From NCBI RefSeq assembly GCF_050624435.1, contig NC_134535.1:130190731-130254730 (forward strand): a DNA stretch of 64,000 nt. Direction: 5' to 3'. The stretch comes from Tenrec ecaudatus (lineage: Eukaryota > Chordata > Mammalia > Afrosoricida > Tenrecidae). Shown piece after piece: positions 1-64,000 of the stretch. Positions within the stretch are counted from its first letter, which is position 1, and each line of letters begins with the position of its first letter. The position numbers and the translations under genes were made by a program. A model generated the notes under the pieces. The model ran no database searches. It was not told the origin of the DNA and worked only from the letters and a program-made list of their open reading frames with translations.

Positions 1-112
1 TAGTCACTTTATATTATTTAGCAAGCATTTTTTCATGTAGCTGCCTAATCTTTACTGACATCTCAGTGAGGTTTCCCAGTTGGAGAAAGACGTTGGGGAA
101 ACCATCTAAATC
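1..112. other. Unannotated left flank of SPIN element
   Basis: AT-rich sequence with no recognisable gene or repeat. The last eight bases serve as the imperfect target site of the adjacent SPIN transposon. Confidence 0.4.
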
Positions 113-620
113 CAGTGGTTCTCAACCTGTGGGTCGCGACCCCTTGGGGGGGGTTCAAATGACCCTTTCACAGGGGTCGCCTAAGACCATCGAAAACACA
201 TATTTCTGATGGTCTTAGGGAGGGAGACACCGCTCCTCTTATCTGACTCCAGGTGGGGCTGCCCACGTGCAGATATGCTGCTCTGGTGAGAAAGAAGCTA
301 TCTCAACCCTCCCACTGATGTTGGCTTTTTATGCAATGCTACACCATGCTTCAAGACAAAATTTCATTTATTTGTAATTAGAAATAAATATTTCATAATA
401 TATAGTTACATTTTTTTGTGATTCATCAGTATGCTTTAATTATGTTCATTTTGTAACAATGAAATTACATCCTGCATATCAGATATTTATATTGCAATTC
501 ATAACAGTAGCAAAATTACAGTTATGAAGTAGCAATGAAAATAACTTTATGGTTGGGGGTCACCACAACATGAGGAACTGTATGAAAGGGTCACGGCATT
601 AGGAAAGCTGAGAACCACTG
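113..620. mobile_element. SPIN-type hAT DNA transposon, non-autonomous (508 bp)
   Basis: The ends are the hallmark SPIN inverted repeats: CAGTGGTTCTCAACC at the left and the complement of a CAGTGGTTCTCA-like end at the right. Inside are the typical subterminal blocks: a GTGGGTCGCGACCCC-like motif, a CCCTTTCACAGGGGTCGCC-like motif, and near the right end GGGGGTCACCACAACATGAGG. No transposase reading frame survives, so this is a deletion derivative. Flanks tctaaatc and ctctaatc look like a decayed 8-bp target duplication, the length expected for hAT elements. SPINs are known for patchy distribution across tetrapods, attributed to horizontal transfer. Confidence 0.9.
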
Positions 621-1867
621 CTCTAATCCATCCCTTTCCTTCTGGACCCAATGATGCCTATGTGTTAAAGGAGCTTACACCTCCTCTAACATTCCTTGGC
701 ATCACTGAGAAGCTCTGGGAGCAGAGGCTCAGATTCCTGCTGCAGAGAGGCAGTGCACACAGACAGCTCAGAGGCTATAAAGCAGACTGGGCGCACACTT
801 CCAGAGCCCAAGTCCTGCTGGGTCCCTTATAAGACATAAGACCTTCAATAGGAGGCTTGGGCGTTGGTGTTCTCAAATAGTAAGAGCTGGTGATATTGCT
901 TCCTCAGCTCAGCCCCTCCTCTCCTGTTCCCACTCCTCTCCCAAGGGAGACATCAGAGGAATGAGGAGAGAAGGGGTCCTACCTAGTTGTCCAGACATGA
1001 CCGAGCAGGAGGCAAAGAGAAACCATGGGGATGCCATCGTTGGGGAATGGACTATCCTGGAAGCTAACTAAAGGAAGGCATGGAAGGGGAGGTTCTGGCA
1101 CAGGGTGGGGGAAAAGGATGACTTCACAGGGATATGATTTCCGGGGGAAAGTACTGTGGTTGAGTTGAAGTGACAAGATTAGACAGTGCTCTTTGGGAAA
1201 AGGAGAAGTGGCTTTCGTGGTCTCAGTTCTGGATGACTGTAAAAGGAAGCTGGCGTGCAGGGGTGCCTGCTCCCAGGCCCGATGATAGATCCAGCAACAT
1301 ATGTGGCTTGAGTGTTTCTCCAACACACACTTTCGCTTTTCTGTAAGAAGTTCCAGTGTCACTTAATTAACTAGAAAAAAAAATTTTGTAAACAGTTATA
1401 AACACTCCCATTTTATTTCAAGGTTGCTAAGTGCCGGCCATATATATATATATATATATATTTGCCTGGGGAATTTGAACTGATCCCCCCAACCAGGGCA
1501 AGGAGAGAGCTGGGCAAACTGCTTTATAAGACTTGAACAGACGTACCAGCTTGAACTTCCCATGATAACATTACATGATGGGTTTCACCTCTTACCGCCT
1601 GACTTGTTCCTCGGGGTTCAAAGACTCTCTCTAAGGCAGAGGTAGTAACCATCAGAGAAGCTGGGGAGCCTCTTTCCTTGTGTGGGGGGAGATGTCGGGA
1701 GTAAAGAAAGTGTTTAGTGCTTGCGGGTACTGGGCTGGGCACTCCATTCAGAAGGAAAGCTGTTTCTCCCTGGAGATGGCCACATGTTACTGAGCACGGT
1801 CTGTCTGTCTTTTGTATGTAGCCACACCCCTAATCCCTATGTCCCCTTCAGGGTCTGGCACATGGTC
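621..1867. other. No gene seen; unique-looking intergenic DNA
   Basis: Moderately GC-rich DNA with a short TA microsatellite inside. Short open frames on both strands show no family resemblance and no splice or promoter context. Nothing else is supported here. Confidence 0.4.
1441..1462. repeat. (TA)n microsatellite
   Basis: About ten uninterrupted TA dinucleotides. Confidence 0.95.
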
Positions 1868-1950
1868 TCACTGCCACTGAGTCAGTGCCGCTCGTAGTGA
1901 GCCTTAAGGCCAGGGCAGAACTGCCCCTGTGGGTTTCCAAGACTAACTCT
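1866..1950 (-). repeat. AfroSINE fragment (3-prime half)
   Basis: On the minus strand this carries the AfroSINE tail: a CAGAACTGCCC-type box (complement of the usual GGGCAGTTCTACTCTG block) and the complement of the ACTCAGTGGCAGTG terminal block. The tRNA-like head is missing. Confidence 0.65.
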
Positions 1951-1975
1951 TGCTGGACATCATTAAGTCCCATCT

Positions 1976-2014
1976 TTCTCCCTGGCACACGGTAGGTGCT
2001 CAGAATAGGTTGAA
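1976..2014 (+). repeat. Possible L2/MIR tail fragment
   Basis: The phrase CTGGCACACGGTAGGTGCTCA followed by a degenerate AATA-rich end resembles the ancient L2/MIR tail (CTGGCACATAGTAGGTGCTCA). It is too short to assign between the two. Confidence 0.35.
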
Positions 2015-2096
2015 AAAAGGGATGGTGTCTTGTCTCTGCTGTTTCTGACTTGCTTCGTGAACTCGTGAGCCTCTAGTTTTTAATGAAGACTTTATT

Positions 2097-2599
2097 GTTT
2101 ATGGTAGCTACATAATCTATTGTCAATTTGAGACTTAAGAGGGAAGGGGTGGAGTTTAGCCTGTCAATCAGGTCACAGTTTGACGACCTCATTTGGAGGC
2201 ACTAAAGAGATGAATAGCTCATTGGAGGGGGGACACACATACACTCCTGCGAGACATTCCTGTTGAGAAGACATTTCTGTTGAGCCCTGGAGCTGAAGGA
2301 GCCATGTGTAAAGACCCCTGTTGCTGCTTAGATGCTTCCACTGCCACTGGATCCACAAGACTTCCCACCCACTGATCTGTGATCTGCCTGCATTCAGCGT
2401 CATTGCATGTGTTGCGTGAGTCTGAAGAGGACTTTATAGATTGGTATCAGACTTATGGGCTAATATCAGACTTATGTAGTTGATCTGGACTGGGCTGGGA
2501 TGTTTTCTCAACATTCAATTGCTCTTGTATATAAAGCTCTTTCTTATCCACATATGAGTGTCTCTGGATTTGTTTCTCTAGTCTGCCAGGACTAACACA
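2097..2599 (+). mobile_element. Solo LTR, family A (copy 1), ~500 bp
   Basis: This shares its whole length with two other copies in the window: a GGTAGCTACATAATC-like start, GTGGAGTTTAGCCTGTCAATCAGG, a GTCTGAAGAGGACTTTATAG block and a GTTTCTCTAGTC...ACTAACACA end. A TATATAAAG box lies near the 3-prime end. The sister copies begin TGTGGTA, end in CTAACACA/CTAACATA and are flanked by exact 5-bp duplications, showing the repeat is an LTR. The ends recall ERVL-MaLR LTRs, but the family name is not certain. No internal viral sequence is attached. The start of this copy is slightly damaged and its target duplication is not clear. Confidence 0.75.
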
Positions 2600-2821
2600 T
2601 TGATCCTCTGCTACAAGCCCTTCCCAGGTTCTTCCTCCCAGCCATGGTGCTGGGATGGCAATGGCAAGCGGAGGAAGGATCCTGTTAAGGCTGTTGTGCT
2701 GTCCACTGCTGCTGAGTCCATTCTGGCTCACGGCTACCCCGTGCAGCGCAGAACACACAGCTGCTCTGCAGAGGCTTCTTGGCTGCGACCTTTCAGAAAC
2801 AGACCTCTCTCCACAGTTCAG

Positions 2822-2893
2822 CTAGGCGGATTCGAATCATCAACTTTGAGGTTAGCAGCTGAGCGCCAACCATTTGTGCCAACTGGCGACCCC
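2822..2893 (-). repeat. AfroSINE tRNA-like head, minus strand
   Basis: Read on the minus strand it contains the Pol III B-box-like GGTTCGA-type segment (here as ATTCGAATC) and the GCTAACCTCAAAGTTG-like block that AfroSINEs place after GCTGCTAACC. Only the head region is convincing; the body has decayed. Confidence 0.6.
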
Positions 2894-3076
2894 TGTTACG
2901 CTTCCTTCGTACAAACTGTGGTTGTTAGAAGCAAGGTTTTCACAATTTCCAGGGACAGGGTCAAAGCCTGCTCCCCATATGCGCACATGTTGGTGCAATG
3001 CATGTTTGCTGGAAGGGACACCTGGTTGGTTAGGATGCATGTAAAGCAACCGTTCCATCAATTGAGTGCTATTAAC

Positions 3077-3732
3077 TGCTAGGTTTCTAGAGTCGTTAAT
3101 ACCTTGGTTCTTGGCTTCACACAATGAAAGAATTCACACCAAAGCCCATTTTGTAATACAAATGGGTTTTTATGACGGACAGGACAAGTTTCAGGTTTTA
3201 CCGTCTCAAAGGGGTTCACAACTGGGCCCGAAAAACCATGTGGAAAAGAGCGCCCACATGTGTCGGTGTTGGGGGGATTCCGGGAGACCAGAAGCTCAAG
3301 AACCCTAGAGGCTGAGAGCATGTGGCCCAGAGGCTGTGAGCCCCAAGGATGCGCAGATGGGGCACAGGTGCATCCACTCAGGGGAAGGAGACCCGCCCCC
3401 TCCACCTGCCTCTGACCAGGGCAGAGTTAGAGGGCATCCCAGTGCATGCTCCTTGCCTTTATTCTAGCCCACCCCCTGGCTGGGGGAAGGTATGGTCGAT
3501 GGTATTAGTTGACCCCATTGGCTAAGTTAGTCCCACCTGGGTGATGTCATGAATCTGGGCCTAGTTTGGCTTGTACAGGTGTACCTCCCACCTGGCTTGG
3601 GGGCTTGGGGACAAGCATGCTCAGTTGGGGGTCTTCATAGGTGTTTAATGATTGATTTATTTCTAACCCTCTCTGGGGGCCTCTGCAGGCATGGGAGGGA
3701 CAACCCCCTGTCCCTAAGCTAGCTACCTAACA
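3077..3732 (-). mobile_element. Probable solo LTR of an endogenous retrovirus (class I-like)
   Basis: On the minus strand it starts TGTTAGGTAGCTAGC. It then has a GCCAAT (CCAAT) box, an AATAAA signal and a U5-like end containing TTTGGTGTGAATTCTTTCA and GTGTGAAGCCAAGAACC, the wording typical of gamma-type ERV LTR ends. It finishes near a CA dinucleotide. Flanks ttaac and ttac could be a damaged short target duplication. No gag, pol or env sequence is present, so this is a solo LTR. Borders are good to perhaps ten bases. Confidence 0.6.
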
Positions 3733-4710
3733 TTACTATACTACTTAAAATATAAGCCTGAATTCTAGTCCAAAGCCCCAGGTTGTGCCGGCCAGTAAAG
3801 GAAAGGTTAGATCGGGATAGGACAGACTCCAATGAGGCTCGATTCTGAACTAATGAGTTATTTGTGTTTCTCTCAACCCCCTTACCTGGGGAGCTCAGGG
3901 AAGAGGATGCTCTGGTTTAGACATCATTAGGACTTGTGTAATGAAATCTTTTTCTTGTCTTAAAATGAAATGTTTTCATAGTATTCATTTAGCAATGACT
4001 CGCTGTTCTATGACTCCTGAGGTGAAGAAGAAACTTTCCTATATGAGAATTCAATGCTCTGATTGGGTAAGCTAATCGTGTTTGAATTCATTCAGGCCTT
4101 TCCCCAGAGTTGATTGAGTATCTCCCCGACATTCAGATGGTACTCCACAGGGGAGCAAGAGCTGGGAGGGAGTAGGGGAGTCAAGACTCTTAAGTCAATA
4201 GCAACATCATTCAACAGCGCACCACATTCAAGTGCCACGAGGCATTATCATGATTAAGTGTCAGATAAAGAGACAGACACCCGAATGCACAAGACACTGA
4301 ACTTGGAGAGATTAGGAAGCATTTCCTGAAAGAGCACTAGCCGTGGGGCCTTAAGGGAAAAGTAAGATCTGGCTGAGGGAGTGGCGGGGGTCGGGGGCTG
4401 GGGGTGGATCATCCGTTTTAGGGAAGTGACCTTAACAAAAAAGCCGGAGCTGCTTATGCACACAGCACATTCAGGAAGAGACCCAATGGAACAGAGAGAT
4501 GCTTTGTACCTGGGGAAGTGTAGGAGATCCATTGGGATAAAATCTTGGGGCTGGATAATGTTGGAACATAATGCCACCCTAAGGAGAGGATTAAAATGCA
4601 AGAAAAATCCTGTAAAAGTTCATAAGAAAATATTAGAGACTACTGGAGATATGGAACATGGGCCCTCAGACCAAGAAAGCCTGTGTGAGTTTATTTGCTT
4701 CCAAAGCCGG
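3733..4710. other. No gene seen
   Basis: Unique-looking DNA. A 185-codon open frame on the + strand begins here and runs into the following MIR. It lacks family resemblance and crosses a SINE, so it is not annotated as a gene. Confidence 0.4.
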
Positions 4711-4806
4711 ATTTTACAGATGGGGAAATCTAGGCTGAAACAAAACCCATGCCTGCTCGTGCTCACCCTGCTAGTAAGTGGGCAAGGCCAGAGTTGGAAA
4801 CCGGGT
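4711..4806 (-). repeat. MIR SINE fragment
   Basis: ATTTTACAGATGGGGAAA followed by a CTAGTAAGTGG block is the complement of the ancient mammalian MIR core (TTTCCTCATCTGTAAAAT), so the element lies on the minus strand. Confidence 0.6.
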
Positions 4807-5950
4807 GGTGTTCTTCCCAGCCCCCTTAATAAATTCAAATCTCCCGACTTAGACAAATCACACCCCAGGTTGTTCAAAGAACTCCCAGAACCACTGTCAA
4901 TAACCTTTGAAAAGCACGGGGAAGGGGAGGGCTGTTGACAGACAAGAGAAGGACAAAGTTGCCCCGAGTCTCAAAAAGGGGAGAAGGGGCATATTATGAA
5001 AACTATAAGGCCGTCAGCTCGACAATTACCCCTGGCAGAGTTCTAGAACCGAATTTTAAAAAGCTATTTACTGCACAAACATTATTATAATAATAGAAAC
5101 GAAGGGGGAAATAACCTACAATTTCACCACTTTAACCCATCAACTGAACAGATTATTAAGTACCCTTTGTAAGTCTTTAGAAAAGCAAGGATCACGCAGA
5201 GCCAATCCCAAACCTCCGAAAACAAAACGTGTCTTCGTGTTAGTCCCTCTTTGATAAGGACATTAGACGAGTAGAAAGAAGCGGCATCACAACCATGCCT
5301 GCTTTCAGCCTGGCGCTTGATACGATTTGTCATAATCACCTTATGGATAAGACACGAACTGGCCAACAGCCAGCGGATTTAACCAAATCTGGGGCAACAA
5401 CTCTACCTAAGGAAAGCTGGGTCGTACATCTGGAACGGCCTGAAAGGACACCAGGGAGAGGGGGCCTGGAGATCTCTCTTTCCCATTATTCCGAGAATAA
5501 TTTTGTCGGCATCTTACAGGAGATACGTATTAGATCTTCATAAGACAGGAGCAAGGAGGGATAGGAAGGATTAGCAAAGAATATTAATAATAGCAACAAA
5601 CCCTTCTTAGGCATACATGATGGCCATGGACTGAATACCCCTTTTCAACAAAATGGGCACATTTAAATTCTGTCACCCTAGAAGGCAGTCAGGGATATGA
5701 TCAGTCACCACATCAGAGATAATCAATTGATGTTTTAACGAACTAAGCCACTTGCACCGGATGACGCAGTTTGTGAGAAGAGGTACAAAAATTTGAATAT
5801 AGGCGTATTTGGCACCCAAATGATTCTAAATAATTTGGGGAGACCACAGTATTCAGATTAAGCCTACACATTAGGGCTTAAGACATGCCTTTTCATTTTA
5901 AAATTCAAGGGCACCTACAAGAGCTGATCCAACAGGTCTCTGAGAACGAC
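4807..5950. other. No gene seen
   Basis: AT-moderate DNA without recognised repeats or exons. A weak ATGGACTGAATACCCC phrase near the right end could belong to an ancient LTR but is too degraded to call. Confidence 0.35.
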
Positions 5951-6374
5951 CTGGGCATTTCAGTCGACAATGAGTTACAATAGGTAACACGTTGAGCTGC
6001 TAACCACAAGGTGAGCAAATCAAAACCACCAGCTGCTCCTCAGGGGAAAGATGAGGCTTTCTACTCCGATAAAGAGTTACAACAGCGGTTCTCAACCTGT
6101 GGGTCACGACCAATTTGGGGATCGAGCAACCCTTTCACAGGGGTCACCCCATCCGATTCATAGCAGTAGCAAAATGAAAGTTATGAGGTAGCAACGAAAA
6201 TAATTTTATTATTGGGGGGGGGGTCACAACAACACGAGGAACTGTATTAAAGGGTCGGTGCATTAGGAAGGTTGTGAACCACTGAATTACAGTCTAGGAA
6301 GCAGACAGGGCAGGTCTACCCTGTCCTGGGGTCGCCATGAGGCCAAACTGACTCCATGGCAGTGAGTTTGGTTT
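5951..6374 (+). repeat. AfroSINE interrupted by a SPIN transposon
   Basis: The left part holds the tRNA-like head (GCTGCTAACCACAAGG) and AAAGATGAGGCTTTCTACTC, ending in AAAGAGTTACA. The right part resumes with ATTACAGTCTAGGAAGC, CTGTCCTGGGGTCGCCATGAGG and the terminal GGCAGTGAGTTTGGTTT. Joining the two would give an ordinary AfroSINE of about 220 bp, so the SINE was in place before the SPIN arrived. Confidence 0.85.
6083..6284. mobile_element. SPIN-type hAT MITE (202 bp) nested in AfroSINE
   Basis: It has the same termini as the larger SPIN at the left of the window: CAGCGGTTCTCAACCTGTGGG at the left and GTTGTGAACCACTG at the right. The internal blocks CCTTTCACAGGGGTCACC, a poly-G run and TCACAACAACACGAGGAACTG are also shared. 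Most of the interior is deleted. The 8-bp flanks agttacaa and aattacag agree at six of eight positions, consistent with a hAT target duplication inside the SINE. Confidence 0.9.
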
Positions 6375-7260
6375 ACAGGTTACCAAGAGAAAACAGCGTG
6401 ACCTTGTTGTGAAGAAAGTTTACAAAATTGGGTCCTATGCATAGAAGCGTAGTGTTTAAATCAAAGCAACTAACGTCCTGCTGTCTGTGACCAGAATCCG
6501 CTTTAAGACACAGCAGGGAAAGTCGCCAAGGTTGATCTAGCAACCATGTCTCAGTTAGTCAGACAATGACCAGGGGAGAAGAGGTGATGGGAGGAGACTG
6601 GCGGGGATCCTAAACACAAAGGTGGAGACAGAGCAGACAGGCTCCTGCCCACCCCTCCCCAGCACGAAGGAAAGTAAAGGGCAGAATAAGACACATTCCC
6701 TTGTCAACCAACGGAAGAGACCAGAGACACTGGAGATAATGACATGGCTGGGGGAAGAAAGAAGGGATGTTCACACACTCCCCCCCCCCCCCACAATAAC
6801 TGAATAGACCCTTGAGTCTGGCCTCTGAGACAGGAGCACAGCGTGAAGTCTGGGGTGCAGGAATCTGCAGACCTGAAAGGAGGAGGGACACTGAGAGGAC
6901 CAGCCAATAGAAAAAGACCCTCCAGAAAGCCAGCCTTTGGTGGGAGGGTCGCCACTAGCCAATACAAGGTCCAGCACTACATTTTGCCCGGCCTTTTAGA
7001 CCCACTTCTTTTTTCATAGGCTCCCCCTTCAACAAGGGGTTACTCTGTATCCCAGCTTTCTGTTCCAACCTTTTCTCTGACTCTTGTCTGAAGGTTGTCC
7101 CTCACCGGAAATCTTTGAGGACAAGGACCGAGGAGGAGTGGAGAGGCTTGAAGCCCCGAGTGGCCTCCTGCTAACAGCGCCATCTGAAGAGAGGCGGCTG
7201 GGCAGGCCTAAGACACCAGCGTTTAAGGAGCAGTCACCGTAAAGAGAAGGCCGTTTCATT
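6375..7260. other. No gene seen; includes C-run
   Basis: Contains a 13-base C homopolymer and short open frames on both strands without recognisable domains. CpG frequency begins to rise toward the right end. Confidence 0.4.
6780..6792. repeat. Poly-C tract
   Basis: Uninterrupted run of C residues; prone to sequencing length error. Confidence 0.9.
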
Positions 7261-7680
7261 CTACAATCCTCAGAACAGCGCAACCTCGGTGAGTGAGTAG
7301 CAGCGACAGAGAGCCGCACCTGGGATCAATCGGAAGGGCTGTGTGACCCCTGGAATCGCGTGGACAGGTAATGGATCGAAGAGCCGTGACACAAATAAGT
7401 ACACGTACACCCGTGTTAATCATAGTATTCATTTCTCGTGGTCGACAAAAGACGGAAACGACCCCCGTGTCCATCCATGAACGAATGAATCCGCTCTGGA
7501 GCGCACACTGACTGTGCGGCACTGAAGAACGAGGGTTCCTCTCTGAACCACCTCATAACGCGGACGGCACTGGGGCACGAAGGTCGTGCTGCGTTAAGAT
7601 TAGCCGGCCACAAAAGGATGACTACTGTATGTGACCACTGAAAGTGAAGAAACGTTGCCCACGCGGAAAGACGCATTCGT
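7261..7680. promoter_or_regulatory. CpG-dense patch over an L1 relic
   Basis: I count 33 CpG dinucleotides in about 420 bp at roughly 50 percent GC, near or above the number expected by chance. The surrounding DNA is CpG-depleted. There is no obvious exon, Kozak start or splice donor. The right two thirds align with the 3-prime end of an L1, so this is not a typical gene-promoter island. It could be an unmethylated regulatory element or the result of GC-biased conversion. Confidence 0.5.
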
Positions 7681-7705
7681 TGATGGTGACAAAGATGAAA
7701 GGAGG
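7418..7705 (+). mobile_element. Old L1 3-prime end, + strand
   Basis: GACAAAAGACGGAAACGACCCCCGTG matches the L1 phrase in which AAAAGATGGAAACAACCC is followed by a TGTCCATC... block. It is followed by CATGAACGAATGAATCCG and CCACAAAAGGATGACTACTGTATG, the equivalents of the usual L1 end region (tgaatgaat..., cacaaaaggacaaatactgtatg). Ancient and truncated, with unusually many CpGs where L1 consensus has CA or TG. Confidence 0.65.
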
Positions 7706-8066
7706 CGAGAGGGTCAATGGCTAACTAGAGGATGCACGTGCATTGACCTGGGGGAAGACGGGGTCCTTCTGCCATAAGGAGAGGTCAGCAGAACATGTCC
7801 AAGACAAAGAAGACACGGGGAGGGGCTTGAGAGCAAGAGGCAGCAAAGTCAAATACTCTGGCAGGTGCGGTCCTACAGGAACAGTAAGAACTCCCAGTGA
7901 TCTATCAGTGGACACGACTGGAAGCAGGAGCTGAGAAGACCTGGGCAGCCGCGTGGGGGTCTCTCCATCACGACTACCTCCAGGTTTGGTGCAGGATGGT
8001 TCTACGTACATCCCAGGAGACAGTAGAACATACAAGGAGCAAAGGCTGTCAATCTTTCTCTCTCTC
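7706..8066. other. No gene seen
   Basis: Short stretch of mixed-composition DNA; overlapping short open frames on both strands have no recognisable content. Confidence 0.4.
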
Positions 8067-8182
8067 TTTTTTTTAAAAACATTTTATTAGGGGCTCATAC
8101 AACTCTTATCACAGTCCATACATATACATGCATCAATTGTATAAAGCACATCTGTACATTCTTTGCCCAAATCATTTTCTTT
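8067..8182 (-). mobile_element. Young L1 3-prime tail, strongly 5-prime truncated (copy 1)
   Basis: Read on the minus strand it ends ...CTAATAAAATGTTTTT, that is an AATAAA signal and A-tail. The + strand phrase ATTTTATTAGGGGCTCATACAACTC is shared with six other copies in the window. Only about 115 bp were retained, the usual outcome of target-primed reverse transcription. T-rich flanks may be the target duplication. Confidence 0.8.
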
Positions 8183-9217
8183 TTTTTCCTCCTCTTTTCT
8201 TTTTTTACATTTTATTAGGGATAGGTAAAACACTTGCCAAGTTAATTACCTTTGCTGTGCTATGATTAGTGGAGCAGCACTTTCCTTATTTTTATTGATT
8301 GGGGTTTAAGACATCGTTCGTACCGTTGTCGACAGTTCAGTCACCTGCAGTAGAACTGCTCAAGTGCTAACACAACCAGTCTTCAGACACATTCTTTTTC
8401 TTAACCATCTTCTTAGCCAACGTCAAACGCCTGGAGGGAATGAGTCCCTGGGCTTGGGGACCATGATGTGATGGGCTATCTCGGTCATTTGGCATAAAAA
8501 TGTCCTACATCCTGTGGGGAGCAGAGCAAGGAATGGGGTGTTTAACGTGTTTCTTTCATTTTTTTTTTTGAGTAGCCCTCTAAAGAGGCAAATATCAGTT
8601 TCTCCCCTTCACAAAGGAGTGTGAAGAAACTCAACCACAACTCACAGAGACAATTAGTCCAAAGGACATATGACCCCTGCAAACCTTCACAGCTGCCAGG
8701 CCAGAAGCACTCTGATACTGGCTGGCTCCCACCACCTGCCTCTCCAGCGGCTATCGTAATGGACAGTTCTGGAAGAGTACTCCTCCAAACTGAAAAAAAT
8801 GGAACAAAATCCAACATGGTAAAACTCTCGAGATTTATTGATCTGATGGAGACGGATAGACACGTTGAGGCTGTGGCCCTGAGACATACTTCATTCAAGC
8901 CTGGGCCGGGAGCCATTCTTGTGGGGATCAGCTAGCTCCCAGGCAAAGGATAGTCAGGCCTGAGAAGTGATCACCAGCACCAGACAGGAGCACCCTCCTC
9001 AGGACGATCGGCCTTAGAGGCTAAAAGGGCAGCCTTTGCCCCCAACCAAGATGAGGGTGAAAGAAAGGGCGGAAAAGAGGGCCAAATAGAGAGGAGGCAC
9101 CCAGGGAGGAAATGGAAAAGGTGCAACAAAAGTCCCCAAGCAAGAAGCGTCTGAAAGATGGAATGGAAAACGAATTTGCTTTGTAAACTTTTACTCGGAC
9201 CACAATAAAAAGTTTGA

Positions 9218-9220
<3 letters not shown>
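8183..9220. other. No gene seen
   Basis: Mixed-composition DNA with open frames up to 124 codons on the minus strand and 104 on the plus strand. None has recognisable domains or exon borders. Confidence 0.4.

Positions 9221-9271
<51 letters not shown>
9221..9271. repeat. (CA)25 microsatellite
   Basis: About 25 perfect CA repeats; probably length-polymorphic. It creates spurious Thr-His and Val-Cys open frames. Confidence 0.98.
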
Positions 9272-9272
<1 letters not shown>

Positions 9273-10182
9273 GGGCTGTTTCCTTGAACGATCAGCTAGC
9301 TGTTACTACAAACAGACACGGGTTACAGGGCCACTTGGCAACGTGGATGGCATTTTGGAAAAAAATCTAGGGAGACCGCTATTTCTTTCTGCTCCTTACA
9401 ATATTTGGACTGGAAACAAAACCAAACCAAAGAAACCTCTCCTGACATAATGCCCCTGCATCATTCAGGTAGCTCTTCCCCAAGATCCTTGCCGGACACA
9501 GGGGGGTTTTAGTCCATTTCCCAGGGTGAAGTCCAGGAGGCTGACCCTGAAAGGAATCCTCTCAGGACGAATCTGAGGGGGGAGGAAGGTAGAGGCCAGG
9601 TAGCTTCTTTGTAAATATAAAATTCAAAGGTTTAATTTAGTTGGTGAAATATTTCAAAGAGTGAATGATGGATCAATTAGTACATTAAATATTCTTCAAA
9701 TAAATACACATCAATTAAAAAAAAAACTGAACCATTTGGATTGGGCCAATCCGTCATTTCATTTGAGCTGGCTGGCTGGTTCCCTGTCAGCATTCTCTGC
9801 CTACAGAAGGACCATCTAGGATCAGAAGGAGGAAGTTTTGAGACTTATCACCTTTGAAGGTAATGTGCAACTGACCCTCCTGGCTACTGACCAGAGTTAA
9901 AGAATTTAGATGCATGACCCTGCTTTCTGTCCATCTCAGACATTTGGCCAATTTCGGGTAAAGCGGAACAATGAGGTCATTGCCACTTCACAAAAAACCC
10001 GTTGGAAACGTCTTTGACGAAACGGGTCGTGTCTACACGGAAACAAAGGCATTCTTTGGCTTATTAGAAAGTTTATGCTCGCTTAAAAAAAAAAAATCAG
10101 GATCTCTCTTGCTTGTGTGTCAGCGCCATCTAGTGCTATTGGTGAGCACATTTCACCCGCCAAGGATTGAAAAAGAGAAACT
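9272..10182. other. No gene seen
   Basis: AT-moderate DNA with an A-run and no recognised repeat; short open frames only. Confidence 0.4.
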
Positions 10183-10795
10183 CCTTTAAATCCTCACAAT
10201 TGGACCAGTAGGCAACATCATGACAAATGGAGAAAAGGTTGAAATGGTCAAGGACTTCATCTTGCGTGGCTCCACCATCACTGCTCGTGGAAGCAGCAGT
10301 CAGGAGCTCAGAAGACATGTTGCCTTAGGTCAGCCTGGCGCACAGGACCTGTGGAGAGCGTTGAAAAGGGAGGCGGTCACTTTGAAAGCTAAGGGACGCC
10401 TGTCCCAAGGCACCTCATAGGCATGTGGAAGGCGGACATGGAATAAGGATGGCAGGAGATGAATCGTGCGGTTGAACTGTGGCGCTGGAGGAGAATCTGG
10501 ATAGTCCTGTGGAAGGCCAAGGTCAACCCGACCTGTCTGGGAGGAAGTAGGGTCCAGAGTGCTCCTTAGGGTCAAGGAGGGGGAGACACCCATCCCTGGA
10601 GAAGGACTCCGTCATGATCAAGTACAAGGGCAGTGTCACAGAGGAAGGCCCTCAAGGAGATGGATGGACACAGCGGCTACACCCATGGGCTCAGGCAGAG
10701 GAACCATGGTGAGAGGGGACAGGACCGGGCAATGCTTTGTTCTGTGGTGCACGGGGTTGCGATGGGTCAGCACCCACACAGTGGCACCCAATGAC
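10183..10795 (+). mobile_element. RTE (BovB-like) retrotransposon, 3-prime fragment
   Basis: Begins at ATCCTCACAATTGGACCAGTA and runs through ATGGAGAAAAGGTTGAA, TCAAGGACTTCATCTTGC, GGAAGCAGCAGTCAGGAG and AAAGCTAAGGGACGCCTG. It ends with GGACCGGGCAATGCTTTGTTCTG, GGTTGCGATGGGTCAG and a degraded GGCACCCAA tail. This is the region downstream of the reverse-transcriptase catalytic motif to the 3-prime end. It is richer in G and C than the other RTE copies here, and frameshifted. Confidence 0.8.
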
Positions 10796-11374
10796 AATGT
10801 GAGGGGCCACCACTCTCCCCTGCACCACAGGACATCTGGACTGAGGAGAACAGCTCCCCAGAAGTCAAGGATTCCATGCCCTTGCATCTCGCGGGCTGCC
10901 CTTCCCAGATACGGGCATTTCAGACTAGCTCCCTGGGTGAAGCACAGCAGGTAGAGCCTGGCAAAACTCCTCTCGGGACAAATGGAAACAGAAGAAACAG
11001 CCCGGGAGCAAGTGGGTTTTCCTTTTCTCCTTCCTTTCCGTTTCATTCTCATTGACCTCCTGGTACGGGAAGAGTGGGCACCTGTGGGAACGCCCATTCC
11101 AGAATAGCCTTCGTGAGTATGAATGGTTCATAGAAAGTGGAGGGATGGAGCTAGAAAAATGTGCAAGTAACCTCCCACAGAGAGTAATAGCAGAATTTAA
11201 AAAAAACAGAAGGTAAGTTTGAGATTGATGCCAGATGGATCTTGTGCAGCGTGTACTGATGACAATGCGCTCTTAAAAGCACTTCCTGTGTGAGTCCCTG
11301 AACTCTGCAGAAGATCGTCTATGTACTCTCATTTCAGATTCGGAATTACTGAGCTCTGGGGTATTTAAAGAACC
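10796..11374. other. No gene seen
   Basis: Mixed DNA between two RTE elements. A 153-codon minus-strand open frame here overlaps the RTE tail in antisense and is considered spurious. Confidence 0.4.
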
Positions 11375-14300
11375 TTATCTGAAGGGTTGTCCTACTGTGG
11401 TGGCTCGTGTGTACTAGGATGGTGGAGGGCATGTCACTGGTATCTCAAATGCTAGCTGGGTCATCCGAAGTGAGCAGGCTTCAGCAGAGCTTCCAGACCA
11501 AGAACATAATGCAGAGGGAATCGGCTGCGCACTTCAGAGGGTTAAGCCACTGAAAGCCCTGTGGATCATACTGAACATCGTCAGAGATGAAAAATCTCAA
11601 GAGCAGAAGCAAAATATTGTCAGAAATCATGCCCAAAGATGAGGCCTGTAGGTCAGAAGGCACTCAAAATGTGGCTGAAAGAGAGCTGCCTTCTCTGAGT
11701 AATGTTGGCCATGGTGGTAGGAATGGAGTAAAGCCTTCAGGAGTAGAGCCTTCTGGATGTTCATGTACCGCCAGAGCAAAATTCAAAATGAGAAGAAACA
11801 CTTGAAAACATGTTCTTCCTAATAATCAAATTTTAGAATGTATGAAGTAGTAATCTAGGAAAATCAGAAGTGATCAAAAGTGAAATGGAATGCCGAAGGA
11901 TTGATGAGCTGAGAGTAACTGGGATTGGCCATTTAAAAATAAAATCATGGGCTTACTGTGGAATAACACAATCAGGAGGAATGGCGCTGCATTCACGGTC
12001 AAAGAAGACATTTCAAGGACTATCCTGAAGTAAAATGCTATCTGGGAGAAGATTCTATCTATCCGTATTTAAGGAAACCCAACCCAAACAACTATTACTC
12101 AAATTCATCCACCAACCCCTAAACCTAGTGATGAAAAATGGAAGAATTCTACCAGCATCTTCAGGCTGAAACTGATCAAACGTGCAATCAAGATAATTAT
12201 TGGTGACTGGAATGCGAAGGTAGGAAATAATTGGAAAGTGTGGTCTTAGTGATAGAGACAAGTCTGGAGTTTTCATGAGAGATTGCTGCAAGCCCAACAA
12301 CTTGTTCATACCACAGAACTTTGTCAACAATGCAAACGTCAAGCATATATGTGGATGTCTCCAGACGGAATACACAGAAATCAAATTGACTCCATCTGTA
12401 GGAAGAGAAGATGAAGAAGCTTAGCATCAGCAGCTGAAATGAGGCCAGGGACTGACTGGGTCACAGACCATCAATTGCTCATATGTAAGTTGAGATTGAA
12501 GCTCGAGAAAATGAAAACAAGTCCACAAGAGCCAAAATACAAACTTGAATCTATTACACCCTGTGGTAGCTATATACTCGTTGTCGATTTGAGGATTAGA
12601 GTGTAGGGGTGGAGTCTAGCTTGTCAATCAGATCATAGCCAATGAGATCTCTGTGTGAGCATGGCCTTCTCCTAAGAATTCTAGGAAATCCGGTACTTCC
12701 TTCTTGGAGGCGGGAGACACTTCTCTCTCTCTGCTCACACCCTGGGAGACATAGCAGCTGACAAGACACATGGACCCACCTTGATGCACCCACTGACCTG
12801 TGATCTACATTTGGTGTCATTGCATGTGTTTCATGAGTCTGAAGAGGACTTTATAGATTGATATCGGACATATGGGCTAATGTCGGACTTGTGGACTTAA
12901 TCTGGACTGGGCTGGTATGTTTTCTCAATGTTCAATTGCTCTTGTATGTAAATCTCTTTCTTATACACATATCTGTGTCCATGGATTTGTTTCTCTAATC
13001 TACCCAGACTAACATACACCCGAATTTGGAGAATAGCTCAGGAACAGATTTGCTGCATTAAACACAATGACAGAAGACCTGATGAGCTGTGGGAGCACAT
13101 CAAGAACATCATTCTTGAAGAAAGCAAAAGGTTATTAAAAATACAAGAAAGAAAGAAAAGACCAGTGCGAATGTCCGAAGAGACTGAAATTTGCTCTTAA
13201 TCATAGAGTAGCTAAGGCAAATGGAAAAGAAATGATGAAGTCAAGACCTTGACTTCAAAAGGGAGCTTGGAAAGACAAAGTGAAATATTATCATGAAATA
13301 TGCAAGAGCCTGGAGTTAGGAAACCAAGTGGAAGAACAGGCTCAGTGTATCAGCACTGAAAGAACTCGGGACAAGCCTTAAGTTGCAATCTTGAAAGTTT
13401 CTCTGGGCAAAATGTTGAATGCAGGAAGCATCCAAAGAAGATAAAGACTGCACAGCGTCACTGTACTGAAAAGAACTAGTTGACAGTTAACCAGTGCAAG
13501 AAGGAGCAAATGAGCAAGAACCAGTGGTAATGAAGGAGAACGCCCAAGCTACACCGAAGGCATTAGCTCAAACCAAGGCTCCGGGAATTGATGGAATATC
13601 AGTTGAAGTGTTTCAAAAGGCTGATACAGCACTGGAAGCACTCATTCTCTATGCCAGGTAATTTTGAAGGCATCTACTTGGCCAATTGACTGGAAGAGGT
13701 CCATATTTGTACCCATTTCCAAAGAAAGGTGACCCAACAGAATGTGCAAATTATAGAACAATATCATAATATCACATGCAGGTAAAATTTTGCTGAAGAT
13801 CATCAGACAAAGGTTGTGGCAGATCATTGACAAGGATCTGTCAGAAATTCACGCCAAATCCAGAAGAATCTGTGGAATTAGAGATATCATTGCTAATGTC
13901 AAATGGGTCTTGATGGAAAACAATAGCAGAAAGATGTTTACTTGTGTTTTATTGACTAAGACATTTGACTGTGTGGACCATAACAAGCCACGGATAGACT
14001 GGAAAGAATGGGAGTCTCAGAACACCTCATTGTGCTCATGTGAAACCTTTACATGGAAAAAGAAGCAGTTGTGTGAACCAAACAAGGAAATACTGCAGGG
14101 TTTTAAATCAGGGAAGGTGTGTGTGGCAGGGTTGTATACTCTCACAAAGCTACTCAATCTGTGTGCTGAGACAATCATCAGAGAAGCTGGATTATATGAA
14201 GAAAGATGCAGCATCTGACTGGAGGAAGGCCGATTAACAACCTGCAATATGCAGATGACATCATGGTGCTTGTTGAAAGGGAGGAAGACGTACAGCACTT

Positions 14301-14973
14301 GCTGCTGAAGATCAAGGTTTGCAGCCTTCCGTATGGATGACAACTCAAAGTGAACAAGACCCGAATCCTTACCACTGGACCAATGCGTGACCTCATGATA
14401 AATGGAGAAAAATTGATGTTGTGAAAGATTTCATCTTGCTTGGATCCACAATCAATGCTCAAGGAAGCAGCAGTCAAGAGATCAAAGTATGCATTGCATT
14501 AGGTAAATCTGCTGCACAAGACCTCTCAAGTGTTGAGAAGCAAGGTGTGCCTAATTCAAATCATGGCATTTTTAATTGCGCCATGTGCATGTGAAAGTTG
14601 GACATTGAATAAAGAAGACTAAAGAAAAATCAGTGCATTTGAGCTTTGCTGCTAAAGAATATTGAAAGTACCATGGACTTCCAAAAGAACAAGCAAGCCT
14701 GTCTTGAAAGACGTACAACCGGAATTCCCCTTAGAGGCAAGACTTTGTCTCTTGTAGTTTGGACATGTGGTCAGGAAAGACCAGTCTCTGGAGAAGAATA
14801 TTATGCTTAGTAAAGTGGAGGGGCAGAGAAAAAGAGGAAGGCCTTCAACAAAATGGATTGACAAAATTGCTGCAACAATGAGCTCAAACTAAGAACAATG
14901 TGAAGGTAGTGTTTCATTCTGCAGTCCACGGATCGCTGTGGGTCAGAACTGACTTGAAGGCTCCTAACAACAA
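11375..14973 (+). mobile_element. Near full-length RTE (BovB-like) retrotransposon, split by an LTR
   Basis: The 5-prime end (ACTGTGGTGGC region) matches the 5-prime end of the opposite-strand copy at 18-21 kb. The 3-prime end is CTCCTAACAACAA, the AAC-type tail of RTEs. Removing the inserted LTR and one target copy leaves about 3.14 kb, full length for the clade. In order: 5-prime leader, apurinic-endonuclease region (around 11.88-12.5 kb), linker, reverse transcriptase (13.6-14.3 kb) with a locally intact Y-A-D-D box (TATGCAGATGAC at 14,248), then the C-terminal region. Stops and frameshifts occur throughout, including a deletion in the F-I-D box near 13.95 kb, so it cannot encode a working protein. 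Confidence 0.88.
12562..13016 (+). mobile_element. Solo LTR, family A (copy 2), inserted in RTE
   Basis: Starts TGTGGTAGCTA and ends ACTAACATA. It is flanked on both sides by an exact CACCC 5-bp duplication. The RTE sequence reads continuously when the LTR and one CACCC are removed. Same internal landmarks as the other family A copies, for example GTCTGAAGAGGACTTTATAG and TTGTTTCTCTAATC. Five-base duplications are typical of ERVL/MaLR-type integration. Confidence 0.88.
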
Positions 14974-15164
14974 GAATCTCGTAGCAGACCGTGAGATAAA
15001 TATTATCCCGAATCCTGGATCTGAAAGGAGGGGCATGGTTCAATGACGGCTTCTGGGATTTGGCATATTCTGACAAACCACTGTGATAGGTTGGCTTTGC
15101 CAACTCGGCGTCATTAGGAGCATGTGAGCAGAGTTTAATCAAGTCAAAGCTGGAACTGGAGGGC

Positions 15165-15700
15165 TACGAGCAAAACGGCTTTCCAAGGCTGGCCCCCTTC
15201 CCTCTTTCCTCCTGGGAATCAGACCAGTTCTCTGCTGCCTGAGCTAGTCCTTTACCTCAACCGTGGGCAGAGGCAGCCCATGGATCATGTAGCGCTGTTG
15301 TGCATCACTAGAACTTGAGGTTCCATCAAAACCTGCTTCGCCACACTTCTTGAGAATCCATCAGACCACTTTGCTGTGCTCTGAGCTACTGGCCTCTGCT
15401 ATGCTTCAACGTCTCATCTCCCTGCTGTTGCTGCTCCACTCTCCTTGTCTTTCCACCGTCGGCTTCGTTGAATTTGGGCCAGCAGTCTGCAGTTAGTTGA
15501 AGGACCTTCAGTATATTAACTATTCCACAAAAGTGAGTTGAAATGAGCTCTCTGTACTACTGTATGGACTAATCAACTTATATTCCTTCTTGTTATATAA
15601 ACCTATCCATATATATATATATTTATATTTATATATCCTATTCAAAAATATAACCATAAGCATCCTGGTTTTGTTTCTCTAGAGAACCCTGCCTAATACA
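15165..15700 (+). mobile_element. Probable MaLR-type LTR remnant
   Basis: The 3-prime end GGTTTTGTTTCTCTAGAGAACCCTGCCTAATACA is nearly the canonical end of mammalian MaLR (MLT1-like) LTRs. A TATATAAACC segment and AT-rich run precede it. The left border is not sharp, and the position given is approximate. Confidence 0.45.
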
Positions 15701-15888
15701 CCCAGGATCAATAAAGTATCCGGGTAGCATGGCCCAAAGGACCCTGAAGTTGCCAGAGTAAGAACCTCTTTTCCTCTTTAGTTTCGCAGGTGATTGATTC
15801 AAAGCCAAGGCACACTCACTGATTCACGGGGTCGGGATCAGAGTGCTGATGAGTCACTCATGATTCTAGGCTGTTTGTTTCCCTTAAG

Positions 15889-16065
15889 AGACCTGGGGTG
15901 CTGTGCATTAGGCTAACTGCAAGATGGCTGATACAAACCCACCAGTGACTCCTTGGGAGAAAGATAGAGCTGTCTGTTCTCACAAAGACTGACAGTCGTG
16001 GAAATCCTATGTGGGGTCGCCATGAGCCATAATTGAGTCTATGGAATAGATGCCGGCTTTTGTTT
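15889..16065 (+). repeat. AfroSINE
   Basis: GACCTGGGGTGCTGTGCATTAGGC head, GCAAGATGGCTGATACAAACCCACCAG, GAGAAAGATAGAGCTGTCTG and GTGGGGTCGCCATGAGCC tail in consensus order. Diverged but complete. Confidence 0.75.
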
Positions 16066-16171
16066 CTTACTCTTTGCCTTCTTCGAATGTTTGAATATTT
16101 GCTTTATGTCTTTCTCGCCCCTTCCACATGGCTACTTTGTGCGTGTGTCTATGTGGTGAGGGCAGGTAACA

Positions 16172-16350
16172 GAAGGAACCCAGTGGAGCAATGGTTAAGT
16201 ATTCAGCTGCTAACCAAAAGGTCAGTGGTTCCAACCCACCAACCCTTCCATGAGAGAAAGGTGCGACAGTCTGCTTCCATAAATATTACAGCCTAGGAAA
16301 GCCTACGGGGCAGTTCTACTCTGCCTTCCAGGGTCTCTGTGTCAGAACGC
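16172..16350 (+). repeat. AfroSINE
   Basis: CAGTGGAGCAATGGTTAAG head, GCTGCTAACCAAAAGGTCAG, GTGCGACAGTCTGCTTCC and GGGCAGTTCTACTCTG in order; this is one of the clearest copies. The terminal GTCAGAA block is truncated. Confidence 0.88.
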
Positions 16351-16720
16351 CCTGGCTGATAGTGGGGCCTTCCAGTGGGGCCTTCGGCATTTCCAGAATC
16401 TTCACATGTACCATTCAGCACCGTTAATTACATCCATCATGTCCTTGAACCAGCACTATGGACTGTGGCTGAGTTCTTCCTTACATTTGACTCATTTTAG
16501 TCTCTTCCAGTATCTGAAAAGTCCCTTGCAGGTAGTGGCTGGCTCTATCTTTTGCTTCCTGTACCTGTGGGCATTTACACAATTACACTCGGCACCTGGC
16601 CTGGTCTCTGGTCTGTTGGATTATGACCATATCATTGTAAGCAGTGGAAGGCACCATGGCGAACACATGGTCTCATCATCTCATTTTTCTGATGACCCAA
16701 AGTGGGTGTGATGTGCTGGA
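16351..16720. other. No gene seen
   Basis: Unrecognised DNA between AfroSINEs. A 101-codon open frame has no family resemblance. A short direct repeat (AGTGGGGCCTT twice) lies at its left edge. Confidence 0.4.
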
Positions 16721-16878
16721 TCAAGGTGTTGGGGTCGGTTCACGTGTTTGACTGCTAACTGTAAAGGGTGGTGACTCCAGTTCACCCGCAGACACCTTAG
16801 CCAATGGAAGCCCTTTAAGGACCGTTCTACTCCGACACACGTGGAGTTGTCATGAGTCACAATTGATTCCATGGTGAC
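16721..16878 (+). repeat. AfroSINE, diverged
   Basis: GTTTGACTGCTAACTGTAAAGG, CCAGTTCACCCGCAG, GACCGTTCTACTCCG and GAGTTGTCATGAGTCACAATTGATTCC follow the AfroSINE order with many changes. Confidence 0.7.
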
Positions 16879-17146
16879 CTAAAAGAGGACCAGAATGTAC
16901 TGATCTTGGCCCCCATGTCTCTTAAGTTACTAACATTGCACTTCATGCTTCTCTTCCAATAATAGCAGAGAATATGCCCTGCACAGCTGCCAGCTTGAAG
17001 CAGCTATCCACAAGGGAGAGACCACTTCATGCGATCATATATGTGAACATTGCCCTCTAGTGTAGAATAGGGATGCCCTACTTGGCAAAAAAATACCATG
17101 AAATGCTCCATGACCAGCCCAAAAGTTGATGGCTTGAATTTATCCA

Positions 17147-17352
17147 GGGAGCTCTGGTGGCATATTGGACTAAGCGTTGGGCCATAAACTGAAAGGTCAG
17201 CAGTTTGAAGCCTGTGGCTCCACTGGATCTAGATGAGGCTTTCTACTCTTATAAACAGTTACAGTCTTGGAAACCCACAGGGTCAGAGCTACCCTGACCT
17301 ATGGGGTCACTATCAGTCAGGATCAACTTGAGGGCAGTGACTTTGGTTTTTT
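17147..17352 (+). repeat. AfroSINE
   Basis: GGGAGCTCTGGTGGCATA head; AAACTGAAAGGTCAGCAG; AGATGAGGCTTTCTACTC; ACAGTCTTGGAAACCCACAG; GGGTCACTATCAGTCAGG; GGCAGTGACTTTGGTTTTTT end. Complete from head to tail. Confidence 0.88.
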
Positions 17353-17747
17353 GGAGGGGTATTTTGGGGAGAGGCTTGTCCAATGAGCTTCAGCCTTGAA
17401 AACTCCATGGGAGCAGTTCTACTTTGTGCACACGTAGATATCATGAGTTGGAAACAAACAACCCCAAAGTGTACCTTGTATATGCATACTTACTATGACA
17501 AAAAATTAATGTTTTATTTTCTAATTCAGAAAATGGGTAGAAAGGAAAACAAGAAAGTCACCCCAGTCCTTGCCATAATGCTATAATCACTGACAAGCAA
17601 ACAAAATTGTAACTCTTGGTATTGGGAGTAGGGTTTAGTGGTGAGCATCTTCCTAAGTGTAGCTTCCTGCAGCTCTGTGAATAGAGACAGACTTCAGAAG
17701 GGGTGTAAACATAGGAGGTGAATGCCAAGCTTCTGTGTTTACTTATT
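17353..17747. other. No gene seen
   Basis: The first few dozen bases repeat SINE-like wording (AACTCCATGGGAGCAGTTCTACTTTG) and may be a second AfroSINE tail fragment. The rest is unassigned. Confidence 0.35.
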
Positions 17748-17830
17748 TAAAAGTTATTTTTAACAGCTTTATGGGAATGTAATTCACAGACCTAAATTGC
17801 AGCCATTTCGAGTATACAGTTCAGTGGCTA
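17748..17830 (-). mobile_element. Ancient L1 3-prime end
   Basis: AACAGCTTTATGGGAATGTAATTCACAGACC and ATACAGTTCAGTGGC are the complement of the old L1M end (...ctgaattgtac, ...gaattatatctcaataaagctgtt). Confidence 0.55.
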
Positions 17831-18070
17831 TCAGTAAAAAGGTGTTGTTCTTGAGAAACCTGCACAGAGAACACACTGAACCCCACCTCTGTCCCTCCCC
17901 ATTGCTTGATTTGCTAGACAGAAGCAGTAGACCCCAGTGATGAACTTCCAGGGCAGGTGCGGTGGAAGGCAGTCCCTTTTCTTATTAAAAACTTTATTTA
18001 ATGGCGTATAAGAGGTCTTTAGGTTACGATCATTTTTGTGGATCTTGCAGTGTTTATCTGAGAACATGTC

Positions 18071-21000
18071 GTTGGGGCGGTTAGGTGCCACCGTGTCGTA
18101 GCCCTGTGCACGACAGAAACATCTCCTGGTCTGCGCCGTCCTCACCATTCTGCTTAGCGGGGAGCCCATTATTGCAGCCACCATTCAATCCAGCCTTTTC
18201 TCCGGCCTGCCTCTTCACCGAGCATGGTATCAGTGACCATGCACAGTCTCTCCTGACAACACGTCCAAAGTACATGAGGCAAAGTCTTGCCATCCTGGCC
18301 TCTAATGAGCATCCTGGCTGTACTCCTTCCAAGACAGAGCTGTTTGTTCTTTTGGCAGTTCGTGGTACTTTCAAAATTCGTGGCTAGCACTATACTTCAA
18401 AGGCATGGACTCCTTTTCAGGTTTCTTTATTCAATGTCCAACTTTCACATGCATAGAAGGCTATTGGAAATATCATGGCGTGGGTCAGGCACACCGTAGA
18501 CCTCAAAATCCTTGTCAGTCGTTTGGGAGATCTTGTGTCACAGATTTAATGGATGCCGTGCATCATTTGGAATCTGGACTGCTGTGTCCATGGGCATTGA
18601 TGGTGGATCCAAGCAAGATGAAATTCTTGACAACTCTGATCTTTTCTCCTCTTTTCATGACATTACCCATTAGCCCAGCAGTTGTGAGGATTTTTATTTT
18701 CTTGACATTGACTTGCAATCCACACTCAAGGCTGCCATCCTTGATCTTCATCAAGTCCTTCAAGCCCCCCTCACTTTCAGCCAGCAAGGCTGTGCCATCT
18801 GTATATTACCGGTTGTTAATAAGCCTTCCTCTACTCCTGATGCATCACTCTTCTTCATATAACCCAGCTTCTCTGATGATTTTCTCAGCACACAGATTGA
18901 ATAAGTATTGCTTTTTTCCCCCCTTTGGAATAAGTATCATAAGAGGATACAACCCTGTCACACATGTTCCCTGGTTTTAAACCCTGCAGTATTTCCTTGT
19001 TAGGTTTGCACACTGCCTCTTGATGCATGTGAAGGTTCTGCATGAGCACCATGAGGTCTTCTGGGATGCCCGTTCTTCCCAAGGCTATCCTGATCCACAC
19101 AGTTGAATGCCTTTGTCGAATCAATGAAACACCAGCCAACAACGTTCTGGTATTCTTTGTTTTCAGCCAAGATCCATCTGACATCAGTATGGTATTCCTG
19201 TTCCACAGATTCTTCTGAATCTGGCCTGAATTTCTGGCAGCTCCCCGTCAATGAGCTTGATGATATTCAGCAAAATTTTACCTGCATGTGATATTATGAT
19301 ATTGTTCCACAATTTGCACATTCTGTTGAGTCACCTTTCTTTGTAAATGCGTACAAATATGGACCTCTTCCAGTCAATTGGCCAACTAGCTGTCTTCAAA
19401 ATGACCTGGCATAGAGAATGAGTGCTTCCAGTGCTGTATCAGCTTTTTGAAACATTTCAACTGATATTCCATCAATTCCCGGAGCCTCGTTTTTGGCTGA
19501 TGCCTAGGTGCGCTTGGACTTCTTCCTTCCTTACCACTGGTTATTGCTCATTTGTGACTTCTTGCACTGCTTAAATAGTAACTAGTTCTTTTTGGTACAG
19601 TGACCGTGCATTCTTTCCATCAACAGTAAATATTTCGCCCATAGAAACTTTCAATCTTGCAGCTTGAGGCTTGAATGTTTTCTTGAGTTCTTTCAGGTTA
19701 CGGTATGCTGAGCATGTCCTCCTTTCTGTTTGCTATCTCCACAGCCTTGCACATTTCATTATAACATTTAACTCTGTCTTCCCATGCTGCCCTTTGACAT
19801 TTTCTTTTCAGGTCTTTGATTTCATCATTTCTTCCCTTTGCTACTCTATGATTAAAAGCTCGTTTCAGAGTCCCTTCTGTCATCCATACTAATCTTTTCC
19901 GTGTGTTTCCTGTTGGTTGCAGGTCCTTTTGTTTTCTTCATGCATGATGTTCTTGGTGTCCTCCCACAGCTCATCAGGTCTCAATCCAGTTCAGTGTTTA
20001 GTGAACATTTTACCCAAATCTATTCTTGAGATGTTCTCTAAATTCAAGTGGGAGAGACTCAAGGTCATATTTTGATACTTGTGGCCTGGGTTCTATTTTC
20101 TCCAGCTTCAACCTCCACTTACATATGAGCAATCGATGGTCTGTTTGACAGGCTGCTGACCTTGTTTTAGCTGCTAACATGAACTTCTCCGTCATCTCTT
20201 CCCACAGATGGAGTCAATTTGATTTCTGTGTATCCACATGTTTATTTGCCCATTGTGTTTTTGACAAATGGTATTTGGTTTGAATGAGTTCTTGGTCTAG
20301 CAACATTCTACCGATCATGCAATGTCCAGCCTCATTTCTATCACTAAGACCATATTTTCCAATTACTGTTCTTCCTTTGTTTCTAACTTTTACATTCCAA
20401 CCAATAATAATTATCAATGCATGTAGAATGCATGCTTAATCAATTTCAGCCTGAAGATGCTGGTAGAATTCTTTAATTTCTTCATCACTAGTTTTCATGG
20501 TTGGTACACGAATTTGAATAACAGTTGTATTGATTAGCTTTCTTTGAATGCAGATACATATAATCTTATCCCAGATAGCATTGTACTTCAGGATAGACCT
20601 TGGAATGTCCCTTTAGAAGATGAATATGACACCATTCCTTTTGATTGTATTCATTCCTGGCATAGTAAACCTTATGAGTGTCTGATTGAAAATGGCCAAT
20701 ACCAGTGCATTTCAGCTCACTAACACATAGGATGTCGATCTTTATGTGTTCCAGTTCATTTTTGTTGAGTTCCATTTTCCTAGATTCATACCTTGTGCAG
20801 TCTATGTTCTGATTATCAGTAGATACTTGCAGCTGTTTCTTCTTGTTTTGAGTTGTGCCCCAGCAGCAAATGAAGATTCTGAAGGTTCTACTGCGGGCTT
20901 TACTCCCTCGAAGCCACTGTCGTCGACTTCTCTTAGTTTTATGGTGAGTGCCTGCCCACTCGAGGGACTCGCTGCCTGGCCCTCACTCTGAGAATGCTCT

Positions 21001-21243
21001 CCTTCTGTTCCTTAGGTTTTTAGTCATTGATAAAGTTTCAATGTTATTCCTAAGGTTTTCAGTGGCCAACTCCTCTGACAGTGACAGCTTATTCCCTCTT
21101 CATAGTCTGCCCTCAATCTGCAAGCTCTGCTAAAATCTCTTCACTTTGAGTCATCCTGTTGGTCTTTGAAGTACCAGTGACATAGCATTCAGCATCGCAA
21201 CACTCACGCCACCACAGTCTGAAAAACTGGCAGACAAGTGGTG
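18071..21243 (-). mobile_element. Near full-length RTE (BovB-like) retrotransposon, minus strand
   Basis: About 3.17 kb, matching the net length of the copy at 11.4-15.0 kb. On the minus strand it starts near CACTTGTCTGCCAGTTTTTCAG and ends GGTGGCACCTAACCG. The endonuclease segment near 20.77 kb translates to ...HIKIDILCVSELKCTG, as in RTE endonucleases. The RT segment near 19.15 kb gives FIDSTKAFNCVD (family: FIDYxKAFDCVDH). The catalytic Y-A-D-D position near 18.8 kb reads Y-T-D-G after a stop codon, so it is dead. Open frames of up to 191 codons on the opposite strand are antisense shadows. Confidence 0.9.
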
Positions 21244-21309
21244 GATCTGATAACATAGCCTTAAATGTAAAATCTATGACATTCATTAGGTAGTTCTTAC
21301 ACACACACA

Positions 21310-21492
21310 AACCCCAAAGCAACCTAGTTCATAGTCATTGAATTGATTCTGACCTACGTAGCATTTCCAAGACTGTAACTCTTTATGGGAGCGACCAGAC
21401 TCATCTGTCTCCCGCAGAGCTGCTGGTGGGTTCAAACCACCAACCTTGAGGCTACCAGCCCAATGTCTAGCCTAAGGCACCTCCAGACCTCC
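21310..21492 (-). repeat. AfroSINE
   Basis: On the minus strand: GGAGGTGCCTTAGGC head, CTCAAGGTTGGTGGTTTGAACCCACCAGCAGC, then AAAGAGTTACAGTCTTGGAAATGC and GTCAGAATCAATTCAATG tail. Lies directly beside the 5-prime end of the minus-strand RTE. Confidence 0.85.
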
Positions 21493-22324
21493 TTAAGTAG
21501 TACTTAGAACAAAATACAAATGCTGATATTTGTTCTGAGGTTTGTAGAGAAATAAACAACAGAAATCAGATTCCAAGCCTCCAATCAGTTTTCTGTACCT
21601 GTTCATCATACTAAACATATAAGGTCTTTCCTAACCAGTGCTCCAGAATAAAAATCTAAAAATACTTCATCACGTTTTCTTCCCTAACATTCTTAATGTT
21701 ATTCATATCCAGGAAATCTCCACTCGGGGTAACCAGGAGTTCACCTGGTGGATCGGAAGTATCGTGCTAGCTGAGAAGCAGCCTGCATTTCTGAAGCTCC
21801 CAGCCCAGAAGGCAAGTTCTGTAAACATTTGGAACTCTCTTGGTCGGTGAGCAGATTCTTTGCAACCCCCTAGAATCTGATTCTTGGCTTGTTCCACCTG
21901 CAGCTCCCAGTGATGATGGCCAGAGGTGACCAAGGGGGTCACAGGACACGAAACGAGTGGTTGAATCTCTTGACCTGTACTTTCTCATTCTGTGTGTCAT
22001 GGCCCAATCAAGCACACCTCAGGCCATCAGGAATGATGAGGGCAGTTGTTGGCTATGTGAACATCTAAGGTCTTATCCACTTCATGGTCTTTCATTCCTG
22101 TGCCTTTCCCAACGTCTTCCTTTGCTGTCATCATTCTGCATTGACCTCCTCTTCATTGTATAATGTCTTCCCTTCACCCATCAAGTTGATGAGGAGAGAG
22201 AACAAAGAGGCAGAGAAAGGTGACAAAGCAGTGAGAAGCACTGCTCTTAGGGAAGAACAGAAAGGTTATCTTAGGAGGCTCCTGGAATACCGCTGAGACG
22301 GAACAATCAGGGCTAATGTTAGAA
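21493..22324. other. No gene seen
   Basis: Unassigned DNA with short overlapping open frames; no repeat recognised. Confidence 0.4.
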
Positions 22325-22482
22325 GTAGACCAAAAGCAACTCACTACTATCATAATGACCCCATTGAACAGAACAGAGCCACCCACTTTGGGTTTACACA
22401 GCTATAAATCTTGATGGGAGCAGAACGCTTCACCTTTGCTGCAAACCTTATGGTCAGCAGTCCAAAGTGCAGCCCATTACCT
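22325..22482 (-). repeat. AfroSINE-like, diverged
   Basis: The order is that of a minus-strand AfroSINE: CATAATGACCCCATTGAACAGAACAGAGC tail region, TACACAGCTATAAATCTTGATGGGAGCAGA middle, and ACCTTATGGTCAGCAGTCCAAAGTGCAGCCC head. Confidence 0.6.
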
Positions 22483-22513
22483 ATGGGTTCAATTCATATT
22501 CCAAGATAGCACA

Positions 22514-22574
22514 GGCTCTGGTCCTAGCTAGATATCTCAGGGGAATGGGCTCTGGTTCTAGCTAGATATCTCAG
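22514..22574. repeat. Short tandem duplication, 27-bp unit, period 34
   Basis: GGCTCTGGTCCTAGCTAGATATCTCAG occurs twice with one mismatch, separated by seven bases. It overlaps the left edge of a MIR element, so it duplicated part of an ancient SINE. Confidence 0.9.
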
Positions 22575-22720
22575 TTTAGATCCCTCACCTTGTTGCGTTA
22601 ATGAACCTCTTTGTGCTTTAGTTTTCTCATATGTGAAATGAGGATAATGAGAGTCCCTACTTCATAAGATTGCTAAGAGGATTATATTTGGTAATGCAGA
22701 TAAATAGCTTACAACAGTGA
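22545..22720 (+). repeat. MIR SINE
   Basis: GAACCTCTTTGTGCTTTAG, TTTTCTCATATGTGAAATGAGGATAATGA, CTACTTCATAAGATTGCTAAGAGGATTA and AGCTTACAACAGTG are the MIR core in order. Confidence 0.85.
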
Positions 22721-22721
22721 G

Positions 22722-23290
22722 TCATGGATTGAGTTGTATGCTTCAAAAATATGTGCGAACTTTGCTGGGCCATGATTCTCAGTGGTTTGTCAATTAAGAA
22801 ATGGTGTAATGTGGCAGTTATGTGATGGTCTTCCATGATATGATCGGATGTGTTAAACCAATAAGAAGATTAAGGGTGGGAGGCAACACTCTTAATCTGG
22901 TCACCATCCTGCTCTGTTGCAAGGGGGAACTTCCCCGGGGTGTGGCCTGTAATACCCTTTATGTTTTAAGACTTAAAAGGAGAGAGAAGTGAGCAAAGAG
23001 AGAGAGACCGACCTACTACCACCAAGAAAGAGAATCAGAAGCTGCATGTGTCATTGGGCCCCAGGGTCCCTGTGCTATGAACCTCCTAAACCCAGGGAAG
23101 ATTGATGATGAGATCTTTCAGGGACACCAAGCCCACAGATGTTGAAAGGAGTCAAGACTTTTCCCCCCAAGCTGATACAGAGAGAACATCTGCCCCTGGA
23201 GTAGCCTCCTGAATTGTGAAAGAACAAGTTTTTTTCAAAAGAAGTTAACCCCCTGTGGTATTTGTCATGGCAACACTAGAGAACTAAGAC
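22722..23290 (+). mobile_element. Ancient mammalian LTR-like element (MaLR-type)
   Basis: The start ATGGATTGAGTTGTATGCTTC resembles the common TGTTATGGATTGAATTGTG start. The middle holds AGAGAAGTGAGCAAAGAGAG and a GGGACACCAAGCC block. The end CTGTGGTATTTGTCATGGCAACACTAGAGAACTAAGAC matches the old ...GTGGTATTTTGTTATGGCAGCC...ACTAAGACA LTR end. The exact family cannot be named from memory. Confidence 0.55.
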
Positions 23291-23479
23291 CCAGCGTCTG
23301 CTACATACTTAGTGTCATGTAGTTTTTGCTAATTATTGAACCACACCCCCTTCAATCTGCACCACATCTCTACTACTCGACACACACGTGCGCCCACCGC
23401 TCTGTTCTAGTGGGCATGCTCCTGGCAACTCCTCACCAGCTCTTTTCTTTCCACAGAGCCCTCGTGGCCCAGGTAGCAT

Positions 23480-23765
23480 TAACCGTCTTCCCTCAACCCC
23501 TCCAAACTTCCGCTCAAAGTTATGTCCTTCAAGAGGACCATCCTACCGACTCTCAGTGTCCCTTACCCTTTTTCCCTATCGTTCTCTTTTAAATTATTTT
23601 ATTATTTACTGTCCTTCTTCCCCACATCCACTCCACGGCCGGCCTTGTCCCCCAACATGTAACTTCTACCAGGGCAGAGGTTTGGCTCACAGATCTATTC
23701 TAAGAGTCCAGAGCCGGGGCCTGGGACATGGAAGGTGTTTGCTAAATATTTGTTGAGTGAAGAAG
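23480..23765 (+). repeat. L2 LINE 3-prime end
   Basis: The stretch from CCTCAACCCCTCCAAACTTCC through GGGCAGAGG... to GGGCCTGGGACATGGAAGGTG and TTTGCTAAATATTTGTTGAGTGAA follows the L2 end (...cctggcacatagtaggtgctcaataaatatttgttgaatgaa). Confidence 0.6.
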
Positions 23766-24742
23766 AGGGTAGGGATTCGTAAGAGATCATCTGTTCTCAT
23801 GTCTCAATGTCCCTGGTGTACTCATTAAGAACAGGCTCCTCCTCCACATGTCTGGGGTAATGAGTCCAGGCGGAATCCCTTGGGCCACCCTGTCCCCGCG
23901 CCTCCTCAAATTTTGTTTGTTTGTGCCTCGTCTAATTTCTTAAATGACATCTTACGAAAGTGTTTTCCTGCATCTCTTTTCAAAACTTCCCATACTCTTT
24001 CCTAAGTCATTTCTGTTGATCCCTTGCTGGATCATTCTTATGAAGAGGTTTTTGTTTTTTTTAGATGTGATACCAAAACCCTTATGTGGCATTCCTGCAA
24101 GGAAAGCCCCAGTCAGGAATGTCACGGCTCCAAACTCTTTTCAGAATTCTCCCTCCTTTAATGAGGATGGCCACACATCTCAGCGGCTGCTTTGTCTATG
24201 CTGCGAGCTGAATGCTGATGCCCATCCGTGTGCCTGGATCATTTCCCCAGCAGCCAAAACTCATAATCAGTGGTATGTTCAATAGAGCACTTCCATTTAG
24301 TGTGCGGCTGAGTTACTTAGCATGTCATTTTTCTAGGTTGAATTTAATTCTTTTTTGTGTTTCCTAATGAGGAAGAGCTGTGGGATTCGTCTTGAGTTTT
24401 TGAAAACAAGACCAAAAAAAATTCCTTCCCAGGAATGCTTATCTCTTGAAGTTGGCAAATGTTTTATCTGCTTGTTTCACCTCTGAATTCCTGCTGGGAT
24501 TGTTAATGTGTCAGACTTCAACAGCAGGGCTGATTCTCAGCCTGCCTCCTTGTCCGCTTTTGTTCAGAAAGAGGCTGGGGCTTTCCATTCAAGCCCAGCG
24601 GGCACAAATGCAGCTTCTCCTGCCTGGCTTCTCGACCCTCTCCTGGCCCCCTTGGCTTCCCTTCTAAGCCTTCTTCCGGGCTCCTGCTTTTCCTTTCCTT
24701 TCTGTCAAATGCATCTCATGTCTGAGATCCTTTCCTAGCGCC
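23766..24742. other. No gene seen
   Basis: Unassigned DNA; a 113-codon open frame has no recognisable domain or exon borders. Confidence 0.4.
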
Positions 24743-24754
24743 ACCCCCCCCCCC
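24743..24754. repeat. Poly-C tract
   Basis: Uninterrupted run of about 12 C residues after CCA. Confidence 0.85.
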
Positions 24755-25066
24755 ATTTCCGGTGGCTAATTTAACCTTTAAAAATAAAAGACCAATTCTG
24801 ATAGTAAGATGGAAATAATAACTCTATGCCCTGCATCTCACCATATACTGTGTCCTCTCTTCTATCGCCTTAATGGAGCCTGGTTTTTCAAAATCACTTT
24901 GTTACTCCCTCTCTCTCTTCATCTACCTGTGTTCCTCATCTTGCTCTTCCCGTGCTTTCTAGGGGGGGCCTTCTCCGCTATGCCCCTTTCCTTCTCTTCC
25001 ATTCCCTTTGAAGATTTCCTCTTGCCCCTCCCATGATGCAAAGACCCTTTCAAAATCTCAACTACC

Positions 25067-25068
<2 letters not shown>
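24755..25068. other. No gene seen; pyrimidine-rich
   Basis: CT-rich DNA leading into a GT microsatellite; no gene or named repeat. Confidence 0.4.

Positions 25069-25107
<39 letters not shown>
25069..25107. repeat. (GT)n microsatellite
   Basis: About 19 perfect GT units followed by GCATGCGCAC, an alternating purine-pyrimidine run. Confidence 0.97.
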
Positions 25108-25108
<1 letters not shown>

Positions 25109-25367
25109 ATGCGCACTATCATTAGGATCCTAGATTGGCCTTTATGATGCCTTGGCTTAAGATATCTCCATCCTGAACACATGGAGTAAATATAAAAGTT
25201 GAAAATAAGATGTCTTCCATTTGCCATGTTTTCCAGAGAAATCTAGGGACCATGGTCAGCGTGTCTAGTACTATTGGGGCACTTTGCCCAGAGCTGGGAT
25301 GCAGATACTCCGTCATGGGAACAGTCCCAGCATCACATACAGAGTGGAACCTGCTGAAGGATTGTGG

Positions 25368-25905
25368 AGGTTGTGCTTCTTGACTGCTGCTTCCTTGACC
25401 ATTGATTGTGGATCCAAGCAAGATGCAATCCTGGACAACTTTAGTTTTTTCTCTGTTTATCACCATGTTGTCTATTGGCCCAGGTGTGAAGATTTTTGTT
25501 TTCTTTACATAAGGTTGTAATCCATACTAAAGGCTGCCATCCTTTATCTTCATCAGCAAGTGCTTCAAGTCCTCCTGATCTCAGCAAGGAAGGTTGTGTC
25601 ATCTGCATGTCACAGGTTGTTAGCAAGACTGTCTCCAAACCTGATACCGCATTCTTCTTCATGTAGTATAACTTCTTGGATAACTTTCTTTGCAAACAGA
25701 TTGAATAAGTGTGTTGAAAGGATGCTACCATGATGTACATTTGTCTTGGTTTTAAACTACATGGTTTTCCCTTGTTTTGTTTGAACAACTTCCTCTTGGT
25801 CCATGTCCACGTTGCACAGAGCACAATGCATTGTTCTGGAATTCCCAGTCTTCTCAATGAGTTCCATAGTTTGTTAGGGAGCCGAATGCTTGTCATAATC
25901 ACAGG
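25368..25905 (-). mobile_element. RTE (BovB-like) fragment
   Basis: Minus-strand RTE from the RT middle to the region after the catalytic box. Shared phrases with the other copies include CTTGACTGCTGCTTCC, TTGATTGTGGATCCAAGCAAGATG and CATACTAAAGGCTGCCATCC. The YADD-box region (GTGTCATCTGCATGTCACAGG) is mutated at the codon for the tyrosine. Both ends are truncated. Confidence 0.85.
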
Positions 25906-26179
25906 GATTGGGAAAGTCATTTAAATGAAGAGGCAAGATGCTGACCTGGTAAGGACAGAGAGAAACCCAAAAGTCTATTCCCAGTGTAAAGGGGTCAGCA
26001 TGCCTCAGCCGATTGTTGGCACATGGGAATACAGTGCATAAGGAAGCTGGAAATTCTTGTTGCTTACTGTTACATTTCCCTGTTTTAATACGGTCAACAA
26101 ATTTTTAAAAATCTGTGTGTAGCTCATTAGCTAGCAATCTGATTGTTAAGGCCACTTCTCATACTTGTTCTCTAATTCA

Positions 26180-26925
26180 AGGAGCCTGGCACTGGGAGGA
26201 GAGTGTATGTAGACAAACTCTCAACAGTCATACATTAAGGAGGCGGGAGGCTGGGGCTCTGGTGAAGGGGAGATGCGTTGCAGTCACATCCTCCTAAGTA
26301 AAAGTCATTCCCCTCAATGACCCCCCCATAATAATGCCAAATGTAAGGTGCTGTTTGCAAACATGGTTGCTTACTATACAGGTGAGGGTCAACTGCTTGA
26401 AGGCTATCTGTCTGAAGGTTGTCTGCCATCAAAAGCAATCAGACCCTATTGTGGGTCCCACTCTAAGTAGAGCCCACTCCCTTCTGATGAGGATCTTAGA
26501 TTGTTGCCATGGAGAACAGCTCAAAGATAGATAAGGTCTAGCCAACTCAGAGATGACCAAGTTTAGACTTGGTCATTTTGACTCTAGAACCCACCCATCT
26601 TATAAGTATGTACCTTCCTGTCACATGTAAGCCTCCAGTGCCTCCTCTTCCTATTTTGTGTACACCCCTAGTTCGTCCTCTCATGTTATGTGTATGTCTC
26701 TTAATACAACCCATTCCTGTTAAGTATATGCTTACTGTGGCTTTTGTGCCCAAGATTACATAAGCTTGTGAGAATACATACAGTCTTTCTATGGGCAGAC
26801 CTGGCTCCTGAAATCGTGGAAGAGATGAGCCCTTGAATGCCTTGTCTCTCGTCTCTTGAATTTACCCCTCAATTACACAGCCAGCCCCCTTGGACCCCAT
26901 ATGCTTGTGGAGGCTGGTCCCTCGT
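26180..26925 (+). mobile_element. Solo LTR, family B (copy 1)
   Basis: Matches the complement of the LTR at 42.13-42.83 kb along its length. Shared landmarks are TATG.AGACAA.CTCTCAACA, TCCTCCTAAGTAAAAGT, TTTGCAAACATGGT, GGTCAACTGCTTGAAGGCTATCTG, CCTTCCTGTCACATG and AATTTACCCCTCAATTACACA.CCA, with a GGAGGCTGGTCCC end. A CATAAGCTTGTGAGAATAC stretch corresponds to the TATATAAACCCGTGAGATTAC promoter region of the other copy. No internal retroviral sequence is attached. An AfroSINE follows immediately. Confidence 0.75.
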
Positions 26926-27090
26926 GGGAGGCCTGGTGATGTAGTGGGTTACAGTAGGCTGCTAACCGCAAGGTCATCACCTGGAACCCATCAGCCATCC
27001 CATCGGAGAAAGATGAAGCTTTCTACACTCATAAAGATTTAGTCTTTGAAATCCATAGGGCAGTTCTACTTGCTAGCAGTGAGTTTTTAA
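26926..27090 (+). repeat. AfroSINE
   Basis: GGGAGGCCTGGTGATGTAGTGGG head; GGCTGCTAACCGCAAGGTCATC; GAGAAAGATGAAGCTTTCTAC; a GGGCAGTTCTACTTG tail missing part of the end before GCAGTGAGTTTT. Confidence 0.85.
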
Positions 27091-27112
27091 AATCAGTAAT
27101 TGTTGTTAGGAG

Positions 27113-27367
27113 GCATTTGTGGTCCAGGGGTAGAATCCCTGCCTTTTATGCGGGAGACTTGCATTCAGTTCTATTCTATCAGTGGAGACGTGTGTGTTGT
27201 GATGATGCTGAATAGATTTCAGGGGCGTTTCCAGACAGAGACAAACTGAGAAGGAAGGCCTGGAAATACTATGGATCACAATCGTCTGATTTGCAACTGA
27301 TCCTGGGGAGGGATTAGCATGTGCTCTGTTGTGTATGGGTTTGCCATGATTTGGGGGCAACTAACAG
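27113..27367 (+). repeat. Composite SINE with tRNA-Gly-like head and RTE-like body and tail
   Basis: The first 72 bases follow tRNA-Gly: GCATTTGTGGTCCAGGGGTAGAAT (A box region), CCTGC/GCGGG anticodon stem and CATTCAGTTC (B box region). The anticodon loop and T arm are mutated, so it is not a functional tRNA. The body (GTGTTGTGATGATGCTGAAT, GTTTCCAGACAGAGACAAACTGAGAAGG) recalls the RTE 5-prime leader (gatgctgaat, gcttccagac). The tail (GGGTTTGCCATGATTTGGGGGCAACTAACA) recalls the RTE/AfroSINE end. This suggests a SINE mobilised by the RTE. Confidence 0.65.
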
Positions 27368-27462
27368 AAATAAGTCAGTAATACTAGGGAAACAATGATC
27401 ACTTACATTTGCATAGATGTTTTCAGTTTATGAAATACACTCCTTATTACTTTGGGAGGCTA

Positions 27463-27530
27463 TTGCTAGTTGCGGTGGAGTTGGTTCCAACTCATGTGAT
27501 CCATGAATACTTTGAGACAGACTAGTATAT
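27463..27530 (-). repeat. AfroSINE or RTE tail fragment
   Basis: TTGCTAGTTGCGGTGGAGTTGGTTCCAACTCATG is the complement of the shared RTE/AfroSINE 3-prime end (tgagtcggaaccgactcgacggca...). Confidence 0.5.
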
Positions 27531-27540
27531 TCTAGAGAGT

Positions 27541-28170
27541 GACACATGAGAGTAAACCAAAACATTCCAGTTCATGTATGCGCAAGGTTTCTTCCAAACA
27601 AAACGTGTTTCAACATGCCTCTGCCACCAGTGGATAGCGGCAGACGAATTCTCTCAGCAATATACTTGCCTCAATCTCATTAGAGTATCTTAGAAACAAA
27701 CATTCAATCAAAACAGTGGCTTCTGAGAAAATCTGTTGGGGTCGGTGAAATCCAAGGCAGAGAGGTCACCTCAGAAGGCGATGGCAACTGCTTGGGGGAT
27801 CCCACAGCATAATCTTGATAGGTTTTCTCAAATGACAAAGTGGGCCTCTTATGAAGAAGTCTGAGGCAAATTGAAACCACATTGGTAAGAAAAGGTCAGG
27901 AACATTGAGCAACTTTTACCTGCTTGCTCTTGGAGGGCAGCAGGGCTGTTCTAGGAGGATGTCACTGAGAAACTTGACCCTATGTAGCCTACGGTTGTGA
28001 CCTGTTTCCTTCAAACTTCTTTTTGTTTCCAGTTCGCAAAGAACATTTCAAAGGAACATGATTTGGGTCCCTCGAAGATCACAGAACTGCCGTTTTGACA
28101 TGGTGTCAACGGAACAGTGCCAAATTCTTAGGGAAGTGTTTGAGTGATGGAAACATTCCCTTCTGTAGTG
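27541..28170 (+). mobile_element. Mariner-like DNA transposon relic (copy 1)
   Basis: Shares with the better-preserved relic at 41.6-43.3 kb the phrases TCCAAACAAAACGTGTT, ATCCAAGGCAGAGAGGTCA.CTCAGA, GATGGCAACTGCTTG and ATTTCAAAGGAACATGATTTGGGTCCCTCG. The 41.6-kb relic retains the mariner H-D-N...A-H-S-S motif. This copy is more diverged, with many stops and no clear inverted termini. Confidence 0.6.
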
Positions 28171-28457
28171 TATAGACTTAGATGGCAGGTATATTGAGAA
28201 ATAACAGCTTCACAGTTTACTATAATTCAGAATCAACTCAATGGTGGCGAGTTGACGTTGTAGCAATACCCTTTGACTCGCCCTTGTGTTATCGAAATCA
28301 GTTATTCTCTCTCTTTCTAACCTTCTCAAGCCCAAGGTAATAAAGCATAGCTCCCAGACCACTGAGGTCCCCCTATATATATATATGCTTTCTAAAATCG
28401 ATTTCACCTTCAGGGAGAGTTGATTCTTAAATTACTTAAATTGTTCACTTTTCAAGG
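28171..28457. other. No gene seen
   Basis: AT-rich with a short (TA) run; nothing recognised. Confidence 0.4.
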
Positions 28458-29940
28458 GCAGTATTACTTTGGTACCTTCATTTATCAAAGATGTCCACAA
28501 AATTGCACCAATTACAATGGACCAATGTCATGCTGAGTAAATACATTTTAATCCTAAATAAAAGGTTAACAAATTGCATCCAGCAGGCTATTCACAGAAT
28601 CATACAGGATGCACAAGCAGAATTTGTCTTAGGAGTATAAGGATGAGGTAAACATCATTAAATCTGTTTGATAATTCATTATATTAATAGGTCATGAATA
28701 TAGTAATTGAGCCTAAGAGATAGCTAATAGCATTTGACATCCTTTCCTGTTTAAAAGCTTATGATAAACTAAAGATAGAAGAAAACTATTTTAAAAAGAC
28801 AGCATACTTAAAATCTTGCTACAGACACTTGGCCTATTCTATTAAGACTTGTCTTATTTGATTCAAGATTGAATACGATGGGCTCTGCCTCTGTTCTTCC
28901 AACATTCTGGGGAGCTTAAACTCATACAATGAAGCAAGCAAACCGCATACTGGTAGGTGATATGATTATCGGTATAAAATTTAGAGAGATGAACTGTCAA
29001 GTATTACAACAAATAAGCTATTTTCAGAGTGTGATAGGACACAAAATAAATGCCCCAAATTAATAGCTTTCCTATATTACAGTAATGAATAACTAATTGT
29101 GCATTATAATTTCACTCAGAATACCAAAATCATAACATATCCATGAACAAACTTAATGTATATTGTTCAAATTACATGGAAAAAAATCATTTAAAATTGT
29201 TCTTAAATATGTAAAAGACCTAAATATATGCAATGGTACGCTCCTGAATAGGAGCACCCACACTTTTGAGAATTGTGAAAATAAAGAGGATTAGGAGGGG
29301 GCTTGCTTTAATTTACCAAAGAGCAAACATAATACAAAGCTATAGTACTTATAACAGTATGTTATAGTACAGGAATAGAAAGCATTAAAAGAATAGACCA
29401 CAATGTTCAGAAAGAACTTTATGCACACATGTTCATTTGTTATTAAGTTGGCACTTTAAAGTAGTGAGAGAATGGGTTATTTGATAAGTAATATTTGGGT
29501 AACTGGTTATGTATCTGGCAACAGATAAAGTAAGGAGCTCACCCTCAATCTACAGAAATATACATTTGTAAGAGAACAACTTTGCATACACTTCTTTAGG
29601 GTGGTTGAGCAAAATGTATTAAAATTTACAATTTTCATCTTTCTTTAAAGAATTTCGAAGAAGTAAATGGACAAGTATGCAGAGAGGACTTTTCAAAGAT
29701 GTTTATTGGGTTATTTTAATTTTAAATAATTATAAAACTGAAACCACTGAACTATCACAATGGGCTGAAACTATGGAATGCCATGAGTTTACTTTAAAAT
29801 GATAAAAAAGTTTTCAAATGGAAGGATATCCACATTTTATTAAGTGAAATAAGGATCTTATAAGACTAGGTATTCTTTGATCACATTGTGTTGTTTTTAT
29901 TTAACCTATGGTATAGAAAAGTAAGAAAGGAGGCAGTCCC
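28458..29940 (+). mobile_element. Ancient L1, ORF2 middle to 3-prime end
   Basis: The GCAGTATTACTTTGGTACC start equals the L1 block cagcattaccctgatacc. Then TAATAGCATTTGACATCC (aaaagcatttgacaaaat), GGTAGGTGATATGATTATC (the RT catalytic region, F-A-D-D in L1, here degraded) and TATCTGGCAACAGATAAAG follow. The end has ATGGAATGCCATGAGTTTAC and TTATTAAGTGAAATAAGG, the L1M 3-prime wording. Highly diverged with no open frame. Confidence 0.65.
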
Positions 29941-30384
29941 AACCCCCTAACCCCCACCAATTTTCTAGTGTTCAAAACCAAACCAAACCACCTCACCTCC
30001 CTACCACTTATTTCTGATTCACAGTGACCTGGAAAATTCTTCCTTTCTCTTAGTTCTTTACCTCGCAATTCCAATAGGAGGACATCCTTGAGACTTGAGC
30101 TTAAACCTCTTGGGGGAGGGAGGTATTTCTGGATATCTTCTCCTATCCTAGGTAAAGTAAAAGGCCCAAAAAACTGTACTTGCCATACTGCGTCGAAATT
30201 ACACTACATTAAAGCAACAGTAACTACTACCACGACTGTTTTGCTACCTTCCTAGAGGTTTTGCTACCTTCCTAGAGGGTAAGGGCTGTTTGGGGATTAG
30301 TTTTAGAAGGGATGCTGTGAGTGGGCATCAACTGGGTGGCAGCAAGTTTGGTGTTGGGGGTTTGGGTTCCCGCCAGATCCTAGG
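29941..30384. other. No gene seen; contains a 20-bp tandem duplication
   Basis: Unassigned DNA upstream of the CpG island. It contains an exact 20-bp head-to-tail duplication listed separately. Confidence 0.4.
30239..30278. repeat. Exact 20-bp tandem duplication
   Basis: The unit TTTTGCTACCTTCCTAGAGG appears twice in a row without mismatch, which points to a recent duplication or a polymorphism. Confidence 0.95.
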
Positions 30385-30515
30385 GTGCCATGGCAGACCA
30401 AAGCCACTGCTGCTGGAGTAGATTCGGACCCACAGGGGCCCCACACAAACAGATAGCCTCATTTCCTCTAGCAGCGGCTGCTTTTGAACCACTGACCTTG
30501 AGGCTAGATGGCCCC
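30385..30515 (-). repeat. AfroSINE-like, diverged
   Basis: AGATAGCCTCATTTCCTCTAGCAGCGGCTGCTTTTGAACCACTGACCTTGAGGCTAG follows the minus-strand AfroSINE head (gctgctggtggttcgaacc..gaccttgtggttag); the tail part is degraded. Confidence 0.55.
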
Positions 30516-30544
30516 CCATCCCCTTCCCAACACCGCCTCAAGGG

Positions 30545-30665
30545 CTCCTCTAACTACATTATCGAGCTCTTGCTCTATGCCAAATACACGACTGAAATAG
30601 TCTCCCCGTAACTTTAGGTCAGTCGTATTCCCTCTGTTCAAGGATGAGGAAACTGAGGCTCACCC
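30545..30665 (-). repeat. MIR SINE fragment
   Basis: AAGGATGAGGAAACTGAGGCTCA is the complement of the MIR core. The preceding GAGCTCTTGCTCTATGCCAAATAC also fits. Confidence 0.65.
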
Positions 30666-31143
30666 TCTGAAGACGTGGGGGGTTCCTTGCGAGCACTGCA
30701 CTGCTTTCACTAGAAGCCACTCCACCGTGAGGCGGAGACGCCCGCTGCCGCGGGAAAGCTGGACGACCCGCGGCGGCACAGGGGTCACCGAGGGGCAAGG
30801 TCCTAACGGAGTCCATTCATTAGAAGCCCCGCCCATTCATTTCGAAGCAGATACTTACAAGCCCCGCCCCCTCGGCCCGCCCACCCGCGCCGCGAGGGAA
30901 GCGGCGGGCGGACTTCCGGGGAGGGGCGGGGTCAACGCTGGTTGGCTGGCTCCGGGCGGAAGTGAGGGGATCCAGTGATGTGAGGACGCTGGCGTGTGAC
31001 AGGGAGCGGGGAAAGGAAGGTGTCCGTCCAGGCTGCCTCTCCAGCCCTTCGCGCCCGGGGACCCTCCAGAAAAACAATCCAACACCCCGACCCCGCGGCT
31101 AGCCCCTTCCCCCAGGCTCTCTCCGCTGGATTTCGCCACCGTT

Positions 31144-31161
31144 ATGTGGGAAGCGAATCCG
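31144..31161 (+). CDS. PARP11: First coding exon (six codons), probable PARP11
   Basis: ATG TGG GAA GCG AAT CCG encodes M-W-E-A-N-P and is followed without gap by the consensus donor GTGAGT (phase 0). The start context is CCACCGTT-ATG with G at -3. These six residues match the N terminus I remember for mammalian PARP11, which then continues E-M-F-H-K in the next exon. PARP11 (about 330-340 residues) has a WWE domain followed by a PARP catalytic domain. It mono-ADP-ribosylates proteins and is linked to nuclear-envelope organisation, sperm-head shaping and control of interferon-receptor turnover. None of the domain exons is in the window, consistent with a very long first intron. The match rests on only six residues plus the island-and-donor context. 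Confidence 0.65.
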
Positions 31162-31167
31162 GTGAGT
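31162..31167 (+). other. Splice donor of putative PARP11 exon 1
   Basis: GTGAGT preceded by CCG fits the 5-prime splice-site consensus. Reading through it would give a low-complexity Gly/Arg-rich frame typical of translated GC-rich intron. Confidence 0.7.
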
Positions 31168-31469
31168 CGCCGGGCGGGACGGGGCGGACCCAGTGGGCGG
31201 GGTTGGTGGGAGAGGGGCGGGGAGGGGGCTCCCGGGAACTGGTCCTGGCCCAAGGATGGCTCTGGAGTTGGGCGGCCCGGAGATCCCGGTCCTTGTGGCC
31301 CCCACCGCCGCTACCTCAGAGAGATCTGTGGCGATGGCCCCGTGGATTTTCCAAATAATGCTTTATTTTACTGGCTGTGATTTCCCTCCCTCCCTCACCG
31401 TATCTTTAAAGTTCTGTTTTTATGTATTGCTTCCTAATGAGAGTTTCTGGCCTTCGCACCTGTTACTCT

Positions 31470-31494
31470 CCCCCCTCCCCCCCCCCCCCCCCCC
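31470..31494. repeat. Poly-C tract in intron 1
   Basis: About 25 nearly uninterrupted C residues, followed by GATTTCAG. The pyrimidine run plus CAG resembles an acceptor, but there is no matching exon. Confidence 0.9.
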
Positions 31495-32169
31495 GATTTC
31501 AGGAATAGCTGCCAGGGCCACCGATCCAGATCGAGGGGAGTGTACCCCGGGGGGTTGGATGGGCGTCCGAGGGAGCATCAGTCCCCCTGTTGCCTGCTTG
31601 GTGGACAGCCACGGACAATTCAGGGAGCGGATTGCATGTTCTAGGTTTCTCAGTGGTAGATGTTTAGCTGTTTTCTTTCAGTGGACAAAGCCGATGACCC
31701 GGGAACGTTTTCTCCGCAAGTCTGCCTCCTTCCTTGCTTGACTTCGGTGTTTGCATTATGTCTGTAGGTATTTTTGTCTACTTTGCTTTTTGTACATCTA
31801 TTTAAAGTGTAGCACTTATAAAGAATGAGGTTCATTTGCCAAGAGTATTCCTTCCAGCTCTTGTTAGGAGTTGAAGCCTCCTGGCAACATAGCAAGTGGA
31901 TACTATTTGGACCACATAAGTTGACTGGAAAAAACGGCAGTCACTCTGCAGCAGACTATTGAATGGAATATGTGAAATAATGCCCTTCATTTATTTAGTT
32001 TATTTTGTATGTGTTATTATTTGAAGTGAACTTGTTTTGTCACAAGACTCCCAAGTCCATTTCAGCTTCACTTTCTGCCTTTTTTTCTTAAGCCACTCAG
32101 ACCACTGTTTAGGTTTGGGAGCCTTCAATTATTTTTTAATTCCATGCTTACAGTAAGTCATTAACTATA
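31495..32169. other. No exon seen in proximal intron
   Basis: Unassigned DNA after the CpG island; CpG content drops quickly. The 182-codon open frame crossing the island edge is not supported as a gene. Confidence 0.4.
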
Positions 32170-32935
32170 ATCAATGCTGTTGTCAGGGTCTGTCAAGTCG
32201 ATTCCGACTCATAGTGACCTTCTATACAACAGAATGAAGCACCGCCCAGGCCTGGCGCAGCCCTCACAATCGTTGTGAATGTTTAAGTTCATTGTTGAAA
32301 CCACTGTGTCAGTCCATCTGGTTGAGGTCTTTTCATTCACTGACCATCACTTCTATCCATCGTGTTGTCCTTCTCCAGGGGCGGGGTCCTCCTGATAACA
32401 TGGCCAGATTAGGTGATGTGAAATCTTTTGTGTCCTTGCTTCGAAGAAGCATTCTGGCTACGCTTCTGGGAGAGATTCATTTGTTCTTCCGGCAGTCCAC
32501 GATACTTAAAATATTCGATTCTTCCTTGGTCTGCCTTGTCCAACTTTCACATGCATCTGAGGTCATGGAAAACACCGTGCTTGGGTCAGGCACCTCCTAG
32601 TCTTCAGAGTGACATCCTAGTTCTTCAGCCTTCTAAAGTGGTCTTAGGTAGCAGATTTGCCCAGTGCAAAAGATCCTTTGCTTTCTTGACTGCCGCTTCC
32701 GTGAGCATTGATTGTATATCCAAGTAAAAAGAAATCTTGGAGAACATCAATCTTTTCTCCATTCATTATGATGTCATCTGTTGGCCCAGTTGTGGGAACT
32801 TTGCTTTTCTGAATATTGAGTTATATTCATACTGAAGACTGCAATCTTTGACCTTCATCATTAAGTCCTCCTCACTTTCCGCAAGCAAGGTTGTGTTCCT
32901 CTGCCTACCACAGATTATTTATTCCTAAACCGTCA
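32170..32935 (-). mobile_element. RTE (BovB-like) 3-prime fragment
   Basis: On the minus strand it ends with the classic ...GTCACTATGAGTCGGAATCGACTTGACAG tail. It also contains the complements of CTTCTCCAGGGGCGGGGTCC, CAACTTTCACATGCATCTGAGG and TTGACTGCCGCTTCC. It starts just after the catalytic box, so it is 5-prime truncated. Confidence 0.85.
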
Positions 32936-33011
32936 TCCAATCCTAAAGCCACATTCTTCTTTAGTCCGCACTCCTTTTTCAATTTTGGGATTATAATTCC
33001 AGTATAAGTTA

Positions 33012-33206
33012 GAACAAAACCAAATCCAGTGCTATTCAGTTGATTCTGACTCATAATGGTCCCATAGAACAAAATAGAAATTCTCTGAACTATTTCTAAG
33101 GAGTCATCCTCACTGCATCTTTCTCCCATGTAGTGGCCTGGTGCATTCAAACTGCAGACCTTGTGGTTAGCAGCTGTATGCTTAATCACTGCACCACCAA
33201 GAGTCT
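33012..33206 (-). repeat. AfroSINE
   Basis: ACCAAATCCAGTGCTATTCAGTTGATTCTGACTCATAATGG tail, GCATCTTTCTCCCATG middle, and CAGACCTTGTGGTTAGCAGCTG..GCACCACCAAGAGTC head: a complete minus-strand copy. Confidence 0.85.
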
Positions 33207-33574
33207 TTATAAGTTAGAGAGCTAATCAGTAAATTGACCTGTGTTTTAAATATTTCATCTGGTTGAAAATGTGGTTATTTTGTACTAATTTGCTTGCACA
33301 TTATAGTTCCATCCCAGTTCATAGTGTAGCACTTGTCATCATCAAAGAGTATTTTGGCTAATATATATTCTCTAATACCACGGTATACTTGAGGAAAGTA
33401 AGTGATGCTAATTGATGTTAGCCAAAATAATTTACGATTCTGAAAATATACTGTACTTAAGGATTCAGTTTTATTACTTGTCATTAAAATTTATTAAATA
33501 TGTCTTTTCCCTCATTTTAATTAGTAGTCCTTTGTTGCTTTTCCATAGCATACCCATCACTCACCCAAATACGC
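33207..33574. other. No exon seen
   Basis: AT-rich intronic DNA; nothing recognised. Confidence 0.4.
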
Positions 33575-33705
33575 ATCCCTATAGTATCAGTTCCAGAGGA
33601 ACAAGGATTTTGCTTATTGTGTTCACTGTATTATCCTCAGACTAGAGAACAGAACCTGGTACTTAATAGGCACTCGGTAAATGTTTGTGGAGTGAATAAG
33701 TTATC
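33575..33705 (+). repeat. L2 LINE 3-prime end
   Basis: CAGAACCTGGTACTTAATAGGCACTCGGTAAATGTTTGTGGAGTGAATAA equals the L2 end ...gtgcctggcacatagtaggcgctcaataaatgtttgttgaatgaatg. Confidence 0.75.
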
Positions 33706-34141
33706 TTAGTTATGGTGAGTGGACTGCTTCTGTATTGTTCCCATTGTTTTTTCCCCCTTATCTATCTATACATCAGAATTTGCTATTGTATGTTTGTGAG
33801 TATTATAAAATCCTTCAGGGGCCCGCATGCATTTGGCTTATTATGTCACTCTGTTGCTTCTTTGTAAGACCACTCTCTGAAACCACCCTATGGATATTAC
33901 TTGATATGACTGTGATCCCACTTTCTTCTGACTCTCCTCTGCTACTGTGTTTTACTACTTACTGATAGTGTTTTGCTTCTTAAGAGCATATGAATAAGGG
34001 CATGCTCTTGAAAACACACTTAAGTTTCTGAGCTGTCTCTGATAATTGTTAGTTTCTTTTTGCAGAGGGGCTCCTTGAGTGTCTGGCTGTTCTCATGGAA
34101 TGAAATTAGTTTTCATGTTGCCCTAAGTCTCACCGTCAGAT
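33706..34141. other. No exon seen
   Basis: A TTTCTTTTTGCAG near 34,064 looks like a splice acceptor, but the sequence after it does not encode anything recognisable. Confidence 0.4.
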
Positions 34142-35680
34142 ATTGGTGAACATGAAGGTTCCAGGAATTGATGGAACACAAATTGAGATGTCTTAACACG
34201 GAGATGATACACTGGAAGCACTCACTCATCTATGCTAAGAAATTTGGAAGATAACTACCTGGCCAAGCAGCTGGATGGGATTCATATTTGTGCTCCCTCC
34301 AAAGAAAGGTGATCCCACAGAATGTGGAAATTACTGAACAATGCCATTAATATCACATGCAAGTAAAGTTTTGCTGACAGTAATTCCATTATGGCTGTGG
34401 CAGTATACAGTCAGGGAACGAACAATATCATTGCTGATGTCAGATGGATCTTTTCTAAAATCAGAGAATACCGGAGAGAGAAACAGCAGTGTTTTACTGG
34501 GTATACAAAGGCATTTGACTGTGTGGATCAAACTGTGGATAACAGAGATAGTATTTGAGAAGAATGGCAATTACACAGTGTGTAATTGTGCTCCTTGAAA
34601 AACCTGTGCACAGAGCCAGCAGTAGTTTGACTAGAGTAAGGGATATTGCATGATTTAAAATCAGAAAAGATGTGCATCCAGTTGTATCTTTCACTGCCGA
34701 GCAGTGATGTCACTGTGAAGACGAAAGTGCACTTGATTCAAGCCTTGGTCTTTTCAGTCACCTATGAATGTGAAAGTTGGACAAAGAAGAGTCATTTCAT
34801 TTGTATTAGTGCTGGTGGGGAATATTGAAAGTATGGTGGATTGCTAAAAAACAAACAAAAATGTATCAGAGAAAGCACAACCAGAGTACCTCTCATAAGT
34901 GAGGAAGATGTGACTTTGTCTCACGTGTTGTGGACCTGCTACCACGAGAGATCAGTCCCTGAAAAAGGACACCTTCTTGGTAATATAGAAAGGCAATGAA
35001 AAAGAAGAGACCCTTGACAAGATGGTGTGGTAATTATATAATCTCCTGTCAACTTGAGTGAAGGGGTGGAGTCTAGCCTGTCAATCAGGTCATAGCCATC
35101 GACGCCTCTGTGTGGGCATGGCCTTCTCCCTAGGATTCTGGGAACTCCTGTCTTCTTCCCTGGAGGTGTACTTCACATTCCTGTTGACAAGCCACATGGA
35201 GCTGTGCTGATGGAAACCAGAGTCCTGGGGCTAGAGGAGGCATATGGAGAGCCGAGCCAGTGCTGAGATGCTTCCACAAGACTTGCTCCCCACTGGCCTG
35301 TGATCTTCCTGCTTTCAGCATCATTGCATGTGCTGTGTGCGTCTGAAGAGGAATTCATGGGTTAATATTGGACTTATGGGCTGATATCGAATTTATGGAC
35401 TTGATATCGAACTTAGGGCCTTGATCTGGGCTGGGATGTTTTGGTGATGCATAATTACTTCTTGATATGAAGTTCTCTCACACATCTATCAGTGGCTCTG
35501 AATTTGTTTCTCTAGTCAACCTGGACTAACACAGATGGATTGAAACAATGGTTGCAACAATGTACTCCAACATAAGCACAATTGTGAGGATGTTGCAGGA
35601 CTGGGTAGTGTTTTCATTCTGTTGCACTTAGAGTTGCTGTTAGTTGGAATCAACTTGAGGGTACCTAACAACAACAACAA
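34142..35680 (+). mobile_element. RTE (BovB-like) element with internal deletion, split by an LTR
   Basis: Starts in the RT domain (AAGGTTCCAGGAATTGATGG), with TTTTACTGGGTATACAAAGGCATTTGACTGTGTGG for the F-I-D/D-C-V-D box. It runs to GTTGTATCTTTCACTGCC, then jumps to TGAAGACGAAAGTGC, skipping roughly 0.4 kb that would include the YADD box. It continues to the 3-prime end GGTACCTAACAACAACAACAA. A family A LTR interrupts it. Non-functional. Confidence 0.85.
35026..35533 (+). mobile_element. Solo LTR, family A (copy 3), inserted in RTE
   Basis: Starts TGTGGTAATTATATAATC and ends GACTAACACA. It is flanked by an exact GATGG 5-bp duplication, and removing the LTR restores the RTE phrase CAAGATGG-ATTGAAAC. 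It contains GTGGAGTCTAGCCTGTCAATCAGGTCATAGCC and GTGTGGGCATGGCCTTCTCC, shared with copy 2. Confidence 0.9.
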
Positions 35681-35689
35681 GAAAGTATT

Positions 35690-36366
35690 GATCAAACAAT
35701 CTGAGAAGCTGAGTATGAAGGAGAATCTGCCATTGGGTTTAAAGAAATCTTATCAACAACCTGTGATAGGCAGATGACAGAACCTTGCTTTCTAAAAGCA
35801 AAGATAACAGTGTACTTAGTAAGATCAAAGACTACAGCCTTCAGTGGGGATCACCGGACAACAAAGAAAACAGTCCTCACAACTATATCAATAAACAATA
35901 AACAGAAAAGAAGCTGTAAAGAATTTCATTTTACTTCGATCCATAATCAGTGTGCATGGAAGCAGCAGTTGTATCAAGTGACATATTGCATTGGGCAGAT
36001 CTGCTGCAAAAGACTTCTATAGAGAGTTACAAAAGCCAAGTTCTGCCACTTTGAAGACCAATGTATACCTGACCCAAGCCGCGCTTGGCAAAGAACTGCC
36101 AGAAGACTGAACAAATCCATTTCAGAAGAAGTACAACCACACTGTGTCTTACAAGTGAGAAGGGCAAGATTGTCTCAAAGACTTTGGATATATTATTGGG
36201 CGGGGCCAGTCATTGGGGAAGGACATGAAGGAATCTCAAGATGCTTTGATGCAGTGATTGCAGCAATGGGCTCAAGGGAGCCACCGCTGAGAGGATGTTA
36301 CAGAACCAGGAGGTGTATGGTTCTGTTGTACACTGGGTCATTTTGAGGTGGAACTGGCTGACAACA
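35690..36366 (+). mobile_element. RTE (BovB-like) 3-prime fragment, directly downstream of the previous one
   Basis: Begins at CAAACAATCTGAGAAGCTG, continues with ACCTGTGATAGGCAGATGACAGAACC (YADD region, tyrosine codon mutated) and CAGCAGTTGTATCAAGTGACATATTGCATTGGGCAG. It ends TTCTGTTGTACACTGGGTCATTTTGAGG..GACAACAC. Its start corresponds roughly to the point where the preceding RTE has its deletion. Confidence 0.85.
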
Positions 36367-36964
36367 CTAATAACATGTCTAATAAAATTCAGAAGGTATG
36401 AAAAACGCACAGTGCACCCGGAAGATACACGCAGATGGCCTTTGCATTACCTACCAGTTCAACTTGCTCGTGACCATTTCTTTCCATTGAATGAAGCATT
36501 CTGCATCGTAAAGGAAGGCTATGTTAACAGCTTTAATTCAAGTCATTTGCATACTTCTGGAAATATTCATGGGCTTAATATACCAACTTTGACCTGCAAA
36601 TATATCTCCTATTGCCAGTATGCACTCTGTATAATACTGGGGTCCACTGACAGGAATTTTGAGAAAATTTTACATGGACTAAGCTGTGGTAATTCTCAGA
36701 AGTAGCCACCCCTTTCTGTGTGAAAAGTCCGTGAAATGACTGGCATGTTGAAAATCACCACTGACCCTTCACTGTCACCTTGGAGGGAAAACACCAGAAT
36801 AACCAAAGAGCTCTAAGTGGTAGCACACAACTTTAGTTTCTACAATGGTAGTCATGAGTATTTGATTATGCTGAGTGTGATCATTTGACCTAAAATGCAG
36901 AACAAGGTGTCTAGGTCTATTGGCTTGTGCATCTTGCCCTCCAAGAGTTGGGTATACTCTAAGA
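36367..36964. other. No exon recognised
   Basis: A plus-strand open frame continues from the RTE tail through most of this stretch (ending at 36,705). Its residues match no family I know and it starts inside the retrotransposon, so it is left unannotated. Confidence 0.4.
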
Positions 36965-38240
36965 ATGGAAATAACTTCTGATAGTCTTTTATTGAGTGCC
37001 TACTACAGGCTGGTCAATTCCAGGTCTACAGTGGTAGACTGAACAGACCAGACCCCAGCTCTCCTGGGTGTGCAGTCTGGTGCAGGGAAGCAGACAAAAT
37101 AGCAATCCCAACAGTAGTCAAGAATTATATATAAAGGCATGTTTACTAGGAGGAGCCAGTAATGGACTGGGAAGATCAGGAAAGTCCACTTTGTAGGAGC
37201 AACTTACAGAAATCCAAAGGATTGAGCAGGAGTTAGCCAGGGAAAAATTGGGAGGTGGGATGGATGGTGCACACCAGAGGAACAGTGTGCATAAAGGCCC
37301 TGAGGGAGAATGGCTGGAGTCCATTGAACCAGGAGCGAGGCCAGGCAGTAGGTAGGCACCAATACATGCTTTGTGGCATACGTTGACGATTTTGAACTTC
37401 ACCCCTAGAGGGGTGACAACCTTTGAAGGATTTTATACAGGAAGTGGTAGCAGATTTTTGGTTTGAGAAAGCTCTTTGGTTACTGTGTGGAAAATGAGTT
37501 AAGTACTACAGGATAAGACAAGAGTACTGCCTCCCCCCCCCAAACCCTATCCCCCCACTAAACCCCAAAACATCTCTATCATGAACCTGTGCCTGTACAG
37601 ATGGAATTAAGGTTGATAATCAGCAATCCTGAGGTTATTTTGGATTATCCAGAGGGGCGTGGTGTTATCTTAGGGGTTGTTAAGAGGTAGAAGAGGAAGG
37701 CACCAGAGAGGGGGAGTCAGATATGAAGATGGAACAATGGTCAAAGAGCTGTCGTGTTGCGAGCTTTGCAATTGGAGGGAAGGGGTTACAGCCACATAAT
37801 ATGTGCATCCTTTAGAACCCAAAGGAAACATTCTCCCCTAGAACTTCTAGAACAGCATCAAGCCAACCTTGATCTCAACTCTGGACACCTGCAGAATTCC
37901 AAGATAATGAATTGACATTGTTTTAAGCCATGGTCATTTGTTCCATTGCATTGAAAACGAATGCAATTGGGTATACAGATGTGCAAATGGAAACTGGTCA
38001 TGAGGCTACTACTGTTAGACCAGGGAGAATGATGAGGTGACTCAGACTAAGTGGGAGTTGTGGAGCGGGAGAGAGTGGATCAATTTAAAGCTGTGCTTTG
38101 GATAATGAGTTCCAGGTTCAAGCTATTGAGGAGAAGATATTTCACTCCGATGAGAGATCGGAAACATTAGGTTGAATGTGCCTATAGAAATTCAAGTAAT
38201 AAAATCAGGGAGACCATTGAAGAGTTTGGAGGAGGGAGCA
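36965..38240 (+). repeat. L2 LINE, long diverged fragment
   Basis: TTTTATTGAGTGCCTACTACAGGCTGG, GGTGTGCAGTCTGGTGCAGG, CATAAAGGCCCTGAGGGAGAATGG, GGATTTTATACAGGAAGTGGTAGC and AGCTCTTTGGTTACTGTGTGGA follow a familiar ancient-LINE (L2) succession: cactgtgtgccaggcactg, aaaggccctgagg, gttttaagcagggg, tctggctgctgtgtgga. Confidence 0.6.
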
Positions 38241-38283
38241 GCACTGGAAATTGTCATTTGAGCTTCAACATCTCTAAAGAGCA

Positions 38284-40150
38284 TTTTTTAAAGCATTTTA
38301 TTAGGAGCTCATACAGATATTCAAATCCATATTTCCATTAGATCAAGCATAGCTGTACAATTGCCATTATTTTCAATATATTTTCTTTTTTATCTCCTTG
38401 ATATCAGCTCTCTTTTATCCCCTACCTTCCCCACTCTACAACCCCCATGAACCTTTAATATATATTATTATTATTGGGTCTTTTTTGGCCATGATTTATA
38501 CCATTCAATGTATCCATTCACCTACAATGCTGATATTTGTTCCCCTTGAGTGGGGTTACACAGTCGTAGTTGCTACAGTTCCCCCTTCTCCCTTTCCCTC
38601 CCCCTCTTCCTGTATCCTCAGGAAATTATTACTCCCATTACTATTTCTGAAGGGATTAACTCTCCTGAATTCCATGCTTTGAAATATCTTAATTGTACCA
38701 ATGCACATATACAGGTCTAGCAAGGGTAGTGAGGTAAAACTAAGGCCATAATAGTAGGAAGAGGAAATTTTAAAGAACTAAAGGATAGTTAGGTATTATG
38801 TCAGTGTTCTACTATACCCTGCATATATCGTCCCTTCTGTGTGGCCCTTCTGTGAGGGACTTTACAATTATCTAACATGGGTTTTGGGTTCCTTCACGTC
38901 AGCTTGATTGCTTGTTTTTGAATTTTGGATACCTATTTCCGTTGACACCTCATGATCACACAGGCTGGTGTACTTCTTCCATGTGGGCTTTGCTGTTTCC
39001 CTGCTAGAGGGCTGCTTGTTTAACTTCAAGCCTTTAAGACCTCAGGTACTATATCTTTAAATAGCTGGGCACCATCAGCTTTCTTCACCATATTTCCTTA
39101 TGCACCCATTTTGCCTTCGGGCGATCGTGTCAGGAAGGTGAGGATCATACATTGCCACATTATTAGAGCAAACTGTACTTGTGATGAGGTAAGATGTAAG
39201 TAGAGGCCCAAAGTCCACCTGATTCCTTATTGTATTTACATTATATGTATATGGACAAATACACCTATCTCTATATAGTTCCATATTTACATATATACAT
39301 ATCTATATTTATACCTCTAAATATAATTTTTACTTCCTTATTGTTTCCTCTATTTCTTTTTTTCTTTCTTCCTGCTTCACTATCATGTTCACCCATCATT
39401 CGCCTCCTGGTAATTCCTCCCAGGTATATCTCAATTGATCAAACATCACCAGGGATCCTACACCCTCCTCATTGTCAATTTTAGAATCCTTGCTATTCCC
39501 CTATCCCTGATCTCCCCGTCTCCTCCTCTCCCATATCCCCCCACCCCCAACCATCGGTTCCATAGCAGTCTCCTTGAGATTGCTTGTTTATCTTATATAG
39601 ATAGACATTAAAAAAAAAAAGCATAAAAGTTCCAGGTCCAACTGCTGACCTTTGTGAATATCCCCTAACCAGTTCAGATGAGGAGCCAAGCACAGCTCTG
39701 GAGTCAGAAATCTACAACCAGGATTCCTCAGGGATTTCGTGTCTTTGCTCCCATTGCTGATCTGTTGCACTCCCCTCTTGGTTTACCCCCATGTGGCAAA
39801 CCATGGGGAGCTCAGACCGGCCAGTGCTGTCCTCTAAAGTGCTGTGATGTGGGGAGGGGACATCATGCCTCAGGCTGACTTTGCAGAACTCTGAACTAGC
39901 TGCTCCTAGCTGGAACCTCCCCCTCAGGGCTTGGTGTGCCAGAACAAGGTCTACTCTCTCTCTCTTTCCCTCTTTTGTTCCCATGTGAACAGACACACCT
40001 GCCGCCCTCCCGGGACTGTGTCTTCAGTACTGCCCCCTTGGGAGGGGCGTGTCATAACTCAAGGGGGCCTGGGTTTATAATCCTCTCTGATAATGGACTG
40101 CCCATGCAGGTAAGTTACCCACAAGGGTGGGTGCACCAGGATGAGGTATA
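38284..40150 (-). mobile_element. Young L1 3-prime tail, ~1.87 kb (copy 2)
   Basis: The left end is the A-tail and AATAAA of the minus-strand element (GCATTTTATTAGGAGCTCATAC). It then shares with the other copies TACCATTCAATG.., the purine-rich tract (seen here as CCCCTTCTCCCTTTCCC) and one CTTCAAGCCTTTAAGACCTCAGG module. It also has the ATATACATATC AT-rich block and GCTGATCTGTTGCACTCCCC toward its 5-prime end. It extends further 5-prime than copies 1 and 4-6. No open reading frame. Confidence 0.8.
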
Positions 40151-40423
40151 GCGAGTCTAAAAATCAGCTGAGTAGATGAGATTTCTAAGATAGTGTTGCT
40201 TAAACATTCAACACGCATGCAGACCATTAATTTTAAAAAATCTTTAAAAAATGATTATTCTTAAACAAGCAGTATTTTTTAAATCAATGTTTTTATCATT
40301 GCAGGTTTTCCCTTTTTCTTTTACAGCCTTTTACAAGGTTTCTCGGTCTGACTATGATAGCTTGAGCTGTAGCCTCCAGCAGACATTTTGATTTTCACTT
40401 TATATTTTGGCCAAATTAGAAAA

Positions 40424-40617
40424 CGGTTAGGTGCCACCCAGCCCATCTGACCCGTGTGACAGACAAGAACTGCTCATAGGAGTCCCAAAGCTGTGATCTT
40501 AATGGGAGCAGATTGACAAGACTTTATCCCCACTGAGGGGCTAAATAAAGGGCTTGAACCACAGGCCTTTCAGGTAGCAGCTAAGCCTTTAACCATTTCT
40601 CCCCTAGAGCTCCTAAA
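40424..40617 (-). repeat. AfroSINE, diverged
   Basis: GGTTAGGTGCCACCCAGCCCATCTGACCC tail, ATGGGAGCAGATTGACAAG middle, and CTTGAACCACAGGCCTTTCAGGTAGCAGCTAAGCC head with AGGGCTCC-like end. Confidence 0.65.
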
Positions 40618-41647
40618 CTAGAAAACCTCACACCACTATTAATGGACTGTATCAAGGGCCACACCGGTTCTTGCTGGCTCTGTCAGATGCTTTGTAATAC
40701 CAAAATAAAAAGAGACGTAATCATGGGAAGATTTCTCTTTGAAGACCATTTCTAGTGCTCTGTCAGTTTCAAGTTGACAAGCCTGTAATATAAAATCATC
40801 CTAGGGGTAGGTGCTTCAACTCGGCAGAGTGTTGAGAAGATGAGAACCAATCACTTCAGTCTCTGGAAACTCTTTCCTCATGTTTTGTTGTAACATTTGA
40901 ATAGGTGGGGTTTGTTGTTACTTTTAAGATTTACCCATAAGATTTAAGATCAGTCTCACTCTCTGGTAAGTAAAGAAAATCATGAGGTTTCCAGAAGAAA
41001 CCACACCCTAGCAATTGACACCCCCCCACCCCCTATAGTTTGGTGCCTCTTTCTTAGCCATAAAAGATGGGCCTTTGGGTTCTTTTAAAATTTATCTCTT
41101 ATACCCACCTAGGACAGGCCTGTGAAAAATATAGAAGTGATCTCTACTGGTATTAGTATCATGAAAAAAAATGTTTCATCTTTTTTTTCAGAAACTCTGC
41201 CCTCCCCCTGGCTCCCTGACAGCTAACAAACTTGACTGGGAAAAGTAATCTTGCAGGCACTGCCATTTCCATAAACCCGAGAGCACATATTCTAAGTCGT
41301 CAAGCTTTGATGTCACTCACGGTTCTTTATTTCCTTCAACACTCTGTGGTGATCAGGAAACACATCTTTGGGTAATATAGCCATACCTTGTCTTGCTGCA
41401 TGTTTAGTTGGAGCTCTCTCAGCTTTGAAACCGTTGTGCCTTTTTCAAATGCGTAGCATACAGAAAGTACCATCCCAATGAAACCCGCCTTACGCTATGA
41501 GTTGTCCGTGGCAAGTGGAACAAAGAGTTCTGGAGCACTTACAATACATCGCAGTCGGTATTGTGGGGCTTCAAAAAGGTCCTGGGAAAATGGAATGAAA
41601 AGAAATGGAGTTTTTTTTTCAGGAATTTGTTGCAGTTCCCTTGCATA
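40618..41647. other. No exon seen
   Basis: Intronic DNA with nothing firmly recognised. GGGGCTTCAAAAAGGTCCTGGGAAAATGGAATGAAAAG near the right end resembles a mariner-type terminal segment but cannot be assigned. Confidence 0.4.
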
Positions 41648-42128
41648 TGAGGGTGAGTCAAAAGTATTGCTTCCAATTCATACATATATAGGCTTATTCC
41701 AAGCAAAACGTGTTCCAGTGTATCTTTGGGATGCGTAGATGGCTGAGACCAGGTCTGTCATCCATACAGTTGTCCAAGTTTCTTTAAGGTGCCTTCATAA
41801 GACAAGGTCCGATGGAAATTGGCTTCTGAGGGTATCCCTAGGCCAGTCAGATTCAAGGCAGAGAGGTCAGCTCAGAGGTTATGGTGATTTTTATTTTGTA
41901 TCCCAAAGAGGTACTCTTGGTAGTTTTTCTAAAAACAAAACAAAATAAAAAAACAGGAAGATGATCACTTGGCGGTTATTAGGAAAACATTTGAAGAAAA
42001 TTGAAAACTGCACTTTTGAAAAAAAGACCAGGAAAGTTGTGCCAAGTAATATTTTTCTATCATGACAATACCTCTGCTCATTCTTCAAAGGAGCAGGGGC
42101 TATCCTAAGGAAATTTTGTTGGGGTACT

Positions 42129-42825
42129 TGTGGGGGACCAGCCTCCCCACAACCTAATGGGCCCAAGGGGTGGTTGTGTCATTGAGGGGTAAATTAAAGA
42201 GACATCAGACAAGATTAAGCATGCAAGGGCTCACCTCTCAGTCATGACTTCATAAGCCAGGTCTGAGCAGAGAGCAGTGTAATGTAATCTCACGGGTTTA
42301 TATAATCGCAGACACACAGGCTGCGGTAAGCACAGTAACAGGGAGGGGTTGTACAATTGACAGTACATGTAACAGGAGGGGGAAGAGCTCGGGGTATACA
42401 CACAATAGGAAGGGGAGACACTAGGGGCACACATGTGACAGGAAGGCATATACACTCCAAAATGGCCGGACTCCAGAGTCAAGATGGCAGCCTAACCTTG
42501 GTCATTTGAGTTGGCTTGACCTTAGGTGTCTTTGGGTTCTTCAGGGGACCCATGAGCGCTGACAACCTTCAGGCAGATAGCCTTCAAGCAGTTGACCTCC
42601 AAGTATATAGTCAGTGACCATGTGTTTGCAAACAGTATTGTAGATTTGGCACTATTGGGGGTGGCAGGCATTGTGGGATATTACTTTTACTTAGGAGAAT
42701 GTGAGCGGGCTGCATCTCCAACCCACAAACATACAGGTTCCCTCCACGGGAGCCTTGGCCTCCCAAACTCCTTAACTATGAATGTTGAGAGTTGTCTGCA
42801 TACACTTTCTTCCTGGTTTTCCATA
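42129..42825 (-). mobile_element. Solo LTR, family B (copy 2), inserted in mariner relic
   Basis: Flanked by GGTACT on both sides (42,123-42,128 and 42,826-42,831), a 6-bp duplication typical of betaretrovirus-like (ERVK-type) integration. On the minus strand it begins TATGGAAAACC (TG presumably mutated) and ends CCCCCACA. A TATATAAACCCGTGAG promoter box lies in the middle. The AATAAA is weak. It pairs with the plus-strand copy at 26.2 kb; the two are solo LTRs in opposite orientation, not a provirus. Confidence 0.85.
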
Positions 42826-42990
42826 GGTACTTGCCCCAACTGGCCTCTAGCCCTTGCCTTGTCCCATTACACTTCTTTTTGTCCCCCACTCTCAAGAACA
42901 ATTGAAAGAAACATGATTTGAGTCCCTGGAGGATGCTCAAACTGCATTTGGATGTATAAGTGGAAGAACATTATGCTTCAGGGAAGGGTT

Positions 42991-43180
42991 AAAAAAATCC
43001 CAAACCCTTAGAGCCATTGAGTCTCTTCTGATTCATAATGACTCCATTTAGGGTTTCTGAAACTGTCAATCTTTACAGGAGCAAGCAGCCTCATTTTTTA
43101 CCCATGAAGAGACTGGTAGATTTGAACCTCCCACTTTGTGGTTCGCAGCCCAACACCTAAACCACAGCTCCACCAGGTCT
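42991..43180 (-). repeat. AfroSINE inserted in mariner relic
   Basis: Minus-strand copy with its A-tail at the left (AAAAAAATCCCAAACCC). It is flanked by CAGGGAAGGGTT and CAGGGAAGGGCT, a 12-bp target duplication with one mismatch. It contains GATTTGAACCTCCCACTTTGTGGTTCGCAGCCC (head) and CTCCACCAGG end. Confidence 0.9.
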
Positions 43181-43310
43181 CAGGGAAGGGCTGGAGAGAT
43201 GGAAGCCTTTCCTTCAGAGCTAGATGAAGGATATCCAGGGAAACAGTAATTTCACATGTTTATATATTGGTTTAATAAAGGTTTCTGTGATTTTATAACA
43301 ATACATTGAC

Positions 43311-44414
43311 CCTTGTCTATGCCAAGAGCTAATTCATATTTTCTCCACAAGTAACATGTTTAATTATAAAATAAAATCTATGCAACAGAGCAGCATAGAC
43401 TTGAAACAAAATCATCTAATAAAGAACTTCTTGTCAATAGCTTGCTTCCTTCCCCCTCCCCCTATTCTCTAACGTGGCATTAAATTTGGATTAACCAGCT
43501 TCTCATCAATGTTGATTTAGCTGAGGAATGCATTGTTGAGTAATGCTTGGTCTCTTCCCTATCCTTATGAACAAAGCAAAATACTTGTGGGCTTTGAGTG
43601 CTAGCTGATAAAAATCGATCAACATAGAGTTTATGGTGCCATCTGCTTAATCTTTAATAACAGTGGGATAATGTAGTATAGTGTTTCTCAAAGTGGCTGG
43701 CCAACCCCTGGGCACAGGAATAATCTGGGGGTGGGGTGGGAGCGGGGCTGCAAAAGTAGATACCTACGTTTTATCCTAGATTATGGGTGTAATAGAAAAG
43801 TTTTTAACTACTTGGGGAGAGAGGGGCGCCCTGAGTAATTTTTCCCCTCCCCCTGAAAAGAGGACTGTAGGCCATTATGTCTGGGAACCTATGCTAAAGT
43901 GAATGGTAATGTTAAAGAGAATGAAGGTATGTTGGGAGGAGTCATTGATCTTAAAACTTTGTAAAAATGTAGTATATGAACAAATTTCTTGCATTAATTT
44001 TTGCTCTGAAAATGACCGAGCCACTTTACAGTTCCAAAGGATGCTGAGAAAGAAAAGAAGACAGATAAGTCATAAGGAGCTCTCATTTACAAGCAAGAGT
44101 TTGAGTAGTAACCAAAGCACAAAGGGGGTTGACTTGTGGCCTAAAATATAAGCTCTACCTGAAGGTGGGATGAACTGGAAATCAAGTGAAGAGTCAGTCA
44201 AAGCAAAGGGCAACCTGAAGATGAGAACTGACCAGTGTCCTTACGTTGTGTCAAGCTCATTGGAGGTGCCAGGGAGGGTTCTCCGCTATGTTTTGGGCAG
44301 GGGTGGAAGAGGTTGGGCTAGAAGACGGAGGAATTAAATCTGAGTGGGCTTTGAGAGCACGGAGAGTGAAGAAAGACACTTCGGGCCTGTGGACAAACAG
44401 TGTTAAGATTTCAG
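43311..44414. other. No exon seen
   Basis: AT-rich intronic DNA; short open frames only, nothing recognised. Confidence 0.4.
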
Positions 44415-44572
44415 GTTACAATGGGACTGTTAACTGCAAGGAGGACAGTTCAAGCTCACCCACTACTCCATGGGAGTAAGATGAGGCTAGCTGCTCCCAT
44501 AAAGATTTACAGCCTCAGGAACCCTGCGTAGGGTTGTTATGAGTCAGAAAAGCAGTGGGTTTTAATGAAATG
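44415..44572 (+). repeat. AfroSINE
   Basis: GGACTGTTAACTGCAAGGAGGACAG, CACCCACTACTCCATGGGAG, AAAGATTTACAGCCTCAGGAACCC and GTTGTTATGAGTCAGAA with GCAGTGGGTTTT end. Confidence 0.85.
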
Positions 44573-44974
44573 AAACGGGGTTTTCAAAAGTATTCGTGCC
44601 ACAGGAGGAAGAATGAGGGAAAATGTAGCAAAGAACAGATGTGATGATTATCAGCAAATAGCAAGATAACAGACTGTGGCCTAGCTATAACTAATGGTCA
44701 TACCAGATGCAAACTCTGAAGACCCAAGTGAAAAGACAGAGCTTAAAAGAGCACAACACAACTCTTGACTGTCTCCAGGAACCATACTGCAAGGATCCGC
44801 ATATAGCATATAACATGCTCTGAAGGGTATCGTTACCGCAGATAGCCAGTGTTTAATATCTGTTAGTCTTAAATTTTTTCAAAGAAAAAAGTAAAATGAA
44901 TCATTTTCCAAGGATGATGATAATCAAATATTTTTTTATTTCATAACAGAGCTTCAAAATATATGAAACAAGAT
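44573..44974. other. No exon seen
   Basis: Unassigned DNA between an AfroSINE and a small inverted-repeat transposon. Confidence 0.4.
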
Positions 44975-44976
44975 TA

Positions 44977-45090
44977 CCATATATACCCGAGTATAGGCTG
45001 AGTTTTTCAGCACATTTTTAATGCCGTTTTTGTGGTAAAATTAAGTGTGTTGGCTAATATTTTGGTTGGCTCATACTCGTGTGTATATGG
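44977..45090. mobile_element. Mariner-type MITE, 114 bp
   Basis: Terminal inverted repeats CCATATATACCCGAGTATAGG (left) and the complement of GAGTATGAGCC-ACGTGTGTATATGG (right). About 19 of 26 positions pair. TA dinucleotides at both borders fit the TA target duplication of Tc1/mariner elements. The arms contain CCGAGTATA..CTGAGTTTTTCAGCACATTTT, wording known from mammalian mariner MITEs. No coding capacity. Confidence 0.8.
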
Positions 45091-45189
45091 TAATAGAACA
45101 GCAAGGCGAAATTTAACAATCCAGAGTTATTTTAGTACTGTCTCATTAATTGGCAGTGAAAATAGAAAACAAACAAGGATCTAGATGCG

Positions 45190-45398
45190 TCTGGCAGCTG
45201 GTAGTGGTTACAAGTTGAGCAGTTTACCATAAGGGGGTTAGCAGTTCGAAACCACCAGACCTTCCATGGGAAAAAAGATGAGGCTTTCCACTGCTGGTAG
45301 GAGTTACAGTATCAGAACCCCCCAGGGGCAGTTCTGCCCTTTCCTGTAGGATCGCCATGATTTCTAATTGACTGGATTGCAGTGAGTTTGGGATTGCT
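45190..45398 (+). repeat. AfroSINE
   Basis: AGTGGTTACAAGTTGAGC head, AAGGGGGTTAGCAGTTCGAAACCACCAG, AAGATGAGGCTTTCCACTGC, GGGGCAGTTCTGCCC, GGATCGCCATGATTTC, and TTGCAGTGAGTTTGGG end. Confidence 0.85.
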
Positions 45399-46639
45399 CA
45401 AGTAGTTTAACTTAATTAGCATTTATAGGATGCCACTCAACAACAGCAGAATTTACATTCCTGTCAACTTCACAACGCTTAACCAGAAAGGCCCTATTCT
45501 GGGTCCTAAACAAGTCTCAACAAATTAAAGAGAATTCAAGTCATATGAAATATATTTTCTGATCAATTAGAATTAGAAACCTATAACAAAAATTCCTAAA
45601 TATGGGTGAGTAAATAATATGCCTCCAAATAACCTATGAGTCAAAGGAGAACTATAAAGGGGAAATATGAAAGCCCAAATTAAAATTGATAAGCTGCTGC
45701 TAAGCAGTGCCCGGAAGGAAATTTATAGCTAAATTAAAGACTATATTAGAAAAGTAGAAGGGTCACAAATCAGTTCCATCAGCCATCTCCGCTTCTTTCA
45801 GAGACTTGGAAGAGTAAATTCCAAGTAAGTAGAAACAAGAAAACAATAAAGGTGAGAGCAGAAGTCACCAAAACAGAACAACAGAGAAAAATCATGCAAA
45901 CTAAAGGTGGTTCTTTGAGACTGTCAATAAGACTATCAGTAGAGCTGGTAAACGTCTAGCCCAGAGATCAGGAGAAATGAGAGAAGACAAAAGTTAACCA
46001 ATGCCGGAATGAGACAAGTAACATCACTGTATAATCAATAACCATCGAAAGGCTAGTGAGGGGATGTGATGGGCAACTTTATGCCAATAGAAATGACAAC
46101 CTAGATGAAATGGCAAACTCCTAGAGAGACACAACTACCCACGCCTACGAATAACCCAGGAACTAAGGGAGGACTTTGTGTTTGGAACTTAGCCCACAAA
46201 GAAGGCCAGAGGCTTTCTGCCAGAGATTTAAGAAAGTCATACTATGAATTCACACAAACTAACAGGATATTAAGGAAGAGAAACTACTCTCAAGGTCATT
46301 CTACTAGGTTGTCCTGACCCTGTCAGGGAAGCTTGTCAAAGATAATACAAAAGAAGAAAACTGCAGACCAATACATGAACATAGATGCAAACATTCAAAA
46401 CAAAATAATAAATTGAACCTAATAATACATAAAGGTGAAGAATATAGTATGACCAAGTGATGTTTATCCCAGGAATCCATCATTAGTTTAATATTTGCAC
46501 GGCATACAATGTAATTCACTGTATACACTCACATGAAAGAGCATATGGCCATTTCAGTGCGTGCACAACAAGCATTTGACAAGATCCACTGTCCATTTTA
46601 TATAAATACATACTCTCAGCCAACTAATAGGGCTTACAA

Positions 46640-47188
46640 AGAATGTGTAGGTAAGGGTGAACACTGTACTGGGTTACTCAGTCCTTGCACATTCCCAGAA
46701 AGGCTTCTTTTCTTGACCTGCCTTTGGTAAACTAGAAAACTCACTCCGGAGCGCTTCCTCTGATGAGTGTATTTGTGTACTTGGGGCCTAGCCTAGTTTG
46801 TCCAGAGAGGTCATACTCACTGTATCTATCATCAACACCTGCCTTTCCTCTTAGTGTCTTCTGAAGCTTCATTCATTAAGGGACTCACACAGGTGTTGTA
46901 CACCTATATAACTGACTCCCAATAAAAGCAACCTTTTGCACCTGTTATACTTTGCTGCCGGTGGAAGGAATTAAGTTGTATCCTATGCTACTCCACTAGG
47001 ATAGAAGACTTGGAGGCTTGCATATGGTTTCCTCAGGACTCTACCTCTTGGGCCGTTCCCCTTTGCCAATTTTACTCCGTGTCTTTCATTGTAATAAACT
47101 ATAACCATTAGTTTAACAACTTCTGAGTCCTGTGAGTCCTTTGAGCACATCATCAATGTTTAGGGTGGGCTTGGGGAATCTTGACACA
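46640..47188 (+). mobile_element. Probable solo ERV LTR inserted in old L1
   Basis: Contains CACCTATATAACTGACTCCC (TATA-like), CCAATAAAAGC and, near the end, CATTGTAATAAACTATAACC (poly-A signal). CTTCTGAGTCCTGTGAGTCC and GGGTGGGCTTGGGGAATCTTGACACA follow, wording typical of class I ERV LTR ends. L1 ORF2 sequence stops at its left and resumes at its right. The exact left border and target duplication were not resolved. Confidence 0.65.
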
Positions 47189-47422
47189 CGGGATGTGAAA
47201 ATTGTTCATTGAATACTGCAGTTAATGGTGAAAGACTGAGTTCTTTCTACCTAAGATCCGTTACAAAGCAATCCTGTCTATTCCTACCATTTTCATTCAC
47301 TGTTGTACTGGAGAGCCTACCCCAAGCAATAAGGAAGTAACAAGCATCTCTAGATTAAAAATAACGAAGTGAATTTTTTTATTTCAGAAAAAGATGCTAA
47401 ATAAAGACAGTATGCTGGACTT

Positions 47423-50179
47423 AAAATAATCATTTTATTAGGGGCCTCATACAACTATTACAATCCATACATACATCAATTGTGTAAAGCACATTTGTAC
47501 ATTCGTTGCCCTCATCATTCTCAAAATTTTTGTTCTCCACCCAAGCCCCTGGCATCAGATCCTCATTTTTCCCCTCCCTCCTCCCTCCCCACTCCCTCAT
47601 GAACCCTTAATAATTTATAAATTATTATTTTGTCATATCTTGCTCTCTCCCACGTCTCCCTTCCCCCACTTTTCTGTTGTATGTCCCCCAGGGAGGAGGT
47701 CACATGTAGATCCTTGAAATAGGTTCCCCCTTTCTAACCCACCCTACCTATGTCCTCCTAGTATTGCCACTCTCACCACTGGTCCTGAAGGGATCATCCA
47801 CCCTGGCTTCCCTGTGTTTCCAGTTCCCATCTGTACCAGTATATATCCTCTGGTCTAGTCAGACTTGCAAGGTAGGATTTGGATCATGGGGGGGGGGGGG
47901 AAGAATGGCAGGAGGAAGCATTTAGGAACTAGAGGAAAGTTGTATTTTTAATCATTGCTACATTGCACCCTGACGGGCTTGTCGCCTCCCCAAAACCCTT
48001 CTATAAGAGGATGTCCAGTGGCCGACAAATGGGCTTTGGGTCTCCACTCTGCACTCCCCCATGCATTCACTGTGGTACGACTTTTTGTTCTGATGATGCC
48101 TAATACCTGATCCCTTGACACCTTGTGATTGCACAGGCTGGTGTGCTTTTTCCATGTGGGCTTTGTTGCTTCTGAGCTACATGGCCGCTTGTTTACCTTC
48201 AAGCCTTTAAGACACCAGATGCTGTATCTTTTGAAAGCCGGGCACCATCAGCTTTCACCACATTTGCTTATGCACCCATTTGTCTTCAGTGATCATATCA
48301 TGGAGATAAGCATGCAATGTAATGATTTTTTGTTCTTTAATGCCTAATAACTGATCTCTTCAGCACCTCGTGGTCACACAGGCTGGTGTACTTCTTCCAT
48401 GTGGACTTTATTGCTTCTGATCCAGATGGCCGCTTGTTGACCTTCAAGCTTTTAAGACCCCAGACACTATCTCTCTTGATAGCCGGGCACCATCAGCTTT
48501 CTTCACCACATTTAGTTGGTCACCCATTTTGTCTTCAGCAGTTGTGTCAGGAAGGTGAGCATCACAGAATGCCAATGTAATAGAAAAAAGTGTTCTTGCA
48601 TTGAGGGAGTACTTGAGTGGAGGTCCAATGTCCCTCTGCTACCTTAATACTAACCTTATAAATATATGCACATAGATCTATTTCTCCATCCTCGTGTATA
48701 AACATATTTGCATATGTACATATCTTTATGAAGACCTCTATAAATACCCTCTGCCTCCCAGCTCTTTCCTCTCTTTCCTTTGACTTCCCTCCTGTCCCAC
48801 TATCATGCTCTGTCCCCACCAGGGTTCCAGCAATTCCTCTTAGTTACATTACCCTTGATCATGCCCAACCAGGCCTCCCATACCCTCCCCACTGATTTGG
48901 ATTGCTTGTTCCCTTCTCCCTGGGTTTATTAGCCCCACTACTTTCCCCCCACCTCCCGTCTTTCATGTCCCCATGGAACTATCAGTTCTGTTGTTTTTTT
49001 CTTCCAATTGTTCATTCAGCCTATCTTTTGTAGACAGACCTGCAGAGATATTAATATGCACAAAAACAAGACAGAGCACAACCAAGCAACAATATACAAC
49101 AAAACAACAAAAAACCAATGACAAAAACAAAAAACACATCAAGAAAGAAAAGCATGTAGCTAGTTCAAGGATTGTTTGTTGGCCTTTAGGAATGTTTTCC
49201 AGTCCAGTTTGTTGGGGCACCATGCCCTGGCCCCAAAATACATCTTCAGCATTCCCTAGGGACCTCGCCGCTCCTTTCCTTTGCTGTTCTGTTGCACCCC
49301 CTTAGTGTTTTGCTTAGGTGTGGAGGGATCCGTTCGGGTGCAGTTCCCACACTGTGTCTCTGGTGTTGTCCCCTGTAGGGCTATGGGTCAGTGAGGGACT
49401 TCATGTCTCATAGTGGGGCCGGCCATGTGGTCCTCTCTGTCAACTGGCTACTTTAATTGGGAACATCAGCCTCCTGGCCTGGTGGGCCATAATGTGCTCC
49501 ACTCTCTCCTTCTCCCCCTTCATCTACTCCCGTGTATTCTGATCAGATATGTCCCTCTTTCGGAGCTGTAGATTCAGTGCTGTCCTTTGAAATAAATTCT
49601 TCTGAGGGTAGGGGAAGATGTCCCCTTAGTAGTTGGGGTTGGGGCCGGCCCCCCAGATCTCTCCACTGGTTCCCTACTCCACGCCGGCATGTTGCATTCA
49701 CACCCTGGGGCACTGGGTTGAAGTCTGGCCCCTCTTTCCCTGTGGAGACTCAAACAAGGGTTAGTGCCCTTTTCTTTATTATTATTATTTTCCTTTCCCC
49801 ACCTCCTTTTTAGTTGTCTACCATGTGTATCCCTGTATTTGGTCTGGTCCCTGCCATATTACCCAAACCTCACCCCAGGAATATTTGGATACCGTAGCTT
49901 TTTCCCTATGCCCCATTTGCCTTTTTTTTTTAAAGCTTACCTCAGCAGCCTTTCAAGTCTTTCTATATTTAAGTGAATGCTATCTTGGGGTCTGTTTTCT
50001 CTTCTCTGCCCTCTGGGTGAGGTTGTTCTATTTGGCAGTCTCTTATTTATGCTTGGTGAGTGTTGTTGTTCTGCCCATACTGGGTCAGCAAGGATCTTTT
50101 GTAGGGCTGGTTTTCTTCTAATGTATTCTTTGAGTTTTTCCTTGTCTGGGAAGACGCTTCTCCATCTTTCTTGCCAAAT
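47423..50179 (-). mobile_element. Young L1 3-prime tail, 2.76 kb, with target duplication (copy 3)
   Basis: Flanked by TATGCTGGACTT at both sides (47,411-47,422 and 50,180-50,191). The right copy continues TTAAAAA, so the target was TTTT/AAAA-like, the L1 endonuclease preference. The minus strand ends in an AATAAA-containing tail. Inside are a long purine-rich (minus strand) tract, two ~244-bp tandem modules with the CTTCAAGCCTTTAAGAC motif, ATATATGCACATAGATC, and a 5-prime end near TTTTTCCTTGTCTGGGAAGACG, which recalls internal L1 sequence. No reverse-transcriptase frame is visible. Confidence 0.88.
48109..48596 (-). repeat. Two-unit tandem module inside young L1 tail (period ~244 bp)
   Basis: The block from GATCCCTTGACACC.. 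through GGCCGCTTGTTTACCTTCAAGCC, GCCGGGCACCATCAGC and ATGCACCCATTTGTCTTCAG is repeated once, with the second unit starting GATCTCTTCAGCACC. The same two-unit structure, with the same second-unit variant, occurs in copy 4 near 57 kb. Copies 2, 5 and 6 have one unit. Confidence 0.88.
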
Positions 50180-50267
50180 TATGCTGGACTTTTAAAAATG
50201 GGCCATAGAACTTAGTAAGGTTTTCAAATACATTATCGATATACAAAGTTATTGTATCACTTAGGTA

Positions 50268-50440
50268 CAAACAAACAACGACTAACCCAAACTATGAAGT
50301 TGCTGCCGACTCATAGTGACCAGTAGAACTGTCCCTGTGAGTTTCTGAGACAAATTCTTTATAGGAGCAGCTGGTGGTTTTGAACTGCTGACCTTGTGGT
50401 TAACAGCCCAATTTGTAACCACTCTGCCACCAGGGCTCTC
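50268..50440 (-). repeat. AfroSINE in old L1
   Basis: GTTGCTGCCGACTCATAGTGACCAGTAGAACTGTCCC tail; TTTATAGGAGCAGCTGGTGG; GAACTGCTGACCTTGTGGTTAACAGCCC head; CCACCAGGGCTC end. The L1 reads on both sides. Confidence 0.88.
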
Positions 50441-51669
50441 TATTAGGTGCTAGCAACATGTAATTGGAGATTAAAGTTGAAGTGAAAATTCAGAATGATA
50501 ACAAAGTACAATTTACTTAGTAATAAATTGTATATAAAAGATGTACATGATTTATGCAGTTAAAAGTATAAAACATTAAAGAAATAGAGGGAGAATACTG
50601 AAGTGATCAGAATACTCAATATTGTTAAAATGTCTATTTCTCTCAGGTTGATCAAAATTCAAAGGAAGCTGAATAACCAAAGAACTTTTTAGGAGCAAGA
50701 ACTAGCAAGTAGGAGGGCTACCTGACACACAGACTCACAGTGAAATTACAGTGAAAACCCATATGATATTGGCAACAAGATTAGAAATCAAACAGTAGAA
50801 AATATGAACAGACAACTGATATTCCACAAATTAAAATTCATTCAAGTATGGACAGTAGTTTCAACAAATTGTGCTAGCACAATCACAAATCCACATATAA
50901 GAAAATGACCTTCCGTCCTTACTTTGTACCATATAAAGCTTAACATGGATTATGGACCTAAATGTAAAACCGAAAACTTAAATTTATAGAGAAAATATTT
51001 GTGATGTCAGGTTAGACAAAGATTTAAGTGTATTACCAGAAGCATGATTCATGAAAAACAACACCACAATGTAAATATTCTGCTGTTCCAAAGACACAGA
51101 TAAGAGAATGAAAAGATAGCTATAGATGGGAGAAAGTAGTTGTAAAGCATGTATCTGGTAAAGGACTTACATCCCCAATATAAAAGGACTCCTGAGTATA
51201 ACAATAAACCCAATTTTAAAATGAGCTAGCGATTTGAATTGAAGCTTCACCAAAGAAGACAAGCAGATAATCCATGAAAAGGTGATCGGCACCATCATTG
51301 TCCTCATTTGTCAACTGTTGTCAAATCGATTCTGGCTTAATCTTTAGGAAAATGCAAATGAAAGCCACAGTGGGATACCGCTCCATAACTAAGGATGGTC
51401 GAAATGAGAAAGACAAGCACCCACCGACCCTTGGTGAGAAGCTAGAGCAACTAGAACATTCATACATTGCTGTGGGAAAGTAAAACGATGCAACCACTTA
51501 AAAAAATACCTTTCCCCCCTTTTTAAACTTTTATAAAACTGTAAATACACCATTATAATCCAGCCATTGAACTCCCAAGTATTTCCTGATATCAACCCAA
51601 AATATACAGTCCATGTCCACACAAAGCCTGGTGCACAGATGCCAGAGCAGCTTGCTTCGCAATGGTAAA

Positions 51670-51765
51670 ACCAGAAACCAAACTCACTGCCATTGAGTCA
51701 GTTCTAACCCAGCACAACCCTGCAGGTAGGGTAGAACTGCCCCTGTGGGTTTCTGAGACTGTAAT
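51670..51765 (-). repeat. AfroSINE 3-prime half in old L1 tail
   Basis: CCAGAAACCAAACTCACTGCCATTGAGTCAGTTCTAACCCAGCAC and GGGTAGAACTGCCCCTGTGGGTTTCTGAGACTG are the minus-strand AfroSINE tail; the head is absent. Confidence 0.85.
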
Positions 51766-52195
51766 TAGTAAGACACTGGAAACAACCCCGTTCTCCACTA
51801 CTAGATGAATATGCAAGCGTATGTTCATACAGCGCTTTGCACTAAACAGTAGTGTACTGTTGATACACATGATAGCATGATGAGTCTCAAAATGATGATG
51901 TTGCATAAAAGAAGCCAGACAAAAACAATACATGCGATAGGGTCCCATTCCTATAAATCTCTAGAAAGTGCAGACTCATCTATTGGCACAGGTAGATCGG
52001 TGGTGCAGAGGAGCAGGAGGACATGAACCTCGTGGGGCGGTGGATAGATCATCTTTAATCGTGGTGTCGGGAACAGGTGTGTGCATGTGTCAAAACTTAC
52101 CAATGTCTCCACAAGAAAGATGTGCAATTCATTGTCAGCTATTTCTCAGCCACACACAAATGTTGTTGTTTACTAATACTCATTCTGGAAAGTAA

Positions 52196-52534
52196 AGTGC
52201 CACCAAACCTTTGAAGGCGGCTGGCAGCTAAGTCAGCTGTTCTGGTGTCACGGACAGACAAGTCTGGCAGAACAGGTGGGAGGGGATTCTGGAGACTTTC
52301 ATAAAGACTTTGCCGGCGAGCTTGATAAGAAGTTCTATCAACAAAGCCTTTCAAATAATTTGGCTGTGATTTCTTAAGAGGCATCTTCTCTATGTTCACA
52401 CTCCCTCTCCAGGCACCTAACCTCTTCTGGAACTGCTTTGTGTTGCCTTCAGAATCTGCCTGGGGAGCCTCCTTTCAGAATGTCTGTTGTTTTTCAGTTA
52501 TCTATCTGTGAGAGTCCACTGATCTCTTTCTTAA
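52196..52534. other. No exon seen
   Basis: Short unassigned stretch between two old L1 pieces. Confidence 0.4.
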
Positions 52535-52931
52535 GTTTTTAAAAACCAGCTCTCTTGAGATGTAATTCCCATACCACACATGCCATCCATTTAAAGCAAA
52601 CACTTTAATATTTTGATATGTAGACACGCCTAGTTGTAGTGCACTTTATTGTGTTTCGTTAGCAATGGACGGTTTCTGGCAACCCTGGGTGGAGCAAGTC
52701 TTAGGAGCACCATTTCCCTCCAGCATTTTCCCAGCATTGAGCACTTTGTGGTGTCTCTGTCACATTTTGGTAATTTTCACAATATTTCAAACCCATGGAA
52801 AATGATATTGCCCACGGAGCAGACTGCAGTATAGTATAAACATAACTTTTCTATCCGCTAGGAAACCAATACCACTTGCTATTGTCTTTTTGACTGTGGT
52901 CATCCTAGTGGGGGGGGTCGGGAGGGGGGGA

Positions 52932-53140
52932 GGGAGCCCTGGTGGCCTAGGGGGGAATGTGTTGGGATGCTGACCACAGAGTCAGTGGTTGGACCCCACC
53001 AGCTGTTCTGAGGGAGGAAGCTGAAGGGTTTTGTGTGCCCGCGGAGATTTGCAGTCACTGAAACCCTAGAGTGCAGTCCTACTCCACACTACAGTGTTAA
53101 GATAAGTTGCTTTTGACTCGATGGCAGTGGTTTGGTTTTC
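52932..53140 (+). repeat. AfroSINE
   Basis: GGGAGCCCTGGTGGCCTAG head after a G-rich run; CAGAGTCAGTGGTTGGACCCCACCAGC; TTTTGACTCGATGGCAGTGG tail. Lies inside the old L1. Confidence 0.85.
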
Positions 53141-53286
53141 TTTAGTAGGTGTGAAGTTATTGCCCCATTAGAATTTTGATATGCATCGCCCTCCCGAGTA
53201 ATGATCTTGAACCACTTCTCATTTGCCTGGTAGCCATTTGTGCATCTTTTTTTGAGAAATGGTATTCAACCACTTTGCCCACTTTT

Positions 53287-53508
53287 CGGAGCCCTGGTAG
53301 CTTAGTCGTTTATGAGTTGGGCTGTGAACCACAAGGTAACAGTTCAAAAGCCCCAGTCGTTCCACGGGAGAAAAGATGAGGGTTTCTGCTCTGTAAAGAG
53401 TTACTGCTTCAAGCCTCTGTGAATCCTCTCTGACCACATTTGAGGGCTGTGGATAGACCCTTGCTATGAGACAGAGGCTATTGTCAACTGGATTGTGGTG
53501 AAGGGAGG
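53287..53508 (+). repeat. AfroSINE
   Basis: GGAGCCCTGGTAGCTTAGTCG head, AACCACAAGGTAACAGTTC, GAAAAGATGAGGGTTTCTGC, AAAGAGTTACTGCTTC, then a degraded tail ending AACTGGATTGTGG. L1 sequence stops immediately before it and resumes after 54.02 kb. Confidence 0.85.
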
Positions 53509-53689
53509 TAAGTCAGTGTGATGCCTGGTTATTTGATCTTTCTCTTGACCCATTCTGAAGTTGTTCTACTTTCCAATATTTCTTGCTTTTTTTTCTTGAC
53601 AGAGGTTTTCTCTGGTTTATTTTAATATTGCCAGTGATCTTTTCCTTCTGTATGGCTGTACTGTTCTCTTGTATGTTTTGAAGTTGATG

Positions 53690-53912
53690 AAGCACAGAGG
53701 GGCTGATGTACAGAGACAGTAATTGGTGAAGTGGTGTCTCCGGGATGGCAGGGTGAGGTTGAAGGGAAATGGGGACCTAATGATGACTGCAGGACAAGGT
53801 GGGGGCACTGCTCTGGAACTGACGTGGTGATGTTTGTACAACTCTTGTTAAATATGACTTCACTGTAGAAGTATAATATATGTGAATTATATCAATAAAA
53901 CTATTAGGGTGT
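53690..53912 (+). mobile_element. Old L1 3-prime end, + strand
   Basis: GGGGAAATGGGG..-type phrase (here GAAGGGAAATGGGGACC), CTCTGGAACTGACGTGGTGATG, TTGTACAACTC and AATTATATCAATAAAACTATTAGGG are the L1 3-prime end with its poly-A signal. Confidence 0.7.
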
Positions 53913-53914
53913 GG

Positions 53915-54018
53915 GAGGAGTTACAGTCTTGGAAGCCCACAGGGGCTGTTCTACTCTGTTCTGTAAGGTTGCTATGAGGCAGCATCCATTGATGGCAATG
54001 TCAGTTTTCTGGTTTGTT
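53915..54018 (+). repeat. AfroSINE 3-prime half
   Basis: GGAGTTACAGTCTTGGAAGCCCACAGGGGC, TTCTACTCTGTTCTGTAAGGTTGC and GATGGCAATGTCAGTTTTCTGG: the tail half only. Confidence 0.75.
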
Positions 54019-54824
54019 TGGTTGCCCATATTTAAATTGGATTATTTGTCTCCATTACTATTGATTTGTAAGTGCTCTTTATATATTCTGCCTATAAGTC
54101 CCTTATCAAATATGTGATTTATTTTTAAAATTCTCCCATTCTATAGGTTGTCATTTTACTTCTTAAAAAAAGCATACTTACAGCACAAAAATTAATTTTG
54201 ATTGTCTAAAATTCATCTCTTTTTTTGTCATTTGTAATTTGGCATCAGATAAAAGTAACCATTAAGTAACTCTGGACCACTATATGTTCCCCTAAGGGTT
54301 TCATATTTTTAACTCATACATTTGGAGTTGTGATCGGTTTTGAGATAATTTTTGTACGTAGCGTGAGGTAGCAATCCAACCTTATTCTTTTATGTGGGGT
54401 TATTTAGTTGTTTCCATCCCATTGGTTGAAAAGTTAATTCTTTTCTCCAATGAATTGTCCCTTCTTTAAAATCAGTTGACTTTAAGTGTAAAGGTTTTGT
54501 TATTATTGCTTTCTGAACTCTCTTTATTTTATTTAATTGGTATCATTGTCTATTTTTATGCCAATACTGTATCATCTCATTTGGTTGTAAGTTTTTAAAT
54601 TGAGAAATAGGAATTTTCCAATTTTGCTTTTCCTTTTCCAGATAGTTTTGATTATTCTATTCTTTTTGGAATGTTACAATTATAATTGTTTTTTAACAAT
54701 ATTTAGAATGGTCATTGCTAGTGTTTAAAAATGCAGCTGATGTTTATATATTAATATTTTATCTTGAAGTCTTCCTGAATTCATTTGTAAAGAATTCATC
54801 ATGTTTTAGGGATTTTGAGGGGTC

Positions 54825-55035
54825 CCTAGGATCCTTAGAGGTGGATTGGTAAGGCACCTGACTACTGACTACAAGGTTGGAGATCTAAACCACTCACTAC
54901 CTGCTTCATGGGAGAAAGATGTGGCAGTCCATTTTCATGATGATCATAGTCTTAGAAAACCTATAGGATGTTATACTCTTACTGTAGTATAACTATGAAT
55001 CAGAATCAACTTGATGGCAGTAGATATGGGGTTAA
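54825..55035 (+). repeat. AfroSINE, diverged
   Basis: GGATCCTTAGAGGTGGATTGG head, CTACAAGGTTGGAGATC, GGGAGAAAGATGTGGCAGTCC, AGTCTTAGAAAACC, TGAATCAGAATCAACTTGATGGCAGTAG tail. Confidence 0.8.
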
Positions 55036-56164
55036 GGGAATCCGTGATTATGCTGTGCAAATGAGGTGATGATAGACTATGAAAATGAGGCAACCATCGC
55101 TTACTTTGCAAATAAAGTGTCTGTGGCTCAATGAGAAAGGATTGTGAGTTTGTGGTCCTTGCTGGGAAGGTCCAAGCCTTTAAATTGACAAGGAGTTTCA
55201 TATATATAGTAAATCCCATAGATTTATTTTTCAGACAGAAAGAAGCAGAGAAAGAACAAGAAGTAAAAGAAGCAACCCCCCCCCCAAAAAAAAAAACAAA
55301 AACAAAACAGAAAAAGCAGAGAGAGAGAGGGAGAGAGTGAGAGAGAGCAAGGAAACTCTTTAAAGAGGTATAACATGGGTCAAGGGCTGTGTCACTGTGC
55401 ACAATGAGAGGTCCAGAAGGGGACCATCTGCAGAGCTGGCTGCAACAAGCCCAGAAGAGTCATGACAGCAGAGTGTGGTGTTAGACAGCAGGACCACACA
55501 ATTTTTTCCTGAGAGGGCGAAGTAGGAGGGCTGCATGACTGAGAGAGTGGCCCTGCACTGAAGAAGGGAGACTTTGCCTACATTGCCCTCATCCTGAACT
55601 GAACCTTGTCCCTTTCTTAATCAACCACTTAACTATATGTGCAGTTCATGAATTCTGGGATTTGTAGCAAATTGCTGAACAGAATGGGAGAGGGAAGAGT
55701 GCTGCGGGGAGGACAATGGCCAGTGTGAATGAGTGTGCAGAAACTTAGCATGGAAGTCTAATATATAAGTGACTTCTGCCTTATCGGAATTGGCTTTGTG
55801 TTGCTTCTCACACTGGAACAATGGTGCAATCTGTTTTGTATACAGCCAATCCAGACTTACTGACATGTCATTTGGTTACATTCCCCAAACTAGGTCATTT
55901 TGCAAAAATGGAGGGTGACCACCACAAATCAAAAATGGAGGATGACTGTGTCATCACGTGGGTGGTAAATTATGTTATTACCTAACTTCCAAACCACCGG
56001 GAATCATGGGCCAGTCCGGTCTATACAGAACCCTGCCCATCTCAATTGTGACTGCTTCAACACCTTGATGCTCATCAATGCACACAATAGTAAGATGGTA
56101 GATCTTGTACTATTGTGATAACTGCAGAACACTGGATAATGAGTTAATCAATAAGTGATGAGCA
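55036..56164. other. No exon seen; purine-rich patch
   Basis: Includes a low-complexity stretch with C10, A-rich and GAGA runs around 55.27-55.35 kb. AAAAATGGAGGATGAC and similar phrases around 55.9 kb could be LTR remnants, but no borders are visible. Confidence 0.4.
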
Positions 56165-56326
56165 GCTGTATTGCTGGATTCAGTTTGCCAATATTTTGTT
56201 TAGAATTCATTTTTCTTATTCATGAGCGATAATTGGTTTCTTGTTTTCTTTGGTTGTCTTTTTCTGGTTTGGTATCAGGATAATTCTGGCTTCATTCAAT
56301 GAGCGGAGACGTATTTTGTGCTCTTT

Positions 56327-57498
56327 AAAAAAATTATTTTATTGGGGGCTCATCCAACTCTTATCACAATCCATGCATACATCAGTTGCGTCAAGCACAT
56401 TTGTACATTTGTTGCCATAATCATTCTCAAAACATTTGCTTTCTACTTGAGCCCTTGGTATCAGCTCCTCATTTCCCCCCTCATTCCCCATTCCCCCCTC
56501 CATCATGAACCCTTGATAATTTATAATTTATTATTATTTTGTCATATCTTACACTGTCCGACATCTCCCTTCACCCACTTTTCTGTTGTCCGTCTCACAG
56601 GGAGGAGGTTATATGTAGATCCTTATAATCGGTTCTCCCTTTCCACGCCACCCTCCCTCCATACTCCTAGTGTGACTGCTCTCACCACTGCCCCTGAGGG
56701 GTTCATCTGTTCTGGATTCCCTGTATTTCCAGTTCCTATCTGTACCAGTGTACATCCTCTGGTCTAGCCAGATTTGTAAGGTAGAACTGGGATCATGATA
56801 GTGGGGTGGGAGGAAACATTTAGGAACTAGAGGAAAGTTGTATGTTTCATTGTTGCTACAAAGCATGCTGACTGGCTCGTTTTCTTCCCGCAACCCTTCT
56901 GTAAGGGGATGTCCAGTTGCCTACAGATGAGTCTTGGATCCCCAATCTGCACTCCCCCTCATTCACAATGATTTGATTTTTTGTTCTTTGATGCTTGATA
57001 CCTGATCCCTTCGATACCTTGTGATCACACAGGCTGGTGTGCTTCTTCCATGTGGACTTTGTTGCTTCTGAGCTAGATGGCCGCTTGTTTACCTTCAAGA
57101 CTTTAAGACCTCAGATGCTGTGTCTTTTGATAGCTGGGCTCCATCAGCTTTCTTCACCACATTTGCTTATGCATCCATTTGTCTTCAGTGATCATATTGG
57201 GAAGGTGAGCACATCATGGTATGATTTTTTTGTTCTTTGATGCCTGATAACTGATCCCTTCAGCACCTCATGATCACACAGGCTGGTGTGCTTATTCCAT
57301 GTGAGTTTGGTTGCTTCGGAGCTAGATGGCTGCTTGTTAACCTTCAAGTCTTGAAGATCCTAGATGCTATGTCTTTTGATAGCCAGGCTCCATCAGCTTT
57401 CTTCACCACATTTGCTTATGCATTCGTCTTTAGCGAACGTGTCAGGAAGATGAGCATCATGGAATGCCAGTTTAATAGAACTAAGTATTGCATGAAAG
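56327..57498 (-). mobile_element. Young L1 3-prime tail, ~1.17 kb (copy 4)
   Basis: Starts with the A-tail complement AAAATTATTTTATTGGGGGCTCATCC and has the CCCCCCTCATTCCCC purine tract complement. It carries two ~249-bp modules (units from 57,004 and 57,253) and stops in GCCAGTTTAATAGAACTAAG. GTGCTCTTT at its left and GTGCTTTG at its right are a plausible target duplication. Confidence 0.85.
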
Positions 57499-57501
57499 GT
57501 G

Positions 57502-57612
57502 CTTTGAAAATGATGAGGGCAAAGCATGTATAGATGTGCTTTATACAATTGAGGTATGTATGGATTGTGATAAGAGTTGTATGAGTCCCTAATAAAATGT
57601 TTAAAAAAAAGA
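57502..57612 (+). mobile_element. Young L1 3-prime tail in opposite orientation (copy 7)
   Basis: TTGAAAATGATGAGGGCAAAG, ATACAATTGAGGTATGTATGG, TTGTATGAGTCCCTAATAAAATG and an A8 tail are the last ~110 bp of the same L1 family read on the + strand. It abuts the 5-prime end of the minus-strand copy, so A-tails point outward from both ends of the pair. Confidence 0.88.
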
Positions 57613-57736
57613 GAGATGTTGTGATATATTGGCATTGGATTTTTATTGAATGGGAGAATTCACTTAGTGAAGTTGTCTGGCTTGGTATTTTTCCTTGTGG
57701 AAGTTTTAAAATGGTTGAACCAGTATCTTTACAGGT

Positions 57737-58250
57737 AGTCTCCAGTTTGTGACTTGTTCAAGTTGTGAAGAACCACGGGGGTGACCATACTTTGTGTGTG
57801 TGTGTGTGTGTGTGTGTGCCCCTTATTCTTTGTAATATGAACTACATACAATGTTTCAGGCCTTAATTTATTCATGCTCTTCTTCTCAGATGCTCACTAG
57901 TAGGTGTTCAGTGTTTGGTTTACTGCTGTACAGGTTGAGTTTTCTAAACAGAATCAAGCGCTTCCGTTGCTTGAAAGCATGGACCCCAATTGTGATGACT
58001 TTGCTAAAATCAATAGGTAGATTCAAGAAGCAGTGAGATATTAACAGAAATTACAAAGGAAGAGAACATTCGGACAATCCCCACTAATTTCCTCACTAGA
58101 ACTACTGTACCACTTCCAGTCGCCAGGATAATCCCGGTGGTGATCTAGAACCTGCTTGCAGCGTGGTGAACTACTTAACATTGGTCTCTAGACATAGTCT
58201 TTGTAAGTCCCACCAAATAGCTTATTTGCTGGTGGGTCTGGGTAAGAGAA
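57737..58250 (+). mobile_element. Tigger/pogo-like transposon remnant (transposase C-terminus)
   Basis: The frame starting at 57,952 translates to N-Q-A-L-P-L-L-E-S-M-D-P-N-C-D-D-F-A-K-I-N-R-stop, then I-Q-E-A-V-R-Y. The spacing of M-D-P-N, F-x-K and (I/V)-Q-x-A-(V/I)-x-x-Y matches the C-terminal end of Tigger (pogo) transposases. Two in-frame stops interrupt it. CAGGTAGTCTCCAGTTTGTGAC at the left resembles a DNA-transposon terminus, but no right terminus was found. A GT microsatellite lies inside. The flanks of the wider 57.74-59.39 kb segment are old L1. Confidence 0.55.
57793..57818. repeat. (GT)n microsatellite
   Basis: About 13 GT units. Confidence 0.95.
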
Positions 58251-59394
58251 GTTGGGGGAAGAAGATGCTGATAGGATTATATGATTCAGTTGTGAGTGAT
58301 TATTAACATAGAGTAACTGTAAAAACTTGGAGCTTTAACAGAAGGATTGCCAATTTTGCCATCCTGCTGGGTACCAAATGAGCCATCTCAGAAGCAGAAA
58401 GTGTGGACCTCACTGAAAGAAGATCCAACAGTGGAGCACAGCCTCTGGACCAAAGCCCTGTTCATCGAACTTCCTGTATCCAGGGACAAAATGCTTTGAC
58501 ACCATAGAAGTGGCTGAGGAATGGCAGCAACAGAACCACGAACCAGATTATGAGACAGAGTAGTGGGCTTCCTGGCTGAGTGCCTGTGAGTAGGAGGGTC
58601 ACTTATGAAGTGGGGCACCTCTAGAGACTTCGTTAGAGCTAGAGGTGGGCATCTTTGGGCTGAAGCTCATGGCAACGTAGAGAATCCTTTGGGCATTTAT
58701 GAAGAGTATTTAAAAGTGTTTTGTAACCTAGCCCAAGCTAGACAAGGCCAAAGGATCTCATGACTCAGAGGCCAAGGGCCAGATAGAAGCCCATCTTACA
58801 TCATGGATGGGAAGAGGCTGCCTGGGCAGAAGAACTGCCTTGTGCATTTATGATCCTGATTTGTAGCCTGATTTCCTTAATAAAACCTAATTGGTTGTAT
58901 GATCTGTGAGTTCTCTGTGGCCAATGCAATGAACTTAAGAAGAGAGAGGGCCCTGGGAGGAACAACTGGTGTGAAAATTGGAGAGGAAAGTTGGAAGGCT
59001 AGAGGCACGTCTGACCCCTGCTTCATAGGAATTGGCCTTAGACTGCTGAGTTTGATTTTGCTTCGTCTTGTGAAGTCAGAAGAGGTCAGATGTCCACTCC
59101 CTGCCCTTTTTACACTGCCACAAATGGAGTGACAAGATGCCAACATTGTCCAATACTTCTTCATTGTCAGAGTAAATGTTTATGATTTGTGTATTTTCTT
59201 GTGTATGTATGTATTAAAGTATCTGCAAGTCTATGTTCAATGTTTCCAACTCTTATGCCAAAGAACAAGTTTAATAACGATCTGGAAAATAAACAGCAAT
59301 AATTTTTTTAAAAAACTCTTTTTGAAAATTGAAGTATTCAACTTATGTCAGAACTAACTTATTGCCTGAGTCATTGGAATGGCTTGTGATGAAT
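58251..59394. other. Unassigned insert in old L1; possible LTR part
   Basis: Contains GATTTCCTTAATAAAACCTAATTGG followed by ATGATCTGTGAGTTCTCTGTGGCCAATGCAATGAA, wording seen at the 3-prime end of old ERVL-type LTRs and the adjoining primer region. No clear TG/CA borders. No gene recognised; open frames are under 100 codons. Confidence 0.35.
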
Positions 59395-60461
59395 CAGAGA
59401 CTGTCTATATTTGTTATTGCCCTGTTGAAATGTTCTATTTCTTCTTGAGTTATTTCTGGTAAATTGTATCTGTCTAGGAATTTACATATTACCTATAAGT
59501 TATCTAAATCATTGGCATAGACCTTCCATAGTGTCCCCTTATAATGCTCATTATTCTAGATCGTAGTTAGTGATGGCATTCTCTTTAGCGCGTTGTCTTT
59601 GAGTCTTTCTATTTACTGTCAGTCCAGCCAAAGGCTTTTACATTTCTTCTTTTTAAAGAATCCATTCTTGGTTTTGTTTATTTTCTGTTTTTCTATCATT
59701 TATTTATCTCTGCTGTGATCTCTATTATTTCCTTCAAATATTTTGATACTCTGTTGCTTGGTGCATATATACTTGTAATTTTTATGTCTTTCTGGTAGAT
59801 TCTTTTTTTGTTTTTGAAATGTCTCTATTTAGCTCTAGTAACTTTTTTACAGTCTGTTTATTTGGTGTTACTATAACCACTTTATTTCCTTTATGATTGT
59901 TATTTGCATGATATATACATTTATATGCATTTTAAAAGTTTTATTGACACATAATCCACATATTCTACAATTCAATAGTTTAATCATATCAAAAAAGTTT
60001 TAAAATCATTACCACCATCAATTTTTGAACATTTTCTTTCTTGTACTAATTTTATTAGATCCCCCAATATGTAAATTTTATCCTTTTAAAAAAATTTAGT
60101 TTAACTGAGTATTTTAATGTCATATAATTATTCTGTTAGCAATCTTTGAACAGGCAGGCTTTGGTGGCAAACTTTGTAAAACTAGAGACATGAAAAACCT
60201 GCCAGAAAGTCACCATAAAAGATGAGACATGATGTATCTGCTTGGAAAGTACAGACAAAGGATAACTTCTCCTGCAAGTCTTAGGAGATTTATTTTTTTC
60301 AAATCTCAAGTCTGTTTTATTTTTCTCAACTACTACATCTTGGTCTTTATTTTAACAATATACAGTATATTGAAGTTTAGGTTAAGGCTTTAAAGGAGCC
60401 ATGACTGTCTAATTTTGAATGAGACTCACTATAATACCATGTGGACCATTGAAGTCATACA

Positions 60462-60592
60462 CAGTAGGTTACCTGTTGGGATGTTAACTGAAGAGTTAGC
60501 AGTTCAAACTCACTAGATCCTCTGTGGGGGACAGATGAGGCTTTCTTTACAGTCTCAGAATGCTAAAGGGACAGTTCTAATCTTTGTGTTTT
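60462..60592 (+). repeat. AfroSINE, partial
   Basis: GTAGGTTACCTGTTGGGATG head, CTGAAGAGTTAGCAGTTCAAACTCACTAG, GGGGGACAGATGAGGCTTTC, then a shortened tail ending ACAGTTCTAATC. Confidence 0.8.
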
Positions 60593-60660
60593 TTTTTTAA
60601 ACAAGCCAAATGCTGTTGTTTTATTAGCAAAGAGTGTTTTTCATATTTATTTATTTATTT

Positions 60661-62092
60661 TAAAAAGCATTTTATTGGGGGCTCATACAACTCTTATCAC
60701 AATCCATACATACATCAATTGTGTCAAGCATATTTGTACATTCGTTGCCCTCATCATTCTCAAAATATTTGCTCTCCACTTAAGCCCTTGGTATCAGCTC
60801 CTCATTTTTCCCCTCCCTCCTCACTCCCCTCTCTGTCATGGACCCTTGATAATTTATAAATCATTATTATTTTGTTATGTCTCACCACTGTCCGAGGTCT
60901 CCCTTCACCCACCTTTCTGTTTTCCTTCCTCCAGGGAGGAGGTTATATGTAGATCCTTATAATCGGTTCTCCTCTTCTACCCCACTTTCTCTCTATCCTC
61001 TGGTATTGCCACTCTCACCACTGCCCCCGAGGGCAAGTGGATTCCCTGTCCTGGATTCCCTGTGTTTCTAGTTCCTGTCTGTACCAGTGTACATCCTCCA
61101 GTCCATCCAGATTTGTAAGGAAGAACTGGGATCACGATAGTGAGGGGGAGGAAGCATGTAAGAATTAGAGGAAAACTGCATGTTTCATTGTTGCTACACT
61201 GTAAGGGGACTGGCTTCTCTCCTCCCCCAGCCCCTCTGTAAGGGGGTGTCCGGTTATCTTAAGATGGGCTTTGGGTCTCCACTCTATATTCCCCCTCATT
61301 TACAATGATACGATTTTTTTGTTCTTTGATGCCTGATACCTGATCCCTTCGACACCTTGTGATCACACAGGCTGGGCTTCCATGTGGGCTTTGTTGCTTC
61401 TGAGCTAGATGGCCACTTGTTTACCTGCAAACCTTTAAGACCCCAGATGCTATATCTTTTGGTATCCAGGCACCATCAGCTTTCTTCACCACATTTGCTT
61501 ATGTACACATTTGTCTCCAGCGATCGTGTCGGTAAGGTGCGTATCATAGAATGCCAGTTTAATGGAACAAAGTGTTCATGCATTGAGGGAGTACTTGAGT
61601 GGGGCTCAATGTCCATCTGCAACTATAATACTAAATCTATAAATATATACACATAGATCTATTTCCCCACCATCCTATATAAATATATTTACATGTGTAT
61701 ATGCCTGTATTTAGACCTCTATAAATTCCCTTTGCCTCCTAGTTCTTTCCTCTATTTCCTTTTACTTTCTTCTTGTCCAACTATCATGCTCAGCCTTCAT
61801 TTGGGTTTCAGTAATTTCTCACAGTTGCATTTCCCTTGAAGAATCCCTACCAGGCTTCTCACACCCTCCTTGCCACTAATTTTGGATCACTTGTTCCCTT
61901 ATCCTGGGTTGTTCAACACCACCTCCTTACTCCCACTTCCTCCTCTCCTATGTCCCCCCAGAACCATAGGTGCCCTTGTTTTCTACTCCAGATTGTTCAT
62001 CCAGCCTATCCTATCTAGATAGACCTGCAGAAATAGTAATATGCACAAAAAAATCAAGGCATAGCAAGACAAAGTGACAAAAAAATGTTATC
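60661..62092 (-). mobile_element. Young L1 3-prime tail, ~1.43 kb (copy 5)
   Basis: AAAAAGCATTTTATTGGGGGCTCATACAACTC (tail), TTAAGCCCTTGGTATCAGCTCC, the pyrimidine tract, GGGAGGAGGTTATATGTAGATCC, a single GATGGCCACTTGTTTACC module, ATAAATATATACACATAGATC, and a CCTGCAGAAATAGTAATATGCAC 5-prime end. No open frame. Confidence 0.85.
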
Positions 62093-62216
62093 CTTTTTAT
62101 TTTCAACCTACCTAAACATTTGAATCTGAAGTATCTCATTTATAAAGAATTGTTGTTGTTGTTTTTAAAATCCAACCTGACAATCTTTGTCTTTTCGTTA
62201 GATTTCTTTTATTTTT

Positions 62217-63667
62217 AATTAAAAGATCATTTTATTGGGGGCCCGTACAACTCTTATTACAAATCCATACATCGATTGCATCAGGCATGTTTGTACATAT
62301 GTTGTCTGCAATCTTTTCTAGACATTTACTTTATATTGAGCCCTTGGTATCAGTTCCTCTTTTTTCCCTTCCCTCCCCACCCTTACCCACATGACCCCTT
62401 GATGGATGATAAATTATTATTATTTTCATATCTCATACTGACCGCTATCTCCCTTCCCCCATGTTTTCTGTTTTCCTTCCCCTGGAGGTGGGTATATGGT
62501 TATGTGTCTATCATTGTGATCGGTTCCCTCTTTCTCCCATCCTCTCCTCCCCTTCCCCCTATCCTTCTGGTATCGCTATTCTCATTCCTGTGCCTGGATT
62601 CCATGTATTGTGAGCTCCCATATCTTATCTATACCTGTGTACATGCTCCGGTCTAGTCTGAATTGAGAAACAGCACTGGGGTCATGATAGTGGGGGGTGA
62701 TGAAGCCTCAGGGAACCAGAGGAATATTGTGTGTTTCATCGATGCTATACTGTATCCTGGTTGATTCATCCCTTCCCTGTGGCCCCTCTGTGGGGGAATG
62801 TTCCATTGTCTATAGATGGACTTTGGATCTCTGCTCCAACCCCCCTCATTCTCAGCAATATGTGTTTGTTTATTTGTTTGCTATGTGTCTTCTGATGCCT
62901 GTTAACTGGTCCCAATGACGCCTCATGATCGCACCAGTAAAGTGCTTCTTTCATGTGGACTTATTGCTTTTCTCCTGGATGGTCACTTGTTTAACTTTAA
63001 ACCTTTAAGATCCCAGACACTGTGTCTTTTAATAGCCAGACACCATTCCCCTTCTTCACCTCATTTGCTTATGCACCCATTTTGTCTTCAGTGATTGTGC
63101 CGGGAGGGTGAGCATCTCAGACTGCCAATTTGTTAGAACAAAGTGTTCTTGTGTTGATGGAGGGTATAAGCAGAGGCCCAAAGTCTGTCGACTACCTCAG
63201 TGTATTACCATATAAATTTATGTACATAGGCCAATACCTCTATTTTATGCATTAATGTATTTACATAGGTACACAACTATGTGTATACCTCTATCCATAG
63301 CTTTGCTTCCTAGATCCTTCCTCTGTTTTCTTTTACCTTCCTCCTGCCCCACCATCAACTTGCCCCTATTTCTACCTCTTAATACTTCCTCTTAGCTAGT
63401 TTGGTGTTGCTACAACACCCCCAGGATCTGTAGCTCCACCTTGTTATTGATTTTAATTCCCTAGTTGTTTCCCTGGCTATGGTGTTGTTTGCTCACCACA
63501 CACTACCCCTACCACCGTCTTCCACCAAGTCTCTCCAGGACTGTCAGTCCTGTCGCTTTCTCCTTGAGCTTGCTTCCCCTGCCTCAATGACATAGACCAA
63601 ACAAAAAGAAAACAAAAGATTGAAAAAAGAGAAAAAACATACATTATTCCAGGTCTGTCTGCTATTG
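62217..63667 (-). mobile_element. Young L1 3-prime tail, ~1.45 kb, with target duplication (copy 6)
   Basis: Tail ATTAAAAGATCATTTTATTGGGGGCCCGTAC at the left; one module (GGATGGTCACTTGTTTAAC); 5-prime end near ACATACATTATTCCAGG. GTTAGATTTC (62,197-62,206) and GTTAGATTTT (63,668-63,677) flank it. The right copy is followed by AAAATTC, giving a TTTT/AAAA target. The surrounding DNA is old L1 on both sides. Confidence 0.88.
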
Positions 63668-64000
63668 GTTAGATTTTAAAATTCATCTGTCTTTCATACT
63701 TTTATTGATGTGGATGAATTTATATCTTCCTTTCCCCCGTGGTATCCAACATTTCTCATGTCTTTTTTGTTACTCTATTCCTCCTTTATTGCATTCTTTT
63801 GTATTAGGTGTATATTTTGTAGTGTAGTATTTTAACTCATTTTTAAATTTTAAAATTATTATTATTTTTAAATTTTTAAATTATTTTAATAGTTATTTTA
63901 CTAATGGTTGTTCTAGTTCTTACAATGTAGATCTTAATTTACTAGCATCTACTTCATATTTTTTATGTTATTTCTTACAAAGTACAGAAACTTCACTCCA

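What the first reader, a model, noticed from the sequence alone, without database searches (positions are those of the whole stretch)
30720..31167. Single host-gene landmark: CpG island and six-codon first exon fitting PARP11
A CpG island with GC boxes and two inverted ETS motifs contains ATG plus five codons (M-W-E-A-N-P) and then GTGAGT. The peptide equals the remembered PARP11 start, and the known PARP11 isoform difference is consistent with a short first coding exon. It would make about 33 kb of the window the gene's first intron.
Basis: partly seen in the sequence, partly recalled or inferred. Interest (0 to 1): 0.75.

Follow-up and report, generated by a model that had tools for sequence, protein, structure and literature searches.

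The report
First coding exon of mammalian PARP11
This stretch is the promoter and tiny first coding exon of an ordinary, well-known mammalian gene, PARP11, whose remaining exons lie just beyond the end of the window.

Summary
Window 31144-31161 reads ATG-TGG-GAA-GCG-AAT-CCG, then donor GTGAGT, inside a CpG island (30528-31501) that is single-copy in the 364 kb searched. The degenerate pattern for M-W-E-A-N-P plus GTRAG occurs once in the 3.9-Gb genome, here. On the same strand of the contig the predicted exon E-M-F-H-K follows TTTCAG at window-equivalent 71202. After it comes the rest of PARP11: 8 coding exons, one open readable frame, GT at 7 of 7 donors, AG at 6 of 7 acceptors, the seventh reading N. 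Intron 1 is 40,040 bp, 32,839 of it in the window. Of 120 listed PARP11-like proteins (of 390 matches), 12 begin MWEANPEM; a cattle model matches into the 5' leader. Neighbours fit the human order as I recall it: CCND2 515 kb upstream and divergent, CRACR2A 142 kb beyond the stop on the same strand. No transcript data were available and the species was not established. Correct but ordinary. A translated leader upstream of the ATG remains a speculative side question.

The parts
30528..31501 (.). CpG island, the presumed PARP11 promoter; single copy in the 364 kb searched
30912..30918 (-). ETS-type core ACTTCCG (CGGAAGT on the minus strand)
   Evidence: factor name recalled, binding not tested
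30957..30963 (+). ETS-type core CGGAAGT
   Evidence: factor name recalled, binding not tested
30978..30983 (+). ATG-TGA, a minimal start-stop upstream frame if the transcript begins before it; the only other plus-strand ATG in 30891-31200
31000..31143 (+). 5' leader, open in frame with the ATG for 48 codons (TGA at 30997); its last part is alike in a cattle gene model
   Evidence: 18 of 26 leader residues (24 of 32 with MWEANP) identical to cattle-hybrid P0002 over 31066-31161
31144..31161 (+). first coding exon of PARP11, M-W-E-A-N-P, phase 0
31162..31167 (+). splice donor GTGAGT of intron 1
31162..64000 (+). the part of PARP11 intron 1 inside the window (32,839 of 40,040 bp); its acceptor TTTCAG ends at window-equivalent 71201, outside the window

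Best explanation
This is the CpG-island promoter, 5' leader and first coding exon of the PARP11 gene of a placental mammal. Shown from sequence: the six-codon exon, its donor, the matching phase-0 exon 2 some 40 kb on, six further exons completing one readable open frame, and the neighbouring genes. Inferred: transcription starts in the island, probably near the ETS-type and GC-box cluster, and splicing joins 31161 to 71202. The product would be the longer PARP11 form (MWEANP-EMFHK...), a WWE-domain mono-ADP-ribosyltransferase. Transcripts that start elsewhere and splice into exon 2 would give the shorter form beginning at M-F-H-K.
For: Unique whole-genome match. PARP11 exons 2-8 in order on the same strand; exon 1 itself is too short for tblastn and was found by pattern. 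A 211-residue piece of the locus protein is 83-94% identical to the six best-scoring PARP11 representatives. PARP catalytic domain and the C-terminal half of WWE above Pfam cut-offs in that piece. Of 120 proteins listed and retrieved, 12 begin MWEANPEM, 2 more begin M(M)WEAN (bilby, platypus), 8 begin at MFH. Cattle-hybrid model P0002 reads ...LDFATAMWEANP-EMFHK and matches the window into the leader, E 1.5e-11 with filters and composition correction off. CCND2 divergent at C62:129685282-129707260 and CRACR2A on the same strand at C62:130433061-130467600, each with its exons in order.
Against: No transcript, CAGE or splice-junction evidence was available. Two stretches read N (window-equivalent 72101-72205 and 100645-100724), so the exon 3 acceptor and two protein segments are unseen. 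The whole-genome WWE family search lists 11 matches, none at this locus, probably because the domain is split between exons and partly N. The search for PARP11 copies elsewhere did not complete. Many annotated PARP11 models begin otherwise: 105 of the 120 lack MWEAN, though this includes distant vertebrates and at least one PARP12. One of the 5 CCND2 rows and 3 of the 7 CRACR2A rows on C62 have a stop inside the matched stretch, not looked into.
Confidence: 0.97

Rival explanations
1. The island is the promoter of PARP11, but its ATG is little used: most protein starts at the exon-2 methionine (MFHK), and MWEANP is mainly leader.
For: 8 of 120 retrieved PARP11-like proteins are annotated from MFH, and 7 more have other sequence before an internal MFH (cattle P0002, the eighth on that list, has MWEANP there). 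The ATG context has G at -3 but T at +4, moderate by recalled Kozak rules.
Against: M-W-E-A-N ahead of the exon-2 part is kept in representatives from primates, a whale, rodents, a bat, cattle, bilby and platypus, which suggests that it is coding.
Confidence: 0.15
2. A chance short open frame in an unrelated CpG island.
For: Short ATG-to-donor frames are not rare: 3 ATG-N15-GTRAGT on one strand of 164 kb, this one included.
Against: The degenerate pattern occurs once in 3.9 Gb, and that one is upstream of PARP11 exon 2 in phase; the leader matches a cattle PARP11 model.
Confidence: 0.01
3. A processed or duplicated PARP11 pseudogene.
For: Not excluded by a whole-genome copy search, which did not complete.
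Against: Introns are present, the readable frame has no premature stop, all readable splice sites are GT and AG, and the neighbours are CCND2 and CRACR2A.
Confidence: 0.01

Closest known systems
Mammalian PARP11 (protein mono-ADP-ribosyltransferase PARP11, 338-aa form)
   Same: MWEANP-E-MFH start, WWE and PARP catalytic domains; neighbouring genes CCND2 and CRACR2A (human order recalled)
   Different: Exon 2 differs just after MFHKAEE: GLLKTTEKAMEEMDTSD here, FLSKTTNSEMDEMDTSD in right whale P0004, same length. Nothing differs in kind.
PARP12
   Same: WWE plus PARP catalytic domain; after PARP11's own WWE entry 2dk6 the best PDB matches of human PARP11 are PARP12 catalytic domains
   Different: A different gene; the locus protein matches PARP11 representatives best

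Membership tests
PARP11 orthologue | PARP catalytic domain (PF00644) | tested here: met
   E 4e-28, above cut-off, profile positions 1-110 of 199 in the 211-residue readable piece; the rest of the domain is partly N
PARP11 orthologue | Single N-terminal WWE domain (PF02825) | tested here: met
   profile positions 34-67 of 67 above cut-off; the N-terminal part is read in exon 2; the middle is N. The whole-genome WWE search did not list the locus
PARP11 orthologue | Short first coding exon M-W-E-A-N-P joined in phase 0 to E-M-F-H-K | tested here: met
   sequence and phase only:
PARP11 orthologue | Closest to PARP11 and not to PARP12, PARP7 or others | tested here: met
   the 56 rows (E 1e-90 or better) are named PARP11, PAR11, plain poly [ADP-ribose] polymerase or hypothetical protein, as far as the cut names show; best E 1.4e-135. 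No tree was built
PARP11 orthologue | Synteny with CCND2 and CRACR2A | tested here: met
PARP11 orthologue | Transcript joining exon 1 to exon 2 | not testable with these tools
   no RNA data in the tools
PARP11 orthologue | Mono-ADP-ribosyltransferase activity and nuclear-envelope location | not testable with these tools
   reported for known PARP11 in PMC9404506 (passages seen)

The most novel reading that the evidence does not exclude
The 5' leader is open in frame with the ATG for 48 codons, and its last stretch (APSPRLSPLDFAT) is identical in a cattle model, so a non-AUG start there could give PARP11 a conserved N-terminal extension. Against it: the cattle model is computational, further upstream its match to the window shifts into other frames that hold stops here, and conserved promoter or leader DNA that happens to be open is simpler.
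Probability: 0.03. Interest if true: 0.4.

Novelty: already known. Interest (0 to 1): 0.1.

Why it matters
It anchors the window: orientation, gene and neighbourhood are fixed by an 18-base exon. It also shows that a six-codon exon 40 kb from its partner, of a size that gene predictors can easily miss, can be recognised from raw sequence. Biologically it is an ordinary orthologue.

Tried and rejected
Bacterial-type promoter and terminator scan of 30500-31600: 0 and 0, and not meaningful for a mammal. Rfam at gathering thresholds on the window: 0 matches. Three interferon-response patterns in 30401-31500: none. N-termini of six other PARP11 models (P0003, P0005, P0014, P0056, P0061, P0079) were searched in the 164 kb; P0008, P0030 and P0048 were not. 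Five gave no convincing match (best E 0.002 for koala P0079, an arginine-rich stretch outside the window). Ferret P0056 gave two short pieces (12 and 8 aligned columns, two frames, E 0.002 each) at 31212-31241 and 31276-31299 of the island, which may mean a longer first exon in ferret; not followed further. Neither CCND2 nor CRACR2A was found in the 364 kb searched first (two chance CCND2 rows, E 2.7 and 2.8, no CRACR2A row); both lie outside it. Species: the best matches over 211 residues are placental mammals at up to 94%; no tenrec record appeared by name, and a tenrec is neither confirmed nor excluded.

Papers: MWEANPE occurs in 0 held papers. Searches (15 of 31 papers listed; 4 of 4; 12 of 73; 8 of 193) were seen as listings with the starts of abstracts. 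Passages were seen of PMC9404506 and PMC8240438, no whole text; the latter gave nothing on first exons. Meyer-Ficca 2015 is not held and is known here only through PMC9404506.

Full report
Observation. Window 31144-31161 reads ATG TGG GAA GCG AAT CCG and is followed by GTGAGT. It lies in a CpG island of 974 bp (30528-31501; GC 0.621, CpG O/E 0.74, 69 CpG; the whole window has O/E 0.28). The region 30720-31207 holds 9 GC boxes, and the two ETS-type cores at 30912 and 30957 point in opposite directions. By blastn at E 1e-5 the island has no second copy in the 364 kb of chromosome held, unlike the repeat-rich intron beside it (1 row against 27).

Chance. The pattern for M-W-E-A-N-P with all synonymous codons plus GTRAG has 1 match in the 3.918-Gb assembly, at C62:130221874, which is window 31144; the reversed control has 0. 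An earlier exact pattern found 0 because I had guessed other codons.

Of 8 rows, 7 are PARP11 exons on the plus strand, in order; the eighth is a chance match (E 1.6, minus strand, window 15787-15692). Exon 2 begins TTTCAG|GAG ATG TTT CAC AAA at window-equivalent 71202, giving E-M-F-H-K in phase 0 as predicted. Intron 1 is 31162-71201, 40,040 bp. Exon 1 is too short for tblastn and was located by pattern.

Gene model (one search is an earlier listing in which exons 5 and 7 end too far right). Coding exons: 31144-31161; 71202-71330; an exon ending at 72269 whose start is in N; 74718-74793; 83622-83694; 83774-83904; 98937-99088; 100505-100821 including the stop. Donors are GT in 7 of 7 introns; acceptors are AG in 6 of 7, the seventh being in N. 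The readable frame is open to the stop. Two stretches of N (72101-72205 and 100645-100724) hide parts of the coding sequence and were left as they are.

Relatives. A protein search gave 390 matches, of which the best 120 were listed and retrieved; at least one of these is named PARP12. Of the 120, 12 begin MWEANPEM, bilby P0010 begins MWEANRAM, platypus P0016 MMWEANP, 5 bird or lizard proteins MW[GA]A, and 8 start at MFH (starts). The rest start otherwise, so the counts describe annotation of cluster representatives, not usage. Cattle-hybrid model P0002 carries MWEANPEM inside a longer N-terminus; this stretch matches window 31066-31161 with 24 of 32 residues identical, 18 of 26 in the leader alone, E 1.5e-11 with filters off. 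This ties the leader as well as the exon to PARP11. A 211-residue piece of the locus protein matches the six best-scoring PARP11 representatives at 83-94% identity.

Neighbours. CCND2 has 5 of its 20 rows at C62:129685282-129707260 on the minus strand, in exon order, 80-95% identical, 515 kb left of exon 1. CRACR2A has 7 of its 8 rows at C62:130433061-130467600 on the plus strand, in order, 58-97% identical, 142 kb beyond the PARP11 stop. One CCND2 row and three CRACR2A rows there have a stop inside the matched stretch; this was not looked into. Divergent CCND2 and same-strand CRACR2A is the human arrangement as I recall it.

Against. The WWE family search of the whole genome listed 11 matches and none at this locus; the domain here is divided among exons and partly N. 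No RNA evidence exists in the tools. Copies elsewhere were not excluded, since that search did not complete.

Mechanism. The island most likely starts transcription in the ETS/GC-box zone, and splicing joins six codons to exon 2 across 40 kb (inferred). The product is a small mono-ADP-ribosyltransferase; for known PARP11 a review reports nuclear-envelope location, a sperm-head defect in knockout mice and a role in interferon signalling (PMC9404506, passages). Other first exons joined to exon 2 would let translation begin at MFHK, which fits the two annotated kinds of start.

Novel reading. The leader is open in frame for 48 codons (31000-31143), and APSPRLSPLDFAT is shared with the cattle model. 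Further upstream the cattle match falls in other frames that hold stops here (rows at 30867-31106, E 5e-6, and 30854-31141, E 2.5e-4), so the shared open frame is seen only from about 31066. A translated extension is possible but unproven. Overall the finding is correct and ordinary.

Noticed in passing
7089-7861: A second CpG-rich stretch (773 bp, O/E 0.82, 45 CpG), without a second copy in the 364 kb searched. It resembles, by recall only, the 3' part of an old LINE; no gene was identified.
   Followed up: partly
13757-14218 (+) and 25441-25920 (-): Decayed frames of an interspersed repeat: the first has a weak RVT_1 match (E 0.0004, below the curated cut-off), the second no Pfam match but about 69% DNA identity to 14004-14412. 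They have 8 and 13 further blastn rows in the 364 kb. By recall they look like an RTE/BovB-type LINE, which would fit an afrotherian.
   Followed up: partly
31212-31299: Just downstream of the donor, two short pieces of the island in two frames resemble the N-terminus of ferret PARP11 model P0056 (E 0.002 each), hinting at a longer alternative first exon in ferret.
   Followed up: partly
30978-30983: ATG-TGA start-stop in the leader, a minimal upstream frame if transcription begins before it.
   Followed up: no
30238-30278: A perfect 20-bp tandem duplication (2.0 copies) about 250 bp upstream of the island.
   Followed up: no
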